64,000 nucleotides of DNA from Deltaproteobacteria bacterium. Its GTDB lineage: Bacteria > Desulfobacterota > Desulfobulbia > Desulfobulbales > SURF-16. Shown piece after piece: positions 1-64,000 of this stretch. The notes under the pieces were generated by a model that saw only the letters and a program-made list of their open reading frames with translations, did no database searches and was not told where the DNA came from. The stretch is from contig JACRCD010000086.1 in NCBI GenBank assembly GCA_016219175.1, forward strand, positions 62,001 to 126,000. The letters run 5' to 3'. Position 1 is the first letter of the stretch. Each line of letters begins with the position of its first letter. The position numbers and the translations under genes were made by a program.

Positions 1-674
1 TGTTTGTGCATGCTCAAGGCGTTCATAGCTATCTCGTTGATGTTGGAGGGCTCGGTATAGCAGAGGGTGGCGCCCTTTAAGGCGATCAGTTCATGCACCA
101 TCCTTTCCAGGACTTCAACATTTTGCAGGATGATATTGCAATATTTGCGGTTCTGGCTGTCCGCGGCGAGATTGTCCCTGAGGCGGCGGGCAAAACCGCC
201 GATGGCCACCAGGGGATTTCTTACCTCATGGGAAACTTCATCAACCAGATGATCCAAGGCGTCAAATTTTTCTTTGTCCGCGAGTTTTTTACTGGCGATT
301 TTCTGGGAAAGAAGCGACCTGACCCGCGCCACAACCTCCTTGAAGTCAAAGGGTTTGGTGATGTACCCGTCGGCGCCGATATCAAGGCCCCTCACCTTGT
401 CCGGCACCCTGCCCTTGGCGCTGAGCATCAGGATGGGAATATGCTTGAGTGTTTCATCCTGCTTGATTCTTCTGCACACCTCATAGCCGTCGATTTTTGG
501 CATCATGACGTCCAGGATAACCAGATCGGGATCATAGTCACGAACCTTATGCAATCCCTCTTCGCCGTCATACGCCTCATCCGTGTCATATCCTTCGGTG
601 CGGAAGCGTTTGCGCAGCAGCTCGACAGTATCAATGTTGTCATCGATGATTAAGATTTTAGTTTTTACGCTCAT
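1..674 (-). CDS. Receiver-histidine kinase hybrid (3' part outside window)
   Basis: The protein begins MSVKTKILIIDDN and has an N-terminal receiver domain (about residues 5-120) with the acidic pair IDD, the phospho-acceptor region VILDVMMPKIDG and the conserved Lys in ITKPFD. A HisKA helix with the H-box EVSHEVRNPLVAIGG follows at about residues 140-200. No membrane segment is seen, so it should be a cytoplasmic hybrid in which an N-terminal receiver controls a kinase. The ATPase domain would lie beyond the left edge. It starts 20 bases after the single-receiver gene upstream, so the two are probably cotranscribed at the tail of the cytochrome/sensor block. Confidence 0.85.
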   Translation of the reverse strand, partial: MSVKTKILIIDDNIDTVELLRKRFRTEGYDTDEAYDGEEGLHKVRDYDPDLVILDVMMPKIDGYEVCRRIKQDETLKHIPILMLSAKGRVPDKVRGLDIGADGYITKPFDFKEVVARVRSLLSQKIASKKLADKEKFDALDHLVDEVSHEVRNPLVAIGGFARRLRDNLAADSQNRKYCNIILQNVEVLERMVHELIALKGATLCYTEPSNINEIAMNALSMHK

Positions 675-694
675 GCTTGGATATCAAAAAAAGC

Positions 695-1087
695 TTATTT
701 TATAAATTGCTGGATCTGTCCGTGGAATTCCCTGATATTGATCGGTTTGGTGATGTAGCCTTCGCAGCCGGCCGCCAGCGCCTTTTCACAATCTCCCTTC
801 ATGGCATGCGCCGTCAGGGCAATGATTTTGATGTCCTTGCAATCAGGCATGCTTTTCAGTCTCTGGGTCAGTTCGTAGCCGTCGATCTTGGGCATGGAAA
901 TATCCATCAGAATCAGATCCGGTTTTTCGGCGAGAACCTTGGCCAGGGCATCTTCGCCATCTATGGCTTCACGCAGATGATAATTTTTTTTACCTAGGAT
1001 CTTTATCACCAGTTCCCGGCTGTCCTGATTGTCATCAACCACCAGAATCTTTTTCTTCTCCATGGTATCCGGTTGTTCTTCTTGCAT
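695..1087 (-). CDS. Single-domain response regulator (CheY/DivK-like)
   Basis: This 130-residue protein is essentially one receiver domain: acidic residues in ILVVDDN, phospho-acceptor Asp in LILMDISMPKIDG, Thr in IIALTAH and Lys in YITKPIN. It has no output domain, so it probably acts by protein-protein contact or as a phosphorelay intermediate. The ATG at 1087 follows a good ribosome site (GAGGAAAAC); an internal Met nine residues in is an alternative. It lies 77 bases after the large hybrid kinase gene and 20 bases before the next receiver-kinase, so these three are likely partners. Confidence 0.85.
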   Translation of the reverse strand: MQEEQPDTMEKKKILVVDDNQDSRELVIKILGKKNYHLREAIDGEDALAKVLAEKPDLILMDISMPKIDGYELTQRLKSMPDCKDIKIIALTAHAMKGDCEKALAAGCEGYITKPINIREFHGQIQQFIK

Positions 1088-1164
1088 GTTTTCCTCGGGG
1101 TCAGGGTTTGCTCCTGTTGTGTCGACGCAGTACGATGCGCAAGGGGCGCCGGCCCGCGAAGCAT

Positions 1165-4100
1165 TTATATCTTCTTAAGGGTGTTTTTTACCAGTTCCAG
1201 CAGATCATTTTCCGCCAGCAGACTTTTGTCCAAGGTGGCCCGGACCCGGCCATTCAGTTCCCGGATATCCTCCTCACTCAGCTCGCTGTTGGTAATAAGG
1301 ATAAGCGGCACATTATCGATGTCCTTTTCCGTCTTGATATATTCGATGACATCGAAGCCGTTTTCCTCGGGCATCATGGGATTTAAGACGATCAGATCGG
1401 GTTTGTCCCCTTGAATTGCCTGGATCGCCTCGGTGTTATTAAAGGCCTGGGTGATTCTGTAGCCCGCCTCGTTGAAAAGGTGTCCTAGGATGTCAACCGT
1501 AGCGGCTTCATTGTCAATGATCAGAATGTGCTGAATGCTGGCAAGTTTTTCAAGATTTTTCAGCTTATGCAGCAAGATCTGCTTGTCGATCGGTTTAACC
1601 AGATATTCGGTGGCCCCCAGGCTGAATCCTGTTTTCTTTTCGTCGACAATTGAGACAATGATAACCGGAATATCCTGGGTTTCCGGCTCTTTTTTCAATT
1701 CCCGCAAAACCTCCCAGCCGTCCTTGCCGGGCATCATGATATCCAGGGTGATGGCGGCGGGTTTGATTTCCCTGGCCTTTTCGACCGCGCCTTCTCCGCT
1801 GAGCTGGCCCACGACATGATAATCGCTGCCGATATTTTTTCTGATCAGTTCAATAACCTCCGGGTTGTCATCAATCACCAGAATGGTTTTGCGGACCCTG
1901 CCGCCGCTTTCACCTCCGGCAGGGTCCTCAACACCCGTCATCTCCTGGGGGTTATATTCGCCGATCACGATATTTTCAATGATTTCGCACGCTTTGCAAT
2001 ATTCAATCTTTTCCGGGCATTTAGCCACTTCAACTCCCTTGCAGTGCACTCCGCAGATGAGCCAGCAGCGGTGTTCCTTGTTGCCGTAAGCGGGACAGCT
2101 TGTCTGGCCGCAGCGGGCATATTCCCAGCATTTCACCGGTTTACCGATGTAGCTTGGTTCCTTGAGAAAGAGATCAACGGGCTTGTCGAAATAGACGGCA
2201 AGCTGCTCGGCCATCGCCAGCTCAATAATCGGTTCGCCCAAATTTTCCATGACCTTTCTCTGGGCCGGCAGGGTAAAAAAGAATCTGCTCCCCACGCCGT
2301 ATTCACTCTCCACCCAGATAACCCCCTTATGCAGAACAACCAGACCTCTGGCGATGCTGAGCCCCAGGCCGGTTCCTTCGTACTGACGGCTGGCGGCGAC
2401 ATTGATCTGGGTAAATTTGTCGAAGAGTTTCGCCATATCCTCTTTTTTGATGCCGATGCCGGTGTCTTCCACGCAGATTTCCACAAAAAGAGGGGGAGCG
2501 CCGGGGGCGACACCCAGGGTCGATGGTTTGGCGTGAATGGTAATGCCGCCCTGGGCGGTGAATTTGATGGCATTGCCCACCAGGTTGTTGAAAATCTGCC
2601 GTACCTTGTCTTCGTCCACAAAGACGGCAGGCAGACTGGCGGCGAAATCGAACTGCATGAAGATGTTCTTTGCCTCCATGGCCGGCTGGAAAAAGGCGCT
2701 GACCGACTCGATCATCTCTTTTGTGTCGATTTCCTGAATATCAAGCTCGATTTTTCCTGATTCTATCTTTGACATGTCGAGGATGTCGTTGATCAACTGC
2801 AGGAGATGCTTGGCGTTGTTTTCCACCTTGAGCAGGCTTTTTTCCTGTTCCTCGTTGATCTCGCCGTCGATCTTGTCCAGCAGAAGTTCCGTGTAGCCGA
2901 TGATGGAGTTCATGGGGGTCCGGAGTTCATGGGACATGTTGGCCAGAAAGGCGGATTTTAATCTGTCGAGTTCGCGCAGTTCCCTGATGGCGCGCTCAAG
3001 CATAAGGGTTCTTTCCCGCAGCATGGCGGTCCTGTGGGCCACCTCCATCTCCAGCCCTTTGCTTAAGCTTGAAATTTTTTCATAGACCTTTTCCAGGTTG
3101 TCCAGCATCTGGTTGGTGTGGCGCGCGATGTTGTCCATCACCTCATCGCTGTCGCGCTGTTCGGCCCGGACCTTGAGGTTGCCGTTTGAGGCCTGACTGA
3201 GAATGTCGAGCAGATTTTCCGCCCTGGATTCGAGATATTTCCGCTGCTCCTCTTCTCTTTCCGAGATGCTCTGGATATATCGCAGACGTTCCGCCTCAAG
3301 AACCACTGTAATATCGCGGAATATTTCCACGGCGCCGGTAATGTTGCCCCGGGCGTCCTTCAGGGCGCTGGCGCTGGCCATGACCGGAATCGATTTGCCG
3401 TCTCTGTTGGTCAGGATGGTTCTGATGTCTTGCCCGGGGTTTCCGGAGACAAGGCATTTCTTGATGGGGCAGCTCGCGTCACAGGCTACATCGGTGCAGA
3501 TGTCGCTTTTAAATATCTGCCGGCAGGTCAGTTTTCCCTCGGTTTCCTGTTTGCTGTATCCTGTTATGCGGGCGCAGGATTCGTTCATGAAGGTAACCAC
3601 CATGGCGGTATCCACCATGACCAGGGGGTCGGCAATGGCAACCTTGAGGCTGTTGGCATACTCGATCTGGTCCTTGATGCTTTGCGCCATGAAGTTAAAG
3701 CTGCCGGCCAGGACGCCTATGGAGTCCGCCGATTTGACCGGAACGGATACGGACAGATTGCCCCTGGCCAGTTCCTCGGCCTTGCCGGCCAGCACGGTTA
3801 TCGGTTTGGTCACCAGCCGGGCCAGCAGAAAAAAGATGATGGTGACCAGGATGCCGACCCCGATTATGCTGACAATAATCGTGTGATTGCGCAGGGTGGC
3901 GATGGCCAGATAGGTTGCGTCGGTGGACTGCCTGGTCAAGAGCCCGCCGAGCACCTTGCGGGTGTCGCCGTGGCAGTGATGGCATTCTTTGTCATTATAA
4001 ATACTGTGAATGGTGACCAGATAGTTGACGCCATCCTTCTCCTCTTCGAAATAGCTGATGCGCGGCGGGATGGCGGATTCAAGCAGGGTCTGCAGGGCGC

Positions 4101-4461
4101 TCAAGGTTTCCCTGCTGCCGGTAAAGGTCGAGACAGCGGCGCCGATGCGGCTTTTGTTGGTGGCGAAAATGATCTGTTGGTTAAAATCGCATATCACTAT
4201 TTCCGTGTTTTCCAGTTCATCGCCCATGTCAAGAAGCTGTTTCTCAATGGAGGGACTGTCTCCCACCGACATGGGATGCTTGATGCCGGCATAGGCGAGG
4301 AGTTTCATGTCCTGGGCGTAACTGGTCATCCGCTCCCGGAGATGCTCCCGCTGGTCGGTGATGCTCAGGTAAATGACCCCGCCCATGACGATGGTGACCC
4401 CGATGGTGAGCAGGGTTTCAATGTGCAGGAATTTTCGGATGAAACCATGCGGTCCCGTCAT
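1165..4461 (-). CDS. Hybrid histidine kinase with haem-binding sensor, two-CW domain and two receivers
   Basis: This is a protein of about 1098 residues. In order it has TM1 (about 14-34), an extracytoplasmic sensor with a c-type haem motif CHHCH at about 160-164, TM2 (about 194-215), HAMP, PAS (about 275-390), HisKA (H-box MSHELRTPMNSIIG), HATPase with G boxes, a Cys-rich two-CW segment (CWEYARCG ... CWLICGVHC), and two receiver domains (TILVIDDN and HILIIDNE). The sensor resembles the DUF3365/Tll0287-like fold that carries one haem; that assignment is inference. I prefer the ATG at 4461, one base after the stop of the tetraheme gene; a GTG lies at 4476. The position directly behind six cytochrome/propeller genes suggests it senses the redox state of that conduit. 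Confidence 0.85.
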   Translation of the reverse strand: MTGPHGFIRKFLHIETLLTIGVTIVMGGVIYLSITDQREHLRERMTSYAQDMKLLAYAGIKHPMSVGDSPSIEKQLLDMGDELENTEIVICDFNQQIIFATNKSRIGAAVSTFTGSRETLSALQTLLESAIPPRISYFEEEKDGVNYLVTIHSIYNDKECHHCHGDTRKVLGGLLTRQSTDATYLAIATLRNHTIIVSIIGVGILVTIIFFLLARLVTKPITVLAGKAEELARGNLSVSVPVKSADSIGVLAGSFNFMAQSIKDQIEYANSLKVAIADPLVMVDTAMVVTFMNESCARITGYSKQETEGKLTCRQIFKSDICTDVACDASCPIKKCLVSGNPGQDIRTILTNRDGKSIPVMASASALKDARGNITGAVEIFRDITVVLEAERLRYIQSISEREEEQRKYLESRAENLLDILSQASNGNLKVRAEQRDSDEVMDNIARHTNQMLDNLEKVYEKISSLSKGLEMEVAHRTAMLRERTLMLERAIRELRELDRLKSAFLANMSHELRTPMNSIIGYTELLLDKIDGEINEEQEKSLLKVENNAKHLLQLINDILDMSKIESGKIELDIQEIDTKEMIESVSAFFQPAMEAKNIFMQFDFAASLPAVFVDEDKVRQIFNNLVGNAIKFTAQGGITIHAKPSTLGVAPGAPPLFVEICVEDTGIGIKKEDMAKLFDKFTQINVAASRQYEGTGLGLSIARGLVVLHKGVIWVESEYGVGSRFFFTLPAQRKVMENLGEPIIELAMAEQLAVYFDKPVDLFLKEPSYIGKPVKCWEYARCGQTSCPAYGNKEHRCWLICGVHCKGVEVAKCPEKIEYCKACEIIENIVIGEYNPQEMTGVEDPAGGESGGRVRKTILVIDDNPEVIELIRKNIGSDYHVVGQLSGEGAVEKAREIKPAAITLDIMMPGKDGWEVLRELKKEPETQDIPVIIVSIVDEKKTGFSLGATEYLVKPIDKQILLHKLKNLEKLASIQHILIIDNEAATVDILGHLFNEAGYRITQAFNNTEAIQAIQGDKPDLIVLNPMMPEENGFDVIEYIKTEKDIDNVPLILITNSELSEEDIRELNGRVRATLDKSLLAENDLLELVKNTLKKI

Positions 4462-4462
4462 A

Positions 4463-4963
4463 TCAATGAGCCCCACCGTGGATAAGCGGTTTGAAGCGGA
4501 AGGCCTTGATTCTTTCGCCGGTGTGGCATTGGTCGCAGACCTTTATCGTCGGGGCGCCGGTGATCGATTCGGGCGTTTGATCCCGGATGTGCAACGAGCC
4601 CGGCCCATGACACACTTCGCAGCCTGCGTTTTTCAGGTCAGGGGTCTGATCGGCGCTGACAAACCCTCCTTCTTTCCCATACCCCGTGGTGTGGCAGGAA
4701 TAGCATTTTTTCAGGTCATCCTCGTTTAAGCCTTTTTTGATTCTCTCGATGCTCTCGTAGGAGCGGCTTTTTTTGGCGTAGGTGGTGAAACTGGCGTATT
4801 CCTTTTCGTGGCAGGACTTGCAGGCGGGAGACCCGGCATAAATCGCCTCATCAGGAGAGTCCTGGGACGAACCTGGCTGCGCCATCAGCAGGGCGCAGGT
4901 GAACTGAGCAAACAACAGCAGCAATGCTTTTGATACCAGGCTAAGTGCTCCGGTGTCGTTCAT
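4463..4963 (-). CDS. Tetraheme c-type cytochrome (c554-like)
   Basis: A 166-residue exported protein with a hydrophobic N-terminus (about 9-28) and four CxxCH motifs: CKSCH (48-52), CYSCH (87-91), CEVCH (115-119) and CDQCH (143-147). The spacing and the AGSPACKSCH start of the domain resemble cytochrome c554-type tetraheme proteins. It should be periplasmic, acting as an electron shuttle or terminal partner of the larger cytochromes. The start has a GGAGAGC ribosome site. It lies 33 bases after the 15-haem gene and is followed almost without gap by the haem-containing kinase. Confidence 0.85.
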   Translation of the reverse strand: MNDTGALSLVSKALLLLFAQFTCALLMAQPGSSQDSPDEAIYAGSPACKSCHEKEYASFTTYAKKSRSYESIERIKKGLNEDDLKKCYSCHTTGYGKEGGFVSADQTPDLKNAGCEVCHGPGSLHIRDQTPESITGAPTIKVCDQCHTGERIKAFRFKPLIHGGAH

Positions 4964-4996
4964 GTTTGCTCTCCATGCGATTTTACTGATGCAAAT

Positions 4997-6610
4997 TTAT
5001 ATCTTATCCAGATGGCAGCCGGTACACTGGATGATGCCGGGCATGAGCCGCAACTTGTTTTTCCGCTGCGACCCTTCGGCCGAGGCGGGATATTTGATCA
5101 CCCCTTTTTCATGAGGATTGTGGCAGGTGGCGCAGACTATTTTGCCATTATACAGAGGTAGCTCCACCCCAATCCTATTAATCGATGTGCTGAGCGCCTT
5201 CATGATCTTGTCCGAAGGTTTTACCAGATGACGGCCGCCTGCCGGATGCGCCTCCTTGAAGCCCGGATGGCAGCCGATGCAATATTCATTGGGATCGTCA
5301 ACTATGAATATAACATTATTCGGTCCGAAAATATAGATATCCGGCAGGGAAGCGTGGCAGAAAAGGCATGTTTCCTTCTTGATATGACCTTCCTTGGTCA
5401 GTTGCTGATGAGGGTTCAACCGCCGGTAGGCCTCCTGGAAATGACAGAGAAAACAGAACTGATTGCGGGACAGGCCGCTTCGGCGCAGAAATTTCGGATT
5501 ATCCTTGCCCACGGAATTCAAGGCCAGGGCGCTCTCCTGCAGCGAGGATTGATGGCATGTCTCGCATGATAGTTTGCCATTCTGGAGAGGCATGTCCTCG
5601 GGTATCTTTACATTCTTTGAGGGGATGATGCCCACGGGATGCATTTCCGCCCTGGCAAATTCCGATTTATGGCAGCGATTGCAGATCTCGTTGATGTCGC
5701 CATTGCCCAGCAGACTTGGGTTGCCTTTGGCCGGTGTCCCTTGATGGCAGGCGATACACATGACATTCTTCCAGTGCGGATTGATGCTTCTGGAAAGAGA
5801 GGAAATGCGCAGATACTGGCTGGTGAGAAGGTTTTTGCCTTCACCTTTGCCGTGGGCGACGTGGCAGCTCAGGCAGAATATTTCCCCCTCAACCATTCGG
5901 CTGGAGGAATCAATCCACTGCTGAACGACAGGATCGACAAAAGGATTGAGATCCTTGTAGTGGGCATTTACCAGGGACCAGTGGCAGAATATACACAGGG
6001 CATCGATTTCGTCATCCTTCATCTTGCCCTTGTTTTTCCTTTTTTCAGGGGTGGCGGTATGACAGAAGATGCAGGAGTTTTTATCCTCCGTATGCGGTGA
6101 CAGGCCGACGAAATGATTTTTGTGGCAGGTGGCGCATAAAGCATTGCGCGCTCCCTGGCTCGCCTCTCCCCCCGTGCTTCTGAGGAGACAGCGGTTATAG
6201 GTCTCACTGTGCAGGTAATGACAGGTCAGACAGGTGATCGCGCCCTGGTAAAGACCCTTGCCCAAGGGCAGGGGGAAATCTCCGGTATCCGACGAGGGGA
6301 CCTGCAGCAGTAGGCCGACAGGGTGGAGTTTTGCCCCGGCGTGGCAACCCCGGCAAAGGGTAATGCTGTCATCTCCCTGGATCAGACCTTCCTCGGTCTT
6401 GCCGTCTTGCCCCTGGACATGACATTTGTTGCACTCCATGTCGTGGGGATTTTTGATGGGCTCCAGCACGGGGGCGGAGATGGTGAGTTTGCCGGCCCGC
6501 GGCTTCTGCTCCGCCCGGGAGGTGAGGGATTCAGCCGCGCTTGCCATTGAGCAGGCGGCTGTGACTGTTGCGGCCAGAAAAAAGAGTGATGCCATGCGGA
6601 AACGGCTCAT
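4997..6610 (-). CDS. 15-haem c-type cytochrome (paired CxxCH type)
   Basis: A 537-residue protein starting MSRFRMASLFFL, with a cleavable signal peptide ending near SMASAA. I count 15 CxxCH motifs, many in the doubled-CxxCH style (for example CATCHNPHEKG and CLSCHVAHGKG), typical of large multihaem electron-transfer proteins. The reading frame continues 26 residues further upstream, but the ATG at 6610, one base after the preceding stop, puts the signal peptide at the N-terminus and is preferred. It probably forms part of a periplasmic or extracellular haem wire with the 22-haem protein encoded just upstream. Confidence 0.88.
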   Translation of the reverse strand: MSRFRMASLFFLAATVTAACSMASAAESLTSRAEQKPRAGKLTISAPVLEPIKNPHDMECNKCHVQGQDGKTEEGLIQGDDSITLCRGCHAGAKLHPVGLLLQVPSSDTGDFPLPLGKGLYQGAITCLTCHYLHSETYNRCLLRSTGGEASQGARNALCATCHKNHFVGLSPHTEDKNSCIFCHTATPEKRKNKGKMKDDEIDALCIFCHWSLVNAHYKDLNPFVDPVVQQWIDSSSRMVEGEIFCLSCHVAHGKGEGKNLLTSQYLRISSLSRSINPHWKNVMCIACHQGTPAKGNPSLLGNGDINEICNRCHKSEFARAEMHPVGIIPSKNVKIPEDMPLQNGKLSCETCHQSSLQESALALNSVGKDNPKFLRRSGLSRNQFCFLCHFQEAYRRLNPHQQLTKEGHIKKETCLFCHASLPDIYIFGPNNVIFIVDDPNEYCIGCHPGFKEAHPAGGRHLVKPSDKIMKALSTSINRIGVELPLYNGKIVCATCHNPHEKGVIKYPASAEGSQRKNKLRLMPGIIQCTGCHLDKI

Positions 6611-6611
6611 G

Positions 6612-9359
6612 TTATTTTGCCTCTCTGGTCTTTTGGTTGTCCTCGCTTTGCTGTTCCTGAACAGAATCAGGCGGTTCCGTGTCGCCAACAGGTATCTCCA
6701 CCCCCAGAATAGACTTTTTCTCAGCGGCGTTATGGTAGAATCTGTAGAGCAGCAGCGTTTTCATGCCGTGACAGGCATAACACAGTTCGTTGCGCGCGCC
6801 CTTTCTGAGAAAACTGTCGACAATGGTGCCCTCAATATTTTTTTCCGTTCCGCTGCTTTCTTCGCTTGCGGACCAGAGGTGGGGATCATGGCAGGTTGGG
6901 CAGGTAATTTCCCCGGTGACCGACTTCTTGCCCTCTTTTGTGTAGAGTGGGATGGGGTCCGTTGATGGACTGAGGGAGCGGAGAATGTTGCGGTAGGATT
7001 TGTGGTAGCCGAAGTAAAACTGTTTCGGGTGTATGCCTGAAGCCACGACCTTTTCCTGGCCGGCGTTGTCGCTTGCGTGGCAGCCGTTGCAGGCCTTTTC
7101 CATGAAATCCTGTCCGCCTTCCTCGGACATGGCCGAGTTCCACAAGGCCGTTTCCCCGGAGGCATTATGAACCGCGTGGCAGGGGGCGCATACCGAACCC
7201 TGCCGCGCGGGTTTGCCGCTTGCATTCACCGAGGCGGGAGCCGTCACCCTCATGTCGTGGTCGGTGCCGGATACCAGGCCTTTCCTGGTATGGCATTTTT
7301 CGCACAATAGCGGTTTTTGCAGGTTTGTGTCCCGGAGAAAACTGTTGTCTTCGTTGCCTTCCTCATTGCTTCCCGCGCCTTTTTGGTTGAACCTGGAGTC
7401 CCATCGGTGGGGGTCATGACAGGTATGACACTCCATGAAGGATTTGCCGTCCGGCTGGGCAACAAGCGGCAAGGAAGGGGAACCCGCGACGGCTACCGAT
7501 ACGGGATGCGAGTAGTGGCCCGTGGTCTTTTTTTCCGCAGCGCTGCCGCTTTTGTGGCAGTTGAGGCAGAGCGACGAGGCCGACTTCGCCTCTTTGCCGA
7601 GTTTCCTGGCCCAGAGAAAGGGGGCCGCCCCGTTGTGGGGCACATGGCATGAGGAGCAGACCCCCGACGTTCCTACACTTTGGCCGAGAATATTCATCTC
7701 CTGCGGGGCGGTGACGCCGAGATCGTGGTCCGTGCTCTGCACCAGATATTTTTCAAGATGACATGTTGAGCAGAGGGCGGAGTCCGTGCCGGAAACCTTT
7801 CTGAGAAAACTGCTCTTGGCATCCCCCTCGGTATTTTTTCCGGCCCCTTTCTCTTCGTGTTGCGGGCTCCATTGGTGGGGGTCGTGGCAGGTTCCGCATT
7901 CCATGAGCGGTTTGCCGTTGGGGTCATCAAAGAGCGGCAGGGTGGGCTCGCCTTTCACGGCAACATGAACAGGATGGGTGAAGCGGCCGACGTTTTTTTC
8001 GGTGGCTGGTCCATCTTTCACATGACAGTCCAGGCAGTAGGCGGAAGGGGAGCGGGTCTCTTGGCCATCACCGGCTGCGCGCGCCCAGAGAAAGGGGCCT
8101 GCCGCCTTGTGCGGGACATGGCAGGGGCCGCACACCCCTGACTGCCAGACATTCTGTTTGGCCAGGTTGCTGGCGGCCGGACCCGTAACCTTAAGATCAT
8201 GATCGGTGCCTTCCACCAGGTTCTGGCGGACATGGCAGGAGGCGCAGAGGGTGTCTTTTTTTCCGGCCAGGGCCATGGTTCCCGGTTCGTGCTGGTGGAT
8301 CTTATGGCAGCTGAGGCATTGCATGGAACTGTCCGCCCCGGCAAAAAGCGCCAGGCTGCCGGCGGTTTCCGGCTTGAATTTGCTGAATATAGGATGGTTG
8401 TCCTTTTGCCCCGGCGCGGAGGGCGTGCTTTTTTTGTCCGGATGGCAGACCGTGCAGAGCCGGGAGTTGCTGGCGGGGAAATGCAGGATCTTGTCAACAT
8501 TTCTGTTGGCCCGGCCGGCTGCTTGGGGCGCTGCTTCATGATGATGGAGTTTGTGGCAGCTTATGCACTGGATTGTCTCCTGCCCCCCGGTGAAAACCTT
8601 CACCCCGCCGGTTCGTTCCGCCTTGAGCTGAACCTGGATGGGATGATTCTTGTACGGCATGCCGGTAAGCGATCTGTCGTCGGTCTTGTCTGTGTGGCAG
8701 ACCACGCAGAGCGATGAGTTGCCTGCCGGAAAGACAAGGTTTTTCTTCTCCACGCCGCCATGGGCGGTATGGCAGGTTTCACATATCAGATGTTTGGGGT
8801 CCGTTACGGAGGGGAGGCCTCCCGCGGCAAATATTTTGTCCGGCACGGGCTGTTTGCCGCTGTGCACGGGATGGTTGAGAAGTTGCTTGGCTGCCTGGTC
8901 AACATGGCACAGTTCGCACATCTCGGAATCGCGGCTGGAAACCCTCAGGAAGATCGTCCTTTCAATGCTGGCATCCGTGGGCACGGAGTGGGCGGAATGG
9001 CAGGTGGCGCAGACCATCTTCCCTTCCTGGGACAGGGGAAAGATCTTGGGGATCTTGACTTTGTCGCTGGGCACCATGTTGGTGCGGTGCCGGTCCAGCA
9101 GCCATATCTTCTGCCGGGAATCCTCGGTTGACCCGTCATGGCAGCTCAGGCACATCATTTCCTCCCCGGCCACATCCTTTGTTTCCAAGGGGGCAAGGGC
9201 GGTTCCGCGCCCTTCGACAAACTGATCAATCCAGCGGAAATGACAGATGGCGCACTCCCGCGAGGAGTTCTGGGTCAGATTGCCCGCGGCCATGCCAATC
9301 CCCGGCAGGAAAAAAAGATGCAGAAGAAGAAGTGCCGGAAAGGATTTTATCCGCCGCAT
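6612..9359 (-). CDS. 22-haem c-type cytochrome with tandem 4-haem modules
   Basis: A 915-residue exported protein (signal peptide with hydrophobic core PALLLLHLFFLPG) carrying 22 CxxCH motifs. The C-terminal half is built of about 157-residue repeats beginning near residues 372, 530 and 686. Each has the order CxxCH, VxGTDHDL, CxxCHVPH, FLWAR, CLxCH, CHDPHxW and KGAGxNxEG. Two shorter 2-haem repeats (CxxCHPDK ... NHPI ... CLSCHKIHQHE) precede them. The frame opens with TTG at 9368, directly after the NHL gene's stop, but the ATG at 9359 fits the signal peptide better. It should be the main long-range electron carrier of the operon. No outer-membrane porin gene is seen nearby. Confidence 0.9.
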   Translation of the reverse strand: MRRIKSFPALLLLHLFFLPGIGMAAGNLTQNSSRECAICHFRWIDQFVEGRGTALAPLETKDVAGEEMMCLSCHDGSTEDSRQKIWLLDRHRTNMVPSDKVKIPKIFPLSQEGKMVCATCHSAHSVPTDASIERTIFLRVSSRDSEMCELCHVDQAAKQLLNHPVHSGKQPVPDKIFAAGGLPSVTDPKHLICETCHTAHGGVEKKNLVFPAGNSSLCVVCHTDKTDDRSLTGMPYKNHPIQVQLKAERTGGVKVFTGGQETIQCISCHKLHHHEAAPQAAGRANRNVDKILHFPASNSRLCTVCHPDKKSTPSAPGQKDNHPIFSKFKPETAGSLALFAGADSSMQCLSCHKIHQHEPGTMALAGKKDTLCASCHVRQNLVEGTDHDLKVTGPAASNLAKQNVWQSGVCGPCHVPHKAAGPFLWARAAGDGQETRSPSAYCLDCHVKDGPATEKNVGRFTHPVHVAVKGEPTLPLFDDPNGKPLMECGTCHDPHQWSPQHEEKGAGKNTEGDAKSSFLRKVSGTDSALCSTCHLEKYLVQSTDHDLGVTAPQEMNILGQSVGTSGVCSSCHVPHNGAAPFLWARKLGKEAKSASSLCLNCHKSGSAAEKKTTGHYSHPVSVAVAGSPSLPLVAQPDGKSFMECHTCHDPHRWDSRFNQKGAGSNEEGNEDNSFLRDTNLQKPLLCEKCHTRKGLVSGTDHDMRVTAPASVNASGKPARQGSVCAPCHAVHNASGETALWNSAMSEEGGQDFMEKACNGCHASDNAGQEKVVASGIHPKQFYFGYHKSYRNILRSLSPSTDPIPLYTKEGKKSVTGEITCPTCHDPHLWSASEESSGTEKNIEGTIVDSFLRKGARNELCYACHGMKTLLLYRFYHNAAEKKSILGVEIPVGDTEPPDSVQEQQSEDNQKTREAK

Positions 9360-9368
9360 AGGCCTCAA

Positions 9369-10244
9369 TTACCTCTCTTTTTCCAGAACCAGAAGGCGGT
9401 TGGTGAACATTTCAACCACAAAGAGGTGGTTGCCGGACACCGCCATGCCCACCGGGGTGGTGAATTGTTTCAGGGTGCCGTACTCGTCCGCCACCACGCC
9501 GAGAAATTCGCCTGTGTGGTCAAAAATCTGGACAACTCCCAGATAGCTGTCTGAAACAAAAACCTCACCCGCCTCGTTTACGGCAATACCCTTGGGCCGG
9601 AAAAACTGGCCCAGCTCGATCCCCCAATCGCCGATGAACTGTTTGAAAGTTCCGTCAGGAAGGAGAACCTGTACGCGGGTGTTGATGACTTCCACCACGA
9701 AAATATTGCCTTCCCTGTCAATGTCCAGCAGAAAAGGAAAGCGGAACTCCCCGGGATTGCGCCCCATGCACCCCTGTGCCCATAGTAACTTCCCCTGTTC
9801 ATTAACGGCTAGTATCCGGTGGTTATCATTGTCAACAACAATAAAGGAGTTGTTGTCAGGTGCGAAATGAACATCGGTGGGATCGGCCGGTTTGCCGCCG
9901 GCAGGGGGGGGGAGGGTAAAAAAACGCGGGTTGTCTGCCCCGCCGGGAAACAGGGCAAGCCGGTGATTGCCGGAATCGGCTACCAGCACATCCCCAGCCC
10001 TGTTGACGTCTATCCCCAGGGGTTGGTGGAGAACCCCCGCGCCGCCCAGGGTGAAGAGCGGACCGCCGTGGGAGTTGAAAACCCTGACCAGACCGGCGGT
10101 GCCGTCAAGGATGTAAATCCGCCCCTGATCATCCACCGCCACGTCGCTGGGGAGATCCATGGTTGAGGAGATTTCCAGGACCCGCCGGTATTTGACGGTC
10201 CAGCCAGCGCCGTCGGATGCCAAAAGGGCATCCGGCGGCAGCAT
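9369..10244 (-). CDS. NHL-repeat beta-propeller protein, exported; start uncertain
   Basis: The product has six-bladed-propeller NHL repeats of the pattern DVAVDDQGRIYILDG, GIDVNRAGDVLVADSGNHR and GIAVNEAGEVFVSD through its whole length. NHL proteins of this kind often sit beside multihaem cytochromes and are thought to act as extracytoplasmic scaffolds. The ATG at 10244 falls inside an apparent signal peptide: the same frame is open upstream and reads PGWRIFAALLLAVMLPPDAL, but no ATG, GTG or TTG was found for it. Either an unusual start or a one-base frameshift near 10270-10300 is likely, because another frame supplies an ATG at about 10378. It abuts the 22-haem gene. Confidence 0.75.
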   Translation of the reverse strand: MLPPDALLASDGAGWTVKYRRVLEISSTMDLPSDVAVDDQGRIYILDGTAGLVRVFNSHGGPLFTLGGAGVLHQPLGIDVNRAGDVLVADSGNHRLALFPGGADNPRFFTLPPPAGGKPADPTDVHFAPDNNSFIVVDNDNHRILAVNEQGKLLWAQGCMGRNPGEFRFPFLLDIDREGNIFVVEVINTRVQVLLPDGTFKQFIGDWGIELGQFFRPKGIAVNEAGEVFVSDSYLGVVQIFDHTGEFLGVVADEYGTLKQFTTPVGMAVSGNHLFVVEMFTNRLLVLEKER

Positions 10245-10407
10245 GACCGCGAGCAGAAGAGCAGCAAAGATACGCCATCCGGGATACGGGGCTTTGCGGA
10301 CCTGCCGGTTTCCAGGCGCCGCTGGTCTTGCTGACCCGGCAGCGCCCGGATCCGGCCGGAGGAAAACAGCGGCGAATCCATGTTGCTGTGTTTGACGTGC
10401 ACTTTTA

Positions 10408-11976
10408 TTAATCAGGGGAACGGTCCTCCGACTCGAGTTTTTTCAATTTTTCTTTCTTCATAAGGTCCGGATCGAACATGGTGGGCAGATAGAAGTTCAT
10501 GTATCTGTTGATCATGTCCGCGACCTCGGTTCTGTAGAGGCTTTCCGCCCTGGCCGGGGCATAGCCGACGGTGGCCAGGTCGATATAGGCCTTCTTGCTG
10601 TGGCACTCCGTGCACTGCAGGGGTTTTTTGGAAATGCCTTTATGCAGAACGACCTTGGCCTTCGCCTGCTCCTCCGGGGTAAGGGTGTCTTTTTGCGCCA
10701 TGTACTGCTTGGCGAATTCCTCATCGGCTGACTGGTCGAGCCGCCGGGATTCGTTCATGCTGGCGAAGAGCACCGGGACAAGCCGTGCCCCGTAGACTCC
10801 GTTGTCGCCTTCAATTTTTTCCACCAATTCCTCGGTCTGGTAGTCAAACCACTTGTATTCAACCGTGCCCGTCACGTCTTCGCGGCGCACATGGCAGGTT
10901 TCGCAGGCCATGAAATAGTTATGCATGTTCAGGAAGGAACGGATATCCGGGGCCTTGCCATGGGGATAGGTGCCATGGCATTTCACGCAGATGGGCGGAT
11001 TGGCTATGACGAGTTTCGACGTGTCGTCCGTGTTGTGAAAATGGTGCATTGTTTCCGTCGTTTCCTTTTTCTTGACCAGGCTTTCGAACTCGCTGCTCTT
11101 CGACGCCATGGCCTGGCCCTGAAAACTGGGCGGGAAATAGAGAATTTTTACCAGGAGAAAAGAGACCCCGGCGAAGAAGAAGATGGAGCCGAGCGAGACG
11201 ACCTCCATGAGCCGGCGGTAGGCGTCCTTGCGCGGAGCGAGATGATGGTGCTGGACGTCATGGCCCTCCTCCACGGGAGCGAGTTTGCCCTCCGCGACCA
11301 GCCTTTCATACTGAAGGGGATGTTCTTCCTTCAGGTGGTGGGCGGACATTTTGCCGTCAATCCAGACATTGCTCATGGGGAACTGGCCCGGCTTCCAGTG
11401 CACCGCGTAAAAATGCCAGACAATGATGGCCAGGGTCGCCAGGATTGCCTCCATGCCGTGAATAAGAATGGAGAGGTCAAGGATGAATTTGCTCCAGTAG
11501 GTTTCCGTCCAGAGGAAGATGCCGGTAACGGAGATAATGATGGTTCCTGCTACCAGGGCCCAATATTCAGCCTTTTCCCGGTAGTCGAAGCGGTCGAACT
11601 TGGGCGGTTCGGAACGCAGTCCGAGATAGTAGGCGAGATTCTGGATGCCGCCGATGGCGTCCCGCAGGTTGGGTATCATGTCCTTGATAAAGGATCTGCC
11701 ATCCCGGCTGACACCCAGATAAATGACATGGTACAGGCCGGTAATGATCATGGCCACGCCGGCAATGCGATGGATCAGGCTGCGGTAATAGAAGATGGTC
11801 CGGCCCGCTTCCCCGAATTTGCTGATCCAGTCTTCCGGGATACGCAGCATGTAACCGGTGGCGACGAGGATGACAAAGGTGGCAAAGGTCAGGAAATGCT
11901 GCACCCTTTCCTGTCTGTTGAGACGGGTGATTTCCGTGGGGAGCGTCATATTGGCGTTTGTTGTTTCGTTATTCAT
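10408..11976 (-). CDS. Cytochrome b (FdnI/HydC-like) fused to triheme c domain, CbcL-like
   Basis: A protein of about 522 residues. The N-terminal half has about five membrane helices (near 30-47, 70-90, 138-158, 169-190 and 262-282) with membrane His residues typical of di-haem b-type subunits (LIHRIAG, GLYHVIYL, LIHGMEA, WHFYAVHW). The C-terminal half has three c-haem motifs: CVKCH (330), CETCH (358) and CTECH (455). The layout resembles CbcL-type quinol oxidoreductases that feed extracellular electron transfer. The likely role is menaquinol oxidation with electrons passed to periplasmic haems. ATG 11976 follows the ribosome site AGGGGGTGA, which also contains the upstream gene's stop. Confidence 0.85.
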   Translation of the reverse strand: MNNETTNANMTLPTEITRLNRQERVQHFLTFATFVILVATGYMLRIPEDWISKFGEAGRTIFYYRSLIHRIAGVAMIITGLYHVIYLGVSRDGRSFIKDMIPNLRDAIGGIQNLAYYLGLRSEPPKFDRFDYREKAEYWALVAGTIIISVTGIFLWTETYWSKFILDLSILIHGMEAILATLAIIVWHFYAVHWKPGQFPMSNVWIDGKMSAHHLKEEHPLQYERLVAEGKLAPVEEGHDVQHHHLAPRKDAYRRLMEVVSLGSIFFFAGVSFLLVKILYFPPSFQGQAMASKSSEFESLVKKKETTETMHHFHNTDDTSKLVIANPPICVKCHGTYPHGKAPDIRSFLNMHNYFMACETCHVRREDVTGTVEYKWFDYQTEELVEKIEGDNGVYGARLVPVLFASMNESRRLDQSADEEFAKQYMAQKDTLTPEEQAKAKVVLHKGISKKPLQCTECHSKKAYIDLATVGYAPARAESLYRTEVADMINRYMNFYLPTMFDPDLMKKEKLKKLESEDRSPD

Positions 11977-11981
11977 ACGGA

Positions 11982-13172
11982 TCACCCCCTGTTATTCCGA
12001 CGAGTTTTGACGGTTCTGTAAAAATCCATGAGCTGGTGGACCAGCATGCCGCCGACCACCACCGTAATCAGGAGGGTATAGACATATTTGACGATCATCA
12101 GTATCTTCCAGTGGAAACGCTCCTGTTCGTTCAAGGCCGCAAGATGGGTGTCATCCTCGCTCATCATGGTGATAAAGCTTCTGTTTTTTCTGAGTTCCTC
12201 GATGCCGAGCAGAGGGGATTGTCCCTTGACCATGGCGGAGAGTGTTTCTTCCAGGCCGATGCCGGTTTTATGAATTTTTCCCGAGGCGAAAGAGGCCTTG
12301 GCGTTGGGATGACATATCTGGGTGGCGCCCTGGCTGATGCAGGTCTGCTGCAGATTTTTCGGATGAACCGGGGAGGTTTGATCCTGCAGGGTCTTCATTG
12401 AGTGCACTGAATAATTTGCCGGGGCGTGGCAGCTGATGCAGTCAGGCGCGTTGAGGTCGCCGTACATAACGCCTTTCCAGTGGAAGGTGTCGCGGTAGTT
12501 GTCGGTGGTGACCAGGCCGTGACGTTTCATCTTCTCGCTGTCCTCGTGACAGCGGAGACAGAGCTTCACGGTTTCCATGGCGGTCTTGGATCTGTGCAGC
12601 CGGTGGGTGAAGTGCTGGTAATAGCGGTTGGCCCAGGCTTTTTCCGTATGGCAGCCGATGCATCTGCGCAGGGCGTCACTTGATATCCCTGCCTCCTGGT
12701 CCAGGACTCCGGTGACTGGCTGGAGCAGGGAATTGATGTGACATTCCGTGCAGATGGGCATGTCTTCCTTGAATTTTTTCGGGTTGTCCGCCGGTCCGGT
12801 GCCGTGGATGCTGGCATTCAGTTCGGCATAGAGATTGCCATGGGAGAATTCTTTTTCCGTGGACGGTTCCTTGATGTGGCATTTTGTTGAACAATCAACC
12901 TTCTGGGCATCCACATGGGGGATTACATCAAGTTTTAAGTGACAGTTCCGGCAGAGAACTTTTCCGTGCACGGTGTTTTTGTAGGTGCCGCCATTGACAT
13001 AGAATAAACGCAGCGCCCCGCTCTTTTGATCAATCCTGGCCAGGCCGGGATACTTGTGGCAGACGAGGCAGGCCTCCTCGTCCGCGGCCAAGACCAGCGG
13101 TGGACCGGTCAGAACGTGCAGAGCCATGAAACTCAGCAGGAAACGGATAATCTTGCCGGAATCTGTATTCAT
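11982..13172 (-). CDS. Membrane-anchored multihaem c-type cytochrome (about 8 haem motifs)
   Basis: A protein of about 396 residues with an N-terminal signal (FLLSFMALHVLTG) and a C-terminal membrane helix (about 355-378, YTLLITVVVGG) followed by a basic tail. It has six CxxCH motifs (CLVCH, CRNCH, CTECH, CIGCH, CLRCH, CISCH), one CxxxCH (CSTKCH) and one possible CX8CH (CISQGATQICH). It should sit on the periplasmic face of the inner membrane and take electrons from the neighbouring cytochrome b. The frame extends well upstream, but two adjacent ATGs at 13175 and 13172 directly follow GAGGAGGG, which fixes the start. It is the first gene of the cytochrome operon. Confidence 0.85.
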   Translation of the reverse strand: MNTDSGKIIRFLLSFMALHVLTGPPLVLAADEEACLVCHKYPGLARIDQKSGALRLFYVNGGTYKNTVHGKVLCRNCHLKLDVIPHVDAQKVDCSTKCHIKEPSTEKEFSHGNLYAELNASIHGTGPADNPKKFKEDMPICTECHINSLLQPVTGVLDQEAGISSDALRRCIGCHTEKAWANRYYQHFTHRLHRSKTAMETVKLCLRCHEDSEKMKRHGLVTTDNYRDTFHWKGVMYGDLNAPDCISCHAPANYSVHSMKTLQDQTSPVHPKNLQQTCISQGATQICHPNAKASFASGKIHKTGIGLEETLSAMVKGQSPLLGIEELRKNRSFITMMSEDDTHLAALNEQERFHWKILMIVKYVYTLLITVVVGGMLVHQLMDFYRTVKTRRNNRG

Positions 13173-13198
13173 CATCCCTCCTCTCTCATCACTTTGAG

Positions 13199-13226
13199 TA
13201 ACTATTACGGTTGTATCCATTGTCAA
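13199..13226 (-). promoter_or_regulatory. Candidate sigma-70 promoter for the cytochrome operon
   Basis: On the minus strand a perfect TTGACA (13226-13221) is followed 16 bases later by TAGTTA (13204-13199). This lies 27 bases upstream of the start of the first cytochrome gene, whose ribosome site lies in between. The -10 match is moderate, so the call is tentative. Confidence 0.45.
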
Positions 13227-13748
13227 TTTTTTTGCCGGCAAAGGCAAGAGATTAACAGTGGATAATAAGTGCTTTCCCTTAATCAGGGGCTTCGGTGGCC
13301 AATGGGCTGCGACCTCTTGCGCCATTGACCGGGCTGATATGCATACCACTTGGTGGTGGTTTGTTGGTCGGGAGGAATCTGGGGCGCCGCTTAACAGTGC
13401 CGCTTGGCAATGCGAGGTGGAATTGGTCGACGGATATGAGACGTGTTCTTTCCCTGGCGGCCGGCAAAGGATGGCCGTCACGGGGCAACATTTTTGTCAA
13501 TGTCTTCTGTCCAATCTTCGTCAATTTTGATAGGTATTTTTACCAGGTTCATTTACACACTATGCCGCGAAAAGGGCCTTGTAAATGCGGTAAAATGTCG
13601 CATGCGGCAGAGGCGCCTTTCCTCTTCCTGAAAAGGCAAGGACTCAGCCGTCCTTTTTTCCGTTCCCGATGCCCTGCGTTCAGGCCGGTTTGCGGCCGCT
13701 TGCCCTGCTCTCTTTGCGGTTCTCCGGTTCCGCCTGCTGCCGCTTTCC
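13227..13748. other. 522-base intergenic stretch
   Basis: I see no convincing gene here. Short frames on both strands lack ribosome sites and recognisable domains. The stretch separates the receiver gene ending at 13749 from the cytochrome operon and probably holds a transcription stop for the former and upstream regulatory sequence for the latter. An imperfect hairpin with GCCGC/GCGGC arms lies near 13564-13612. Confidence 0.4.
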
Positions 13749-14201
13749 TTATTTTCTGTCCTTGCCGGCCATCTCCTTGGCCATTTCGGCCTCGTTGGCC
13801 TCGGCAAAGGCTGCCCTCGCCATGACGTTTTCGATTTTCGCCCTGTAGGCCTCCTTGATGCGCTGCATCAAGATTTCGATGTCAGCCGGCTTATGCAGAT
13901 AATCAAAGACCCCAAGCCTTTTCGCCTCTTCGGCGTCTTTTTCCGTGCCGTGGCCGGTAAGGATTATCACCTGCATGTGAGGGTATCTTTTTTTTATCCG
14001 GCGCAGGACCTCCAGGCCGTCGATTCCCGGCATTTTCAGGTCGAGAACCATCACGTCCGGCTCATTGTCATCGACAAATTCCAGGGCCTGTTCCCCGCCG
14101 AATACCGTATCGCTTTTCATGTCCCGCATGCCGAGACGCTCGGACAATGTTTCCACGAAGGCTTCTTCATCATCAACGAGCAGGACTTTCATTTCTTTCA
14201 T
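13749..14201 (-). CDS. Response regulator with C-terminal helical tail
   Basis: A 150-residue protein. The receiver domain (about 4-118) is complete: VLLVDDE, phospho-Asp in VMVLDLKMPGIDG, Thr in VIILTGHG and Lys in YLHKPADI. The charged, helical tail includes NVMARAAFAEANEAEMAKEM, which echoes the AATFAEAG motif in the two proteins encoded upstream. ATG 14201 follows AAGGGGAAACC; the frame is open 30 residues further upstream. It is the last gene of the set behind the sigma-54 promoter at 15.4 kb. Confidence 0.82.
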   Translation of the reverse strand: MKEMKVLLVDDEEAFVETLSERLGMRDMKSDTVFGGEQALEFVDDNEPDVMVLDLKMPGIDGLEVLRRIKKRYPHMQVIILTGHGTEKDAEEAKRLGVFDYLHKPADIEILMQRIKEAYRAKIENVMARAAFAEANEAEMAKEMAGKDRK

Positions 14202-14244
14202 GGTTTCCCCTTCGCGCTGACTTGTTATCGCGCGCCGCATTCCG

Positions 14245-14769
14245 TCATTTTTTGATGGTTTTGTTTTTTGCCCGGCCCGGTTTCGCGGCATGGGCTATTT
14301 TTTTTGCGGTATCAAAATCTCCGGCTTCGGCAAAGGTCGCCGCCATCATTATTTTCTCAAAGGCGAGCGCCAGTTTCCCTCTTTTAGCCGTTTTGTTCGT
14401 ACTTTTTTTATGCAGCCAGGCCTCATGTATTTTCCCTGAAATAACGTCAACCTCAAAGGGTTCGGCAATATCATCATAGGCGCCTGACTGGATGCCCTCC
14501 ATGGCCAGGTTGATACTTGCCTCATTGCTGAGCAGGATCACCTCAACCGCGGGGTTTTCCTTTTTGAGGCCCGCCATGATCTGCAGAATTTCCTCCCCGC
14601 GGTAACGGATATCAAGCAGCACCACATCAATCTCGCCCTCGGCAGCCATGGGGGTTATCTCCAGCTCACTTTCCGCTGTCACGACTGTAATATGTAATTG
14701 CCGCAGTTTCCTGCCCAGTGCCTCGATGAACTGAGGGTCTTCGTTCACGAGTAAGACTTTTGGTGGCAT
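14245..14769 (-). CDS. Degenerate receiver protein with AATFAEAG tail
   Basis: A 174-residue protein with a receiver-like fold: VLLVNED at the start and Asp53 in VVLLDIRYRGEE. The conserved Lys before Pro in beta-5 is replaced (IAEPFE instead of a KPF motif). Phosphorylation signalling may therefore be altered or lost. The tail contains KIMMAATFAEAGDFDTAKKI, shared with the 97-aa protein next door. Both look like short helical hairpins of TPR type. The function is unknown; the shared motif and gene order suggest that the three products interact. Confidence 0.75.
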   Translation of the reverse strand: MPPKVLLVNEDPQFIEALGRKLRQLHITVVTAESELEITPMAAEGEIDVVLLDIRYRGEEILQIMAGLKKENPAVEVILLSNEASINLAMEGIQSGAYDDIAEPFEVDVISGKIHEAWLHKKSTNKTAKRGKLALAFEKIMMAATFAEAGDFDTAKKIAHAAKPGRAKNKTIKK

Positions 14770-14857
14770 ACCGCGATTCCCCGGGCTTCCTCCCGATTAC
14801 TCAATCTGCCGGCATCAAAAAACCTTTTGGCTGGGTGATCCGGGGAGTCCTCCCCTG

Positions 14858-15151
14858 TTATTTGCAGTATATTCTGCCGTAGCGGATATGCGCTTTGCCT
14901 GCTCCCAGTTCTTTTAGGGCGTCAAGCTCGATTCTGGCTGCTTTCCGGGGGGGCGCGCCGTATATGCGCAAGGCTTCCTCATGCATCCCTTCCTCGGCAA
15001 AGGCGACCGCGGCGAAGAGTTTGAAAAAACGGTTTGTCTCTTTTGCCGGCCGTGCCGCGGGGATCATGGTCAGGGCTGTGTCCCACTCTCCGGCCTCGGC
15101 AAATGTTGCCGCCATCATCCAACTTTTCGGACTGTCTGACTGGTAGTTCAT
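14858..15151 (-). CDS. Small helical protein with repeated AATFAEAG / AAVAFAEEG motif
   Basis: A 97-residue protein with two TPR-like helical repeats (WMMAATFAEAGEWDTALTMI and AAVAFAEEGMHEEALRIYG). It has no signal peptide. The start has a very strong ribosome site, AAGGAGGGAG, 23 bases after the stop of the 44-aa gene. I do not recognise a named family. The motif recurs in the two receiver proteins downstream, so it may be an adaptor of the same signalling pathway. Confidence 0.75.
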   Translation of the reverse strand: MNYQSDSPKSWMMAATFAEAGEWDTALTMIPAARPAKETNRFFKLFAAVAFAEEGMHEEALRIYGAPPRKAARIELDALKELGAGKAHIRYGRIYCK

Positions 15152-15174
15152 TTCGCTCCCTCCTTGTGCATTTA

Positions 15175-15309
15175 TTATTCGGAAAAGAGGTTTTTCTTGT
15201 CATCGTGCAGTTGGCGGAATTCCTTGATAAGCTCTTTCCTGTCGGTCAGGCTTAGGAGAAAATATAAGGGACTCTCCATCAGAATTTTCACCGCATCCTT
15301 AAAGCTCAT
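15175..15309 (-). CDS. 44-residue small protein, first gene behind a sigma-54 promoter
   Basis: The product starts MSFKDAVKILMESPLYFLL and ends KKNLFSE. The N-terminal half is amphipathic, with a hydrophobic patch SPLYFLLSL, and the C-terminal half is highly charged. ATG 15309 is preceded by TGGAGATAGGCT. The gene lies about 70 bases downstream of the predicted sigma-54 start and 23 bases before the 97-aa gene. I know no function. Its support is the good ribosome site, the promoter and the tight operon spacing. Confidence 0.65.
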   Translation of the reverse strand: MSFKDAVKILMESPLYFLLSLTDRKELIKEFRQLHDDKKNLFSE

Positions 15310-15392
15310 AGCCTATCTCCACTGAAAGAATTGTTCGCCGTATCGTCGCGGTCCGACCCTGAGTGGGTCTGTAATCTTGATTCGTTAAATGA

Positions 15393-15407
15393 GCAAGCAG
15401 CGTGCCA
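15393..15407 (-). promoter_or_regulatory. Sigma-54 (-24/-12) promoter
   Basis: On the minus strand the sequence reads TGGCACGCTGCTTGC, matching the consensus TGGCAC-N5-TTGC at every fixed position. Transcription should start about 12 bases downstream, near 15381, giving a leader of about 70 bases before the 44-aa gene. A sigma-54 activator is encoded at 18833-20293 on the same strand, which makes this a plausible target of it. Confidence 0.82.
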
Positions 15408-15493
15408 TGGGGGGCTGTATTTTTTAATGAATTATAACGGGATGTTATGCGTTTGGTGGGAAAATGACGGGGGAATGCTGCGTGATACTTTTT

Positions 15494-15598
15494 GAAACAT
15501 AAAGAAACAATATGAGGATGTTTCCTGATTATTTCTTTTTATAACAATATATTATTAGATAGCTGCCCAAGCGAAGGGGTAATGTTATAAAATGTTTC
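15494..15598. promoter_or_regulatory. Candidate upstream activator sites for the sigma-54 promoter
   Basis: GAAACAT at 15494-15500 and its inverse ATGTTTC at 15518-15524 form a dyad about 90-130 bases upstream of the sigma-54 promoter. Another ATGTTTC lies at 15592-15598. The distance suits enhancer-binding activators of the NtrC class. The assignment rests on position and symmetry only. Confidence 0.4.
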
Positions 15599-15671
15599 AT
15601 TTTGAATCTATACGCGGAGGTGAGGGGGTGCTGCCCGGATTTTTGCCGGGCCGCGAGACTGTAGCCGTGCC

Positions 15672-16343
15672 TCATGCTGAAAAAATCAACATGAAGTTGA
15701 GCCCTTTTTCTGTATGCTTTTCAGTGAGTTGTATGTTCATTTTCCGCAGGGCCAGGGCGAGCGCTTGCGCCTGGTCCGGAGGATGAATGGCCAGGGCGGC
15801 TACGTTGCTGATGTCGGGAGTGCTTATGCGGATAGCTGTTTTGTTCTGTTGCTGCTCACCGGTAATGCTGATTTCTCCCCCGTTGTCGATGGCGCCCAGA
15901 ATCGTCTGCAACAGAGAGAAGACGACAAAGTGCAGCAGAGCCGGGTCGGTGGACGCCTCGGGCGGTTTTTTCTGCAAACTCGGGGTCAGGCTGACATTTT
16001 TCAACCGGCCCAAGCGAGCCAGGAGGGCAACCCCTTCAGTCAGAACGTCGTTGATGCTGAAGGTGGAAAAAGGTTTGTCCATGCGGTGGGCAAAGCTGTT
16101 AAGGTGGTTGGTTATGCAGTTGGCCAGGGAGATCCGCTCCGCAATCGTTTCGATGATTCTGGCGAGCCGAGCCGGGTTTGCCCGCTGGTTTTCGCCTTCC
16201 AGGGACAGTAGATCGCCCATCAGGCCGTTTGCTTCGTTGATGATGGCCAGATGATTTTTCAGCTCGTGGGTGAAGCCTGCCAGTATTTTGCCGAAGGCGG
16301 CAAGCTGGGCCTCGCGGAGGGTGTTTTCCGTTTCCTGTTTCAT
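15672..16343 (-). CDS. Histidine kinase-like protein with degenerate ATPase domain
   Basis: A 223-residue soluble protein. A HisKA-type dimerisation domain with H-box AGFTHELKNHLAIINE lies at about residues 18-85. The C-terminal part has the predicted beta-alpha pattern of HATPase, but the N box is poor (LLQTILGAIDNGG) and no G1/G2 boxes (DxGxG, GxGxGL) are visible. It may act as a phosphotransfer or phosphatase partner, not an active kinase. It lies 20 bases downstream of the receiver gene and ends the Cache-kinase operon. Confidence 0.72.
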   Translation of the reverse strand: MKQETENTLREAQLAAFGKILAGFTHELKNHLAIINEANGLMGDLLSLEGENQRANPARLARIIETIAERISLANCITNHLNSFAHRMDKPFSTFSINDVLTEGVALLARLGRLKNVSLTPSLQKKPPEASTDPALLHFVVFSLLQTILGAIDNGGEISITGEQQQNKTAIRISTPDISNVAALAIHPPDQAQALALALRKMNIQLTEKHTEKGLNFMLIFSA

Positions 16344-16363
16344 ATTTTACCTCGGGGCAGTCT

Positions 16364-16750
16364 TCAGCCATCGGCCTTACGGCCTGATTTCTCAAAGGCG
16401 AGTTTGATTTTTGTGACAAGTTCGCCGATATCAACGGGTTTCATCATGTAGTCAAAGGCCCCGTGATCCATGCCGACAATGCCGCTGGTGGTCGAGCCGT
16501 GACCGGTAAGCATGATGACCTCGATCGCCGGTTTTTTTGCCTTGACCTCATATAGCACTTCAAGCCCGTTCATGTCGGGCATTTTCAGATCCAGCACCAT
16601 GATATCGGGGTCAAGGTCGTCAAGCCGGGCCAGCGCCTCGAGCCCGCTATGAAGGGCATGGGCCTTAAAGCCCCGCAGCTCCAGCCGCTCGGAAAGGGCC
16701 GAGGCGAATTCAATCTCGTCATCAACGATCAGTACTTTAATTTCAGACAT
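16364..16750 (-). CDS. Single-domain response regulator
   Basis: A 128-residue receiver-only protein: IKVLIVDDE, phospho-Asp in IMVLDLKMPDMNG, Thr in VIMLTGHG and Lys in YMMKPVDI. The start overlaps the end of the Cache-domain kinase gene by eight bases, strong evidence for translational coupling and a kinase-regulator pair. It has no output domain and ends soon after the receiver. Confidence 0.88.
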   Translation of the reverse strand: MSEIKVLIVDDEIEFASALSERLELRGFKAHALHSGLEALARLDDLDPDIMVLDLKMPDMNGLEVLYEVKAKKPAIEVIMLTGHGSTTSGIVGMDHGAFDYMMKPVDIGELVTKIKLAFEKSGRKADG

Positions 16751-18473
16751 TGTCGGTCACCATTCCTCTGTTTGTGATGGGTAGAGTTACTTGAAAGAGC
16801 GCTCCCTTGCCTATCTCGGATTCGACGGTAATGTTGCCGCCCAGTTTTTTCACCAGGCCGTAAGTGATGGAAAGCCCCAGTCCCGTGCCTTTGCCGGCGG
16901 CCTTGGTGGTGAAAAAAGGGTCGAAGATGTGCTTCAGGACTTCCGGCGGGATGCCGGGGCCGCTGTCTTGAACAGCTACCTGGATGAAACCTGGATCATG
17001 ACGTCTGGTGGCAAGGGTGATTGCTCCGTCACGGCCGATGGCGTCAATGCCGTTGTTGAGGATGTTTAAAAAGATCTGCTGCAGCTGGCCGCGATCGCTG
17101 ACCAGCATGGGGATATCCTCCTTGAGGGCAAGATCGAACTTGATATTGCTGTATAAGGCCTCTTTTTCAAGAAATCCCAGGACCTCCTTCAGGAGATCGT
17201 TGATGTTTATCTTCTCCAGGGAAACATCCATTCTTCTGGCAAAGCCGAGAAGCCGGTGGGTGATCACCTTGCAGCGGCCGACCGCATCCTGGATCCCTTT
17301 TACCGATTGAATGAGTTTTTCCTTGTGGCTGAATTCTTCGGTTATGCCGATCAGGTCCTTTATCAGTCCGGCCTTCTGGTCGATGATGGCCAGGGGGTTG
17401 TTGACCTCATGGGCGACCCCGGCGGCAAGCCGGCCCACCGAGGCGAGTTTGTCGCTGTGTTCGGCCTCGGCCAGAATGGCGTTGCGTTTTTCATCGGATT
17501 CCAGCAGGCGGTTGGTCAGGATGCGGACAACTTCCATGATGAATATGAGGGCCAGCAGAGAGATGCCGGTTAAAATCATGAGAGCCCGGAAGCGGAAGGA
17601 GAGCCACTCCTTGCCGTCCGTATACCCTTTTTTGAGCAGGACAAGAGTCCAGGGCGCCGACTCGATGGGCACGGAGGATTGGATGATTTTTTTCCCCTCT
17701 GCCACGTTTTCGAAAATGGTCACGTCATCCTGCTCCGGTTTGACAAAATCATGAAACATGTCAAGGACATCCCCGTAAATGTTGGACGGGGTCTGGAGAT
17801 ATCCTTCCGTGTCAACCAGAAAAACATCCTGCAGTTCCTTGACGGTGATCATGCCAATGACCTGTTTGAGGGTGTCGATGTCAAAGGTGATCCGCAGGAT
17901 CCAGTACTCTTCCTTGCCGGGTATTTTGTTGCTGGCGGCGATAATGTAATGGGGAATTTTTCTGTAGCCCATGAAAACATTGCTGATGTAAGTTTGCCGC
18001 GCCAGGATCTGGTGGTACCATTCCTGGTCGCTGTAATCATAGCCTTGCAGCCGGTAGGGGCCGGCATAGGTCTGCTGAACGCCGTTGGTGTCTATGATCC
18101 CAAGATCGACAATGCCTCCGTATTCATTGCGCAGACGGATCAGAAGGCGGCTGGCCGTGTCCTGGTTGCGCAGTTCCTCGAAGGTGTAGGTCGTGGAAAC
18201 AAATTCCACGATGGACTTGCATTTTCTGATGAAGGTTTCAATGTTTTTCTTGGCGCCGAGGGTATTCCAGCGCAGCTGGTCCTGCTCCTCCGTGATCAAT
18301 ATGTTGCGGTATTCATAGTAGCTCAGGCCGACCGTAAGCAACAGCGGCACAAAGGTGATGATAACCATGGTAAAAAAGAGACGGATGCGGAATCTTCTGT
18401 AGTCGATGCTTTTGGCCCGGCCAAAGAGAAAATGGGACGAATTCTGGGGGCTGTTCTGGTTGGCTGGACTCAT
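16743..18473 (-). CDS. Membrane histidine kinase with double-Cache-type sensor
   Basis: A 576-residue protein with TM1 (about 33-53), a large extracytoplasmic domain (about 55-290) of Cache type (DNGV-like strand [14 protein letters not shown], then [20 protein letters not shown]) and TM2 (about 300-322). HisKA follows with H-box [16 protein letters not shown], then HATPase with N, G1 (DSGPGIP) and G2 (GTGLGLSI) boxes. It is expected to bind a small ligand outside the membrane and phosphorylate the receiver encoded immediately downstream. Its start overlaps the preceding NifX-like gene by four bases. Confidence 0.87.
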
Positions 18474-18832
18474 GGGCTCACCACTTCGGCCGCAGCGCCC
18501 GGGAGAATGGCGCGGGCGGTCAGGTGTTCCGTGCGGGCCAGATCCAGGGCTTCCTGGTAAGGGCCTATGACGGAATCGATGACTTTTATTTTTTTCCAGT
18601 TGAGATATTTGTAATGGTTTTCCTCAATGCCTCCGCAGATAACGGTGGTGATGTTCTCCTTGAGGATGAGGCTGCACAGTTCCTCGGCGGAAGAGCGGGG
18701 CAGCAGGATGGAGCGGGGTTTTGCGCCAGGCTCCTGGGCCGGGTAATCGGCAATGAGCACTTCGTTGGTCAGGTCGAAGCGTGGTGAAACATTATTTCCC
18801 GAGATGGTTATGAGTATCCTCACCGCATTCAC
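18470..18832 (-). CDS. NifX/NafY-type (dinitrogenase Fe-Mo cofactor superfamily) domain protein
   Basis: A 120-residue single-domain protein. The pattern ISGNNVSPRFDLTNEVLI, the central TTVICGGIEENHYKYLNWK and VIDSVIGPYQEAL match the small Nitro_FeMo-Co/MTH1175 superfamily. No nitrogenase genes are in the window, so a role in iron-sulfur or metal-cofactor binding, or as a regulatory ligand-binding subunit, is more likely. It is sandwiched without gaps between a sigma-54 activator and a sensor kinase, which suggests a signalling role. That is inference. Confidence 0.75.
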   Translation of the reverse strand: MNAVRILITISGNNVSPRFDLTNEVLIADYPAQEPGAKPRSILLPRSSAEELCSLILKENITTVICGGIEENHYKYLNWKKIKVIDSVIGPYQEALDLARTEHLTARAILPGAAAEVVSP

Positions 18833-20293
18833 CTATGCCAAGCCGTGCAGCTTGATCTTGCGCCATAAGGTTGAACGGCCCCAGCCGAGCAGCTCGGCGG
18901 CCTTTGTCTTTTTTCCGCCTGTTTTGACCAGCGATTCCATGATCATTTTCTTTTCCATCTCCTTCCAGCCGGAAGGGGCGGCGGGCGGCGGGGGCGGCGT
19001 TTCCCGTCCTGCCGCCTGGTCTTCTTCCGTTTTGTCCGGGGCGGATTTGTCGATAAAAGCCTCCGTTGTCCCGCTTTTTTTTCTTCTGGCTAAAAGGGTG
19101 GCGGGCAGGTGTTCAATCTGGATCATGTCGCTCTGGCAGATATTCACGGCGTATTCGACGATATTGCGCAGTTCCCTGACGTTGCCGGGGAAATCCCAGC
19201 GGGAGAGCTTGTCCAGGCAGGCCTCGCTGAAGCCTTTGATGTTTTTGTTGAGCCCGGCGTTGAATTCCCGCAAAAAGTGGTCGAGCAGCAGCCGGAAATC
19301 GTCTTCCCTTTCCCGCAGGGCGGGGATGTGCAGGCGCAGGACATTGAGCCGGTAAAAAAGGTCCTCGCGGAATTTGCCTTGTCTGACATAGTCGCTTAAG
19401 TCTCGATGGGTTGCGGCAATGATGCGGACATCGACCCGGGTTTTTTTTGAGCCGCCCACCGGGAAAAATTCCTTGTCGTCAAGCACGGTGAGGAGCTTGA
19501 CCTGCAGGGGCAGGGGCAGGTCGCCGATCTCGGTGAGGAAAATGGTGCCGCCGTGGGCCAGCTTGAACATGCCCGGCTTGTCGCGGTCCGCGCCGGTAAA
19601 GGCGCCGCGGGCATGGCCGAAGAGCTCGGATTCGAGCAGGAACTCGGGCAAGGCCCCGCAGTTGACCTTGATGAAGGGCTGCTGGGATCGTTTGGAGGTC
19701 TTGTGGATCGCTTCGGCCAGAAGGTCCTTGCCGGTTCCGGTTTCGCCGGTGATCAGCACCGAGGCGTCGGTGCGGGCGACGATGGGCAGCAGATCGAATA
19801 TCTCGATCATCTTGCCGCTGTGGCCGATGATTTTACTTACCCCGGGAAAGCCGTGCACCTTGTCATCCAGGTCCTTGAGCACGGAGATGTCCTCGACTAC
19901 GACGATGACCCCGGCTTTTTCTCCGGAGTAAAGTTTCAGGGGGGAAATGGTGAAGCGGACCGGGATTTTTTTGAGGCTGCGATTGATGATGTCGCCCTCT
20001 ATGGCAAGGGTCTGGCCTGACTCAAGAACAGCGCCCACCGGGTCGCCTTCCTTGCCGAGACTGCTGCGCAGGACAAACTCGCCGCCTACCCCGACAACGC
20101 TGGCGCGGGAATAGCCGCTCAGGGTCTCGAAGAGACGATTGATGCTTATCACCCGTCTGGCGCTGTTCATGAGCAGGACGCCATGGGGAAAGGCATCGAT
20201 CACGCTGAACGGGTCGAGTTGCTTCAGCAGGGAGACCCGCTCGGCAGGGCAGGTCTGGCGCGTGTTGTGGTTGCCGGTCAGGTTTCGGTGCAT
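18833..20293 (-). CDS. PAS-containing sigma-54-dependent activator
   Basis: A 486-residue protein with an N-terminal PAS domain (about 28-145, DAFPHGVLLMNSARRVISIN), a AAA+ domain (about 160-395) with Walker A GETGTGKD, the sigma-54 contact loop ARGAFTGAD and sensor/arginine residues in FYRLNVLRLHIPALRERE, and a Fis-type helix-turn-helix (KTKAAELLGWGRSTLWRKI). The Walker B motif reads TIFLTEIGD, with Thr where Asp is nearly universal. It is not a receiver-type regulator, so it probably responds through PAS. It is first in a compact operon and is the best candidate to act at the sigma-54 promoter at 15.4 kb. Confidence 0.88.
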   Translation of the reverse strand: MHRNLTGNHNTRQTCPAERVSLLKQLDPFSVIDAFPHGVLLMNSARRVISINRLFETLSGYSRASVVGVGGEFVLRSSLGKEGDPVGAVLESGQTLAIEGDIINRSLKKIPVRFTISPLKLYSGEKAGVIVVVEDISVLKDLDDKVHGFPGVSKIIGHSGKMIEIFDLLPIVARTDASVLITGETGTGKDLLAEAIHKTSKRSQQPFIKVNCGALPEFLLESELFGHARGAFTGADRDKPGMFKLAHGGTIFLTEIGDLPLPLQVKLLTVLDDKEFFPVGGSKKTRVDVRIIAATHRDLSDYVRQGKFREDLFYRLNVLRLHIPALREREDDFRLLLDHFLREFNAGLNKNIKGFSEACLDKLSRWDFPGNVRELRNIVEYAVNICQSDMIQIEHLPATLLARRKKSGTTEAFIDKSAPDKTEEDQAAGRETPPPPPAAPSGWKEMEKKMIMESLVKTGGKKTKAAELLGWGRSTLWRKIKLHGLA

Positions 20294-20677
20294 AGTGAAA
20301 CCAAATAAGACAGAAAACGGTTTATCATCGCGTGATGAGGCGGATGATTGTCAGCCCGATATCAATGTATGTTTTATAATTTAACATTTTGAATCATAAA
20401 TGGTCAAAGGTATTTTGTCGGGTTCAGTATGATTTTTCTGGGGATATGGGGGGCAAACAGCCGGCGGGTTGGCTGCGGGGTGAAGCGGGGGTGCCGACAG
20501 GGGGACGAAAACGGCTGGCCGCCACCCCATGCCCGGGCGGCGCGGCGTGCATCTTTTGGTCTCCACTGTTGACAACCGGTTATGCATTAACTGGTTGTCT
20601 CTTTTTGGGCCAAATAAGAATTGGGAACCGCCTTCCGGTTCCCAATGCATTCTCCTCGGCAGCACAAGGGGGGTGAC
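20294..20677. other. Intergenic stretch with terminator
   Basis: No gene is supported here. The part next to 20293 is AT-rich and should hold the promoter of the activator operon, although no clear -35/-10 pair stands out. The end next to 20678 holds the hairpin listed separately. Confidence 0.4.
20620..20646 (-). terminator. Hairpin terminator after the small cytochrome gene
   Basis: There are 11-base perfect arms, ATTGGGAACCG (20620-20630) and CGGTTCCCAAT (20636-20646), with a 5-base loop. It lies about 31 bases downstream of the cytochrome stop on the minus strand and is followed by the moderately T-rich TCTTATTT. It is probably an intrinsic terminator. Confidence 0.6.
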
Positions 20678-21463
20678 TTACCGAATATTTACGCCTATGT
20701 TTTGTTTGGCATAACGCCCCTCGCGGTCCTTCATCTCAACCTTCACCACGAAGGTATCACCGATATAACACCGTTTAAAGGTGTATTTAAAAGACATGCC
20801 GGAAGATATCGTTTGATTGTTAATAGACCATCTGACCCAGGTAATATCGCCATTTGAGCCCGAGGCATCAAGAATCAAGGTGCCTCCCGGCCTGAGGTTA
20901 TAGACCAACTCCTCGGGTTCGAGGACGATAATGATGTTGTTGGCATCCTGAGGATCACTCGCCGAGCCTTCAACCGGATTTGTTACTACGGCGTTTATCG
21001 TCGGGTCCCATTCCAGGGCATGGCATTTGTAACATTGTCCGCCGCTGTAATCCGGACCACCATAGTTTTCATGATGAAAAGCCCCGATTTTATTTCTTAC
21101 GTTCACGGTAATGTCCCAGCCCGCTTCCTCTGCTCCTTCAGGCGTTGCGCGGGCAAGATATCCCGCGGCGTCCCGGTAAAGGATTGGCGTGTGACAAGTG
21201 AGAAAACACGTGTTGCCATCCATGGGGATAAGTGCAAATCCCTGAGACTCGGACCCCCCCAGTTTATGGCAGGTTAGACATCCTGTTCCCGAAATCTCGG
21301 CATAAATATGGTGAGTATCAGGTATCACGGGATAGGAGTGACACGTTTCGCAACTCTCCTTATAGTTGTCCGCTCCTTCGGAAGCGAAGGTGGAGCCGGT
21401 AAACCCCAAAATGGGTAATGTGAGCATGGCGGCCATGGTGATAGTCATTTTCTGCTTTTTCAT
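20678..21463 (-). CDS. Tetraheme cytochrome with C-terminal beta (PKD-like) domain
   Basis: A 261-residue exported protein (signal peptide to about residue 27). Haem motifs are CETCH, CLTCH and CYKCH plus a CxxxCH, CFLTCH. The last 90 residues (LVYNLRPGGTLILDASGSNG ... VVKVEMKDREGRYAKQNIGV) resemble a PKD/immunoglobulin-like beta sandwich, suggesting attachment to a surface or partner. The start has the ribosome site GGGGAGACT. It is a single-gene unit followed by a terminator. Confidence 0.8.
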   Translation of the reverse strand: MKKQKMTITMAAMLTLPILGFTGSTFASEGADNYKESCETCHSYPVIPDTHHIYAEISGTGCLTCHKLGGSESQGFALIPMDGNTCFLTCHTPILYRDAAGYLARATPEGAEEAGWDITVNVRNKIGAFHHENYGGPDYSGGQCYKCHALEWDPTINAVVTNPVEGSASDPQDANNIIIVLEPEELVYNLRPGGTLILDASGSNGDITWVRWSINNQTISSGMSFKYTFKRCYIGDTFVVKVEMKDREGRYAKQNIGVNIR

Positions 21464-22205
21464 GATAGTCTCCCCATAATGTTTATTCAGTTAATTTCAG
21501 GTGATCAGCAGTTTACCCAGAGGACTCCGAACCTTGGTGGAAAGCCCCCTTTGCATAACGGTGATATGTCTCGAAACTCACATGGGAATCACCTCCTTTT
21601 CCCTAATCCGGGCAAGATGTTGCCTGGAGAATTGCCGACCATTTTCTGCCCCTTTTGGGGCGGAAAAGCGCGGATCGCGGCAGATATGGGCAGGATAATG
21701 AACAATTCCAGCATCTAAGGGAAAGGCGCTTTTCCGAGGGGTTAACATGCCGGTATGACACCCTGGCCTTAAGGTACTGTTTATCGGCAAGAGCACAAAA
21801 CGTACCAGGCAGTATTTGCGGAGGAGCGTTATGCTGATGGAAATAAATTGAGGAGAGGCAAGCGAAAGTTTGGCAAAAAAAACCTTTTATATCAATGGCT
21901 AATAGTAGTTTGTCTCATGCGCGGCGGGGTGTTTGATCTCTGATTGATTGGCGGCATGCTTCCGCTTGATTTGATTGGCGTAGACCATTTGCATCAGCAC
22001 ACGATAATATGGTTGCCGGAGATGGTTATTTAGTATACATGCCTCAATTTTTAATAAAATCAAATTGTTAAAGATTTTGTGTCTGATTCGGCGGTTACTA
22101 AATATCCATTTGCCTATCGGCGTGTTGAGAAATATTTCGAAACTTTCGAATTTATTATCTTGCGGTGAACAGATGGGAAAAGAAGATGATGAACAAACCA
22201 AGAAA
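21464..22205. other. 742-base intergenic stretch, no convincing gene
   Basis: Short open frames here lack ribosome sites, and none matches a family I know. The only structured element I see is a ~40-base sequence (21793-21832) that recurs at 23382-23420. The stretch next to 21463 should contain the promoter of the tetraheme gene. Confidence 0.4.
21793..21832. repeat. Short dispersed repeat, copy 1
   Basis: This ~40-base sequence, containing CCAGGCAGTATTTGCGGAGG, recurs with about 80% identity at 23382-23420. The two copies lie on either side of the RegB-like kinase gene and its neighbouring dispersed repeat. Confidence 0.5.
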
Positions 22206-22368
22206 GATGAACTCGTAAAAAGTCGGCGACAAAGCCCGGATGGCTAAGTAACAAAATTCGATATACAAGGCGTAGTGTATTTTTGCGAGCGAGGCAATAC
22301 ATGTGGTATGCCGAACGAACAAAAATGCGCTACAACGCAGTAGATCGGATTTTTTACGACGCCATCAA
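22206..22368 (-). repeat. Dispersed ~165-bp repeat, copy A
   Basis: Read on the minus strand it begins TTGATGGCGTCGTAAAAAAT and ends near CGCCGACTTTTTACGAGTTC. It is nearly identical to 56935-57100 (copy C) and related to 35553-35731 (copy B). The ends are imperfect inverted repeats around GTAAAAAGTC, as in miniature inverted-repeat elements. It sits directly downstream of the kinase gene at 22376. Confidence 0.8.
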
Positions 22369-22375
22369 GAAAAGA

Positions 22376-23233
22376 TCATGGAGATTCTTTCATAGTTATC
22401 GGATCAACTTTTATCTTGGCAAAACTCAGAAGGGCGGTGGTGCCCTCCTCCAGGGAGGAACGGAGGTGAAAATCACCGTAAAAACTGCGGGCGATCATCT
22501 TGGCCAGATACAAGCCGAGCCCCATGCCTTTTCCAGGCTCTTTGCTGGTATAAAACGGCTCGGTTGCCCGCTGCAACGCCTCTTTATCCATGCCGGCGCC
22601 TTTATCGCAAACTTCAAAATATAGATATCCATCATCCTGGCGGCAGGTGAGAACAATGCTATTGGCGGCAGGTGGAGAGGCATCGATGGCATTCTTCAAT
22701 AAACTCCGCAAGGTCCTGCGGAAAATCCGGAGCGGCATGGTTATTGACAGGCCGCAAACTGAATTAACGAATTGAATATCGCAGGCATGTTCAAGATTCA
22801 ACGATGTGACAATTTCAGTTATCATCCCGCTAAGATTGAATGTTGTATCCGGTTCACCCAGATGTTCTCCGGCCTCGGCTGACATCTGGAATAAAATTTC
22901 CTTACATCGATTAATCTGCTCGCGGATAAGCCGGGTGTCTTCAACAATATCCTGATCTCCACCATGTTTCTTGAAATGATGCAGCATTTCTTCTGAAGCG
23001 ATGGCAATTGTTGACAAAGGGGTAGATAATTCATGCGCTGCCCCGGCGGCAAAAGCGGCAAGAAGAGTAAGTTTTTCATTCTGCCGCCGCTCCTCTTCCA
23101 ATCGTCCGATAATTTGTTGTTGCATTTTAAGCGCCTTCCTGGCCCTGATAACAATAAGTCCAACCAGAACAGTGGCCACGGAAAAAACCATTAAAGTTAG
23201 ATAGTGGTAAGGGGCAAAATGGCGCGTAATCAT
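22376..23233 (-). CDS. RegB/PrrB-like histidine kinase with minimal membrane sensor
   Basis: A 285-residue protein with one N-terminal membrane helix (about 10-30), a short coil and HisKA with the RegB-style H-box FAAGAAHELSTPLSTIAI. HATPase follows with N box (LLKNAIDASP), G1 (DKGAGMD) and G2 (GKGMGLGL). Classical RegB has six membrane helices; this protein keeps only one, so sensing may lie in the catalytic part or in a partner. No receiver gene is adjacent; the nearest regulator is encoded at 26.5 kb. Confidence 0.8.
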   Translation of the reverse strand: MITRHFAPYHYLTLMVFSVATVLVGLIVIRARKALKMQQQIIGRLEEERRQNEKLTLLAAFAAGAAHELSTPLSTIAIASEEMLHHFKKHGGDQDIVEDTRLIREQINRCKEILFQMSAEAGEHLGEPDTTFNLSGMITEIVTSLNLEHACDIQFVNSVCGLSITMPLRIFRRTLRSLLKNAIDASPPAANSIVLTCRQDDGYLYFEVCDKGAGMDKEALQRATEPFYTSKEPGKGMGLGLYLAKMIARSFYGDFHLRSSLEEGTTALLSFAKIKVDPITMKESP

Positions 23234-23381
23234 TTTAGTGAAGTATATTACTGAACAGGGTTACACTGCTAAGGCTTAACCAGATGGAAAATGGCATTAT
23301 CACTCCAGAAAATCCGGCCGGCCTCCTTCCTTCTGGGTCAGGAAAATCCGCTCAAGATTTTACGGTTTTTTGTGGAGAACT

Positions 23382-23420
23382 GCACAAAGTGTTCCAGGCA
23401 GTAGTTGAGGAGGTGTTTAT
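23382..23420. repeat. Short dispersed repeat, copy 2
   Basis: It contains CCAGGCAGTAGTTGAGGAGG and matches copy 1 at 21793-21832 over about 40 bases. Its function is unknown. Confidence 0.5.
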
Positions 23421-23583
23421 TTAGCGGTGGGGAAGAAAACGCTGGGTTGCAGACGGAATTTTGCTGGGAAATCCTTTGTTATCAATGCTGACGATTTGCT
23501 CATTCCATGGGCGGCAGACGGTTTTGGCCGCCTGATATCAGGTTGCGCCGCCGCCGCGGGATTTGATGGCCGCGGCGCTTTGG

Positions 23584-23614
23584 CCCCATCCGGCAACAAA
23601 GTTGCCGGATGGGG
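23584..23614. terminator. Perfect 14-bp palindrome, possible bidirectional terminator
   Basis: Arms CCCCATCCGGCAAC and GTTGCCGGATGGGG are separated by AAA. It lies about 104 bases downstream of the TonB receptor stop. There is no T tract on either side, so it could equally be a transcript-end stabilising hairpin or a protein-binding site. Confidence 0.45.
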
Positions 23615-23717
23615 TTATCTGGTTACCATGCTTTTTTTAGCAGCGGAAGACCTGCTCCTGCCCAGCAATAGTTCTCGTCTTGGCCCGGCAAGTGATGTAT
23701 GCCGCGCATGAAAACGG

Positions 23718-25859
23718 TTAAAAAGCAGCCGTTAGCGCGGTAAAAAAGGATATTCCAGGTCTTTCAATATCCGGGGCCTGATGGGCGAGGGCATCGTAAA
23801 TGGTGTATTTCTCATCCAAAAGATTGTGAATTGAAAAGGAGAGATCCACGCTGCCCTGGAAAATATTCTCCAGCACATTTTTTACAATAATATTGGTGTT
23901 GACCAGGGTGTAGGCCTCGACCTGGTCAGGGTCGCTTGATGGATGGGGAGGGCGGTCGCTGACAGGACGCGATCTTTGCGAAGAATGAAATACATCCAGA
24001 ACCCAGAAAACCTTGCCGTGGAAAAAATCCCATTTCCAGCCGCCGTGGATTTTGTGCTCCGGCACAAGAGGATTGCGGCGGTCCAGGCTCAGATCTTGCG
24101 AATGAATATAGGCATAGGTCAGGTGCAGCAACAAATTTTCATTCAGCGGATAACCAAGCTCCAATTCGGAGCCGTTATTTTCAATGGTGCCGATGTTTTC
24201 GTAAAAACTATGCACCATTGGCGTTCCTTCCGACCCCGCAGAAGTTCGTTCCGGCCCTAAGCGTATCAGGTCGGTTAACCGGCTATGAAACAAGGACGCA
24301 TCGACCTTCAGGTCACTCAGCAGAATTGTTCCGAAATTAATCTCATAGGTGTCTATGTTTTCAGCACCCAGTTCCGGGGCACCATGCAGAGCCCGCCAAT
24401 CCTTCAGGTCATCAGAAGCAATGGTGCCAAGGGTTGGCGCTTGATAGGCCGATCCGTACAGTAGCTTGAGAAACGTAGCATCGGAGAGGTTCCACACGAT
24501 TCCGATTCGCGGGTTGAGACTCTCGCCGAAATCGCTGAAATCGTCATGGCGAAGGCCAAGAGTAAGATGAACGTTGTCAAGTATCGGGTAAACATACTCT
24601 GCAAACAGGCCGTACAACTCACGGGACGCCGGGTTCAATAATGCGGAAACATCGCGAAGGGCATAGGGATTGTCGCTCCAGGGTAACCCGCTTACCATAT
24701 CCAGCTGTGAATACGCCTCATAGTCTCCATATTTATGCCTTTGATAATTGAATCCGACTAGCACCTTGTGCTTCTCGAAGAAATTCGTATCATAGCGCAA
24801 CTCAGCGCCTGATATTTCCGAGGTGCTGTTTTCGATGTATCGCCCGCCATCGGGAAAATAGAGTTCAGGGATACCGAAAACTTCTCTTAAGTCAAAGCCT
24901 TCCGGGTAAAGCCGCATTTGGGTTTCCTGGCGAACTTCACTATACCAAGCCTTGGCATGCACCCTTCCGAGAAGAATTTCATCACGGACCGTACCTATCT
25001 CGAAACGATTGCCGGAATTGCTGTATGTCGGCGGATTAATGGACATATATTCATTAACTTTATAAAGTTCTTCCCAGGTGTCATGCCAGCGCCACCACAG
25101 ATACGTATCACTGTAGTTCAAGCGGGCATCGAAAACTTGCATTTTTTCTCCCTCGCGGCGGGTCAAAGGGGTTTTGGCGGTGTGCAACCCGAAGACGGGA
25201 TCCCAATATCCGCGCGCTGCATCAAGCGGGAAGTATGTTTCCGGTCCCTTGGTTTCATATTGATCAAAGAGAAATTTTACACCAACATCGCCGGTAAGCA
25301 TCTTTCCGGCAACAGCGGATGCTTTGTCCGCATCATATGATCCCCCGCCAGCTTCTACCTTGATTCCATCCAATTCCTCCGGGGATTTTGTAATGATATT
25401 GACGGTGCCGGTAAAGGCGCTGTTTCCAAACAAGGCGGATCCGGGTCCGCGAATGATTTCTATTTGCTTGATTCCGGCAAGGCCTATTTCGATTGGCCCA
25501 ATGTAGTCAATCAAGTGTCCGTCAATCATCCAGAGGATCCGGTCAAATCCACCGCCTGCGCGAAGATCATATTCGGTGGTCATGAAACGGCCGTATCTGG
25601 TTATGTCCATGCCGGTGACATAGTAGAGAAGTTCGGCCAGGGTCCGCGCCCCCAACTGTTTTATTTCCTCCGCCGAAATGACGGTCATCACCGAAGGGGC
25701 CTCATTGATTGATTGCTCAAACATGGTTGATGTGGTGACGGTAGGCACATCCTCAAAAAGCAGGGACTCCAACCCCTCTGGAGCGGCAAGAAGCGTCCGC
25801 GGTCCGGACGCAAAAGGGACGCAGAAAAATAAAAGGGATATGATAAAGGTTTTTCGCAA
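23718..25859 (-). CDS. TonB-dependent outer-membrane receptor
   Basis: A 713-residue protein with a signal peptide (FIISLLFFCVPFASG). The plug domain is at about 50-165 (SVMTVISAEEIKQLGARTL, then IEIIRGPGSALFGNSAFTG). A beta-barrel ends in Phe (FFTALTAAF), as required for barrel insertion. The start is TTG at 25859 with a strong ribosome site AAGGAGTG. It should import or sense a ligand such as a siderophore or cobalamin with TonB energy. No Fur box or cobalamin riboswitch was seen upstream, so the substrate is open. It is the only outer-membrane barrel protein recognised in the window. Confidence 0.9.
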   Translation of the reverse strand: MRKTFIISLLFFCVPFASGPRTLLAAPEGLESLLFEDVPTVTTSTMFEQSINEAPSVMTVISAEEIKQLGARTLAELLYYVTGMDITRYGRFMTTEYDLRAGGGFDRILWMIDGHLIDYIGPIEIGLAGIKQIEIIRGPGSALFGNSAFTGTVNIITKSPEELDGIKVEAGGGSYDADKASAVAGKMLTGDVGVKFLFDQYETKGPETYFPLDAARGYWDPVFGLHTAKTPLTRREGEKMQVFDARLNYSDTYLWWRWHDTWEELYKVNEYMSINPPTYSNSGNRFEIGTVRDEILLGRVHAKAWYSEVRQETQMRLYPEGFDLREVFGIPELYFPDGGRYIENSTSEISGAELRYDTNFFEKHKVLVGFNYQRHKYGDYEAYSQLDMVSGLPWSDNPYALRDVSALLNPASRELYGLFAEYVYPILDNVHLTLGLRHDDFSDFGESLNPRIGIVWNLSDATFLKLLYGSAYQAPTLGTIASDDLKDWRALHGAPELGAENIDTYEINFGTILLSDLKVDASLFHSRLTDLIRLGPERTSAGSEGTPMVHSFYENIGTIENNGSELELGYPLNENLLLHLTYAYIHSQDLSLDRRNPLVPEHKIHGGWKWDFFHGKVFWVLDVFHSSQRSRPVSDRPPHPSSDPDQVEAYTLVNTNIIVKNVLENIFQGSVDLSFSIHNLLDEKYTIYDALAHQAPDIERPGISFFTALTAAF

Positions 25860-26522
25860 CAGTCACTCCTTAAACTGGAACATGGGAAAAACGGTCTACC
25901 CTAATAACTAAATACTGCAATAAATGAGCCGGGGGGGATTTTGCTGGGCCATTTGCTATTTGTCTTTTTATTTCAGCAGGTTATTCCCATAGCCATAATC
26001 AGGAAATGGCTTTCGCCCAGTCATTGGAACATCTCTAGAATGGTTCATTTGCCCCATTTTTGGGGCAAATGAACCATTTTTTCTAGGGATAGGTAAGCGT
26101 CCGGTAAGAGATCAATGCACAGGAAAGCGCGTGAAGCTTTTGGTTTCAGAGATTCGTAAGCCGTTTTTCCCCGCCGCCGGGAGATGCTATCAGTGTCCGA
26201 AATGTATTCTCGCTATCAACTTTGTTACCACCCAGGTTGGCATGAAGTTGCCGCGAATGAAATTTTATGAAATGATTAAATCATATTCCCGGAGTAAACA
26301 ACAGAGACACATGAACAACCGGACAAAGCCGGCGGCGGAAAAACAAGCGGAGTCCTATCCCCGGCTTAACCTGAATAATTCCGGCAATCGCGATCCAAGC
26401 CGCTGGCCTGCGAGTCAATAAAACACAACAAATTGAAATACCACGGAAATCCGGCATGTTCCGGCGGGACGGCGCCAAGCATTCAATGGAATAGGCATGT
26501 TTTATGCACATAAGAGAAGGTC
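25860..26522. other. 663-base divergent intergenic region
   Basis: This separates the minus-strand TonB receptor from the plus-strand NtrC-type regulator. It contains the long perfect hairpin at 26039-26078. A 96-codon plus-strand frame at 26131-26421 has no good ribosome site or recognisable domain, so it is not called as a gene. Confidence 0.4.
26039..26082 (+). terminator. 18-bp perfect hairpin with T tract
   Basis: Arms AATGGTTCATTTGCCCCA (26039-26056) and TGGGGCAAATGAACCATT (26061-26078) flank a TTTT loop, and TTTT follows. It has the shape of an intrinsic terminator on the plus strand, but no plus-strand gene ends nearby. It may instead terminate an unseen transcript or bind a regulator. 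Confidence 0.55.
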
Positions 26523-28010
26523 ATGAATGAGATCAATGAGCTGATTAAAAAATTTACCAACACGAATGCGGACCCATCGGTTGAGGGGAAAAAGCCGGTC
26601 ATCTTGATCATTGATGAAGACGCATCAATGAAAAGCAGTTTTCAAAGGACCTTTGATCACAAGTATCATGTTATTACAGCTAGAAATGAGGCGGAAGGAG
26701 TTAGTCTCCTCACCCCGGAGACCCAGTGCGTCATTTTAGAGATCAAAAAAAATGAAATGCCGGGATGGGCGATTTTCCCGGAATTGCAAGAAAAGTGTGC
26801 CGATGTGCCAATCATCTTTTATGCTTGTTCTCAACTTGAGGATGAGCGGATTCAAGACATCATCAAGAAATATAGTCCTCAAGGGTATGCGCGGAAGGGA
26901 AGGGATTTTACCTGCCTGAATTCTCTCATCGAAAGTTCGATAACCAATTATAAACTCTCCCAGGCTGTCACAGAGATCCGGCAAAGTCTGACAGCGGATC
27001 TTGAGAAAACGAAAGCTGAAAATTTTCTCCTCAGACGGGAGCGTGAACACCGATACCGTTTTGATCAGCTCAAGGGCAACTGTGAGGCATTTCAACGGAC
27101 GTTGCAGCTTTGTAAAAGGGCCAGCAACTCAGATATAACCGTTCTGCTGGAGGGTGAAACAGGCACGGGGAAAGAAATCGTCGCCCGGATGATCCACATG
27201 AACAGCACCAGAAGGGAAAAAATTTTCGTGGCGCAAAATTGTGCGGCAATCCCGGACGAACTGCTGGCCAGTGAGTTGTTTGGCTACAAAAAAGGGGCCT
27301 TTACCGGGGCCTATAAAGATAATAAAGGACTTTTCGAGATTGCCGACGGCGGCACCCTTCTCCTCGATGAAGTAGGGGATATGTCGGCCACCATGCAGGT
27401 CAATCTGTTAAGAGCCCTTCAGGAAGGGGAATTCAAGCCTCTCGGCGGAAATGAGTATAAGCCATTCGACGTGCGAATCATTTCCGCGACCAATAAGGAT
27501 CTTAAACATCAAGTTAAAATCGGACTGTTCAGGGAAGATCTATTCTTTCGGTTAAGCGCCTTTCCAATCCTTTTGCCCCCCCTGAGGGAGCGCAAGGACG
27601 ATATCCCTCTTCTCATCCGGCACATTATGGCTAAATCCGCAAAAAAATTTCAAAATACCATCGGCAAAATCAATCCCAAAGCGATGCTGCTTCTCATGGA
27701 GTATTCATTTCCCGGCAATGTGAGGGAACTGGAAAATATCATTGAGCGGGCCATGGCCATGGCCGATGATGGCGATCGGATAGAACCCCATCATCTTCCG
27801 CGGGATATTCGACATATTGATGTTCTGGACGGCCTTCTGCCGGAGCAATCCGGCACATTGAAAGAAATGGTTACGGCCCTGGAAAAAACCATCCTTCTCA
27901 CGACATTGAAAAAAAAGAACTGGATAAAAGCACAGGCAGCGCAGGAGCTGGGTCTCAGCCGACTTGGTTTGAGGAAGAAAATGCAACGTTACAACATCAC
28001 ACCTGGGTGA
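26523..28010 (+). CDS. NtrC-family sigma-54 activator with atypical receiver
   Basis: A 495-residue protein. The receiver-like domain (about 26-140) has IDED acidic residues, but the phospho-acceptor is Glu73 (CVILEIKKNEMPG) in place of Asp. A coiled linker leads to a AAA+ domain (about 185-415) with Walker A GETGTGKE, GAFTGA loop (KKGAFTGAYK), Walker B TLLLDEVGD and FFRLSAFPILLPPLRERKDD. The C-terminal helix-turn-helix reads AAQELGLSRLGLRKKMQRY. A Glu can mimic the phosphorylated state, so it may be active without a kinase. It lies divergent to the TonB receptor gene and upstream of the binding-protein operon, either of which may be its target. Confidence 0.88.
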   Translation: MNEINELIKKFTNTNADPSVEGKKPVILIIDEDASMKSSFQRTFDHKYHVITARNEAEGVSLLTPETQCVILEIKKNEMPGWAIFPELQEKCADVPIIFYACSQLEDERIQDIIKKYSPQGYARKGRDFTCLNSLIESSITNYKLSQAVTEIRQSLTADLEKTKAENFLLRREREHRYRFDQLKGNCEAFQRTLQLCKRASNSDITVLLEGETGTGKEIVARMIHMNSTRREKIFVAQNCAAIPDELLASELFGYKKGAFTGAYKDNKGLFEIADGGTLLLDEVGDMSATMQVNLLRALQEGEFKPLGGNEYKPFDVRIISATNKDLKHQVKIGLFREDLFFRLSAFPILLPPLRERKDDIPLLIRHIMAKSAKKFQNTIGKINPKAMLLLMEYSFPGNVRELENIIERAMAMADDGDRIEPHHLPRDIRHIDVLDGLLPEQSGTLKEMVTALEKTILLTTLKKKNWIKAQAAQELGLSRLGLRKKMQRYNITPG

Positions 28011-28190
28011 AAAATGAAGCAAGACAGGGAAAGCAGGACGACCCATGTATCCGGCAAATACAACACATCTCATTTTGAGGTCTGAAATTCACAAAAACAA
28101 ATTCATTATCAATTAAAATAACCCGGTTGGATTTCATGCGCCTACTTAGTGCCGAATGAATCCTCTTATTTGGATAAGCAAATTCTGTTC

Positions 28191-29105
28191 ATGAATAAAT
28201 TTATTATAGGCATATCCATTATAGGCGTCATCATCTGGGGATGTATCGCCCGTTGTTTTGCCGCTGATCCGCTGGAAATCGCCATAATAAAAAGTAATGA
28301 CATCACGTCATACGAGGAAGTCCTGAATGGGTTCAAGGAAGAAATAGCCAAACAAGGATTTTCCGTCACTTATCGAGAGTTTGAAAAAAAATCGACCCTC
28401 GTCCAGCAGATAAAGGAAGAAAACCCGAACCTGATCCTCGCCCTTGGCACAGATGCCTTAACGCAGGTATCTCAAAACCTGACGGATATTCCAATCGTTT
28501 TCTCAGCGCTTCTTTCCCCGCCGGAACCCCTCATCAACAAAGCGAACGTCACCGGTTCCCTGCTTGACATCCCTGTAAAACAGCAACTCGAAAAACTGCT
28601 GGCCACCGCGCCCGATGTAAAAGTTATCGGCGTCATATACCACCCTGAAACGACAGAAAAAAAAGTACAAGAGGCGAGGCGGGCCGCCGAAGAAATGGGC
28701 CTGGTGCTGGAATCTTTTCCCATTCAAACGATCAGGGAGATTCCCATGATCAAGGAGATGGAGATTGATGCGTTGCTGGTGCTTCCCGATCCGATGGTGT
28801 GCTCGCCCAGCATTATCAAGCACCTCCTGCTGAAGAGTTTTCGTTCCAGAATTCCGGTGATGGGAATTTCTCCGGCCTATGTCAAAGCGGGCGCCCTGTT
28901 AGCCTTGGCCTGCGACTACCAGGATATTGGCCGCCAGTCAGGGGAAATCGCGGCCAGGATTTTTTCCGGTACGCCGCCGGCCGAAGTTCCTGTCAGCCGG
29001 CCACGCGCTTCGAGATTATTCCTCAATCTCTCAATTGCAAAACAGATCCGGCTCAGCATCCCCGAAATAATCCGGGCCGAGGCATATCAGGTGTTTGGAC
29101 AATGA
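28191..29105 (+). CDS. ABC-type substrate-binding protein (PF04392 family), exported
   Basis: The frame opens with GTG at 28149, but the ATG at 28191 gives a proper signal peptide (FIIGISIIGVIIWG ... CFAAD). The mature protein has the two-lobed pattern of the TrpX/DUF534-type binding proteins: IAIIKSNDITSYEEVLNGF, NLILALGTDA, VKVIGVIYHP and IPVMGISPAYVKAGALLAL. No permease or ATPase gene is adjacent. Instead its stop overlaps the start of a membrane histidine kinase gene (ATGA), so it probably delivers a ligand signal to that kinase. Confidence 0.82.
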   Translation: MNKFIIGISIIGVIIWGCIARCFAADPLEIAIIKSNDITSYEEVLNGFKEEIAKQGFSVTYREFEKKSTLVQQIKEENPNLILALGTDALTQVSQNLTDIPIVFSALLSPPEPLINKANVTGSLLDIPVKQQLEKLLATAPDVKVIGVIYHPETTEKKVQEARRAAEEMGLVLESFPIQTIREIPMIKEMEIDALLVLPDPMVCSPSIIKHLLLKSFRSRIPVMGISPAYVKAGALLALACDYQDIGRQSGEIAARIFSGTPPAEVPVSRPRASRLFLNLSIAKQIRLSIPEIIRAEAYQVFGQ

Positions 29106-30883
29106 ATCTGAGTATCGCTGCCAAACTGAATATAATGATCTCCATCCTTATGGTTGCTCTTGGTTTATCAACAGGATGGTTTGTCGCCGAGCATGAGTCC
29201 ACCGCTATCAAAGAAGAGATGCGAGCCCGGGGGCAGGCGATTGCCCAGCATCTGGCTGTGTATTGCGAGTTCGGAATCCTGGCGGACGATCGGGAGGGAC
29301 TTAGCAAAATTCTGGATGGCGTCATCAAACAGAAAGACATTATCTCCGCCTCCGTCTCTGACAAAAAAGGCCAGCTCATTGCCCGGTCCCTGGCCGGCCA
29401 GCATGATCCGGTCTGGGAATTTACCGTGCCGGTTATTACCCATGGTCAATTAGGCGGGATCGAGGAATTTGAACTTCTTTCGCAGATACAGGATGAGCAG
29501 TCAAGCTCTGAGACCTTGATCGGCTATGTGAAGCTTGGCATGTCCCCGACGGAACTTGATCTCAAAGTGGCCCAGGTGAAAAAAATCATCCTGAGCGTTG
29601 TTGTCTTGCTCATGGTCAGTGCTATGATTTTTGCATTTTTGGGGGTCAAATATTTCATAAATCATCCCTTGCGCCAACTTATTTCAGGTATCAACGAAAT
29701 TGGCAGCGGGGATCTTTCATCCCGTATCCGGATTAAAAATCGAGACGAAATAGGCAAGGTTGGCGATGCCTTTAACGCCATGGCCGAAACATTGTCCACC
29801 ACGGTGATTTCCAAATCCTTTTTAGATAATATTATTCAATCGATGATGGAAACCCTCATCGTTTTGGATAATGAGGGAAAAATCAAGCTGGTCAACCCGG
29901 CGGTTTCCTTATTGCTTGGCTACACAAAGGAAGAACTGGTCGGCAGACCGATCTTCACAATTTTGGAGTCTACCTCGCTTCACCCGGAACAGGCAAACCC
30001 TCTCAAGGAACTTCTGGCTGAAAACGTTGAAAAGATTTACCTCAAAAAATCAGGCGGCCGGGTCCCGGTCATTTTTTCAGGCGCGCTGATTACCAAAAGC
30101 GCCAAGGGTCCGCCTGATATGGTCTGTGTGGCCAGGGATCTCACGGAACAGAAACAGGCCCAACATGATCTCGCCGTGTATAATAAAAAACTGGAGCTGA
30201 GCAACCGGGAATTAGACAAATTCGCCTACGTTGTTTCACATGATCTGAAGGCCCCGCTTCGGGCCATCGCCAATCTGTCTCAGTGGATCGAAGAGGATCT
30301 GGGAAATTCAATCCCTGATAACATACGCAGTCACCTGGCAATGCTGCGCGGCCGGGTCCAGCGGATGGAATCGCTTATCCTGGGCATACTGGAGTATGCC
30401 CGGGTTGGCCGGATAGGGGCGAAAAAAGAACCGGTAGACGTTCAGGAACTTATTGCCGACATTATCGATTCCATGCCTGTGCCGGAAGGATTTCTCATAG
30501 AAATCAGCCCCGGCATGCCAACTCTGGTGACCTCGCGAACTCAAATGACCCAAGTTTTTGCCAATCTCATTGATAATGCGGTAAAATATTGCAAGCGAGA
30601 AGATGGCCGCGTTGCAATCACTGCTCATGACCAGGGGGATTTCTTTGAATTTGCGGTGATCGATAACGGGCCGGGAATCGCCCCGCAATATCATGAAAAG
30701 ATATTTGAAATCTTTCAAACCCTGGTCCCGCGGGATGAATTTGAAAGCACCGGCGTTGGGCTTACGGTGGTTAAAAAGATACTGACGGAACAAAATTGTG
30801 GCATAAAGGTGGAATCGGACGGCAGCCAAGGGGCGGCCTTTCGATTTACCTGGCCTAAATTTTACACGAAGGAAATAGGATAG
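29102..30883 (+). CDS. Membrane histidine kinase with HAMP and PAS domains
   Basis: A 593-residue protein with TM1 (about 7-28), an extracytoplasmic sensor (about 30-158), TM2 (about 162-184), HAMP, PAS (about 245-355) and a phytochrome-style HisKA (LDKFAYVVSHDLKAPLRAIA). HATPase follows with N box (NLIDNAVKYC), G1 (DNGPGIAP) and G2 (STGVGLTV). The frame runs far upstream inside the binding-protein gene, but the real start is the overlapping ATGA at 29102. It is predicted to sense the ligand-loaded binding protein and pass phosphate to the REC-PAS-GGDEF protein encoded 10 bases downstream. Confidence 0.88.
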   Translation: MNLSIAAKLNIMISILMVALGLSTGWFVAEHESTAIKEEMRARGQAIAQHLAVYCEFGILADDREGLSKILDGVIKQKDIISASVSDKKGQLIARSLAGQHDPVWEFTVPVITHGQLGGIEEFELLSQIQDEQSSSETLIGYVKLGMSPTELDLKVAQVKKIILSVVVLLMVSAMIFAFLGVKYFINHPLRQLISGINEIGSGDLSSRIRIKNRDEIGKVGDAFNAMAETLSTTVISKSFLDNIIQSMMETLIVLDNEGKIKLVNPAVSLLLGYTKEELVGRPIFTILESTSLHPEQANPLKELLAENVEKIYLKKSGGRVPVIFSGALITKSAKGPPDMVCVARDLTEQKQAQHDLAVYNKKLELSNRELDKFAYVVSHDLKAPLRAIANLSQWIEEDLGNSIPDNIRSHLAMLRGRVQRMESLILGILEYARVGRIGAKKEPVDVQELIADIIDSMPVPEGFLIEISPGMPTLVTSRTQMTQVFANLIDNAVKYCKREDGRVAITAHDQGDFFEFAVIDNGPGIAPQYHEKIFEIFQTLVPRDEFESTGVGLTVVKKILTEQNCGIKVESDGSQGAAFRFTWPKFYTKEIG

Positions 30884-30893
30884 GAAGTGCATT

Positions 30894-32174
30894 ATGCGAG
30901 ATAAATTAAAAATATTGCTCATTGATGATGATCCGTTTGACCGAATAGCGGTGCATCGTCATTTCAAGGCAGCACAAATACCGGCGGATATTGAAGATAC
31001 GGATAGTGCGCTTGATGCACTTGAGGCCATCCGGCTCAACACCTTTGACTGTGTATTTATCGATTACCTGCTGCCCGACTCGGACGGTTTATCATTGTTG
31101 AAGAATATCCGCACCGCCGGGATTTTAACGCCGATAATCGTGCTGACCGGCTACGGGGATGAACGCCTCGCCGTGGATATGATACAGGCCGGGGCTACGG
31201 ACTATCTTGCCAAGGCGCAACTTTCGGGGCAGACCTTGTCGCATTGCCTGCAGCGGGCCATGCGTCTGCACAATGCCGAAATGAAACGGCGCCAGGCAGA
31301 GGATGAATTAATCAGGTTAAATAAACTGGTCATTGATATACTTGAAAGCATCAGTGATGCCTTTTTCGCGATTGATACTCACTGGCATTTTACCTATATC
31401 AACAAACAGGCTGAAGCCCTTTTCCGGGGAAAAAGAGAAAAAATGATCGGCCGGAACGTTTGGGAGCAATTGTCGGAAATTCCTGCATTATTTCGAGATG
31501 TCATAACGAAAAGCATGGAAAAGCGGCTGGCGCTGAGGGTTGAAGGGCACTACCCCTCCCTCAATAACTGGCTGGAGCTGCGAGCCTATCCTGGATATGA
31601 CGGAATTTCCGTTTATTTTCAAGATATTACCGAGAGAAAGAAAACCGAGGCGCAATTGAACTTTATGGCTAACCATGACCATTTGACCGATCTTCCGAAC
31701 CGCAATCTGCTCATGGATCGCTTGGCCCAATCCGTAAGTCGCGTTCATTGGCATGACCGGTTGCTGGCTGTCCTGTTCTGTGATCTGGATGGCTTTAAAA
31801 AAGTCAACGATGAGCTGGGCCATTCGGTTGGCGATTCCCTGTTAAAGTTAATAGCTGAACGGTACCTCGCCTGCCTCAGACCGGGTGACACTGTGGCCCG
31901 CCTGGGCGGAGATGAGTTTATTGTCGTATTGAATGATGTTGCCGAGGTGGAAGATGTTATTGAAATGGCTAATAAAATCGTAAAAACCATATCAATGCCG
32001 GTAACTCTGGGCAATCAGGTATTTTCCGTGACAGTCAGTATCGGCATCAGTATTTTCCCAACAGATGCGGAAGATCCCGAGACGCTGCTCCGTTTTGCGG
32101 ATATCGCCATGTATGAAGCCAAACAAAGGGGAAAGAACCAGTGCAGCTGTTATTTCAACCTCGCCGCCCCTTAA
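30894..32174 (+). CDS. Response regulator with PAS and GGDEF output (diguanylate cyclase)
   Basis: A 426-residue protein with receiver (about 5-125: LLIDDD, phospho-Asp in CVFIDYLLPDSDG, Thr in IVLTGYG, Lys in YLAKAQL), PAS (about 140-245) and GGDEF (about 255-420). The active site is intact (ARLGGDEFIVVL), and an allosteric I-site RPGD lies exactly five residues upstream. It should make cyclic di-GMP, with product inhibition, when phosphorylated by the kinase encoded just before it. It is the last gene of the plus-strand signalling operon. Confidence 0.9.
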   Translation: MRDKLKILLIDDDPFDRIAVHRHFKAAQIPADIEDTDSALDALEAIRLNTFDCVFIDYLLPDSDGLSLLKNIRTAGILTPIIVLTGYGDERLAVDMIQAGATDYLAKAQLSGQTLSHCLQRAMRLHNAEMKRRQAEDELIRLNKLVIDILESISDAFFAIDTHWHFTYINKQAEALFRGKREKMIGRNVWEQLSEIPALFRDVITKSMEKRLALRVEGHYPSLNNWLELRAYPGYDGISVYFQDITERKKTEAQLNFMANHDHLTDLPNRNLLMDRLAQSVSRVHWHDRLLAVLFCDLDGFKKVNDELGHSVGDSLLKLIAERYLACLRPGDTVARLGGDEFIVVLNDVAEVEDVIEMANKIVKTISMPVTLGNQVFSVTVSIGISIFPTDAEDPETLLRFADIAMYEAKQRGKNQCSCYFNLAAP

Positions 32175-32234
32175 TGCAACTTGCAACGGTTATGATTTGC
32201 CGCGAGCTTTTTAAAATGAGACCGGGGCCTGAGG

Positions 32235-33134
32235 TTATTCCAATTCCTGTTTGGCTTGCACGGTCGCCTTGAAGCCCGCCACCAGATCCAGCAGTTCGGA
32301 GGTTATGGTGGACTGCCGTTGTATCCGGTAGACTCCTTTCAGTTCCTCAATATGTTCCTCGATGTTTTTTTCCGCATTCTGCAGGGAGCGCAGGCGGCTG
32401 GCCTGCTCGCTGGCCAGCGACTCCGCCTGGGCCCTGAACAGGGTGGCAAAGAGATGCTGGCGGATCAGCCCGGAAAAAAGGGTTTCAGGGGGGATGCGGA
32501 AGGAGGGCAGGGATCTGCCCTCCCATTTTTTTCTGCCGAGTTGCCGCAGGTGGTCGTTGTCGATGGGCAGCAGGACTTGATGCTGGGGTTGGGCCGCGTT
32601 CAGTTTGTCGAATTTATTGAAGAAGATATCGACCTGGAAAATTTTCTGCTCCCGCAGCCAGCGTTCCACGCTGAGCAGGATCTGATAGACATTGGCGTTA
32701 ATGCCGCTGACCGAGCCCGGCACCCAGAATCGTTCGTCCGTCCTGAAGCCGCCGCTCTCAAGCCGGGAAGCGATCCGCGCCCCGATAACCAGTAATCCGA
32801 GAGAGGAAAAATCAGTCACCGGCATATCGGCCACGCTCTGCTTGACAAAGTCGGCGAGCCGTTCGTTGAACCTGCCGCAGAGCCCCTGGTCCGAGCCGAA
32901 GACGATCAGCCCTCTGGGCAGCTGTCCCGTGGTCTGGACGGGACGGGGCAGGGCGGTTTCCTTCAGGGCGGTCCGCAGGCCGAGTTCGATAACCTCCACA
33001 AAGGTGGAAAGCGAGGCAAGGGCCTGTTCATACTGGCGGATGTTGACCGCCGCCAGGGTTTTCATGCTTTTGACGATGCCCTGCAGCTTGGTGGTGGCGG
33101 TAATCCGTCTATCCAGATCCTGGAGGGTATCCAT
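32235..33134 (-). CDS. atpG: N-ATPase subunit gamma
   Basis: A 299-residue rotor-stalk subunit, starting [20 protein letters not shown]. The N-terminal coiled helix (VKSMKTLAAVNIRQYEQAL), central GSDQGLCGRFNERL and C-terminal helix (RQSTITSELLDLVAGFKA) are characteristic. The ATG at 33134 overlaps the atpA stop; an upstream in-frame Met exists but lies inside atpA. It is the last gene of the N-ATPase operon, and its stop is convergent with the diguanylate cyclase gene. Confidence 0.93.
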   Translation of the reverse strand: MDTLQDLDRRITATTKLQGIVKSMKTLAAVNIRQYEQALASLSTFVEVIELGLRTALKETALPRPVQTTGQLPRGLIVFGSDQGLCGRFNERLADFVKQSVADMPVTDFSSLGLLVIGARIASRLESGGFRTDERFWVPGSVSGINANVYQILLSVERWLREQKIFQVDIFFNKFDKLNAAQPQHQVLLPIDNDHLRQLGRKKWEGRSLPSFRIPPETLFSGLIRQHLFATLFRAQAESLASEQASRLRSLQNAEKNIEEHIEELKGVYRIQRQSTITSELLDLVAGFKATVQAKQELE

Positions 33135-34657
33135 TATGGGCCGCCCTTTGCAAAAAGGCGGGCCAGGGCGGTTTCGCACAGGTCCAGCAGGGTTTCTCGA
33201 TCATGGGCGTCAAGCTTGCCGCCCCGGTGTATCTTTGCGCAGATATGGGGGAGGTCCCGGAGCACAGCCTCTTTTATCACCATTTCGGCCTCCTTTATTT
33301 TCTTCACCTCGATGCGGTCAAGCAGCCCCGCGGTCAGGGCCAGCATGACCGCGACCTGCTCGTATTCCTTTAAGGAGGAATACCTGTCCTGCCGCAGTGC
33401 CTCCCTGACCCTTTTGCCCCGCTCGATGGCTTTCTGGGTGTTGTCGTCCAGCCGGGTGGCGAAACGGGCAAAGGTCTCCAGTTCTTCAAACTGGGCATAG
33501 GAAAGGCGAAGCTGGCCGACGAGGTCCCGGTAGGCTTCTTTCTGCGCCTTGCCGCCCACCCTGGAAACCGATTTGCCCACATCCACCGCCGGCAGCATGC
33601 CCTTGGCAAAGAGTTCCGGGGAAAGATAGATCTGGCCGTCCGTGATGGAAATAATGTTGGTCGGGATGTAGGCCGAGAGGTTTTGCGCCTCTGTTTCAAC
33701 GATGGGCAGGGCGGTCATGCTGCCGCCGCCCAGGTCGAGGCGCAGATGGGTCGATCTTTCCAGCAGGCGCGAATGGATATAGAAGATGTCGCCGGGATAG
33801 GCCTCCCGGCCGGGGGAGCGCTCCAGCAGCAGGGATATCTCGCGGTAAGCGCGGGCATGCCGGGTCAGATCGTCATAGACGATCAGGACATCCCGGCCCT
33901 GGCGCATAAAATATTCGCCGATGGAGGTCGCGGCGTAGGGGGTGATATACTGCAGACCAGGGGCGTCCTGGCCGCCGGCCACCACAACCACGGTGTAGGG
34001 CATGGCCCCGTGCTCCCGCAGTTCGTGCAGGACCTTGGCCACGGCGGATTCACGCTGGCCGATGGCGGCATAGATGCAGATGACGTTTTTGTCCCGCTGG
34101 TTGACGATGGCATCAAGGGCGATGGAGGTCTTGCCGGTCTGGCGGTCGCCGAGGATCAGTTCCCTTTGCCCCTGGCCGATGGGGATAAGGGCGTCGATCA
34201 CCTTGATGCCGGTGGCCAGGGGGGCGGCCACCGGCAGCCGCTCCATGATGGCCGGCGCCGGATTTTCCAGGGGGCTGCGCGGCTGGTCCGGGATGCTGCC
34301 CCTTTCGTCAAGGGGCTTGCCGGTGGCGTCAATCACCCGGCCGAGCAGGGCTTCGCCCACAACGATATCGGCCACCCGGCCCAAACGCTTTACCTCATGG
34401 CCGGCTTTAAGGCTGTAGCCGGAGCCGAGCAGAATAATACCGGCCTTGCCGGGCTCAAGGCCGGCCACGATGCCAAGGGTGCCGTCCTCCGCCCTCACCA
34501 GTTCCTCGGAGGTGACCCCGGCCAGACCGCTGGCCATGGCAACCGGTCCGGTAACGGCAATGATCCTGCCCACATCCTCCGCGGTCAGGGAGAATTCGTG
34601 GGACGCCAGGGCGCTCGCAAAGGCGTTTCTGGTTTTAGCCAGTGATGTTTTCAGCAT
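33134..34657 (-). CDS. atpA: N-ATPase subunit alpha
   Basis: A 507-residue non-catalytic nucleotide-binding subunit with P-loop GDRQTGKT, the segment [24 protein letters not shown] and [22 protein letters not shown]. It forms the alpha3beta3 head with AtpD. Gene order after atpF and before atpG is that of N-ATPase operons. A 118-base gap with two inverted repeats separates it from atpF, unusual for this compact operon. Confidence 0.95.
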
Positions 34658-34672
34658 ATGGGCATGATCAGC

Positions 34673-34775
34673 TTAGGGGCCGTTATAAAATAACCATTAC
34701 AGATTTGATATTGCATATACGGCCCCTTATGCCGTTGCCACGCATGGCGTGTTACAGTAATTTATTGACAACGGC
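34673..34775. repeat. Two inverted repeats in the atpF-atpA gap
   Basis: TTAGGGGCCGTTATA (34673-34687) pairs with TATACGGCCCCTTA (34716-34729). GCCGTTG (34731-34737) pairs with CAACGGC (34769-34775). The pair fills almost the whole gap. It may be a small inserted element or an mRNA-processing/stability hairpin that tunes subunit ratios. Confidence 0.55.
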
Positions 34776-35543
34776 TTAATGGAATGTTTCCCTCTCCAGC
34801 GAGGCAGCCAGATTTTTTTCAAACCGTTCCAGATAGGCCCCGACATCCCATTGGATTATTTTGCCGGCCACCTCGATCTTCAGGCCGGCAAGCAGCGAGG
34901 CATCGAGCAAAAATTCCCCACGCAGAGCCGTTCCCCAGAGCGATTCCAGAAATTTTTCCAATTGGAACCTGGCCGCGGGCGAGAGGTCAAAGGCGCTGGT
35001 CACCACCACAGCCTCGCCTGTTTCGGTAATATACCGGCCGATGCGGCTGTTTTCATCCTGGGAAAGAGTGGTGAGCTCGGATAGAAAAACAGAGAGAATC
35101 CTTTTTTCCAGATCTTCCCCGGCCAGATCGCGCAGGGCGCGGGTGGCCAGCTGCTGAAAACATTTGGCCACGGCCAGGCTGGTCTCTTTCAGGAAAGATT
35201 CCTTCTCTTTGTCAAGGGAGGAGAGCCATTGAGTCCTGGAGGAGGCAATCTCCCGGCGGGCGGCAAGCAGCAGCTCGTCGCGGAATTTATCCGCTTCCTC
35301 CTTGGCCCGTTTGATTTCAGCGGGGAAGGAGTTCTTGAGCTGCTCCTGCAGGGCGAGCAGCTTTTCCTTCTCCGCCTCCGCTGCCGCGCTTTTTTGTGCC
35401 GCCTCGCTCAGGCGGGCGGCGATTTTCTGCTCCCGCTTCGCCATGGCATTGAGCACGGGCCGGTAGAGGAATTTGTTGAGCAGCCAGACCAGCAGGAGGA
35501 AATTGATGATCTGGGCGCCCAGGGTAAAGAGGTCGATGCCCAT
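34776..35543 (-). CDS. atpF: N-ATPase subunit b, long form carrying a delta-like C-terminus
   Basis: A 255-residue protein with an N-terminal membrane helix (IINFLLLVWLLNKFLYRPVL) and a long charged coiled coil (about 35-150). A C-terminal domain of about 100 residues (LKIEVAGKIIQWDVGAYLERF) resembles the end of subunit delta. N-ATPase operons lack a separate atpH and their atpF product covers both b and delta functions, which fits. It is the peripheral stator. Repeat copy B separates it from atpE. Confidence 0.9.
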   Translation of the reverse strand: MGIDLFTLGAQIINFLLLVWLLNKFLYRPVLNAMAKREQKIAARLSEAAQKSAAAEAEKEKLLALQEQLKNSFPAEIKRAKEEADKFRDELLLAARREIASSRTQWLSSLDKEKESFLKETSLAVAKCFQQLATRALRDLAGEDLEKRILSVFLSELTTLSQDENSRIGRYITETGEAVVVTSAFDLSPAARFQLEKFLESLWGTALRGEFLLDASLLAGLKIEVAGKIIQWDVGAYLERFEKNLAASLERETFH

Positions 35544-35552
35544 CCCTTAACC

Positions 35553-35731
35553 TTGATGGCGTCGCAAAAAGCCCGATCTACCGCGTTGTACCCCGCAAGG
35601 GGGTATAAACTCTTGGATCGCGAAATGCTCGGCGTACCATATGTACGCCTCCGCTTTCGCGACACCACCGCGCCTTGTATATCGAACTTTTGTGCTTAGC
35701 CATCCAGATACTTTTTGCGAGTTCATCAATC
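35553..35731 (+). repeat. Dispersed repeat, copy B (divergent), in the atpE-atpF gap
   Basis: It begins TTGATGGCGTCGCAAAAAGC and ends TTTTTGCGAGTTCATCAA. The outer parts match copies A and C (for example GCGCCTTGTATATCGAACTT), but the middle differs and includes a palindromic CCCCGCAAGGGG. It fills the entire space between the atpE and atpF genes. Confidence 0.75.
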
Positions 35732-36010
35732 TTAACCTGCCGCATGTTTGACGGCGTAATCCCAGAAGGGATTGGCAAAGATGAGTATAATGGCAATGAC
35801 AAAGGAGTAGATGCCGGTGGATTCGATCATGGCCATGGAGACAAAAAGGGTGCGGGTGATTGCCCCGGATTCATCCGGTTGCTGCGCAATGGAGCGCAGG
35901 GCCGCCGCTGCCGCCAGCCCTTCGCCGATAGCCGGACCGATGGCCCCCAGCCCCATGCAGAGGCCCGCGGCCAGGGCCGACATCATGCCGATAAACTGTA
36001 TTGATTCCAT
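35732..36010 (-). CDS. atpE: N-ATPase subunit c with Na+-binding signature
   Basis: A 92-residue two-helix membrane protein. Helix 1 holds Glu30 in GPAIGEG and helix 2 holds Glu63-Ser64-Thr65 and Tyr68 (MIESTGIYSF). A carboxylate in both helices plus the EST..Y pattern is the signature of Na+-translocating N-ATPase c-rings. It should form the membrane rotor ring. It starts 18 bases after the unknown secreted-protein gene and is separated from atpB by 12.7 kb. Confidence 0.93.
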   Translation of the reverse strand: MESIQFIGMMSALAAGLCMGLGAIGPAIGEGLAAAAALRSIAQQPDESGAITRTLFVSMAMIESTGIYSFVIAIILIFANPFWDYAVKHAAG

Positions 36011-36028
36011 GTTTCCCCCTTTTCCCGG

Positions 36029-36853
36029 TTATTTCAATTCGCTCAACCAGCCCTGGGCAAAGGTTCGCGCCGCATTGACACTTTCCCGCCCGGCCCTGTA
36101 ATACAACTTCCATTGGCTGTCTTTATTCTCGTATGCCTGGTCGGCGAACTTGACCTTGCCATCTTTACCCGTGCTGGTTTTTGCGTCAAAATTGATATCC
36201 GCGCTTTTTTCCAGGAAGGCGGTGATCCATTTTCTAATGAGCGGCTTCGGGTCGCCAACCGGGTATTCCTTTTCCCACTCGCTGAGTTTTTGGTTATAAT
36301 CAGTCAGCTGCATCTGGTTGGATTGTTTTAGGTATTCATCCATCTGGGGGGTGTACATGGTTTTGTTCGGGTCATCGATATCCTTGAGCTGCTGATTGAG
36401 CCCTTTGATTACTTCAGCAAACATAGCCTGCTGATCCTTGGCCATCTGGGATTTTGATTTTTCCATTTCCGCAATGCTCTTTTTCAAGGTGGCGCGGGTC
36501 TCTTCTTTCAGTTGAGCGGAATATTTCGGCTCGGCCGGCGGCGCAGGCTTTCTTTCTTCCCTGAGTTGATGGTATTTCTCGACAAACTCCTTTGAGGCAA
36601 CATACTCTTTCACGTTTTTGCCGATTGATTCGATCATGGCGGCCCGGTCGCCTGCCGCGAGATCTTTTAAGGATTTGACGTTGGGGATGGCATAGGACGG
36701 GCCGCTTACCGCATAAAAGATATTTGATTTCGCCGTTGCTTCGTCTGTCTTGAACTGCAGCAGCAGGCCTTTTAATTTATCATCGGCGGTGTGTCCGGCG
36801 GTAAGGCCAAGAACCAGCAGGAAGAGCGGCAGAAGAAAAAGTATTTTTTTCAT
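36029..36853 (-). CDS. Unknown secreted, helix-rich protein
   Basis: A 274-residue protein with a clear signal peptide (ILFLLPLFLLVLGLTAGHTA). The mature part is mostly charged helices, with a likely coiled coil in the middle (about 115-165) and a C-terminal segment (FADQAYENKDSQWKLYYRAG) that may be a small beta unit. I do not recognise a family. It ends 18 bases before atpE and follows a Tae4-like amidase gene by 140 bases. A periplasmic immunity protein for the amidase is possible, but Tai4 proteins are much shorter. Confidence 0.7.
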   Translation of the reverse strand: MKKILFLLPLFLLVLGLTAGHTADDKLKGLLLQFKTDEATAKSNIFYAVSGPSYAIPNVKSLKDLAAGDRAAMIESIGKNVKEYVASKEFVEKYHQLREERKPAPPAEPKYSAQLKEETRATLKKSIAEMEKSKSQMAKDQQAMFAEVIKGLNQQLKDIDDPNKTMYTPQMDEYLKQSNQMQLTDYNQKLSEWEKEYPVGDPKPLIRKWITAFLEKSADINFDAKTSTGKDGKVKFADQAYENKDSQWKLYYRAGRESVNAARTFAQGWLSELK

Positions 36854-36992
36854 GAAGAAACCCCGGGTTAAAGTTTTGGCGGCGCGGCAGGCGGGAGTCT
36901 TGGGCGGGTAAAGTAACCGCCCTCCAATAACAAAGGGATATCACGATTGAATTTGAGTGTCAATTCAGAGTTGCTTGCCTGTCCCTTGACGC

Positions 36993-37556
36993 TCACCGGG
37001 CATTCCAGAAATACAGGTTCCCCTGATGGGTGTTGCCGGCAATGGCAATTTTCTCGGCAACCATTATAAAGCCGTCGAAAAGATCCCAGTGGCCACCCGA
37101 CATCGGCTGGTAGAGCCAGGGAATGACGGAAAACTTCTTGTCCCCCTCGGTCTGGTAGCAGTTTGCCAGGTAGATCACCCCTTTGCGGCCCTGGACCTGC
37201 CGCCAGACAGAGTCAGACCGCCCTTGCACATCAGGCTGCCCGAAGGCGCGTTGCACCCGCTGGAACAGTTCGGTGGCGCGAATAAAGAAAAGCCCGCTGT
37301 ACGTCCCGCCAGCTTTTCCGCCCATGCGGGGACCTGTGAGCGAAGGGCCGTGCTTGACCGGACCCGCGGCTGCAAACTTTGCCTTGTCGCTTGGCAGGTC
37401 CGCGATCGAGGTATCGCCGGGTGAAGGGGAGATCTGCAGGGTGTAGGCCATGCAGATCGCGCAGCGATTAATGTTTGCTCCCACGGCCTTCTCGGCCCAG
37501 GGACGGACAGTTGCATAGCGGGTCGTGAGATTGTCATAACGGAACGGGAGTGACAT
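36993..37556 (-). CDS. Tae4-like type VI amidase effector domain protein
   Basis: A 187-residue protein. The N-terminal NRCAICMAYTL (Cys32) and the later SGGHWDLFDGF (His156, Asp) match the Cys and His/Asp positions of the Tae4 amidase family, which cleaves peptidoglycan peptides after delivery by a type VI secretion system. It has no signal peptide, as expected of such effectors. No secretion-system genes or classical Tai4 immunity gene are visible, so this looks like an orphan or accessory toxin. The assignment rests on motif recognition. Confidence 0.7.
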   Translation of the reverse strand: MSLPFRYDNLTTRYATVRPWAEKAVGANINRCAICMAYTLQISPSPGDTSIADLPSDKAKFAAAGPVKHGPSLTGPRMGGKAGGTYSGLFFIRATELFQRVQRAFGQPDVQGRSDSVWRQVQGRKGVIYLANCYQTEGDKKFSVIPWLYQPMSGGHWDLFDGFIMVAEKIAIAGNTHQGNLYFWNAR

Positions 37557-37587
37557 GGTCTTGTTCCTTTTGGTTAGTGCGGTTTTA

Positions 37588-37905
37588 TTAACGAGATACT
37601 ATGCTTAATGCCTGCAGCAGATGAGTGGCGTCGTGGCTGCTCGTTTTTTCTTCTTCGATAACCAGCTTGAAAAAATCACATTTTGTGCAATTTTCCATTT
37701 TTGCCGCGTGGCTGCCTTGTACTCTCCCCCCGCAAAATGTTCCGGCAATAATCCAACAGGTTCTGCCGGCGTTGTCGCCGCGATGGATGCCGTCCATGCT
37801 TTTTTCCGTTGAGGCCGGACATACCCCGAGTTCTTTCGCGTTTATTCCACCGGGTTCGCGTCCACAGCCTTTATATTGCCAACAATTGATCGGTTTTTTA
37901 CACAT
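37588..37905 (-). CDS. Stand-alone two-CW domain protein
   Basis: A 105-residue cytoplasmic protein starting MCKKPINCWQYKGCGREPG, with a second CW at GRTCWIIAGTFCGG and a final Cys pair ENCTKCDFF. The Cys spacing suggests a zinc or iron-sulfur site. The same domain occurs within the kinases at 38.1-40.2 kb and 1.2-4.5 kb. The start follows AAGGAG by 8 bases; an in-frame Met 11 residues upstream lacks such a site. The function is unknown; a redox or metal sensor is a reasonable guess. Confidence 0.8.
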   Translation of the reverse strand: MCKKPINCWQYKGCGREPGGINAKELGVCPASTEKSMDGIHRGDNAGRTCWIIAGTFCGGRVQGSHAAKMENCTKCDFFKLVIEEEKTSSHDATHLLQALSIVSR

Positions 37906-38028
37906 GTTTTTTTTCTCCTTTGTGATTTTTTCAAACAACTCAAGTTATTAGTCTGGTCTGGCCACGATTTTATTTTATTAGAGGGAATGCGCTAGGCCCG
38001 CGTAACTTCGAGATGAAGTATATCATCT

Positions 38029-38118
38029 TCATGCCGGGATGAAACCCAAAAAGATGCCGGCGCCGATAAGAAAGAAAAGCAAGGGGAGAAGGCGGCTCAG
38101 GAAAAATTGATCAGACAT
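38029..38118 (-). CDS. 29-residue membrane peptide overlapping the kinase stop
   Basis: The peptide is MSDQFFLSRLLPLLFFLIGA followed by GIFLGFIPA, essentially one membrane helix. Its ATG overlaps the end of the kinase gene, so translation may be coupled. A related start (MSDQFFQSRIRPLVFFLI) lies at 41195, and a degraded DNA copy lies at 46.1 kb. It is either a genuine small membrane protein of the sensor system or part of a dispersed repeat. Confidence 0.45.
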   Translation of the reverse strand: MSDQFFLSRLLPLLFFLIGAGIFLGFIPA

Positions 38119-40159
38119 GCTGTTTGCCTTTTATGGGCAATTCAACGATGAACACCGTGCCGGGTCCATAATGCCCGGACCTTGGGAAATCCCCGGGCAG
38201 GTATTCCGCCGGGGCAGGGCTGAGGGCGGAGAGTTTGCCGCCATGCTCCCTGATGATCCCGAAGGAGACGGAAAGCCCCAACCCTGTTCCCTTGCCCACC
38301 TGCTTGGTGGTGAAGAACGGATCAAAAATTTTGCCCAGATGCTCCTTTTCCACACCCATGCCGGTGTCGGCAATGCTGACTTCGATCACTTGCCCGTGGA
38401 CGTTGTATCTGGATTGAACGTATATCACCCCGTCCTGGCCAATGGCATCGGCGGCGTTATTGAGCAGGTTCAGCCAAACCTGCTTGAGCCGTTCCTTGTC
38501 GCCGGTCAGAGGTGGAATGGTTGCATTGGGGGCATGGATGATTTTGATGTGGTTCAGGAAAAAACCATGGGCCACCAGTTCTATAATTTCTCGCATGGAC
38601 TCATTGACATCCACCGCCTCCCGCACGGAGTGAGAATGTCTGGAAAAACCCAGGAGGTCAGCGACGATCTTGCGGCAGATTTTGGTGTGCTTTTCAATGA
38701 TTTTCAGATTGCCCAGGAGCTCTTCATCCTTGATGTCGTCCATCAGAAGCTGGCTGTAACCAAGGATAATACCCAGGGGCGTATTGATTTCATGGGCCAC
38801 TCCCCCGGCCAGTCGGCCCAGGTCTTCCATTTTCTGCGACTGGATGAGCTGTTCCTGGAATTTTTTGAGCATGGAGATGTCCCTGGCGGTCAAAAGCAGG
38901 CCCACAATGTTGTCATCCTGGTCATAGACCGGAACCTTGACCACATGAAACCATTTTTGCCCATCGGGCCGCTTGAAGGTGATTTCCTTGTCAAGGGGGC
39001 GGCGCGTGAGGAGGATCTGCTTGTTTTCATGGAAATTCAGATCAGCCTGTTGCGCGGGAAAGATATCAAAATCGGTCTTGCCGACCACGTCCTCTTCCTT
39101 GAGGTTGAAATATTCGCGGAAAGCCTTGCCCGCGAACTGATAGGTCAGATCCTTGTCCTGCAGGGTAATGAAATCCGGCGTCACATTCATGATGGTCTTG
39201 AGCAACCCCTGTTGCTTGGCAATGGTTTTCTCCCGCTCGGTCAGTTCTTCAATATGGTTTTTAATCGTAATGGCCATGACATCAAAGGCCTCGGCCAGGT
39301 CCTGGAGTTCATCGCCGAAATTGTACTTAAAAACAGGACATTGTTGACAATTCACCATTTTGAGCGGATATTCCTTGCCGCGGCAGTTGGGACATCGTGT
39401 GCCAACCAGATACCAGCAGCGCCGCCGGGCATCGCCGTAGGCCGGGCATTCTTCCTTGCCGCACTTCATGATTTCCCAGCAGTTTTTTCCCAGGGAAAAG
39501 CCGGCTTGCACATTGAGATTGCCTTTGACGATTTCTTCCGCTGACCCTCTCAGCCGGTTGAGGCGGAAGGTGACGGTGCGGGAAAACCAGAGGGCCAGGG
39601 CAATACCCAGGCTCACCACCCCCAAAGTGCTGATGAGACTGATCAAACGTTGATGGTGTATCTGGGCGTCCATATCGCTGCGGGACAGCCCGAGCCTGAG
39701 CACGCCCAGGTTTTTTTCCTCCAGCACAACCTTGACTTTGAAGTCGTAAACAAGCCCGCGTTCGGTTGCCAGCAGCAACGGCTGCGCCTTCAGACTGTCG
39801 GGATTGACCTGGAGGAGACCGGTGGGGAAACCTCCGGAAAAGGTATGGGACAGGACGTTGCCGCTGGTATCGGTCAGGAAGATATAGATGACGTCGTTGT
39901 ACTGACTGTGGACATTGTCGATGAGGTTTTTCATCTGCAGAAAATCCATGGCCAGCAGGGGTTCGGCCAGGCGAAAGGCCAGACTGGAGGTCAGGGCCAA
40001 GCCTCTTTTTCTCCCTTCCTCGAGAAGAGCTCGCGAGGACATGCCGGAGAGGATAAGCCCGATGCTCAGGCCGCAGAAGACCAGCATCAAGGTCACGCCC
40101 ACGGTGATCTTGGTCCTGAACCGCATTCTATGGAGAAATTTCAGCAGATATTTAGTCAA
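38111..40159 (-). CDS. Membrane histidine kinase with two-CW domain inserted in HAMP
   Basis: A 682-residue protein with TM1 (about 20-40), an extracytoplasmic sensor (about 45-168) and TM2 (about 172-192). A HAMP helix (about 196-218) is followed by a Cys-rich two-CW segment at 227-274 (CWEIMKCG ... CWYLVGTRC ... NCQQC), then a second HAMP-like helix (DELQDLAEAFDVMAITIKNH). PAS (about 325-435), HisKA (H-box GGVAHEINTPLGIILGY) and HATPase with G boxes ([15 protein letters not shown]) complete it. Its start overlaps the end of the upstream binding-protein gene, so the pair is likely one sensing unit. Confidence 0.88.
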   Translation of the reverse strand: MTKYLLKFLHRMRFRTKITVGVTLMLVFCGLSIGLILSGMSSRALLEEGRKRGLALTSSLAFRLAEPLLAMDFLQMKNLIDNVHSQYNDVIYIFLTDTSGNVLSHTFSGGFPTGLLQVNPDSLKAQPLLLATERGLVYDFKVKVVLEEKNLGVLRLGLSRSDMDAQIHHQRLISLISTLGVVSLGIALALWFSRTVTFRLNRLRGSAEEIVKGNLNVQAGFSLGKNCWEIMKCGKEECPAYGDARRRCWYLVGTRCPNCRGKEYPLKMVNCQQCPVFKYNFGDELQDLAEAFDVMAITIKNHIEELTEREKTIAKQQGLLKTIMNVTPDFITLQDKDLTYQFAGKAFREYFNLKEEDVVGKTDFDIFPAQQADLNFHENKQILLTRRPLDKEITFKRPDGQKWFHVVKVPVYDQDDNIVGLLLTARDISMLKKFQEQLIQSQKMEDLGRLAGGVAHEINTPLGIILGYSQLLMDDIKDEELLGNLKIIEKHTKICRKIVADLLGFSRHSHSVREAVDVNESMREIIELVAHGFFLNHIKIIHAPNATIPPLTGDKERLKQVWLNLLNNAADAIGQDGVIYVQSRYNVHGQVIEVSIADTGMGVEKEHLGKIFDPFFTTKQVGKGTGLGLSVSFGIIREHGGKLSALSPAPAEYLPGDFPRSGHYGPGTVFIVELPIKGKQHV

Positions 40160-41072
40160 GATCCAGCCCCACCTTTTTGCTCAGGTCGCGAATGGGGTCA
40201 AAGTCCCGATCCTCGGAGGGTACAAAGCCGATAAATTTTGCCGCCTCAAGAATAGCCCGGTGGTGGGGGTTCTTTTCATAATCAAGTTTGAGCATGGCGT
40301 CCCTGATCCTGTCCGCCGCATCCTGGGGCAATCCTGGGCTGTAGGCGTAGACCCAGCCCGGATACCACCTGGAGCTGGCAACCACCTTGATCTGATTGAT
40401 ATCGATTTTGTTTTCCACCACCCGCAAGGCGCCTTCGCGGATGGAGCCCAGATCGTGCAGTCCGGCGTATACCCCCAGAATCACATTTTCCTGTCTGCCG
40501 CCGGAAAAAACGACCTCCTTGAAATCACGGAGATTCAGGCCGTGGTCCACGAAATGCCCGAGGGGAAACAGATAGCCGCCGGCGGAGGAAGGATCGACCG
40601 CCACCCACGACTTGCCCCGGCAATCCGCAATGGACTGAATCGCCGTGTTGTCCTTGCGGGCAATGATCTGGCCACGGAACTCGGCGCGCCCGTCTTCCTC
40701 AATGATTCTGGCCATGGCCTTGGCGCCGAAGCGGTTGGCCAGCTTGACGTAAGCAAATGGGTTTGAGAAAGAGATGTCAATCTTGCCCTGGCCGAACATG
40801 CTGATGTGGTCGGCAAAGGTGTCCGGGAACACCTGCCGTATGGGCAGACCGGTCTGCTCGGCAAGGTATTCCACCAGCCGGTGATGACGCTGAAAGGACT
40901 CGGTATTCGAGTATTGGGGGAGGTAGGCGTAGGTTATTGCCGGCAGCTGCGGCCTGAAGGGAATCTCCTGGCGCTTGTCCAGGGATACCGTGACCGCCTC
41001 CTCACCTTCTCCGCAGGAAACAAGGAGAAAGCAGACCAGGAGCATGAAGAAGGGGAGAAATCTTTTTGGCAT
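40152..41072 (-). CDS. PhnD-like binding lipoprotein paired with a kinase
   Basis: A protein of about 306 residues starting MPKRFLPFFMLLVCFLLVSC; the lipobox LVSC predicts lipid anchoring. The mature part matches phosphate/phosphonate-type binding proteins (ITYAYLPQYSNTESFQRHHR, GKIDISFSNPFAYVKL, GKSWVAVDPSSAGGYLFPLG). No permease or ATPase gene is adjacent, and its stop overlaps the kinase start by eight bases. It therefore probably serves as a sensing subunit, not as an importer. The frame is open 16 residues further upstream. Confidence 0.83.
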   Translation of the reverse strand: MPKRFLPFFMLLVCFLLVSCGEGEEAVTVSLDKRQEIPFRPQLPAITYAYLPQYSNTESFQRHHRLVEYLAEQTGLPIRQVFPDTFADHISMFGQGKIDISFSNPFAYVKLANRFGAKAMARIIEEDGRAEFRGQIIARKDNTAIQSIADCRGKSWVAVDPSSAGGYLFPLGHFVDHGLNLRDFKEVVFSGGRQENVILGVYAGLHDLGSIREGALRVVENKIDINQIKVVASSRWYPGWVYAYSPGLPQDAADRIRDAMLKLDYEKNPHHRAILEAAKFIGFVPSEDRDFDPIRDLSKKVGLDLD

Positions 41073-41132
41073 GGATGCTGTTTGGTTGCAGGGATCGGTT
41101 AACGCCATTTTAGGCCGCAAACGTGTGGCCGG

Positions 41133-41195
41133 TCAAGTGAGGATAAGGAAGAAAACCAAGGGGCGGATGCGGCTCTGGAAAAACTGATCAGACAT
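41133..41195 (-). CDS. 20-residue peptide related to the 38.0-kb membrane peptide
   Basis: It reads MSDQFFQSRIRPLVFFLILT, then stop. The first 18 residues parallel the 29-residue peptide at 38.0 kb. The DNA around it (41133-41222) also matches 46138-46222, including an upstream stretch encoding NIRIE-stop. It is more likely a remnant of a repeated segment than an active gene. Confidence 0.3.
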   Translation of the reverse strand: MSDQFFQSRIRPLVFFLILT

Positions 41196-41222
41196 GGTGT
41201 TCACTCGATCCGGATATTCTTT

Positions 41223-41510
41223 TTAACGGTTTTTCAGATACGCTTTCAAATCTCTGTAATAATTTTCATGCGGCCCGATCATAATAAGCTCGAGATTTTC
41301 TTCACTGGCGAAGCGATAGGCAAGAAGGTAGAGTTGATTTTGTAGATTGAATTTATGAACAAAAATCTCTTTTAAATCACCTTTCTTTCCGGTGCCGAGA
41401 GAGGGATTTTGTATAATTTGTTTGATTTCATTGTCTAATTCATTCTTCTCTTGCTTATTGAACTTCTTAACTTTTCTCTCAAATGATCGGGATTGATATA
41501 CTTTCATCAA
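41223..41510 (-). CDS. RelE/ParE-family toxin
   Basis: A 95-residue basic protein (SFERKVKKFNKQEKNELDNE, later FNLQNQLYLLAYRFA and ELIMIGPHENYYRDLKAYLK) with the RelE/ParE fold pattern. It lies three bases after the antitoxin gene. It is expected to be an mRNA interferase or gyrase poison neutralised by its neighbour. Confidence 0.78.
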   Translation of the reverse strand: MMKVYQSRSFERKVKKFNKQEKNELDNEIKQIIQNPSLGTGKKGDLKEIFVHKFNLQNQLYLLAYRFASEENLELIMIGPHENYYRDLKAYLKNR

Positions 41511-41513
41511 TGC

Positions 41514-41732
41514 TCAACCAAATTGATATTCTGTTTTTTCATTTTGATCTAATTCTTCAATTCCAATCAGAATTTCTTTGACCAGGCTATAAGTCAGGTC
41601 AGGATTTTCCTCTGCACATTTACCAATTCTAGCCCAATGTTCAATTTGGCCGGTTAAAGATCGATGCTCAATTTTGCTGAATTTTTTTGCCTCACCAACC
41701 AATTCTTCAGATATTCGTACAGCGATTGCCAT
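41514..41732 (-). CDS. ParD-like antitoxin
   Basis: A 72-residue protein (MAIAVRISEELVGEAKKFSK, then HRSLTGQIEHWARIGK). The N-terminal ribbon-helix-helix should bind DNA. ATG 41732 follows GGAGGGCAAA; the frame is open 20 residues further upstream. It forms a type II pair with the RelE-like gene downstream. Confidence 0.78.
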   Translation of the reverse strand: MAIAVRISEELVGEAKKFSKIEHRSLTGQIEHWARIGKCAEENPDLTYSLVKEILIGIEELDQNEKTEYQFG

Positions 41733-41945
41733 TATTTTGCCCTCCATGAATGAGTTGCTATCATGGTTACATTTTACAATCAAAAATTGCAAAATGCAAC
41801 TATCTGTATCGTTTTGGGGAAGCGAAAACGTCTGGCACCCTAAAAAAATGGGGACATATTTTTGGGCACATCAGCGCAGGTTATATTTCAACCAACCGAA
41901 CTTTCTGTCTACTGTAGCACCTTTCTCTTAAATCGTTATACTGCA

Positions 41946-41984
41946 TTGACATAAAAAGGTACGTGTTGTACAATTTGTACACAA
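41946..41984 (+). promoter_or_regulatory. Promoter and operator of the Phd/RelE pair
   Basis: TTGACA (41946-41951), a 17-base spacer and TACAAT (41969-41974) form a near-ideal sigma-70 promoter. The dyad TTGTACAATTTGTACACAA (41966-41984) covers the -10 box and is a plausible autoregulatory operator. A related TTGTAC...GTACAA dyad precedes the next pair. Confidence 0.72.
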
Positions 41985-42018
41985 AGGTTTTTGGAGAAGT
42001 ATAAGGAGAGGTACAATT

Positions 42019-42270
42019 ATGACTACTACAATTTCTATTGCGGATGCGAGGAAAAAAATTGCTGATATTGTTAACAAGGTGGCTTATGGCAAAGAACCGA
42101 TTGTTTTGACCAGGCGAGGGCAAGGGGTCGCTGCCTTGATTTCCATTGATGAGCTTGAATTGCTTCAGCAAATTGAAGACTATATTGACATTGAGGATGC
42201 TAAAAAAGCCCTCGCTGAACCAGGAGTTAATATTTCAGCCCAAGAATTTTGGAAAAAACTGGGGCTTTAA
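42019..42270 (+). CDS. Phd/YefM-type antitoxin
   Basis: An 83-residue protein (ISIADARKKIADIVNKVAYG, PIVLTRRGQGVAALISIDEL) with the Phd/YefM DNA-binding N-terminus and a C-terminal toxin-binding tail (AEPGVNISAQEFWKKLGL). It sits behind a strong promoter with an operator and just ahead of a RelE toxin gene. Confidence 0.85.
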   Translation: MTTTISIADARKKIADIVNKVAYGKEPIVLTRRGQGVAALISIDELELLQQIEDYIDIEDAKKALAEPGVNISAQEFWKKLGL

Positions 42271-42273
42271 TGC

Positions 42274-42540
42274 ATGAGATATTCTGTTGAATTTCGCCCT
42301 GGCGTTTTGAAAAGCATTACGCATTTGCCTAAACGTGAACTGCTGCGCATTAAGAAAAAAATTGATGAACTCAGCGGTAATCTTCCTGACCCAGCCACAA
42401 CCAAATTGAAAGGCGACAACAATTTTCATAAAGTTAGAACCGGTAACTACCGCATTGTGTATGAAATCCACGGAGATCGGCTGGTCATTCTTGTTGTAAA
42501 GATTGGCCATGGAAAAGATGTTTACAAAAATATCCCATAA
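42274..42540 (+). CDS. RelE-family toxin
   Basis: An 88-residue toxin (YSVEFRPGVLKSITHLPKRE, then VRTGNYRIVYEIHGDRLVIL and KIGHGKDVYKNI). The RxGxYRIxYE core and HGKDVY end are typical of RelE mRNA interferases. It starts three bases after its antitoxin gene. Confidence 0.87.
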   Translation: MRYSVEFRPGVLKSITHLPKRELLRIKKKIDELSGNLPDPATTKLKGDNNFHKVRTGNYRIVYEIHGDRLVILVVKIGHGKDVYKNIP

Positions 42541-42606
42541 ATTTTCCCGTTTTTACTTTGCCTTTCTTCACTCCCTACGCTTCCCAGCATTATAACGAGA
42601 CCCCCC

Positions 42607-42719
42607 CTATGGTTCGCTTTTTTCAGTCAAAAAAACGCATTATAGCCGCAAAATTTGCTGTTTTTTGAGCATTTTGTTGCAGGGATATCATCCTGTTAAT
42701 TTGGTCCGACCCGATTTGT
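42607..42719 (+). repeat. ~110-bp dispersed repeat, copy 1
   Basis: It is nearly 90% identical to 46691-46804. The shared core includes AACGCATTATAGCCGC, TGCTGTTTTTTGAGCATTTT, ATATCATCCTGTTA and TTGGTCCGACCC. It lies between two toxin-antitoxin pairs. Mobility is unknown. Confidence 0.75.
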
Positions 42720-42767
42720 CGCGATTTGTCGAAACCCGCTAAACCCGCTTTATTCCGGTCAGGTTTA

Positions 42768-42812
42768 TTGACTTGTTATGTATTTTGATGTATTGTACAT
42801 TTAATAGTACAA
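42768..42812 (+). promoter_or_regulatory. Promoter and operator of the YefM/YoeB-like pair
   Basis: TTGACT (42768-42773) and TATTGT (42791-42796) have a 17-base spacer. The dyad TTGTAC (42793-42798) / GTACAA (42807-42812) overlaps the -10 region, consistent with autorepression. A GGGAGG ribosome site precedes the ATG at 42832. Confidence 0.65.
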
Positions 42813-42831
42813 GTCCAATGGGAGGAATACC

Positions 42832-43083
42832 ATGAATACAATTACATACAGCTCGGCTCGAAGCAACCTCGCACAAACAATGGAAAAAGTATGCGATGAT
42901 CACGCCCCGGTCATTATTACCAGAAAGGCAGCTAGACCCGTCATAATGATGTCCCTTGATGACTATGAAGCACTCGAAGAAACCGCCTACCTCCTGCGGA
43001 GTCCCAAAAATGCTCGCCGATTGCTTGAGTCAATTGCTCAACTTGAAGCAGGCAAGGGAACTGAAAAGGAACTTGCGGATTGA
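42832..43083 (+). CDS. YefM-type antitoxin
   Basis: An 83-residue protein (ITYSSARSNLAQTMEKVCDD, then RPVIMMSLDDYEALEETAYL) closely matching the YefM pattern with its N-terminal DNA-binding half and C-terminal toxin-binding half. It overlaps the toxin gene by four bases. Confidence 0.88.
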   Translation: MNTITYSSARSNLAQTMEKVCDDHAPVIITRKAARPVIMMSLDDYEALEETAYLLRSPKNARRLLESIAQLEAGKGTEKELAD

Positions 43084-43334
43084 AACTCATATTTTCAGAA
43101 CATGCGTGGGACGAATATCTTTACTGGCAAAATACCGATAAAAAAATTTTAACACGGATAAACACATTAATTCGAGACATTGAGCGAATGCCATACGATG
43201 GAATAGGAAAACCTGAACCTCTAAAGCATAGCCTCTCTGGATATTGGTCTCGTAGAATCACGGATGAGCACCGCATAGTTTATAAGGTTGAAAATGATTC
43301 TCTTGTAATTGCCCAACTCCGATATCATTATTGA
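43080..43334 (+). CDS. YoeB/Txe-family toxin
   Basis: An 84-residue protein with the YoeB layout: FSEHAWDEYLYWQNTDKKIL, then IGKPEPLKHSLSGYWSRRI, DEHRIVYKV and a terminal His-Tyr (QLRYHY). YoeB toxins are ribosome-dependent mRNA interferases. Its start overlaps the YefM stop. Confidence 0.9.
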   Translation: MKLIFSEHAWDEYLYWQNTDKKILTRINTLIRDIERMPYDGIGKPEPLKHSLSGYWSRRITDEHRIVYKVENDSLVIAQLRYHY

Positions 43335-43400
43335 TATTTCCTCTCGTTTCACTTTACACAGAGTGCAAGAAAATAAATCTGACCCCTTTTCTCTTTCTCT

Positions 43401-43730
43401 TTAACGGCTCAGTCTCGTGCTTACCAGCCGGTTGATGCTCACGCCGGATTCCGCTGCCTGGATAGCCAAACTGCGATGAACTTCTGGTGGAACCCGTACC
43501 ATAAACTTCCCGCTGTAATTTTTATTTGCTATTGGCTCGGGTATTTCTTCGCCATTTTTTTTCATGTCCTGGATAACGTCAGCGACAACATCACGGATAC
43601 CCTTCAGGGCCTTTTCCGGAGAGTCAGCTAGCCAGCTAAGGCTCGAAAATTCGGCGCAAAGTCCAAGATACTCCTTGTCTTCTTCCGACCACGTTACACG
43701 GTAAGTATAATGATCATTTTTTATGGACAT
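43401..43730 (-). CDS. hicB: HicB-family antitoxin
   Basis: A 109-residue protein with an N-terminal HicB-like fold (YRVTWSEEDKEYLGLCAEFS) and a C-terminal ribbon-helix-helix (YSGKFMVRVPPEVHRSLAIQ, GVSINRLVSTRL). It overlaps the upstream toxin-like gene by 17 bases; toxin-first order is typical of hicAB. Confidence 0.83.
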   Translation of the reverse strand: MSIKNDHYTYRVTWSEEDKEYLGLCAEFSSLSWLADSPEKALKGIRDVVADVIQDMKKNGEEIPEPIANKNYSGKFMVRVPPEVHRSLAIQAAESGVSINRLVSTRLSR

Positions 43731-43974
43731 GGTCTACCTCCAATCTTTCTATCGCTTTCAGCACCTGCTTGACCTGATAACCTTTTGCTTTCCCGTTTTG
43801 ATTTTGTATGTTCACCCTGGGATCGCCCTTCCACGGGGTTTTGTAAATTCTATGGCTGCTGCTTGTTTGCCGTGCTTCCCCGAAATATAACTCACAGATT
43901 CTACATAAGTCCGCATACCGTACATCATTGGGGTTCTGTCTCATCTGTTTGAGTATGTTTTCATCCTTGCTCAT
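43714..43974 (-). CDS. hicA: HicA-like toxin
   Basis: An 86-residue protein (NDVRYADLCRICELYFGEAR, SSSHRIYKTPWKGDPRVNIQ, KAKGYQVKQVLKAIERL). The SSSHRIYKT block with its His matches the HicA catalytic His region. It starts at the operator-containing promoter at 43984-44008 and overlaps hicB. Confidence 0.78.
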   Translation of the reverse strand: MSKDENILKQMRQNPNDVRYADLCRICELYFGEARQTSSSHRIYKTPWKGDPRVNIQNQNGKAKGYQVKQVLKAIERLEVDHVHKK

Positions 43975-43983
43975 CCTTATATA

Positions 43984-44008
43984 GTATCATTATTGATACT
44001 TGTGTCAA
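43984..44008 (-). promoter_or_regulatory. Promoter and dyad operator of hicAB
   Basis: A perfect dyad GTATCATTATTGATAC (43984-43999) lies just upstream of hicA. On the minus strand TTGACA (44008-44003) precedes it, with a TATA-rich -10 region near the start. Autorepression by HicB is likely. Confidence 0.55.
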
Positions 44009-44287
44009 GAGGGGAGAGGGGATGTGTGAGAAGAATTTTTGCCTGTACCGGGCAAAGGAATAGGGGGAGGCGGAAAATAAAGCGGTCCCCATTTTCGCTA
44101 GGATACCACGCCGCGAAAGAAAAGCCAGAGGGTGACCCCGTATGCGGCACAGTCTTTGCTATGTCCAGAGAGAAACGGCACGATTGTGTACGTGCATATA
44201 GTTTGACACGAGCTGAGGCGGTAAGTCGAGACATCATGAAAGCCGGCTTTATCTCACAAATTTTTTTATTGTTCTGTAGGGGAAACT

Positions 44288-44881
44288 ATGAAAAGATTTT
44301 ATTGTTTTTTATGCGCGATGTTGCTGGCTTTATCTTGCATGGCTACCGGAGTTTCGTTCGCCTCCATGACCGGGCTCAGCGTCGAAGAGCTGACCGACGG
44401 TTCCGATGCGGTTGTTCAAGGAAAGGTTGAGAGGCTGATGCCTCGATGGAGCGACGACGGTAAAAAAATAATTACTACCGCCTACATAAGAGTTTCCGAG
44501 GTGGTGAGAGGCACTAATCTCTACAAGGGCGGGCAAGGTGCGCTCATGCAGGTTGAATATGAGGGGGGGGAGATCGGCGATATCGGCTACAAGAGAGCTG
44601 ATGTTTCCGCGCTTACCCTGAGTGATGAGGTTTTTGTTTTCGTGAAAGCCGGCAGTATTGACCAGGGCCAGGAGCCAAGGAGTCAGCAGGATCGTCTTGG
44701 TAAAAAAGCGGTTGGACTGGAAGTGGCACACACAATTGTCGGGCTTGGGCAGGGTATTTACAAAGTAGACTCAGACGGGATGGCGCGGAAAAATGATTTT
44801 TCCATAATAGCCGGGCATGAAAAGGTACAGTCGTCCCTTCCGGTCAAACAATTAAAGGATATCGTGAAAGGAGTGAAATAA
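44288..44881 (+). CDS. Secreted protein of unknown function, partner of the protease
   Basis: A 197-residue protein with a signal peptide (FYCFLCAMLLALSCMATGVS). The mature part starts GLSVEELTDGSDAVVQGKVE and appears to be a small beta domain (VSEVVRGTNLYKGG, MQVEYEGGEIGDIGYKRADV). I know no name for it. It is followed after one base by a matrixin-like protease gene, so the two are probably made and exported together. Confidence 0.72.
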   Translation: MKRFYCFLCAMLLALSCMATGVSFASMTGLSVEELTDGSDAVVQGKVERLMPRWSDDGKKIITTAYIRVSEVVRGTNLYKGGQGALMQVEYEGGEIGDIGYKRADVSALTLSDEVFVFVKAGSIDQGQEPRSQQDRLGKKAVGLEVAHTIVGLGQGIYKVDSDGMARKNDFSIIAGHEKVQSSLPVKQLKDIVKGVK

Positions 44882-44882
44882 T

Positions 44883-46085
44883 ATGCAATCAAGAAAGATA
44901 TTGCTCCTGACATGTATTTTCGCCATATTGAGCCTGATTCTTGAATTGCCGCGGGCATCCGCATGGCAGACAACGAAAACCAGCTCCGGAAAAGATATTA
45001 AGTGGGGATCAGGTTCGGCATCATATTATATTAATCCGGCGGGGGGGCCTAAGAAGTCTCCCCAGGCTGTGTTGGACGCGATGCAGACCTGGTCAAGTGT
45101 GCCATCCGCTGATTTTGATTTTTTCGGGGTGGAATCAACTTCCCCGTGTACCGGTTCATATCAGGCGGAAAACGGCATATGTTTCGGCGCAATCAATGAA
45201 CCCGGCGTAGTTGCCCAAAACTCCTTTTGGTACAACCCGGCAACAGGGGAAATGTTACACAGCGAGATAGTTTTTAATACAAAATATAAATGGTCGATCG
45301 GCGGGTCGGCATCATCGTTTGATGTGCAAAATATTATCACTCATGAATTAGGGCATACATTGTCATTGCAGGATGAGTATTCGGTGAGCCAATCCGCAAA
45401 TACGATGTATGGGTACGCCTCGTACAACGAAACGAAAAAAAGGACCTTGGAGGCCGATGATCTTGCGGGAATCTGTTATTTATATCCAAGTCAGCCCACC
45501 CCACCGGCACCGCCTGAACAATGTTCCTACACGGTAACAATTAGCCAGTCAACGTATGCCGCGGCAGGTGGTACCGGAAGCGTAACGGTATCAACGCAAC
45601 CGGGATGTACGTGGAACTCATCAAGCAGTTCTTCGTGGATTACCATGAATACCCCTTCAGCGACTTCTGTGTCGTTTACAGTGGCGAAAAACACGTCTAA
45701 ACTTATCAGATCAACAACAATTTCAGTAGCTAATAAATCATTTGTTATTACTCAATCCGCGAATATTCCAATTAAAATTACGGCATCACCATCTTCTATC
45801 GACTTTGGGAAGGTAAAAAGAAATACCACCTCGGCTAAGAAAAGTTCCGTCGTTTCGATTAGTGGCAACAGCATTAATTCCATAGCTCTTTACATAAGCG
45901 GAAATAATTATAAGGATTTTTCCCCATCGGCAACCTGCGTAAAAAAATCATCGACATCCTATACTTGCACGATTACCTCGACTTTCAGGCCAACCGCGCT
46001 TGGCGCGGAGACGGCATCGATAGACGTCTATGTCAACAATGGAGAATCGACATTGTCATTACCCCTGAAAGGGAGAGGCCTATAG
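44883..46085 (+). CDS. Secreted matrixin-like zinc metalloprotease with BACON and HYDIN-like domains
   Basis: A 400-residue protein with a signal peptide (LLLTCIFAILSLILELPRAS). The protease domain (about 30-205) has the zinc motif ITHELGHTLSLQDEYS and the downstream Met-turn-like NTMYGYAS. A BACON-like domain (about 215-295; WNSSSSSSWITM ... VSFTVAKNTS) and an ASPM/HYDIN-type beta domain (PSSIDFGKVKRNTTSAKKSS) follow, likely for binding. The third zinc ligand of matrixins (second His of HExxHxxGxxH) is replaced by Asp, as seen in some related families. It is an accessory extracellular enzyme. Confidence 0.82.
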   Translation: MQSRKILLLTCIFAILSLILELPRASAWQTTKTSSGKDIKWGSGSASYYINPAGGPKKSPQAVLDAMQTWSSVPSADFDFFGVESTSPCTGSYQAENGICFGAINEPGVVAQNSFWYNPATGEMLHSEIVFNTKYKWSIGGSASSFDVQNIITHELGHTLSLQDEYSVSQSANTMYGYASYNETKKRTLEADDLAGICYLYPSQPTPPAPPEQCSYTVTISQSTYAAAGGTGSVTVSTQPGCTWNSSSSSSWITMNTPSATSVSFTVAKNTSKLIRSTTISVANKSFVITQSANIPIKITASPSSIDFGKVKRNTTSAKKSSVVSISGNSINSIALYISGNNYKDFSPSATCVKKSSTSYTCTITSTFRPTALGAETASIDVYVNNGESTLSLPLKGRGL

Positions 46086-46137
46086 GTGAGGTCATCTTCC
46101 GCAACACTGGCCCAATGAACACTGGCCAAGAGGCAAA

Positions 46138-46222
46138 TGCCGATAAGAAAGAAAACCAAGGGGGGAGAATGCGGGTCAGGAAAAAATGTTCAGATATGAT
46201 GTTCATTCGATCCGGATATTCT
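46138..46222 (-). repeat. Degraded copy of the small-peptide repeat
   Basis: This DNA matches 41137-41222 along its length, including GAAAACCAAGGGG and TCGATCCGGATATTCT, and part of it matches 38062-38118. Here the initiator of the small peptide is ATA and two extra C residues shift the frame, so it is not translated as the peptide. Confidence 0.65.
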
Positions 46223-46439
46223 CTTGGCTACACCATTCCCTGAGGGCCTCCTTCCGGCGAGCGTCCTCGTACTTGTACCACGCCTCAAGCATGCCCTTTT
46301 TCTCCAGAAGCGCCTTGAACCGCGTATACGCTCCCTTGGATCTGAAGCTGCGATCCACGGTTTCCACTTCATCCGGCAGGGTCTCGGCGATGAACATGCC
46401 CGCGATAGAGACAGCCGCAATGCCGAAGGTCGCGGGCAT
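46203..46439 (-). pseudogene. UPF0158-like protein, C-terminal remnant
   Basis: A 78-codon frame ending SKGAYTRFKALLEKKGMLEA, WYKYEDARRKEALREWC, SQENIRIE. This is the conserved C-terminal half of UPF0158 proteins. The first 30 residues (MPATFGIAAVSIAGMFIAET) do not fit the family, so the gene looks truncated. The same final NIRIE-stop coding is left over beside the RelE gene at 41.2 kb, showing duplication of this segment. Confidence 0.55.
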
Positions 46440-46451
46440 GGCCCGCTCCTT

Positions 46452-46676
46452 CTAAGCGGCAAAATCGAGCAATTCAAGTTTAACCCCTCTTTTTTTCTCT
46501 TTGCGGGCATGCTGAAGAACGGCTCTGTTTACATCCGCGGAAATATATTCTTCGCCGCAATTATTACAAACCTCTGCCGGGACATTTTTAAATACCAGGG
46601 TTAAATCATTTTGCTCTAAAACAATGGTGGTGATCCCTTCTTCGGTATTTCCGTTTTTGCAGATCGCGCATTTCAT
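46452..46676 (-). CDS. YgiT-type zinc finger protein (MqsA-like antitoxin N-terminal domain)
   Basis: A 74-residue protein starting MKCAICKNGNTEEG with a second Cys pair at AEVCNNCGEEYIS. The Cys spacing and the FKNVPAEVCNNCGE core match YgiT-type zinc fingers, often antitoxins next to DUF4258 or MqsR toxins. No toxin partner is visible here, so it may be an orphan. An in-frame GTG 15 bases upstream is an alternative start. Confidence 0.78.
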   Translation of the reverse strand: MKCAICKNGNTEEGITTIVLEQNDLTLVFKNVPAEVCNNCGEEYISADVNRAVLQHARKEKKRGVKLELLDFAA

Positions 46677-46690
46677 TATTTCAATCACCA

Positions 46691-46804
46691 CCTATCGTTC
46701 GCATTTTTCTGGCCAAAAAACGCATTATAGCCGCGAAATATGCTGTTTTTTGAGCATTTTATTGCAAGATATCATCCTGTTAGCTTGGTCCGACCCCGAT
46801 TTGT
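46691..46804 (+). repeat. ~110-bp dispersed repeat, copy 2
   Basis: It matches 42607-42719 at nearly 90% identity in the same orientation. It lies immediately upstream of the YgiT-like gene and before the attC-like site. Confidence 0.75.
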
Positions 46805-46834
46805 TTTTTTCATTAGGATGATTTTTTTTTGGCA

Positions 46835-46919
46835 ATCTAACTAGAGTTAACCGGCGCTGCGCGGCTTTATCGCGCTGCGTCCAGCGACCGAAGGGGCGAG
46901 GTTGAGCGCCATGTTAGAT
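46835..46919 (-). other. Integron attC-like recombination site
   Basis: On the minus strand it starts with ATCTAAC (fits RYYYAAC) and ends with GTTAGAT (fits GTTRRRY), 85 bases apart. Inner complementary stretches (GGCGCT/AGCGCC) give the folded cruciform shape. The stop codon of the upstream lipoprotein gene overlaps the first base of the site, exactly as in gene cassettes. Confidence 0.65.
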
Positions 46920-47275
46920 CACCGCTTACGAATTTCGATAGTGGTGTCCGGTGCGTCTTCCCATCTGATTGGTTTTATATCAGTGACACACGAAGAAGCT
47001 GGTCGAGAGCTTTTGTATGAATTGATGCCAGTTACCTTGCCTCGGAAAAACCAAACCGTTCGATAGTCGTGGTAGCCAAAGCCCGCGCCAGTCTGACAGT
47101 ATTGCCATGCCTCATTCTCGCCCTTTAGCTGACGGTCATCAGGCGGCCCCATTACAGCAAGGACTTCTTCCTTTGTGTCTCCGAGATTGAGCAGAACCGC
47201 CTTCTTCTCAAGGCTGCCACACGCCGCAAGAAAAATGCCGAACGCTGCTGCCAATATGATCTTTATATATGCCAT
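46919..47275 (-). CDS. SmpA/BamE-like small lipoprotein, probable gene cassette
   Basis: A 118-residue protein with lipobox FLAAC (MAYIKIILAAAFGIFLAACG). The mature part contains LGDTKEEVLAVMGPPDDRQ and WQYCQTGAGFGYHDYRTVWF, the SmpA/OmlA fold pattern of outer-membrane-associated lipoproteins. It is bounded downstream by an attC-like site at its stop and upstream by GTTAGAT at 47299-47305. It therefore appears to be a mobile integron cassette. The exact role is unknown. Confidence 0.75.
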   Translation of the reverse strand: MAYIKIILAAAFGIFLAACGSLEKKAVLLNLGDTKEEVLAVMGPPDDRQLKGENEAWQYCQTGAGFGYHDYRTVWFFRGKVTGINSYKSSRPASSCVTDIKPIRWEDAPDTTIEIRKR

Positions 47276-47298
47276 GTGGGTTCCTTGTGGTGTTGGTG

Positions 47299-47422
47299 AT
47301 CTAACGCCCCACGGCTCACCTGCCCGCCGTGAATGACCACGATGACGGCAGGGATAAATAACATTAACTGGCTATCAAGTCGCCTTGCGTGGTGCGGGTC
47401 ACGGTACAGCAGATGGTTATGT
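47299..47422 (-). other. Weaker attC-like site
   Basis: On the minus strand it ends with a good GTTAGAT (47305-47299) just upstream of the lipoprotein gene. Its other end would be ACATAAC (47422-47416), one mismatch from RYYYAAC. The inner arms are less clear than at the first site. Confidence 0.35.
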
Positions 47423-47638
47423 GAGTTTTTTTTAAAAGTTCCGGCCCCTTTCGAGGCCGGTTTGTAGCTACCGAATAAGCGTGAGCAGTAGCACAATGAT
47501 CTGTAGTATCTGCTTGTAGCTAATTCGGATTTGCAATGTCAGCTTAATCATTGGAATTTCCTATGATTTCGTTGACAGGCCTGCCAACTTTGTCGGTTGG
47601 CTTTGGTGGTTACTGGATGTCCCAGCAAAGATGGTAAC
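47423..47638. other. Cassette-like stretch without convincing gene
   Basis: No confident gene is present. A hairpin CCGGCCCC/GAGGCCGG near 47441-47460 has a T-rich flank and could be a terminator. Frames here are short and lack ribosome sites. Confidence 0.35.
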
Positions 47639-47734
47639 GCGCTAACATTACGTCTCTGCTGGCCCGTTGGCCACCTATCGGTGCGGTTGCCACCGCGCCG
47701 GGGACCCGCCGAAGATAAACTCTGTTGTTAGCGC
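47639..47734 (-). other. attC-like site next to the winged-helix gene
   Basis: Outer perfect 9-base inverted repeat GCGCTAACA / TGTTAGCGC, 96 bases end to end, with a GC-rich interior. It has the size and TAAC/GTTA ends of attC sites but deviates from GTTRRRY. It lies 49 bases downstream of the 158-aa gene. Confidence 0.4.
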
Positions 47735-47782
47735 AACAGGTGGTTTTCTAAGGTAGGTTCCCAATTTTTAAATTGTATTAGG

Positions 47783-48259
47783 TTATGTGTTCGCTACTAT
47801 ATATTCACGACCTCTATCTGTTATGTAATAACGAGTATTATCCATTGATGAAAGCAAATCTCCAATAAAACCAACTTTTTTGAGGTTATTGATATGATAT
47901 TCAGCGACACCAACAGAAATATTGAACCGACTTGCAATATTAGAAACATAGAATTCTTGATTTGTGTCAAAGAAGTGTTTAAGGATTTGCTCTTCGATTT
48001 CTTTTGGTTTGTTTACGCTCTGTTCTTTTTGCGAGGACTCGATGATTTTAGTGAGACGGTTTATCTCTTTGGTTGCCTTCTCAAGATCAGATTTGAGAGC
48101 CTTGTTCTCGGAATTAAGATTTTTTTCTCGGAGCTCAGAGTCAAACAGCTTTTGTTCCAGCGAAGAAAACTTGTCGTTCGCCAGCGCGATACGCTCACGA
48201 AGTATCGTAGCTGAACCATGTTCGTTGATAAGTTTTTCAAATCCGTCAAGCAGTCCCAT
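47783..48259 (-). CDS. Coiled-coil plus winged-helix protein, cassette-like
   Basis: A 158-residue protein with an N-terminal coiled coil (about 20-85; SSLEQKLFDSELREKNLNSE). A winged helix-turn-helix follows at about 90-155 (FYVSNIASRFNISVGVAEYH, then RYYITDRGREYI). It likely binds DNA or responds as a marR-like accessory regulator. An attC-like site lies downstream, so it may be a cassette gene. Confidence 0.7.
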   Translation of the reverse strand: MGLLDGFEKLINEHGSATILRERIALANDKFSSLEQKLFDSELREKNLNSENKALKSDLEKATKEINRLTKIIESSQKEQSVNKPKEIEEQILKHFFDTNQEFYVSNIASRFNISVGVAEYHINNLKKVGFIGDLLSSMDNTRYYITDRGREYIVANT

Positions 48260-48300
48260 AATTTGCCTTATGTTGAATGATGTTTGATGGGTTACGTATA

Positions 48301-48459
48301 ATGGACAGAATAATAAATATTGTAATATTATTTTTCTGTCTAGTATTTGTGGCTTTTTGTCTGTTAACTTATCAATTTTTTTACTATAATTTATACAGCA
48401 AGCTGATTCCCCCCCAGGGCAATACCCATCAAAATCATATATCTGCCTGGATCCGATAA
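48301..48459 (+). CDS. Possible 52-residue membrane peptide
   Basis: It reads MDRIINIVILFFCLVFVAFC and onward, with one strong membrane helix and a short polar tail. No good ribosome site is seen, and the DNA is very AT-rich. It is weakly supported; it could be chance. Confidence 0.22.
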   Translation: MDRIINIVILFFCLVFVAFCLLTYQFFYYNLYSKLIPPQGNTHQNHISAWIR

Positions 48460-48664
48460 TGTTCTACCTGATAACGATTTCCTGGCTCAGCAGTCATCCG
48501 CTGTTTGTGCAAAATATGCTGTCAAGGATACCAGTAGAATTTTTTTACCCCGATTTAACCTTGTCAAAAAAAGGAGTAGCACTTTTGCCGAAAGATGGCA
48601 ACAAATAATAACAACCCAAAAGAGCGATCAGTAAATTTTCTGAATCGTCTATCTGGCTGAAGAC
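48460..48664. other. Left junction of the accessory segment with atpB
   Basis: AT-rich, with no gene. It marks where the N-ATPase operon stops after atpB. I saw no direct repeat shared with the other junction near 36011-36028. Confidence 0.35.
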
Positions 48665-49339
48665 CTACGAATTCCCATCCATCTTCAGCACCGAGGCGAT
48701 GTACACCATGGCCAGCAGGGCGAAGATATAGGCCTGGATGCTGCCGGTCAGCAGGCCCAGGGCCTGCATGGCCACGGGCAAAAACAGCGGGACGATGAGC
48801 AGCAGGACAAAGCCGATGATCGTGCCGCTCATCACGTTGCCGTACAGGCGGACGGCCAGGGCCAGGATGCGCGACAGGTCGCCGATGATGTTGAACGGCA
48901 GCATGAAAAAGGAGGGCTCGATGTATTGGCGGAGATAGCTGGTGACGCTTCTGGTGGCCAGCCCGTAATAGGGCACCGCGACAAAAACGCAGAGGGCCAG
49001 GGCGCTGGTGGTGGAGAGCGAGGCGGTCGGCGGTTTGTAGAAGGGGATAACCGACAGCAGGTTGGAGAGCAGGATGAAGAGAAAGAGGGTGCCGATAAAG
49101 GGCAGAAACGAATCCGGCTTCTGCCGGGTGAGGAGTTCGATCTGATTGGCGATGGTGCCGACCAGGATCTCAAGCAGGTTCTGCCACCGGCTCATTGACG
49201 GGCCGCTGGAAAGTTTTCTGGTGATCAGCCGGGAGCCAAGCACCAGCAGCAGCATCTCAAACCAGGTAAAGAGGATGGTGGCATTGAGCCGCCCCCAGCC
49301 CCAATCGACTATGATCAACTGATCGGGTGAAAAATTCAT
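48665..49339 (-). CDS. atpB: N-ATPase subunit a
   Basis: A 224-residue multi-helix membrane protein carrying the ion-channel segment with the essential Arg (ILALAVRLYGNVMSGTIIGF) and the last-helix pattern GLLTGSIQAYIFALLAMVYI. It forms the stator channel next to the c-ring. It overlaps atpR by four bases (ATGA). The normal downstream neighbour atpE is 12.7 kb away. Confidence 0.93.
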   Translation of the reverse strand: MNFSPDQLIIVDWGWGRLNATILFTWFEMLLLVLGSRLITRKLSSGPSMSRWQNLLEILVGTIANQIELLTRQKPDSFLPFIGTLFLFILLSNLLSVIPFYKPPTASLSTTSALALCVFVAVPYYGLATRSVTSYLRQYIEPSFFMLPFNIIGDLSRILALAVRLYGNVMSGTIIGFVLLLIVPLFLPVAMQALGLLTGSIQAYIFALLAMVYIASVLKMDGNS

Positions 49340-49647
49340 GGCGGTAGGGGATTTTTTTTGCCGGCAGGGGCGGCAGGCGCACGCATACGGCGGATCATCA
49401 CCTGCCGGGCGATGAGAAAGCCGATGGTCATGGCAATGAGCCTTTGCCAGTCGTCACGCATGAAAATATAAAAAACCGTCATGACCAGACCCATGCGCAG
49501 CACAAAGCTGACCAGCAGTTTCCCGCCGAAATGGTTCTTGCCCAGGCTTTTGTTCAAGGTCAGCCACAAACCCTGGAAATAGACAAGGCCCACGGCGAAA
49601 CCGATCAGCAGCATGCCGGCCAGCAGGATGATACGCTCATTTGCCAT
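49336..49647 (-). CDS. atpR: N-ATPase accessory subunit AtpR
   Basis: A 103-residue protein with three membrane helices (LLAGMLLIGFAVGLVYFQGL; LLVSFVLRMGLVMTVFYIFM; LIAMTIGFLIARQVMIR). The FVLRMGLVMTVFY segment with its buried Arg is typical of AtpR, found only in N-ATPase operons, where it is thought to help the c-ring or a-subunit. It overlaps both neighbours (ATGA). Confidence 0.87.
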   Translation of the reverse strand: MANERIILLAGMLLIGFAVGLVYFQGLWLTLNKSLGKNHFGGKLLVSFVLRMGLVMTVFYIFMRDDWQRLIAMTIGFLIARQVMIRRMRAPAAPAGKKNPLPP

Positions 49648-49952
49648 CAGCGGCTTCCACTCTCTTTTTTCAGCCAGTGCCAGGCGACAACGATACCCAG
49701 AAAAAGTCCGGCAAACAGGCAGGTCAGGGTCCAGGACATTCTGTTGTCCAGCAGGTGAAGTTCGTCAAGCCGCCGGCCGATCAAGGCGCCAAGGACGGCG
49801 GGCGCGGCCACGGTCCAGCCGATCATGCCCAGCATGCCCAGGCCGAAAAAGATCGGTTTTTTCTTCTCCTGCTGGGCCTGCTCCCGTTTTTTGTGCTTTT
49901 TCTCCACGATTTCCGGGAGATGCTCTTTGTGAGGTTTCTGGTTTCTGGACAT
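49647..49952 (-). CDS. atpQ: N-ATPase accessory subunit AtpQ (AtpI/AtpZ-like)
   Basis: A 101-residue protein with a Lys-rich N-terminus and two membrane helices (GMIGWTVAAPAVLGALIGRR; LTCLFAGLFLGIVVAWHWLK). The position between atpC and atpR and the GWxxAxPxxLGxxxGRxLD pattern identify AtpQ, thought to aid Mg2+ supply or assembly. Confidence 0.85.
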   Translation of the reverse strand: MSRNQKPHKEHLPEIVEKKHKKREQAQQEKKKPIFFGLGMLGMIGWTVAAPAVLGALIGRRLDELHLLDNRMSWTLTCLFAGLFLGIVVAWHWLKKESGSR

Positions 49953-49957
49953 GGTGG

Positions 49958-50356
49958 CTATTGTTTTTTCAGCTCGGCAAAGCGGCGGAGCATGGAATGT
50001 TCAAGGCCGGTGAGGGCGGTGCGCGCCTTTTTCTCCAGATCATCGATCTGGTAAAATTCCGTGGCCACGATGGTGGACAGCACGTCGAAATCCTCGCCCA
50101 TGATGCAGTTTCTGGTGGCAATCCTGACCTGGAACCCTTGTTTGACCAGGGAGCCGTGGTCCACGGCAAAATAGAGAGTTTTGCCGGCCTGATCCTCCGT
50201 GGTGAGAATTCCCGGCACGAGCACGGCGACATAGTCGATATGCCGGGGCAGCAGGGTGAAGTAGCCTTCAAGGCCTTCAACCACCACCTTGCTGATCGAT
50301 TCCGACTGCCAGTAAATCTTCGTGGGCAGATAGATGCCAAGTGACATCAGATTCAT
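49958..50356 (-). CDS. atpC: N-ATPase subunit epsilon
   Basis: A 132-residue protein with the N-terminal beta-barrel pattern (VVEGLEGYFTLLPRHIDYVA, then GKTLYFAVDHGSLVKQG) and a short C-terminal helical hairpin (EKKARTALTGLEHSMLRRFA). It couples the head to the c-ring and restrains ATP hydrolysis. It starts 14 bases after atpD with ribosome site GGAGAGC. Confidence 0.9.
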   Translation of the reverse strand: MNLMSLGIYLPTKIYWQSESISKVVVEGLEGYFTLLPRHIDYVAVLVPGILTTEDQAGKTLYFAVDHGSLVKQGFQVRIATRNCIMGEDFDVLSTIVATEFYQIDDLEKKARTALTGLEHSMLRRFAELKKQ

Positions 50357-50370
50357 TGTTTGCTCTCCGC

Positions 50371-52035
<1,665 letters not shown>

Positions 52036-52129
52036 TCAGCAAAAAGTATGGGACACTGGCATGCCGGAGTCAAGAATAACTTCACCATTGGCTTTCCCCT
52101 GCTCTCCGCCTCTGCTCCAGGGCCCCGGT

Positions 52130-55100
52130 TTACTTCGGCTGCCAGTTCCCCTTTCGGCCGTTTTTCCTGGGGGCCGGCTCGGCCTGCTTCTTCATGAACT
52201 GGATGGCGTTATAGCCCAGGATGGTCTCGACTTCCCTGGAAAATTCCTGACTGGGATTGATGGTGAGGTCCTCGGGGATATCGATGTCCGCCTCCCCCCG
52301 TTTGGCGAAATGCAGGGTGAGGGAGACCGGACAGGGGCCGTGATGGCGATGGAGGGCTTTTTTCAGGTCTTCGAGCTTCCTGCGGTTGACCCGGTCCGAA
52401 TAGAGCACGATCCGGGCCCCGGCCGTAAATTTCTTGAGGGCCTCGGCCAGCAGGTCGATTGAGTCGGCAATGACCTTCGGTTCGCCTTCCTCTTCCTTTT
52501 GCAGGGTGCCCTGGACGATGAGCGGGGAGTCACCGTTCAGCATGTGGCCGGACTCGGCAAAGGTCTGCGAGAAGACCACCACCTCCACGCTGCTAGAGGT
52601 GTCTTCCAGGGTGAGGAAGCTCATGAGTTCGCCTTTTTTGTTCTTGATGTCCTTGCGGCTTTTGACCAGCCCGCCCAGCCTGACGGCGGACCCATCGCTG
52701 CGCTGCTGCAGATCGGCGATCTCGGTATCCGTGGCCTGCTTGATCTCGTCGCGGAAATCATCCAGGGGATGGCCGGTGATATAAAAACCCACGGTCTCCT
52801 TCTCGGCCGCCAGTTTATCCTTTTTCTCCCATTCGGGGATATCCGGCAGGGGGATGCTGGTTGATTTCTCCTTGGTGGTCTTGGGCATGATGGAAAAAAG
52901 GGAGAGCTGGCCGGATTCCCGGTCCCGCTGGGCAGCCTGGGCCTGTTCCATGGCCTGGTCCAGAATGGCGAAATGCTGGGAGCGTTTCGCCCCCAGGGAA
53001 TCAAAGGCCCCGGCCTTGATCAGACTCTCGATCACCCGCCGGTTCACCTTGCGGGAATCGATGCGGGAGCAGAAATCCCCCAGGGACTTGTAAGGCCCGT
53101 CCTTCTGCCGTTCCTCCATGATGGAGTCCAGGGCGGCCCCGCCCACGTTTTTCACGGCCGCCAGACCAAAACGGATTCTATCGTCGATAACGGTGAAGTC
53201 CTGGTTGCTCTCATTGATGTCCGGGGGCAGGACGTCGATCTGATGATCCTTGCATTCATTGATATAGCGGACCACCTTGTCGGTGTTGTTGACGTCGCAG
53301 GAGAGCAGGGCCGCCATGAACTGGGCCGGATAATGGGCCTTGAGATAGGCGGTCTGGTACGAGATGAGGGCGTAGGCCGCGCTGTGGGACTTGTTGAAGC
53401 CGTAGCCCGCGAACTTGGCCATCAGGTCGAAAATGTACTCCGCCTTGTCGAGTGGGACCTTGTTCTTTTCCGCCCCCTTCATGAACTTGCCGCGCTGCTC
53501 CTCCATGACCGCCGGGATCTTCTTGCCCATGGCGCGCCGCAGATTGTCGGCATCCCCCAGGGAGTAGCCGGCCAGCACATTGGCGATCTTCATGACCTGT
53601 TCCTGGTAGACGATGACCCCGTAGGTTTCTTTCAGGATCGGTTCCAGCTGGGGCAGCGGGTAGGAGGCCACCATCTTGCCGTGCTTGGTGTTGACGAAAT
53701 CATCAACCATGCCGCTTTCCAGCGGACCCGGCCGGTAAAGGGCCACCAGGGCGATGAGGTCGGTGAAGACCTCCGGTTTCATCTTCATGAGCAGCTGGCG
53801 CATGCCGGAACTCTCCAGCTGGAAGACGCCCAGGGCGTCGCCCTTGCACAGCAGGTCGTAGGTCTTCCGGTCATCCATGGGGATCGCGGTGATATCCAGG
53901 GGTTCGGCTCTTTCCTCCTTGATCAGCTTGAGGGCCCGGTCGATGACGGTGAGGGTTTTCAAGCCCAGGAAGTCGAATTTGATGAGCCCGGTCATCTCGG
54001 TGTACTTCATGTCGTACTGGGTGAGCACCTCGCCCTTGGGGCCCTTGCAGACGGGCAGGTACTCCACCATGGGCTCGGGAGAGATGACCACCCCGGCGGC
54101 GTGGATGGAGGTGTGGCGCTGCAGCCCCTCCAGCACCATGGCGATATCGAGCAGCTGTCTGACCTGCTCGTCGCGCTGGTACATGTCTTTCAGGCGCGGC
54201 TCCTCGTCCATGGCCTTGCGCAAGGTCATTTTCAACTCTTCCGGCACCAGCTTGGCGATGCGATCCACGTCGCCGAAGGGCATGGCCAGGGCGCGGCCCA
54301 CGTCGCGGATAACGCCCTTGGCCTTCATGGAGCCGTAGGTGATGATCTGGGTGACATGCTCGTCCCCGCCGTATTTGTCGTGCACGTATTTGATGACCTC
54401 GCCGCGCCGGTCCTGACAGAAGTCCACGTCAAAGTCGGGCATCGACTTGCGCTCGACATTGAGGAAACGCTCAAAGATGAGGCCGTACGGGATGGGGTCG
54501 ATATCGGTGATGCGCATGGAGTAGGCGGCCAGGCTGCCCGCGCCGGAACCGCGGCCGGGACCCACGGGGATATCATGATTCTTGGCCCAGTTGATGAAAT
54601 CGGCCACAATCAGAAAATAGCCGGGAAAGCCCATTTTCTTGATAACGTCGATCTCGAGATCCAAGCGCTTGCGGTATGTTTTTTCAAGTTCCGGGCTGAC
54701 CTCCTGCCGTTTCCTGAGTTCCTGCAACCGCTCCTTGAAACCCTCCCGCGCCGTCTTGTCAAACAGCGAATCCAGGGTTTCCCCCGGCGGCACCGGAAAG
54801 ATGGGGAAATAGTTGTTGCCGAATTCCAGTTCCAGGTTGCAGCGGTCGGCAATGGCCACGGTATTGGCAATGGCCTCGGGGCAGTGACTGAAACTTGCCC
54901 GCATTTCGCCGGGGGATTTGAAATAGAGCTGGTCGGTGCTGAATTTGAAGCGGCCCACATCGAGAATATTCTTGCCGGTCTGGATGCAGAGCAGCAGCTC
55001 GTGGGCCTTGTATTCCTCCCGGTTGAGATAGTGGCAGTCGTTGGTCGCCACCAGCGGGATGTTCAGCTCGGCGGCCAGGGTTTTCAGCCCCCGGTTGGCC

Positions 55101-55684
55101 TCGTTCTGCTCCTCCATGCCGTTTTCCTGCAGCTCGAAATAGAGGCGGTCGCCGAAGATCGCCTGCAGCTCCCTGGCCTTCTCCCGGGCCAGGTCCATGT
55201 TCTTTTCCTTGGCGATGAGGTAGGGGATCTCGCCGTGCAGGCAGGCGGTCATGGCAATCAGCCCCTCGCAGTGGGCCACCAGCACCTCCTTATCAATGCG
55301 CGGCTTGTAGTGAAAACCCTGGAGCTGGGCGATGGAGGCCAGTTTCATCAGGTTTTGGTAGCCGGTTTTGTTCATGGCCAGCAGCAGGATATGGAAGGCC
55401 GCCTTGCCTGAGCTTTTTGCCGATTTATCCGTGCGGGATTCCGGGGCGATGTAAAATTCGCAGCCGATAATGGGTTTGATGCCCGCCTTTTTAGCCTTCA
55501 CATAAAATTCCAGGGCGCCGTACATGGAGCCATGGTCCGTGATGGCCACGGTGTCCATGCCGAATTCCTTGCATTTGCTCAGGAGATCATCCAGACGGAT
55601 GGCGCCGTCCAGCAGACTGTACTGGGTGTGGACGTGCAGGTGGACGAAGTTGGCGGGGCTGGTTTCGCTGGTCTGGTTGGTCAT
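52130..55684 (-). CDS. dnaE: DNA polymerase III subunit alpha
   Basis: A 1184-residue replicative polymerase. The N-terminal PHP domain begins FVHLHVHTQYSLLDGAIRLD. Polymerase motifs include PVGPGRGSGAGSLAAYSMRI and the catalytic Asp pair in MPDFDVDFCQDRRGEVI; ALVALYRPGPLESGMVDDFV and GYGFNKSHSAAYALISYQTA follow. A C-terminal OB-fold (GGLVKSRKDIKNKKGELMSF) completes it. ATG 55684 is preferred; the frame extends to a GTG at 55744 inside repeat DNA. No strong ribosome site is seen. Confidence 0.95.
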   Translation of the reverse strand: MTNQTSETSPANFVHLHVHTQYSLLDGAIRLDDLLSKCKEFGMDTVAITDHGSMYGALEFYVKAKKAGIKPIIGCEFYIAPESRTDKSAKSSGKAAFHILLLAMNKTGYQNLMKLASIAQLQGFHYKPRIDKEVLVAHCEGLIAMTACLHGEIPYLIAKEKNMDLAREKARELQAIFGDRLYFELQENGMEEQNEANRGLKTLAAELNIPLVATNDCHYLNREEYKAHELLLCIQTGKNILDVGRFKFSTDQLYFKSPGEMRASFSHCPEAIANTVAIADRCNLELEFGNNYFPIFPVPPGETLDSLFDKTAREGFKERLQELRKRQEVSPELEKTYRKRLDLEIDVIKKMGFPGYFLIVADFINWAKNHDIPVGPGRGSGAGSLAAYSMRITDIDPIPYGLIFERFLNVERKSMPDFDVDFCQDRRGEVIKYVHDKYGGDEHVTQIITYGSMKAKGVIRDVGRALAMPFGDVDRIAKLVPEELKMTLRKAMDEEPRLKDMYQRDEQVRQLLDIAMVLEGLQRHTSIHAAGVVISPEPMVEYLPVCKGPKGEVLTQYDMKYTEMTGLIKFDFLGLKTLTVIDRALKLIKEERAEPLDITAIPMDDRKTYDLLCKGDALGVFQLESSGMRQLLMKMKPEVFTDLIALVALYRPGPLESGMVDDFVNTKHGKMVASYPLPQLEPILKETYGVIVYQEQVMKIANVLAGYSLGDADNLRRAMGKKIPAVMEEQRGKFMKGAEKNKVPLDKAEYIFDLMAKFAGYGFNKSHSAAYALISYQTAYLKAHYPAQFMAALLSCDVNNTDKVVRYINECKDHQIDVLPPDINESNQDFTVIDDRIRFGLAAVKNVGGAALDSIMEERQKDGPYKSLGDFCSRIDSRKVNRRVIESLIKAGAFDSLGAKRSQHFAILDQAMEQAQAAQRDRESGQLSLFSIMPKTTKEKSTSIPLPDIPEWEKKDKLAAEKETVGFYITGHPLDDFRDEIKQATDTEIADLQQRSDGSAVRLGGLVKSRKDIKNKKGELMSFLTLEDTSSSVEVVVFSQTFAESGHMLNGDSPLIVQGTLQKEEEGEPKVIADSIDLLAEALKKFTAGARIVLYSDRVNRRKLEDLKKALHRHHGPCPVSLTLHFAKRGEADIDIPEDLTINPSQEFSREVETILGYNAIQFMKKQAEPAPRKNGRKGNWQPK

Positions 55685-55730
55685 ATTGGTCTTGTTGGTC
55701 GTATCGGTTGGAGGAGTATTGCCTATTTTT

Positions 55731-55815
55731 CGTAGGGTGGGCACCGGTTTATCGTGCCCACCGGGAGTATCATGGTCTTTGCATCAGCGTGCGCAACAAA
55801 CGGCCGTTGCGCACC
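55731..55815. repeat. Hairpin repeats upstream of dnaE
   Basis: GGTGGGCAC...GTGCCCACC (55737-55762) and GTGCGCAAC...GTTGCGCAC (55789-55814) are the same two hairpin types seen at 51841-52030. They occupy the promoter side of dnaE. Confidence 0.7.
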
Positions 55816-55817
55816 GG

Positions 55818-55888
55818 TCTATGAGCTATGAGCCATGACCCATGAGCTACAAGCCATCAACCATCAACCATGACCCATGACCCATGAG
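55818..55888. repeat. Degenerate 7-bp tandem repeat
   Basis: About ten copies of a heptamer such as ATGAGCC, ATGACCC and ATCAACC lie between the dnaE upstream hairpins and the stop of the isomerase gene. A short run of the same type lies at 51976-52003 (ATCAGCC, ATGAGCC). It is probably slippage-generated simple sequence. Confidence 0.65.
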
Positions 55889-56674
55889 CTAAAAACCCAG
55901 TCTGTCAAGCGCCTCAAGGCTTTCCCGCACGCCGTCCTCATGGTGCGGCTCCAGGGTGACGAGGGGCGCGAGGTTTTTCTGCCGCAGATGGGCGAATAAA
56001 CCGGCAAAGTCAAAACGCCCGCTGCCCACGGCCAGGTGGGCGTCATGGTCGCCATGATTGTCATGGAGATGGAGCTGGCCGAGCCAGGGGTCAAGTTCCG
56101 GCAGCCAGTCCTGCCAGCTGTTGCCGGCAAAGGCCAGCACATGGCCGACGTCCAGGCAGAAACGGGCCTGGGGTGAAGCAAGGGACTGCAGAATCTTTTT
56201 ATGCTGGGCCGGTCCCTGTTCATAGGTGTTTTCCAGCATGATCGGCGTGTTTTCCTTTACCGCGATGTCGAGAAATTCCCGCCACGCCTCCAGGGTATAT
56301 TTGAACCACTCTTTTTCCTTGTAGCCGTGTTTGTTTGCCTCAAAACCCAGATGGCAGACAATCGATTTCGGCCTGAAAACGGCAATCAGCCCAAAGGCCC
56401 GGCGGATTTTGTCGCGGCTCGCCTGGCGGATATGCTGGTCCAGGCTGCCCGGAGAGAGCTCGAAAAAAGGGGCGTGCAGGGTGCAGGATAAATCATGTTG
56501 GCCAAGCTGCCGGGCAACATCCGCGAATTCCCTGGCGGCCGCGGTATAGAGAACATCCCCTTCCAGGCCGATCTCGGGCTGCAAGCCCTCGGCCAGAAAG
56601 CGGTCCAGGTTGGCCTGCAGGTAACGGAAAGGGGCATTGACAAAACAGCGGGACTTAATGTGGGCCAGGGACAT
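55889..56674 (-). CDS. Sugar phosphate isomerase/epimerase-like (AP endonuclease 2 TIM barrel)
   Basis: A 261-residue TIM-barrel protein with metal-site motifs: TLHAPFFELSPGS, VCHLGFEANKHG, IMLENTYEQGP, FCLDVGHVLAFAG, LHLHDNHGDHDAHLAVGSG and VTLEPHHEDG. The His/Asp/Glu set fits a divalent-metal xylose isomerase-like barrel. The substrate is unknown. It lies eight bases after the Trm112-like gene. Confidence 0.85.
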   Translation of the reverse strand: MSLAHIKSRCFVNAPFRYLQANLDRFLAEGLQPEIGLEGDVLYTAAAREFADVARQLGQHDLSCTLHAPFFELSPGSLDQHIRQASRDKIRRAFGLIAVFRPKSIVCHLGFEANKHGYKEKEWFKYTLEAWREFLDIAVKENTPIMLENTYEQGPAQHKKILQSLASPQARFCLDVGHVLAFAGNSWQDWLPELDPWLGQLHLHDNHGDHDAHLAVGSGRFDFAGLFAHLRQKNLAPLVTLEPHHEDGVRESLEALDRLGF

Positions 56675-56682
56675 GATGCGGC

Positions 56683-56856
56683 TTACTCTTCTTCCAGGGG
56701 CCTGGCTTCGTCGATCAGCATGATGGGAATGTCATCCTTGATTTCATAAACCAGTTTGCAGACGCGGCAGATCAGGCCGTTTTCCTTCTTGTTGAGCTGG
56801 ATCGGTCCTTTACACTTGGGACAGGCAAGAATGTCGAGCAGTTCTTTTTTTATCAT
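56683..56856 (-). CDS. Trm112-like (UPF0434/YcaR) zinc-ribbon protein
   Basis: A 57-residue protein starting MIKKELLDILACPKCKGPIQ, with a second Cys pair ICRVCKLVYEI and ending IPIMLIDEARPLEEE. Both Cys pairs and the DDIPIMLxxEA end are typical of Trm112-type proteins, activators of methyltransferases in other organisms. A good ribosome site AAGGA precedes ATG 56856. It forms a two-gene unit with the isomerase-like gene. Confidence 0.88.
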   Translation of the reverse strand: MIKKELLDILACPKCKGPIQLNKKENGLICRVCKLVYEIKDDIPIMLIDEARPLEEE

Positions 56857-56934
56857 GAACGTTCCTTCAGGATGGGTTTTGGCGGAGTGGGGGAAATGCC
56901 TTTTTGTACCCCACCTGGCGGTACCGTGTCAAGG

Positions 56935-57100
56935 TTTGATGGCGTCGTAAAAAGTCCGATCTACTGCGTTGTAGCGCATTTTTGTTCGCTCGGCATACCA
57001 CGTGTATAGCCTCACTCTCAAAAATACACTACGCCTTGTATATCGAACTTTGTTACTTAGCCATCTTGGCATTTTCGCCGACTTTTTACTGGTTGATCAA
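56935..57100 (+). repeat. Dispersed ~165-bp repeat, copy C
   Basis: It begins TTTGATGGCGTCGTAAAAAG and ends CGCCGACTTTTTACTGGTTG, over 85% identical to copy A (22206-22368, inverted). The ends form an imperfect inverted repeat. It lies in the divergent region between the Trm112-like gene and the LPS cluster. Confidence 0.8.
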
Positions 57101-57201
57101 GGTTTGCGATGCTCCGCGAAAAGCGGGCTTGCAATAAAAGGTTCATTCCTTTACTATCGGGCTTTTTACGGAAAACAAACAACGGATTTAGTGTAGCGGA
57201 C

Positions 57202-58344
57202 ATGAAACTGGCCTTCCTTATCAATAATTATTATCCCTATGGCGGGCTGGAAAAAAACTTTTTGCGCATCGCCCGGGCCTGCCTGGACAGAGGGCATGTT
57301 GTCACCGTCTTCACCATGTCCTGGCAGGGAGAGAGGCCAGTCGACCTAGAAGTGGTTCTCGTCCCCACCAGTGGCCTGACAAATCACGGCCGCTCTCAAG
57401 CCTTTGCCAAGCAGCTCGGCAAACATCGGCATGCCGAGGGCTATGACCTGATCGTGGGCTTTAACCGCCTGCCCGGCCTGAATCTTTATTACGCGGCGGA
57501 CGTCTGCTACGTGCTTGATATGGCCCGGCGGCGCGGCTTTTGGGCACGGTTTACGGCTAGGTATCGCACCTATGCCGGCTTTGAGAAGGCGGTTTTTGCC
57601 AAGGAGTCCGCGACCCGCATCATGTATCTCTCCGAGGCGGAAAAGAAAAATTATATACGTGTCTACAACACCCCGGAAGAGCGCTTTGTCTATCTGCCTC
57701 CCGGCATTGACCGGGAGCGGATTCGGGCCGAGCTGCGCCCGGAAATCCGCAGGCGGACCAGAGAGGAGTGCGGGGTGGGAGACGGGCAGTTCATGCTGAT
57801 CATGATCGGCTCGGATTTTGCCCGCAAGGGGGTGGCCCGGGCCATTGTCGCCCTGGGAGCCCTGCCGCGGGAAGTGCGGGAGCAAACCCGTCTCTATGTC
57901 ATCGGCAAGGGCGAGGCCCAAAAAATGGCACGCCTGGCAGCCGGGGCCGGGGTCAGGGACCGGGTGCATTTTCTAGGGACGCGGTCCGATGTCCCCCGTT
58001 TTCTGGCCGGGGCTGACCTGCTGCTGCACCCGGCGGTGACGGAAAACACCGGCAATGCCATTCTGGAGGCCATGGTGGCCGGGCTGCCGGTTCTGGCCAC
58101 GGAAATCTGCGGCTATTCCTTTCATGTAACCAAGGCGGCGGCCGGGTGTCTGGTCCCGGAACCCTTCGCGCAACAGGAGATGAACAGAATTCTTGGCGGT
58201 ATGCTGAGGCCGGCTGAGCTGAAAGCGTGGGGCGAAAACGCTTATGCCTACGCGGACCGGGAGGACCTGTACAGCCGTCCCCAGGCGGCGGTGAGAATCA
58301 TCGAAGAGACGGCGGCCCGCAAAAAGAGAGGGGTGAGCCGATGA
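57202..58344 (+). CDS. WaaG-like glycosyltransferase (GT4, LPS core)
   Basis: A 380-residue GT-B enzyme. The N-terminus MKLAFLINNYYPYGGLEKNF provides the acceptor-binding loop, and the C-terminal donor domain has SDFARKGVARAIVALGALP, the E-x7-E motif region (AVTENTGNAILEAMVAGLPV) and ICGYSFHV. It resembles WaaG, which adds the first glucose to heptose in LPS core. ATG 57202 is chosen; the frame is open 31 residues upstream through copy C's flank. It overlaps the kinase gene (ATGA). Confidence 0.87.
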   Translation: MKLAFLINNYYPYGGLEKNFLRIARACLDRGHVVTVFTMSWQGERPVDLEVVLVPTSGLTNHGRSQAFAKQLGKHRHAEGYDLIVGFNRLPGLNLYYAADVCYVLDMARRRGFWARFTARYRTYAGFEKAVFAKESATRIMYLSEAEKKNYIRVYNTPEERFVYLPPGIDRERIRAELRPEIRRRTREECGVGDGQFMLIMIGSDFARKGVARAIVALGALPREVREQTRLYVIGKGEAQKMARLAAGAGVRDRVHFLGTRSDVPRFLAGADLLLHPAVTENTGNAILEAMVAGLPVLATEICGYSFHVTKAAAGCLVPEPFAQQEMNRILGGMLRPAELKAWGENAYAYADREDLYSRPQAAVRIIEETAARKKRGVSR

Positions 58345-59231
58345 CTGATCTGGCCGCCCCTGTTGACCTGGTCGAATCCCTTGGTCAAGATCCAAACTCG
58401 TCCTGGCGGCTGGTCATTAACGCCGTCTACCAGCAGCAGCTGCAGAGCGCCGGCTTGCGGGGCTTTCAGGACTTTTATGATCCGCGCCACGGCACCCTCA
58501 TTAAAAAAATCAAGGAGCGCTCCGTCTGCCGCTGTGAAATCGCGGGCACGGTCTTTTTTTTGAAAAAACATGACCGGGAAAAACAGCAGAAAAAAGGGCT
58601 CCGGCCATCCTCCTCTCCTGTCTGGCAATCAGAGGGCGGCAAGGAGTTTGTCTATTTTTATGATTTCCGCAGGCACAACCTGGCCACGGCCGTGCCGGTG
58701 GCCATGGGGGAGAGGGTGTATGGCGACGGCACGGTGGACTCTTTTTTCCTGACCGAGGATTTTTCTCCCTATGTGCAGCTGGAAGAGCTGATCCGCAATC
58801 AGCCGGAGCGGCTGGCCGGCCGGCCGCACGCGCTGTTGCGGAAGAATATTCTGCGGGCTGTGGCCGCATACGCCGGAAAAATGCACGCCAGCGGCTTCAA
58901 CCATCTTGATTTCAACGCCACCCATGTCCTGCTGGCTAATGTTGACAGCGGCGCGCCGGCCATCGCCCTCTTTGATCTGCAGAGAATCGACACAAATACC
59001 CTGGGCCGCTTCCGCTGGCCGGTCAAGGCCCTGGCCGAGTTCAATTACAGCAGCAGGGAAAACGGTGTCTTCTCCGACAGCGAACGTTTTTTTCTTTTCC
59101 AGGCCTATCTGGGCAAAGAGGGGCAGTCTCTTAACCTGTTTGAGCGGCTGATCTGGGGCTGGATTGAGGCCAAGACGGAACGCATAGCGCACCATACGGA
59201 CAGGAGGCGGGCAAGAAAAAAGGTATCGTGA
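58341..59231 (+). CDS. WaaP/RfaP-like LPS core kinase
   Basis: A 296-residue protein kinase-like enzyme. The ATP-binding Lys region (TVFFLKKHDREKQQKKG), the conserved GFNHLDFNATHVLL catalytic loop and ALFDLQRID (metal Asp) match the RIO/WaaP fold, which phosphorylates LPS heptose. The frame extends upstream inside the previous gene, but ATG 58341, overlapping its stop, is the start. Confidence 0.85.
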   Translation: MTDLAAPVDLVESLGQDPNSSWRLVINAVYQQQLQSAGLRGFQDFYDPRHGTLIKKIKERSVCRCEIAGTVFFLKKHDREKQQKKGLRPSSSPVWQSEGGKEFVYFYDFRRHNLATAVPVAMGERVYGDGTVDSFFLTEDFSPYVQLEELIRNQPERLAGRPHALLRKNILRAVAAYAGKMHASGFNHLDFNATHVLLANVDSGAPAIALFDLQRIDTNTLGRFRWPVKALAEFNYSSRENGVFSDSERFFLFQAYLGKEGQSLNLFERLIWGWIEAKTERIAHHTDRRRARKKVS

Positions 59232-59362
59232 CGGGTCTCTCCACCGGTGGCAGGAGCATCTTTCTTTGCCCAGCACAACAAACTCCTTCTTGCAATTAAA
59301 GGGTATCTCATTTACTATTCCCCGTTTGTTTCTCTTACTTTCTGGGTTTTCTGATACATTTT

Positions 59363-61138
59363 ATGAATAAATCATCTCTTACACAGCTGTTTCAAAGAAA
59401 GGTCTGGCGTTTTGTCAGCCCGTACGCCGGATCGGTGCTGCTGGCGGTTGTCTTCAGCCTGATCTCATCAGGCGCCAGCGGCGGCATCGCCTGGATGGTA
59501 AAACCGGTTATTGACTCGATCTTTGTTGAGAAAAAATATGCCGTGCTTACCTGGCTTCCCCTGGCCATCATCTTTCTCTATTCCCTCAGGGGCGGGAGTC
59601 AGATGCTTTATTCCATCATGATGCGCTCCGCCTCGCTGAAGATGGTCCGGGATCTGCGGGTCAAGACATACAGCCACCTGCTCAGGCTGCCGCTCTCTGT
59701 GTTCGGTTCCGAGACCTCGGGCAGAATAATTTCCCGGTTGATTAATGATATCAACATGCTGCAGGCTCTGGTCTCGGACACCATTCTCACCTTTTTCAAG
59801 GAAGGCCCCACCGTCATTGTCATGCTCGTGGTTGCGTTTTACCGCAAATGGGATGTGGCCCTGCTGGCGCTCATCGTCCTGCCGGGCATGATCCGCTTGA
59901 CCCACCGTTTCGGCACCAAGGTCAAGAGGCAGAAGACCAAGGCGCAGCAGACCCTGTCCACCATCACCCATCAGGTGGGCGAAAGTGTGACCGGCTTGCG
60001 GGTGGTGAAAATCTTCATCAATGAAGAGGGCTTTGTCAGCCGGTTCAGGAATGAATGTCTGAGTCATTACGGACAGGAGTATAAAATCATCCGTCTCAAG
60101 GAGATGGTCAAATTCCTGAGCGACGTGGCCAGCGGAGTGGGGGTGGGCCTGGTGGTCTGGTACGGCGGCCTGCTTGTCGTGAAAGGGGTGATCACCAGCG
60201 GGGATCTTTTTTCCTCCCTGGGCGCCGTCATCATGGTGCTCTCACCCATGAAAAAAATTGGCGACTCCTACACCATTCTCCAGGAGACCGTGGCGGCCAT
60301 CGACCGCTTGGAGTGGCTGGAGCAGTTGCCCGAGGAAAAGAGCGGCACGGTGCGCGTCAATTCCTTTCAAAAAGAGATCCGTTTCGAGGGGGTCTCTCAC
60401 CGCTACAAGGAAAATGACGAGTACGCCTTGAAAAATATCGACCTGAGGATACTCAAGGGGGAGATCCTGGCCGTGGTCGGCGCCAGCGGCGCAGGCAAAA
60501 GCACGCTGATCGATCTGATTCCCCGTTATTTCGATCCATCCGAAGGGAGGGTGTTTTTTGACGGCCATGATCTGCGGGATATCGCTCTTGCCGATCTGCG
60601 CGGTCTTATCGGCCTGGTCAGTCAGGATGTCATTCTCTTTAACGGGACAATCCGGGAAAACATAGCCTTCGGCAAACCGGATGTCACCGATGAGGACATT
60701 ATCAAGGCCGCGAAGATGGCCAATATTCATGAGGTCATCATGGAGCTGCCCGAGGGCTTCGACACCGTGCTCGGCGAAAGGGGCCTGTCCCTTTCCGGCG
60801 GTCAGCGGCAACGCGTCGCCATTGCCCGGGCCATATGCAAGAACTCGCCTATTCTCATCCTGGATGAGGCCACCTCGGCCCTGGACAGGGTCAATGAGCA
60901 GCTGGTTCAGGCCTCCCTGGAAAAATTAATGAAAGACCGGACAACAATCGTCGTGGCCCACCGGCTTTCCACCATCCGCAATGCCGACAGAATCCTGGTG
61001 ATGGATCATGGCGGCATCGTGGCAGCCGGCAGCCATGACCAGCTGATGGAGACCTCCGCCTCCTACCGGGAACTCTATCACACCATGAAGGTTTCCCCGG
61101 AAGACAATGGCAACATCGCCGCCGGGGAAAGCCGCTGA
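59363..61138 (+). CDS. msbA: Lipid A/LPS exporter-type ABC transporter (MsbA-like)
   Basis: A 591-residue half transporter with six membrane helices (about 20-310) and a C-terminal ATPase with Walker A GASGAGKST, signature LSGGQRQR, Walker B ILILDEATSALD and the switch His (VVAHRLS). It flips lipid A-core or a similar lipid across the inner membrane. The location in an LPS core cluster supports the MsbA role. Confidence 0.88.
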   Translation: MNKSSLTQLFQRKVWRFVSPYAGSVLLAVVFSLISSGASGGIAWMVKPVIDSIFVEKKYAVLTWLPLAIIFLYSLRGGSQMLYSIMMRSASLKMVRDLRVKTYSHLLRLPLSVFGSETSGRIISRLINDINMLQALVSDTILTFFKEGPTVIVMLVVAFYRKWDVALLALIVLPGMIRLTHRFGTKVKRQKTKAQQTLSTITHQVGESVTGLRVVKIFINEEGFVSRFRNECLSHYGQEYKIIRLKEMVKFLSDVASGVGVGLVVWYGGLLVVKGVITSGDLFSSLGAVIMVLSPMKKIGDSYTILQETVAAIDRLEWLEQLPEEKSGTVRVNSFQKEIRFEGVSHRYKENDEYALKNIDLRILKGEILAVVGASGAGKSTLIDLIPRYFDPSEGRVFFDGHDLRDIALADLRGLIGLVSQDVILFNGTIRENIAFGKPDVTDEDIIKAAKMANIHEVIMELPEGFDTVLGERGLSLSGGQRQRVAIARAICKNSPILILDEATSALDRVNEQLVQASLEKLMKDRTTIVVAHRLSTIRNADRILVMDHGGIVAAGSHDQLMETSASYRELYHTMKVSPEDNGNIAAGESR

Positions 61139-61165
61139 CCTTTTTTATTAGCCGGGATGTGATTT

Positions 61166-62011
61166 ATGGAAACCATAAAGAAGAAATTCAACAGCACGCG
61201 GGAAGGGATAAAGAACTCTTTTTATCGCCGGAAAAAACGGATCAAGGCCGAAAACAGCAGGTTTACCCTTATTTTCGATACCTTCTATGCCGATGACGTC
61301 CGTCAGGTGATTCGGCTGTGCAAGCGCATCAACAGAAACAGATGGGAAAACGATATGATCCAGCTCTGTTTCGACAGGGTCAAACAGGATGAGACAGTCC
61401 TGGAGGTCGGCACCTGGATCGGCAACTATTCGACTTTTCTCGGTAAATACATTGTGCCCCATGGTCAGGTCTTCGGTTTTGAGCCGGATCCGGTGGCGTA
61501 CCGGCAGTGCGCCATCAATCTGCATTTAAACGATGTGCACAATGTCTTTCTGCAGCGCGCGGCCCTAGCCGAGCAGACAGGTTTTCTTGATCTGTATACC
61601 AATAGAATTTTCGGGAACTCCGGTTCATCCATTTTTGCCACAAATCCGGTGACGGACGGCCATGGCCAGAGAAAGATCAAGGTCCCCTGCACCACCATCG
61701 ACCGGTTTGTCGAGGCGTTTCAGATCGCTCCCACCACGGTCAAAATTGATGTGGAAGGGGCCGAGGATCTGGTTATCGAAGGGGGGCGGCGCGTTCTGCA
61801 GGGAAAAGAGGTAAAGCTCCTGGTGGAAATTCATACCCCGTATCTTGCGGCCAGGGGTAGATCGCCCCAGCATGTTTTCCGGCAACTGGCCGAACTTGGC
61901 AAAACTCTGTACATGGTTGAAGAGATTGACGGCTCACCCTATAAAAAAGGGGAGGCCATTGATCCTTCCCGGCCCATGGAGATTGCCAATTTTCATATCC
62001 TGGCGGTATGA
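61166..62011 (+). CDS. FkbM-family methyltransferase
   Basis: A 281-residue SAM-dependent methyltransferase: SAM site VLEVGTWIGNYSTFLGKYI, EPDP (FGFEPDPVAYRQCAINL) and the FkbM signature VKIDVEGAEDLVIEGGRRVL. It probably methylates a sugar hydroxyl on LPS or another surface glycan. It is 27 bases after msbA. Confidence 0.87.
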   Translation: METIKKKFNSTREGIKNSFYRRKKRIKAENSRFTLIFDTFYADDVRQVIRLCKRINRNRWENDMIQLCFDRVKQDETVLEVGTWIGNYSTFLGKYIVPHGQVFGFEPDPVAYRQCAINLHLNDVHNVFLQRAALAEQTGFLDLYTNRIFGNSGSSIFATNPVTDGHGQRKIKVPCTTIDRFVEAFQIAPTTVKIDVEGAEDLVIEGGRRVLQGKEVKLLVEIHTPYLAARGRSPQHVFRQLAELGKTLYMVEEIDGSPYKKGEAIDPSRPMEIANFHILAV

Positions 62012-62020
62012 TATCGGCTC

Positions 62021-63148
62021 ATGTCCTTGAAGAACGGAATACTTTTTAACTTAGCCGGGTATTTTCATAAAAAGATCGCCCGGCACTGCCGGCCGGCTGC
62101 TCCCCTCGCCTCCGTCCCTTTCGGGAAAATCCTTGTTCTTTCCACCACGGCCATCGGCGACACGCTGCTCTCCACCCCTGTGTTGGCGGCCTTGCGTCAT
62201 GAGTTTCCCGAGGCCGCCATCAAGGTGCTGGTTCAGAAAAAATTCATGCCGCTGTTTGCCGATAACCCCCATGTGGATGGATTTGTCGGCTTTCAGAAGG
62301 GCATGTTCCATTTTTTCCGGACGGCGCTGGCCTTAAAAAGAGAGCGTTTCCAGCTGGCCCTGGTGCTGCATGTTTCAGACCCCCTGCCTGTCTACATGGC
62401 GGTGCTGGCCCAGATTCCCCTGCTCGCCGGCTACCCGCCCGAACCGGCGCTGCGCCCTTTTTTCAGCCATCCGGTGGAACCGCCCCACGCTAAGCATGTC
62501 ATTGCCCACCGCATGGCGGTGCTTGAAGCGGTACGTCCGCAATTGCCGGGCTGGTCGCCCCGGCTGGTTCTGCCCGTCCGCCCGGAGCGCGTCCGGGAGG
62601 TTGTGGGCAAATACCTGCCTGGTGGTGGCGCGGTTTCCGGCCAAGCAACCCTGATCGGCTTTCAGCCCGGCGCCAGCAAAAGATTCAAGATGTGGCCGCT
62701 GGAGAGTTTCGTCCAACTCGGCCGGCAACTGCTGGACCGGGATGAAAATATCATGATCCTGGTGCTGGGCTCCAGGGAGGAGAGAGCCCTCGGCGATGAC
62801 ATCGTCCGGGGCATCGGCCGGGGCGAGCGAACCTTATCCCTCTGCGGCAGGTTGCCCCTGGAGGAGTTGCCGCCCATGGTCGCCGCCCTGCGCGGCCTGG
62901 TAACCAATGATACCGGGACGATGCATATCGCGGTCGCCCTGGGCACGCCAGCCGTCTGTCTTTTTGTGCCCACCGACCCGCTGGGCATAGGGCCGATCCA
63001 GGACATGGAGATACATCAGGTTATCTCCCGGCCGCGGCCCTGCGGGGAGGAGTGTGTGACGAAAAAATGCAGACGGGAGCCGTCCTGCATGTCTCTGCTT
63101 GGGGTGGACGAGGTGCTTGCCGCCACCTTGCGGGTGCTGGCCGGATGA
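62021..63148 (+). CDS. GT9 heptosyltransferase-like protein (WaaC/F/Q family)
   Basis: A 375-residue GT-B enzyme with the GT9 N-terminus ILVLSTTAIGDTLLSTPVLA, the donor-site region FQPGASKRFKMWPLESFVQL and the end motif GLVTNDTGTMHIAVALGTPA. It should transfer heptose to the LPS inner core. A Cys-rich segment near the end (CGEECVTKKCRREPSC) resembles the extra Cys cluster of some heptosyltransferases. It overlaps the next gene (ATGA). Confidence 0.88.
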   Translation: MSLKNGILFNLAGYFHKKIARHCRPAAPLASVPFGKILVLSTTAIGDTLLSTPVLAALRHEFPEAAIKVLVQKKFMPLFADNPHVDGFVGFQKGMFHFFRTALALKRERFQLALVLHVSDPLPVYMAVLAQIPLLAGYPPEPALRPFFSHPVEPPHAKHVIAHRMAVLEAVRPQLPGWSPRLVLPVRPERVREVVGKYLPGGGAVSGQATLIGFQPGASKRFKMWPLESFVQLGRQLLDRDENIMILVLGSREERALGDDIVRGIGRGERTLSLCGRLPLEELPPMVAALRGLVTNDTGTMHIAVALGTPAVCLFVPTDPLGIGPIQDMEIHQVISRPRPCGEECVTKKCRREPSCMSLLGVDEVLAATLRVLAG

Positions 63149-64000
63149 AGATCGCCCTCTATAACCTGACCACCACCGTGCTCACCGGCGGCATTGAGAC
63201 CTTCAACTGGGAAGTGGGCCGGGAATTGACCAGCAGGGGGCATGAGGTTCATATCTATGGCGGTGAGGCGGGGCTTGCCCCTCAGTATGACCTGCCGGTC
63301 TACACCTATCCGTTCAAGTCCCGCCGGGATTATCCGCGGCTGGGGTTGCGCTTTCAGAAAATGGCCGAGCGCTGGTCCATGGCCCGAAACTGCCTGGATG
63401 ATCTGCGCCGCGGAGCGTATGACGTCATTATCATCCACAAACCATATGACCTCCCCTGGATTATCAGGGCCGCACACCAGTCGGGCAGCAGGGTTGCCTT
63501 CTGCAGCGGGGGAACCGAGTTTTTCCCCGGCTATGCCTGGCTTGTCAAAAAACTGGATCTTTTTACCGCCTGCAGCAGTTTCAACGCCGGCCAGATCGAG
63601 CAGTACTGCGGGGTCAGGCCCAAGGTTCTGTATAACGGCGTTGACACGGACTGTTTTCAGCCTCTGCCGGCAGAGGACTCCTTGAAAAAGCAGCTTCTTC
63701 CCGCGCCCGGCGCCCTGGTTGTTTTCAGCGCCGCGCGCCTGAAGCGTTTTAAGGGATTCCAATATGTTATCGAGGCGGTTGCCCGGCTGCAAAGCGAATT
63801 TCCCAATCTGTTTTATCTGATCGCCGGCGAGGGGAATTACCGGACGGAACTGGAGGCGTGCGCCCAGCGCTGCCAGGTTACGGACCGGGTCATCTTCCTC
63901 GGCACGGTTCCCCATCAGCAGCTGGCCCGCTATTATTCCATCGCGGATGTTGCTCTTTTTCCCAGCCTGCATCTGGAGACCTTCGGCATCTCCATTGCCG
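63145..64000 (+). CDS. GT4 glycosyltransferase (3' end outside window)
   Basis: 285 codons are visible. The N-terminus MKIALYNLTTTVLTGGIETF, GGTEFFPGYAW, LYNGVDTDCFQPLP, SAARLKRFKGFQYVIEAVAR and FPSLHLETFGISIA are typical of GT4 enzymes. The last motif is the start of the E-x7-E donor site, so only about the final 80-100 residues are missing. It continues the LPS/surface-glycan operon. Confidence 0.88.
   Translation, partial: MKIALYNLTTTVLTGGIETFNWEVGRELTSRGHEVHIYGGEAGLAPQYDLPVYTYPFKSRRDYPRLGLRFQKMAERWSMARNCLDDLRRGAYDVIIIHKPYDLPWIIRAAHQSGSRVAFCSGGTEFFPGYAWLVKKLDLFTACSSFNAGQIEQYCGVRPKVLYNGVDTDCFQPLPAEDSLKKQLLPAPGALVVFSAARLKRFKGFQYVIEAVARLQSEFPNLFYLIAGEGNYRTELEACAQRCQVTDRVIFLGTVPHQQLARYYSIADVALFPSLHLETFGISIA

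Follow-up and report, generated by a model that had tools for sequence, protein, structure and literature searches.

Beyond Geobacter and Shewanella, little is known about electron transfer through the periplasm, between quinone pool and outer-membrane conduits. The locus described here bears on this question: six consecutive minus-strand genes at positions 4463-13175 of a 64,000-nt window (the whole stretch of DNA analysed) from a sulfur-cycling bacterium encode a b-c fusion protein, an NHL propeller and four multihaem c-type cytochromes (Table 1), and none of the six, as judged from ORFs, motifs and domains, encodes an outer-membrane porin, as the first-pass annotation had stated. On balance we favour reading the cassette as an inner-membrane Cbc-type quinol:cytochrome c oxidoreductase with its own periplasmic haem wire, feeding outer-membrane conduits.

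Gene content and haem sites of the cassette

Table 1. Coordinates of the cassette genes and flanking features in the window
Feature	Position	Strand	Description
c8	11982..13175	-	Signal peptide, eight c-haem sites, one C-terminal transmembrane helix; CbcA-like anchored cytochrome
bc3	10408..11976	-	N-terminal cytochrome b561-type domain and C-terminal three-haem c domain; probably a subunit of a menaquinol oxidoreductase
NHL beta-propeller	9369..10244	-	Haem-free
c22	6612..9359	-	22 CXXCH, Sec-type signal peptide (by eye); proposed long periplasmic wire
c15	4997..6610	-	15 CXXCH, Sec-type signal peptide (by eye)
c4	4463..4963	-	Four CXXCH, cytochrome c554-type
Hybrid histidine kinase	1165..4476	-	HAMP, PAS, HisKA, HATPase, two receiver stretches, one CHHCH
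Stretch upstream of c8	13176..13748	.	No assigned gene; presumed promoter region

In-frame CXXCH motifs in c8, bc3, NHL, c22, c15 and c4 sum to 50 (6+3+0+22+15+4). The first-pass annotation had counted about 52 c-haem motifs in the six genes and eight haems in the first protein, and both figures are reached by adding one CX3CH and one CX8CH site to the six CXXCH of c8. The Cys and His residues of both non-canonical sites are invariant across 11 aligned homologues (the second site being CX4CH in three of them, L084, L086 and L032), which makes the total of 52 haems reasonable. At the DNA level, the coding strand of the stretch contains 51 motif matches, with 0 when read backwards and 0 on the opposite strand; 300 first-order Markov control sequences gave a mean of 0.26 and a maximum of 3.

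The genes are closely packed, with gaps of 5, 163, 9, 1 and 33 bases from c8 to c4, and the propeller gene lies mid-cluster as annotated, third of six. The start of c8 is an ATG at 13175 or 13172. Upstream of the NHL gene, an in-frame stretch resembles a signal peptide but lacks an ATG, GTG or TTG. The kinase is a seventh gene, outside the range first annotated, whose start overlaps the c4 stop by 14 bases; its single CHHCH precedes the HAMP domain, and it occurs at the same place, 78% identical, in three same-genus loci examined. A sigma-54 consensus scan of the window found no site, and between 900 and 14000 the operon ends are not clearly marked by sigma-70-like sites (10, compared with 7.0, sd 2.5, in shuffles) or by terminator-like sites (25, compared with 16.4, sd 4.1).

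At the membrane end, bc3 begins with a b561-type domain of about four helices (PF01292, E 8.9e-15), followed by a fifth hydrophobic stretch and lastly the three-haem c domain. Five histidines of the b domain (H27, H69, H83, H173 and H188) are invariant in 6 aligned sequences, the most distant of which is 28% identical. The c8 profile matched nothing in the PDB at E up to 0.1, and its AlphaFold model (11-row alignment, mean pLDDT 47.3) was too low in confidence for a fold search.

The c22 protein is built mostly as a chain of CXXCH pairs, and the haem number of its family varies, in the loci examined, between 16 and at least 33, as if the length of the wire had been adjusted. In c15, the C-terminal part is conserved across 12 aligned sequences and the N-terminal part varies in haem number. 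At E 0.01, the c22 and c15 profiles gave 15 and 5 PDB matches, respectively, to parts of various multihaem proteins, one differently named entry being among them. Among the loci examined, c4 directly follows c15 only within the genus. Strict lipoboxes occur in a few named relatives (c15 in 2/15, c22 in 1/17, one of these from the same genus), so c15 and c22 may be membrane-anchored in some relatives.

Conservation and comparison with known systems

A search for the same gene order elsewhere, suggested by the first-pass annotation, found it in many relatives. The order c8, bc3, NHL, c22 is kept in 16 of 18 named cassettes (L068-L082, L084, L086 and L087), the remaining two being cut by contig ends. 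These 18 come from a set of 80 loci, of which the other 62 contain, at the thresholds used, at most a b domain and/or c8-like proteins, without NHL or c22. Some named loci (for example L076, L077, L082 and L075) lie on the same contigs as G loci, and the two counts are not summed. Pairwise identities of c8, bc3, NHL and c22 co-vary over 20 cassettes (r 0.925-0.979). The distribution is patchy: near full-length fused bc3 is present in 20 of 257 genomes of the taxonomic order. Matches to c8 at 1e-15 occur in 55 of 395 genomes, many over a short part only, and at 1e-50 in 24 genomes, 18 of them outside the order; the regions inspected were those of 17 of these 18 (G289 being left out) and of G144. 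Carriers include Desulfocapsa and Desulfurivibrio records and, among cultured organisms, Desulfosediminicola flagellatus and Desulforhopalus sp. IMCC35007. Locus L247 has 25- and 16-haem genes upstream of its cassette.

No published name for this gene order was found in a literature search consisting mostly of listings and abstracts, in agreement with the earlier remark that the exact set has no familiar name. Several described systems nevertheless share parts of its architecture. In Geobacter, CbcA is a membrane-bound multihaem cytochrome c with 7 haems, encoded together with a PF01292 cytochrome b (passages of PMC7726332 and PMC10470525). The membrane end of the cassette is likened to this CbcBA/CbcABCDE (Cbc5) system by architecture: c8, with its C-terminal helix, adjoins the PF01292 protein bc3, but c8 has eight haem sites and the b protein is fused to a three-haem c domain. 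The accompanying proteins also differ, being NHL and the 22-, 15- and 4-haem proteins here, whereas Cbc5 has the 11-haem CbcC, the monohaem CbcD and the membrane protein CbcE; no further membrane protein was seen among the six genes. In CbcL a single protein has six membrane-spanning helices and binds two b and nine c haems; bc3 resembles it in the fusion of b and c domains and in presumed menaquinol oxidation (PMC9129911). It differs in having three CXXCH, about five hydrophobic stretches and, as separate proteins, an octahaem partner and the giant cytochromes. The annotation of a CbcL-like quinol oxidoreductase at the start of the path is sound in that a b-c protein of quinol-oxidoreductase type (PF01292) stands near the start, but the label fits less well: with three c haems and a separate anchored octahaem neighbour, bc3 looks more like one half of a CbcA and CbcB pair.

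The propeller beside two giant cytochromes recalls, also within Desulfobacterota, an operon of 16- and 26-haem cytochromes, a six-bladed propeller and a PPIase (excerpts of Skennerton et al. 2017, PMC5539420), of which this genome has two sets, on contigs C36 and C91. That operon, as outlined there, is a four-gene core with the PPIase and without a b cytochrome or anchored octahaem protein, whereas the cassette lacks a PPIase and has other haem counts; c22 shares only 22-23% identity with this genome's two 26-haem proteins. NHL-repeat genes also occur among multihaem clusters tied to iron reduction in Dethiobacter alkaliphilus (PMC10376724, in part) and Desulfovibrio ferrophilus (PMC9769857, in part). 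For Dethiobacter, the portions considered name a CymA homologue, not a b-c fusion, and suggest that NHL and TPR proteins help to assemble complexes (PMC10376724); for D. ferrophilus, the figure legend names no b cytochrome (PMC9769857). The Pcc/MtrAB systems resemble the cassette in multihaem electron transfer across the envelope, and such conduits are linked to it in some relatives, but the porin is absent from the window's set and MtrB/PioB lies on another contig, C8.

Outer-membrane partners and the direction of electron flow

In the favoured reading, the bc3 b domain, with two b haems, would oxidise menaquinol and pass electrons to the three c haems of the same protein and to c8, the octahaem protein anchored in the membrane. 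The very long c22, which the NHL propeller would hold in position, would receive them next. From c22 they would flow through c15 and c4 to outer-membrane conduits, docking there at porins encoded elsewhere in the genome or, in some relatives, directly next to the cassette. Together c22 and c15 have 37 haems, which could span a large part of the periplasm, so that small shuttles of the PpcA kind may be unnecessary. Redox sensing is a possible role of the overlapping kinase, which has a single haem motif.

The first-pass annotation had supposed that a missing porin implied a different way out of the cell; this is not borne out, since some relatives carry porin or barrel-like genes by the cassette and this genome has an MtrAB-type pair, a decahaem gene with MtrB/PioB, on contig C8. 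The neighbours are of three kinds: an MtrB/PioB-family gene with a decahaem gene (L234 and L236), a haem lipoprotein-like gene with a 440-442 aa barrel-like protein (L033, L084 and L086), and a 674-704 aa protein ending in W (L068, L069 and L251). By heuristic and inspection, no more than four of the 18 named loci (L068, L069, L084 and L086) have a barrel-like neighbour, several others being on short contigs. Besides the C8 pair, this genome has a weak MtrB/PioB match adjoining a 9-haem lipoprotein-like gene on contig C54. Two relatives' barrels used as queries had no match in this genome at E 0.001, and the cassette's partner here is therefore a guess.

Electrons could also run inwards, a donor outside the cell or in the periplasm (FeS, sulfide, sulfur or a partner cell) reducing the giant cytochromes and, through the b domain, menaquinone. 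We regard this as possible yet rather unlikely. It is suggested by the DsrA encoded in this genome (581 bits, compared with the family cut-off of 392.85) and by the Desulfocapsa and Desulfurivibrio carriers, members of which oxidise or disproportionate sulfur compounds (in part PMC12545173 and PMC3739170). For Seep-SRB2, reverse operation of CbcBA has been predicted (PMC10553843), and the 16-/26-haem propeller-PPIase set, present here in two copies, is hypothesised, in the text seen of PMC5539420, to serve an external electron donor. The outward direction is instead favoured by Desulfurivibrio alkaliphilus, which up-regulates 13 of 46 multihaem genes, a CbcL homologue among them, with ferrihydrite as acceptor (PMC12545173), provided that this homologue is the cassette gene. 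In the L033 genome, assigned to D. alkaliphilus AHT2, c8, bc3 and a 20-haem gene lie at about 2,446-2,460 kb; a CbcL-like query matches only the bc3 and c8 of the cassette there, and bc3 is the only b-c fusion found.

A purely periplasmic role, with c22 and c15 storing electrons or feeding soluble reductases of sulfur or nitrogen compounds, appears improbable. The porin-free set is consistent with it, as is the lack of a lipobox in the window's c8, c22, c15 and c4; c4 has seven conserved histidines (in four genus members) for four haems, allowing one haem without a second histidine. The porin and barrel-like genes adjoining the cassette in several relatives, however, are not predicted by such a role. 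Export of c22 to form extracellular filaments like OmcS or OmcE is very improbable: the weak, short profile matches to 9yuq_N (E 1.7e-11) and 7tfs_A (E 4.4e-10), the latter presumably the OmcE filament, are each best over ~50 residues, but that stretch spans about one CXXCH pair, the haem number varies across the family, and the c22 model (13-row alignment, mean pLDDT 38.8) is too poor for a search of filament contacts or fold.

A possible inner half for extracellular electron transfer

More tentatively, the cassette might be an unnamed, self-contained module shared by several lineages of one phylum, in which a quinol-oxidising b-c core and an NHL-clamped, periplasm-spanning giant cytochrome would be combined with outer-membrane conduits that can be exchanged for one another (those of MtrAB type and two further barrel-like kinds, with some loci having none close by) and would take over from the periplasmic cytochromes that diffuse in Geobacter. 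The publication of NHL genes in multihaem clusters of other bacteria slightly lowers the odds of this wider reading. The conserved quinol enzyme and giant cytochrome form a defined, testable gene set, with a cultured example in D. alkaliphilus, where it lies by a barrel-like gene. Sulfide oxidation coupled to iron oxides has recently been described; the cassette is a candidate for its inner half and, if the proposal is true, would be the inner half of that path in D. alkaliphilus.

Composition of the cassette and its surroundings

The cassette is carried by a genome assembly of 97 contigs totalling 4.2 Mb, and consists of an anchored octahaem cytochrome c (c8), a fusion of a b561-type domain with a three-haem c domain (bc3), an NHL propeller protein, and cytochromes with 22, 15 and 4 haems (c22, c15 and c4), with successive intergenic gaps of 5, 163, 9, 1 and 33 bases. 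The six genes carry 50 in-frame CXXCH motifs, which together with two conserved odd sites in c8 account for the approximately 52 c-type haem motifs reported in the first-pass annotation. In 11 aligned c8 homologues the cysteines and histidine of the odd sites are invariant, the first being CX3CH in all 11 and the second CX8CH, but CX4CH in 3 of them. The coding strand holds 51 DNA-level haem-motif matches; 300 Markov sequences average 0.26, a difference that excludes chance as the source of this density.

Features of the cassette and of its surroundings in the window
Feature	Position	Strand	Remark
c8, bc3, NHL, c22, c15, c4, in this order	13175 down to 4463	minus	
Hybrid histidine kinase	1165-4476		overlaps c4 by 14 bases
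Upstream extension of NHL frame	10245-10407		crosses signal-peptide-like stretch
261 aa ORF, PF09699-like	20678-21463	minus	20.5 bits, just below cut-off of 20.6
Alternate F1F0 ATPase genes, both groups	32235-52005	minus	
ATPase group 1: gamma, alpha, F0 B	32235-35543	minus	
ATPase group 2: likely a-subunit	48665-49339	minus	by eye
ATPase group 2: beta	50371-52005	minus	

The c8 protein has a signal peptide, carries eight haem sites and has a single helix at its C-terminus. The b domain of bc3 is followed by a fifth hydrophobic stretch and then three CXXCH motifs; bc3 matches PF01292 (E 8.9e-15) and scores 61.5 bits with the formate dehydrogenase gamma subunit family (below the cut-off of 115.85). 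The NHL protein, judged by its sequence, is a beta-propeller. Its upstream frame contains no ATG, GTG or TTG, possibly reflecting an assembly error, a frameshift or an unusual start; the aligned NHL ORFs of relatives have longer N-termini, with a hydrophobic stretch in most. c4 belongs to the cytochrome c554 type; four genus members share seven conserved histidines for its four haems, so a second histidine may be missing from one haem or more. A single CHHCH lies ahead of the HAMP domain of the kinase, where the sequence matches sensor chain 3b42 only weakly (E 0.094); the kinase may sense the redox state.

The ∼13 kb between the two ATPase groups contain several small gene pairs resembling toxin-antitoxin modules (by eye), as well as a kinase. 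None of the four named subunits reaches its NCBIfam cut-off; two fall just short. In a same-genus genome (L031:3245-6350), c8 has an ATP synthase alpha gene ∼1.6 kb upstream; in the window, ∼19 kb, at least partly regulators, separate the gamma gene from c8. The 21 kb bin, near the PF09699-like ORF, has three DNA matches to the haem motif.

Conservation within and beyond the order

The order, which also includes Desulfurivibrio alkaliphilus AHT2, is represented by 257 genomes; the bc3 profile finds a match in 59 of them at 1e-40. In 20 the protein is fused and near full-length (E < 1e-130), whereas the remaining matches are b domains, split copies or different b-c fusions. An internal stop interrupts bc3 in G132, one of the 20, and on L074, apparently the same contig, bc3 reads as two ORFs. 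Fused bc3 occurs in 4/6 genomes of the window's genus and in none of 16 from other genera of its family. Fused and split copies of the b-c module coexist in G032, G129, G130, G132, G196, G208 and G101.

Among named contigs the cassette is present at 18 loci. The order c8, bc3, NHL, c22 is seen in 16, the exceptions beginning within bc3 (L070) or stopping within NHL (L079). Homologues of c15 are found after c22 in 13 of the 18 and ahead of c8 in two (L084 and L086), and L087 has a c15 fragment at the contig start. CXXCH counts of the giant protein, where seen in these loci, range from 18 to 22; the L072 copy, cut by the contig end, has 20.

Around strong c8 matches outside the order, NHL lies on the same stretch in 13 of 17 fetched genomes and a c22-type protein in 8, counts that are limited by short contigs. 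The b and three-haem domains are separate genes in many of these genomes. Complete giant proteins here contain 16 to 31 CXXCH motifs, and that of L247, whose ORF runs beyond the fetched stretch, at least 33. The full set is found in L081 ('Thermodesulfobacteriales', another order by title). Across 20 cassettes, c8, bc3, NHL and c22 diverge in step, their pairwise identities correlating at 0.925-0.979, as would be expected of a unit inherited together, with shared species history contributing and some cassettes being close relatives. Many other contigs (L085, L088-L147), by title from several phyla (Gemmatimonadota, Calditrichaeota, Armatimonadota and others), carry c8-like and b561-type genes together, with neither NHL nor a giant cytochrome at the thresholds used.

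Relation to described systems

The cassette's core is similar to CbcBA (PMC7726332, PMC10470525), its b-c fusion resembles CbcL (PMC9129911), and its propeller and giant cytochromes resemble a 16-/26-haem set (PMC5539420); by the features compared, none matches the whole cassette. Elsewhere in the window's genome, contigs C36 (L189) and C91 (L187) each carry a 26-haem, 16-haem, NHL-like, PPIase and 5-haem set like that described from Seep-SRB1 and D. alkaliphilus. The association of NHL genes with multihaem clusters is not new, since it is described for Dethiobacter alkaliphilus, with a suggested role in assembly (PMC10376724), and for Desulfovibrio ferrophilus (PMC9769857); the accessible text on these clusters does not show the cassette's gene order. 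Neither the Pcc survey nor the Seep-SRB study (PMC10553843) uses the word NHL in the available text, and the same holds for two papers on Geobacter and Desulfobacterota. No published description of the cassette was found in literature judged mostly from titles and abstracts, and for some papers from selected passages.

In D. alkaliphilus the cassette (L033) occupies ∼2,446-2,460 kb. During iron-oxide respiration with sulfide, 13 of 46 multihaem genes of this bacterium are reported to be upregulated with ferrihydrite, among them homologues of CbcL and OmcA; a legend in that study mentions cytochromes of a porin-cytochrome cluster (PMC12545173). A CbcL-like fusion from the same order, used as query in place of Geobacter CbcL, matches solely bc3 and c8 of the cassette in this genome, making bc3 the likeliest candidate for the published 'CbcL homologue'. 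With bc3 as query, an isolated b-type frame at 1.64 Mb also appears (E 1.6e-7). The CbcL-like query, run on the window's genome, matches the cassette's bc3 and c8 and gives one weak decahaem match.

Possible outer-membrane partners and the periplasm

The first-pass annotation took the lack of a porin gene to mean a different way outside, if there is one, a reading not supported in view of outer-membrane genes linked to the cassette in some relatives and of MtrB/PioB matches elsewhere in the genome. In L234 and L236, the cassette is linked to a decahaem gene and to a protein of 611-613 aa that matches MtrB/PioB (2.4e-9 and 1.4e-14). In L033, L084 and L086 it is linked to a lipoprotein-like gene with 8-9 haems and to a protein of 440-442 aa with the signal peptide as its sole strong hydrophobic stretch (no Pfam match in L084 and L086). 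In L068, L069 and L251 the linked protein has 674-704 aa and a terminal W (no Pfam match). From their form, the 440-442 aa and 674-704 aa proteins are putative barrels. A porin or barrel-like gene lies near the cassette in 4/18 named loci, some of the remainder being short contigs. Homologues of two relatives' barrel-like proteins are absent from the window's genome at E 0.001. In that genome, contig C8 carries a 10-haem gene and, after it, one for an MtrB/PioB protein (E 6e-117), and on C54 a 9-haem lipoprotein-like gene adjoins a weak MtrB/PioB match (1.1e-6). The absence of a porin from the cassette therefore need not imply a new route.

By eye, Sec-type signal peptides are present in c22 and c15, and neither protein shows a lipobox under a strict or loose pattern; in named relatives, a strict lipobox occurs in 2/15 c15 and 1/17 c22 proteins. 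With 37 haems, the two could span much of the periplasm, and PpcA-like shuttles might then be spared.
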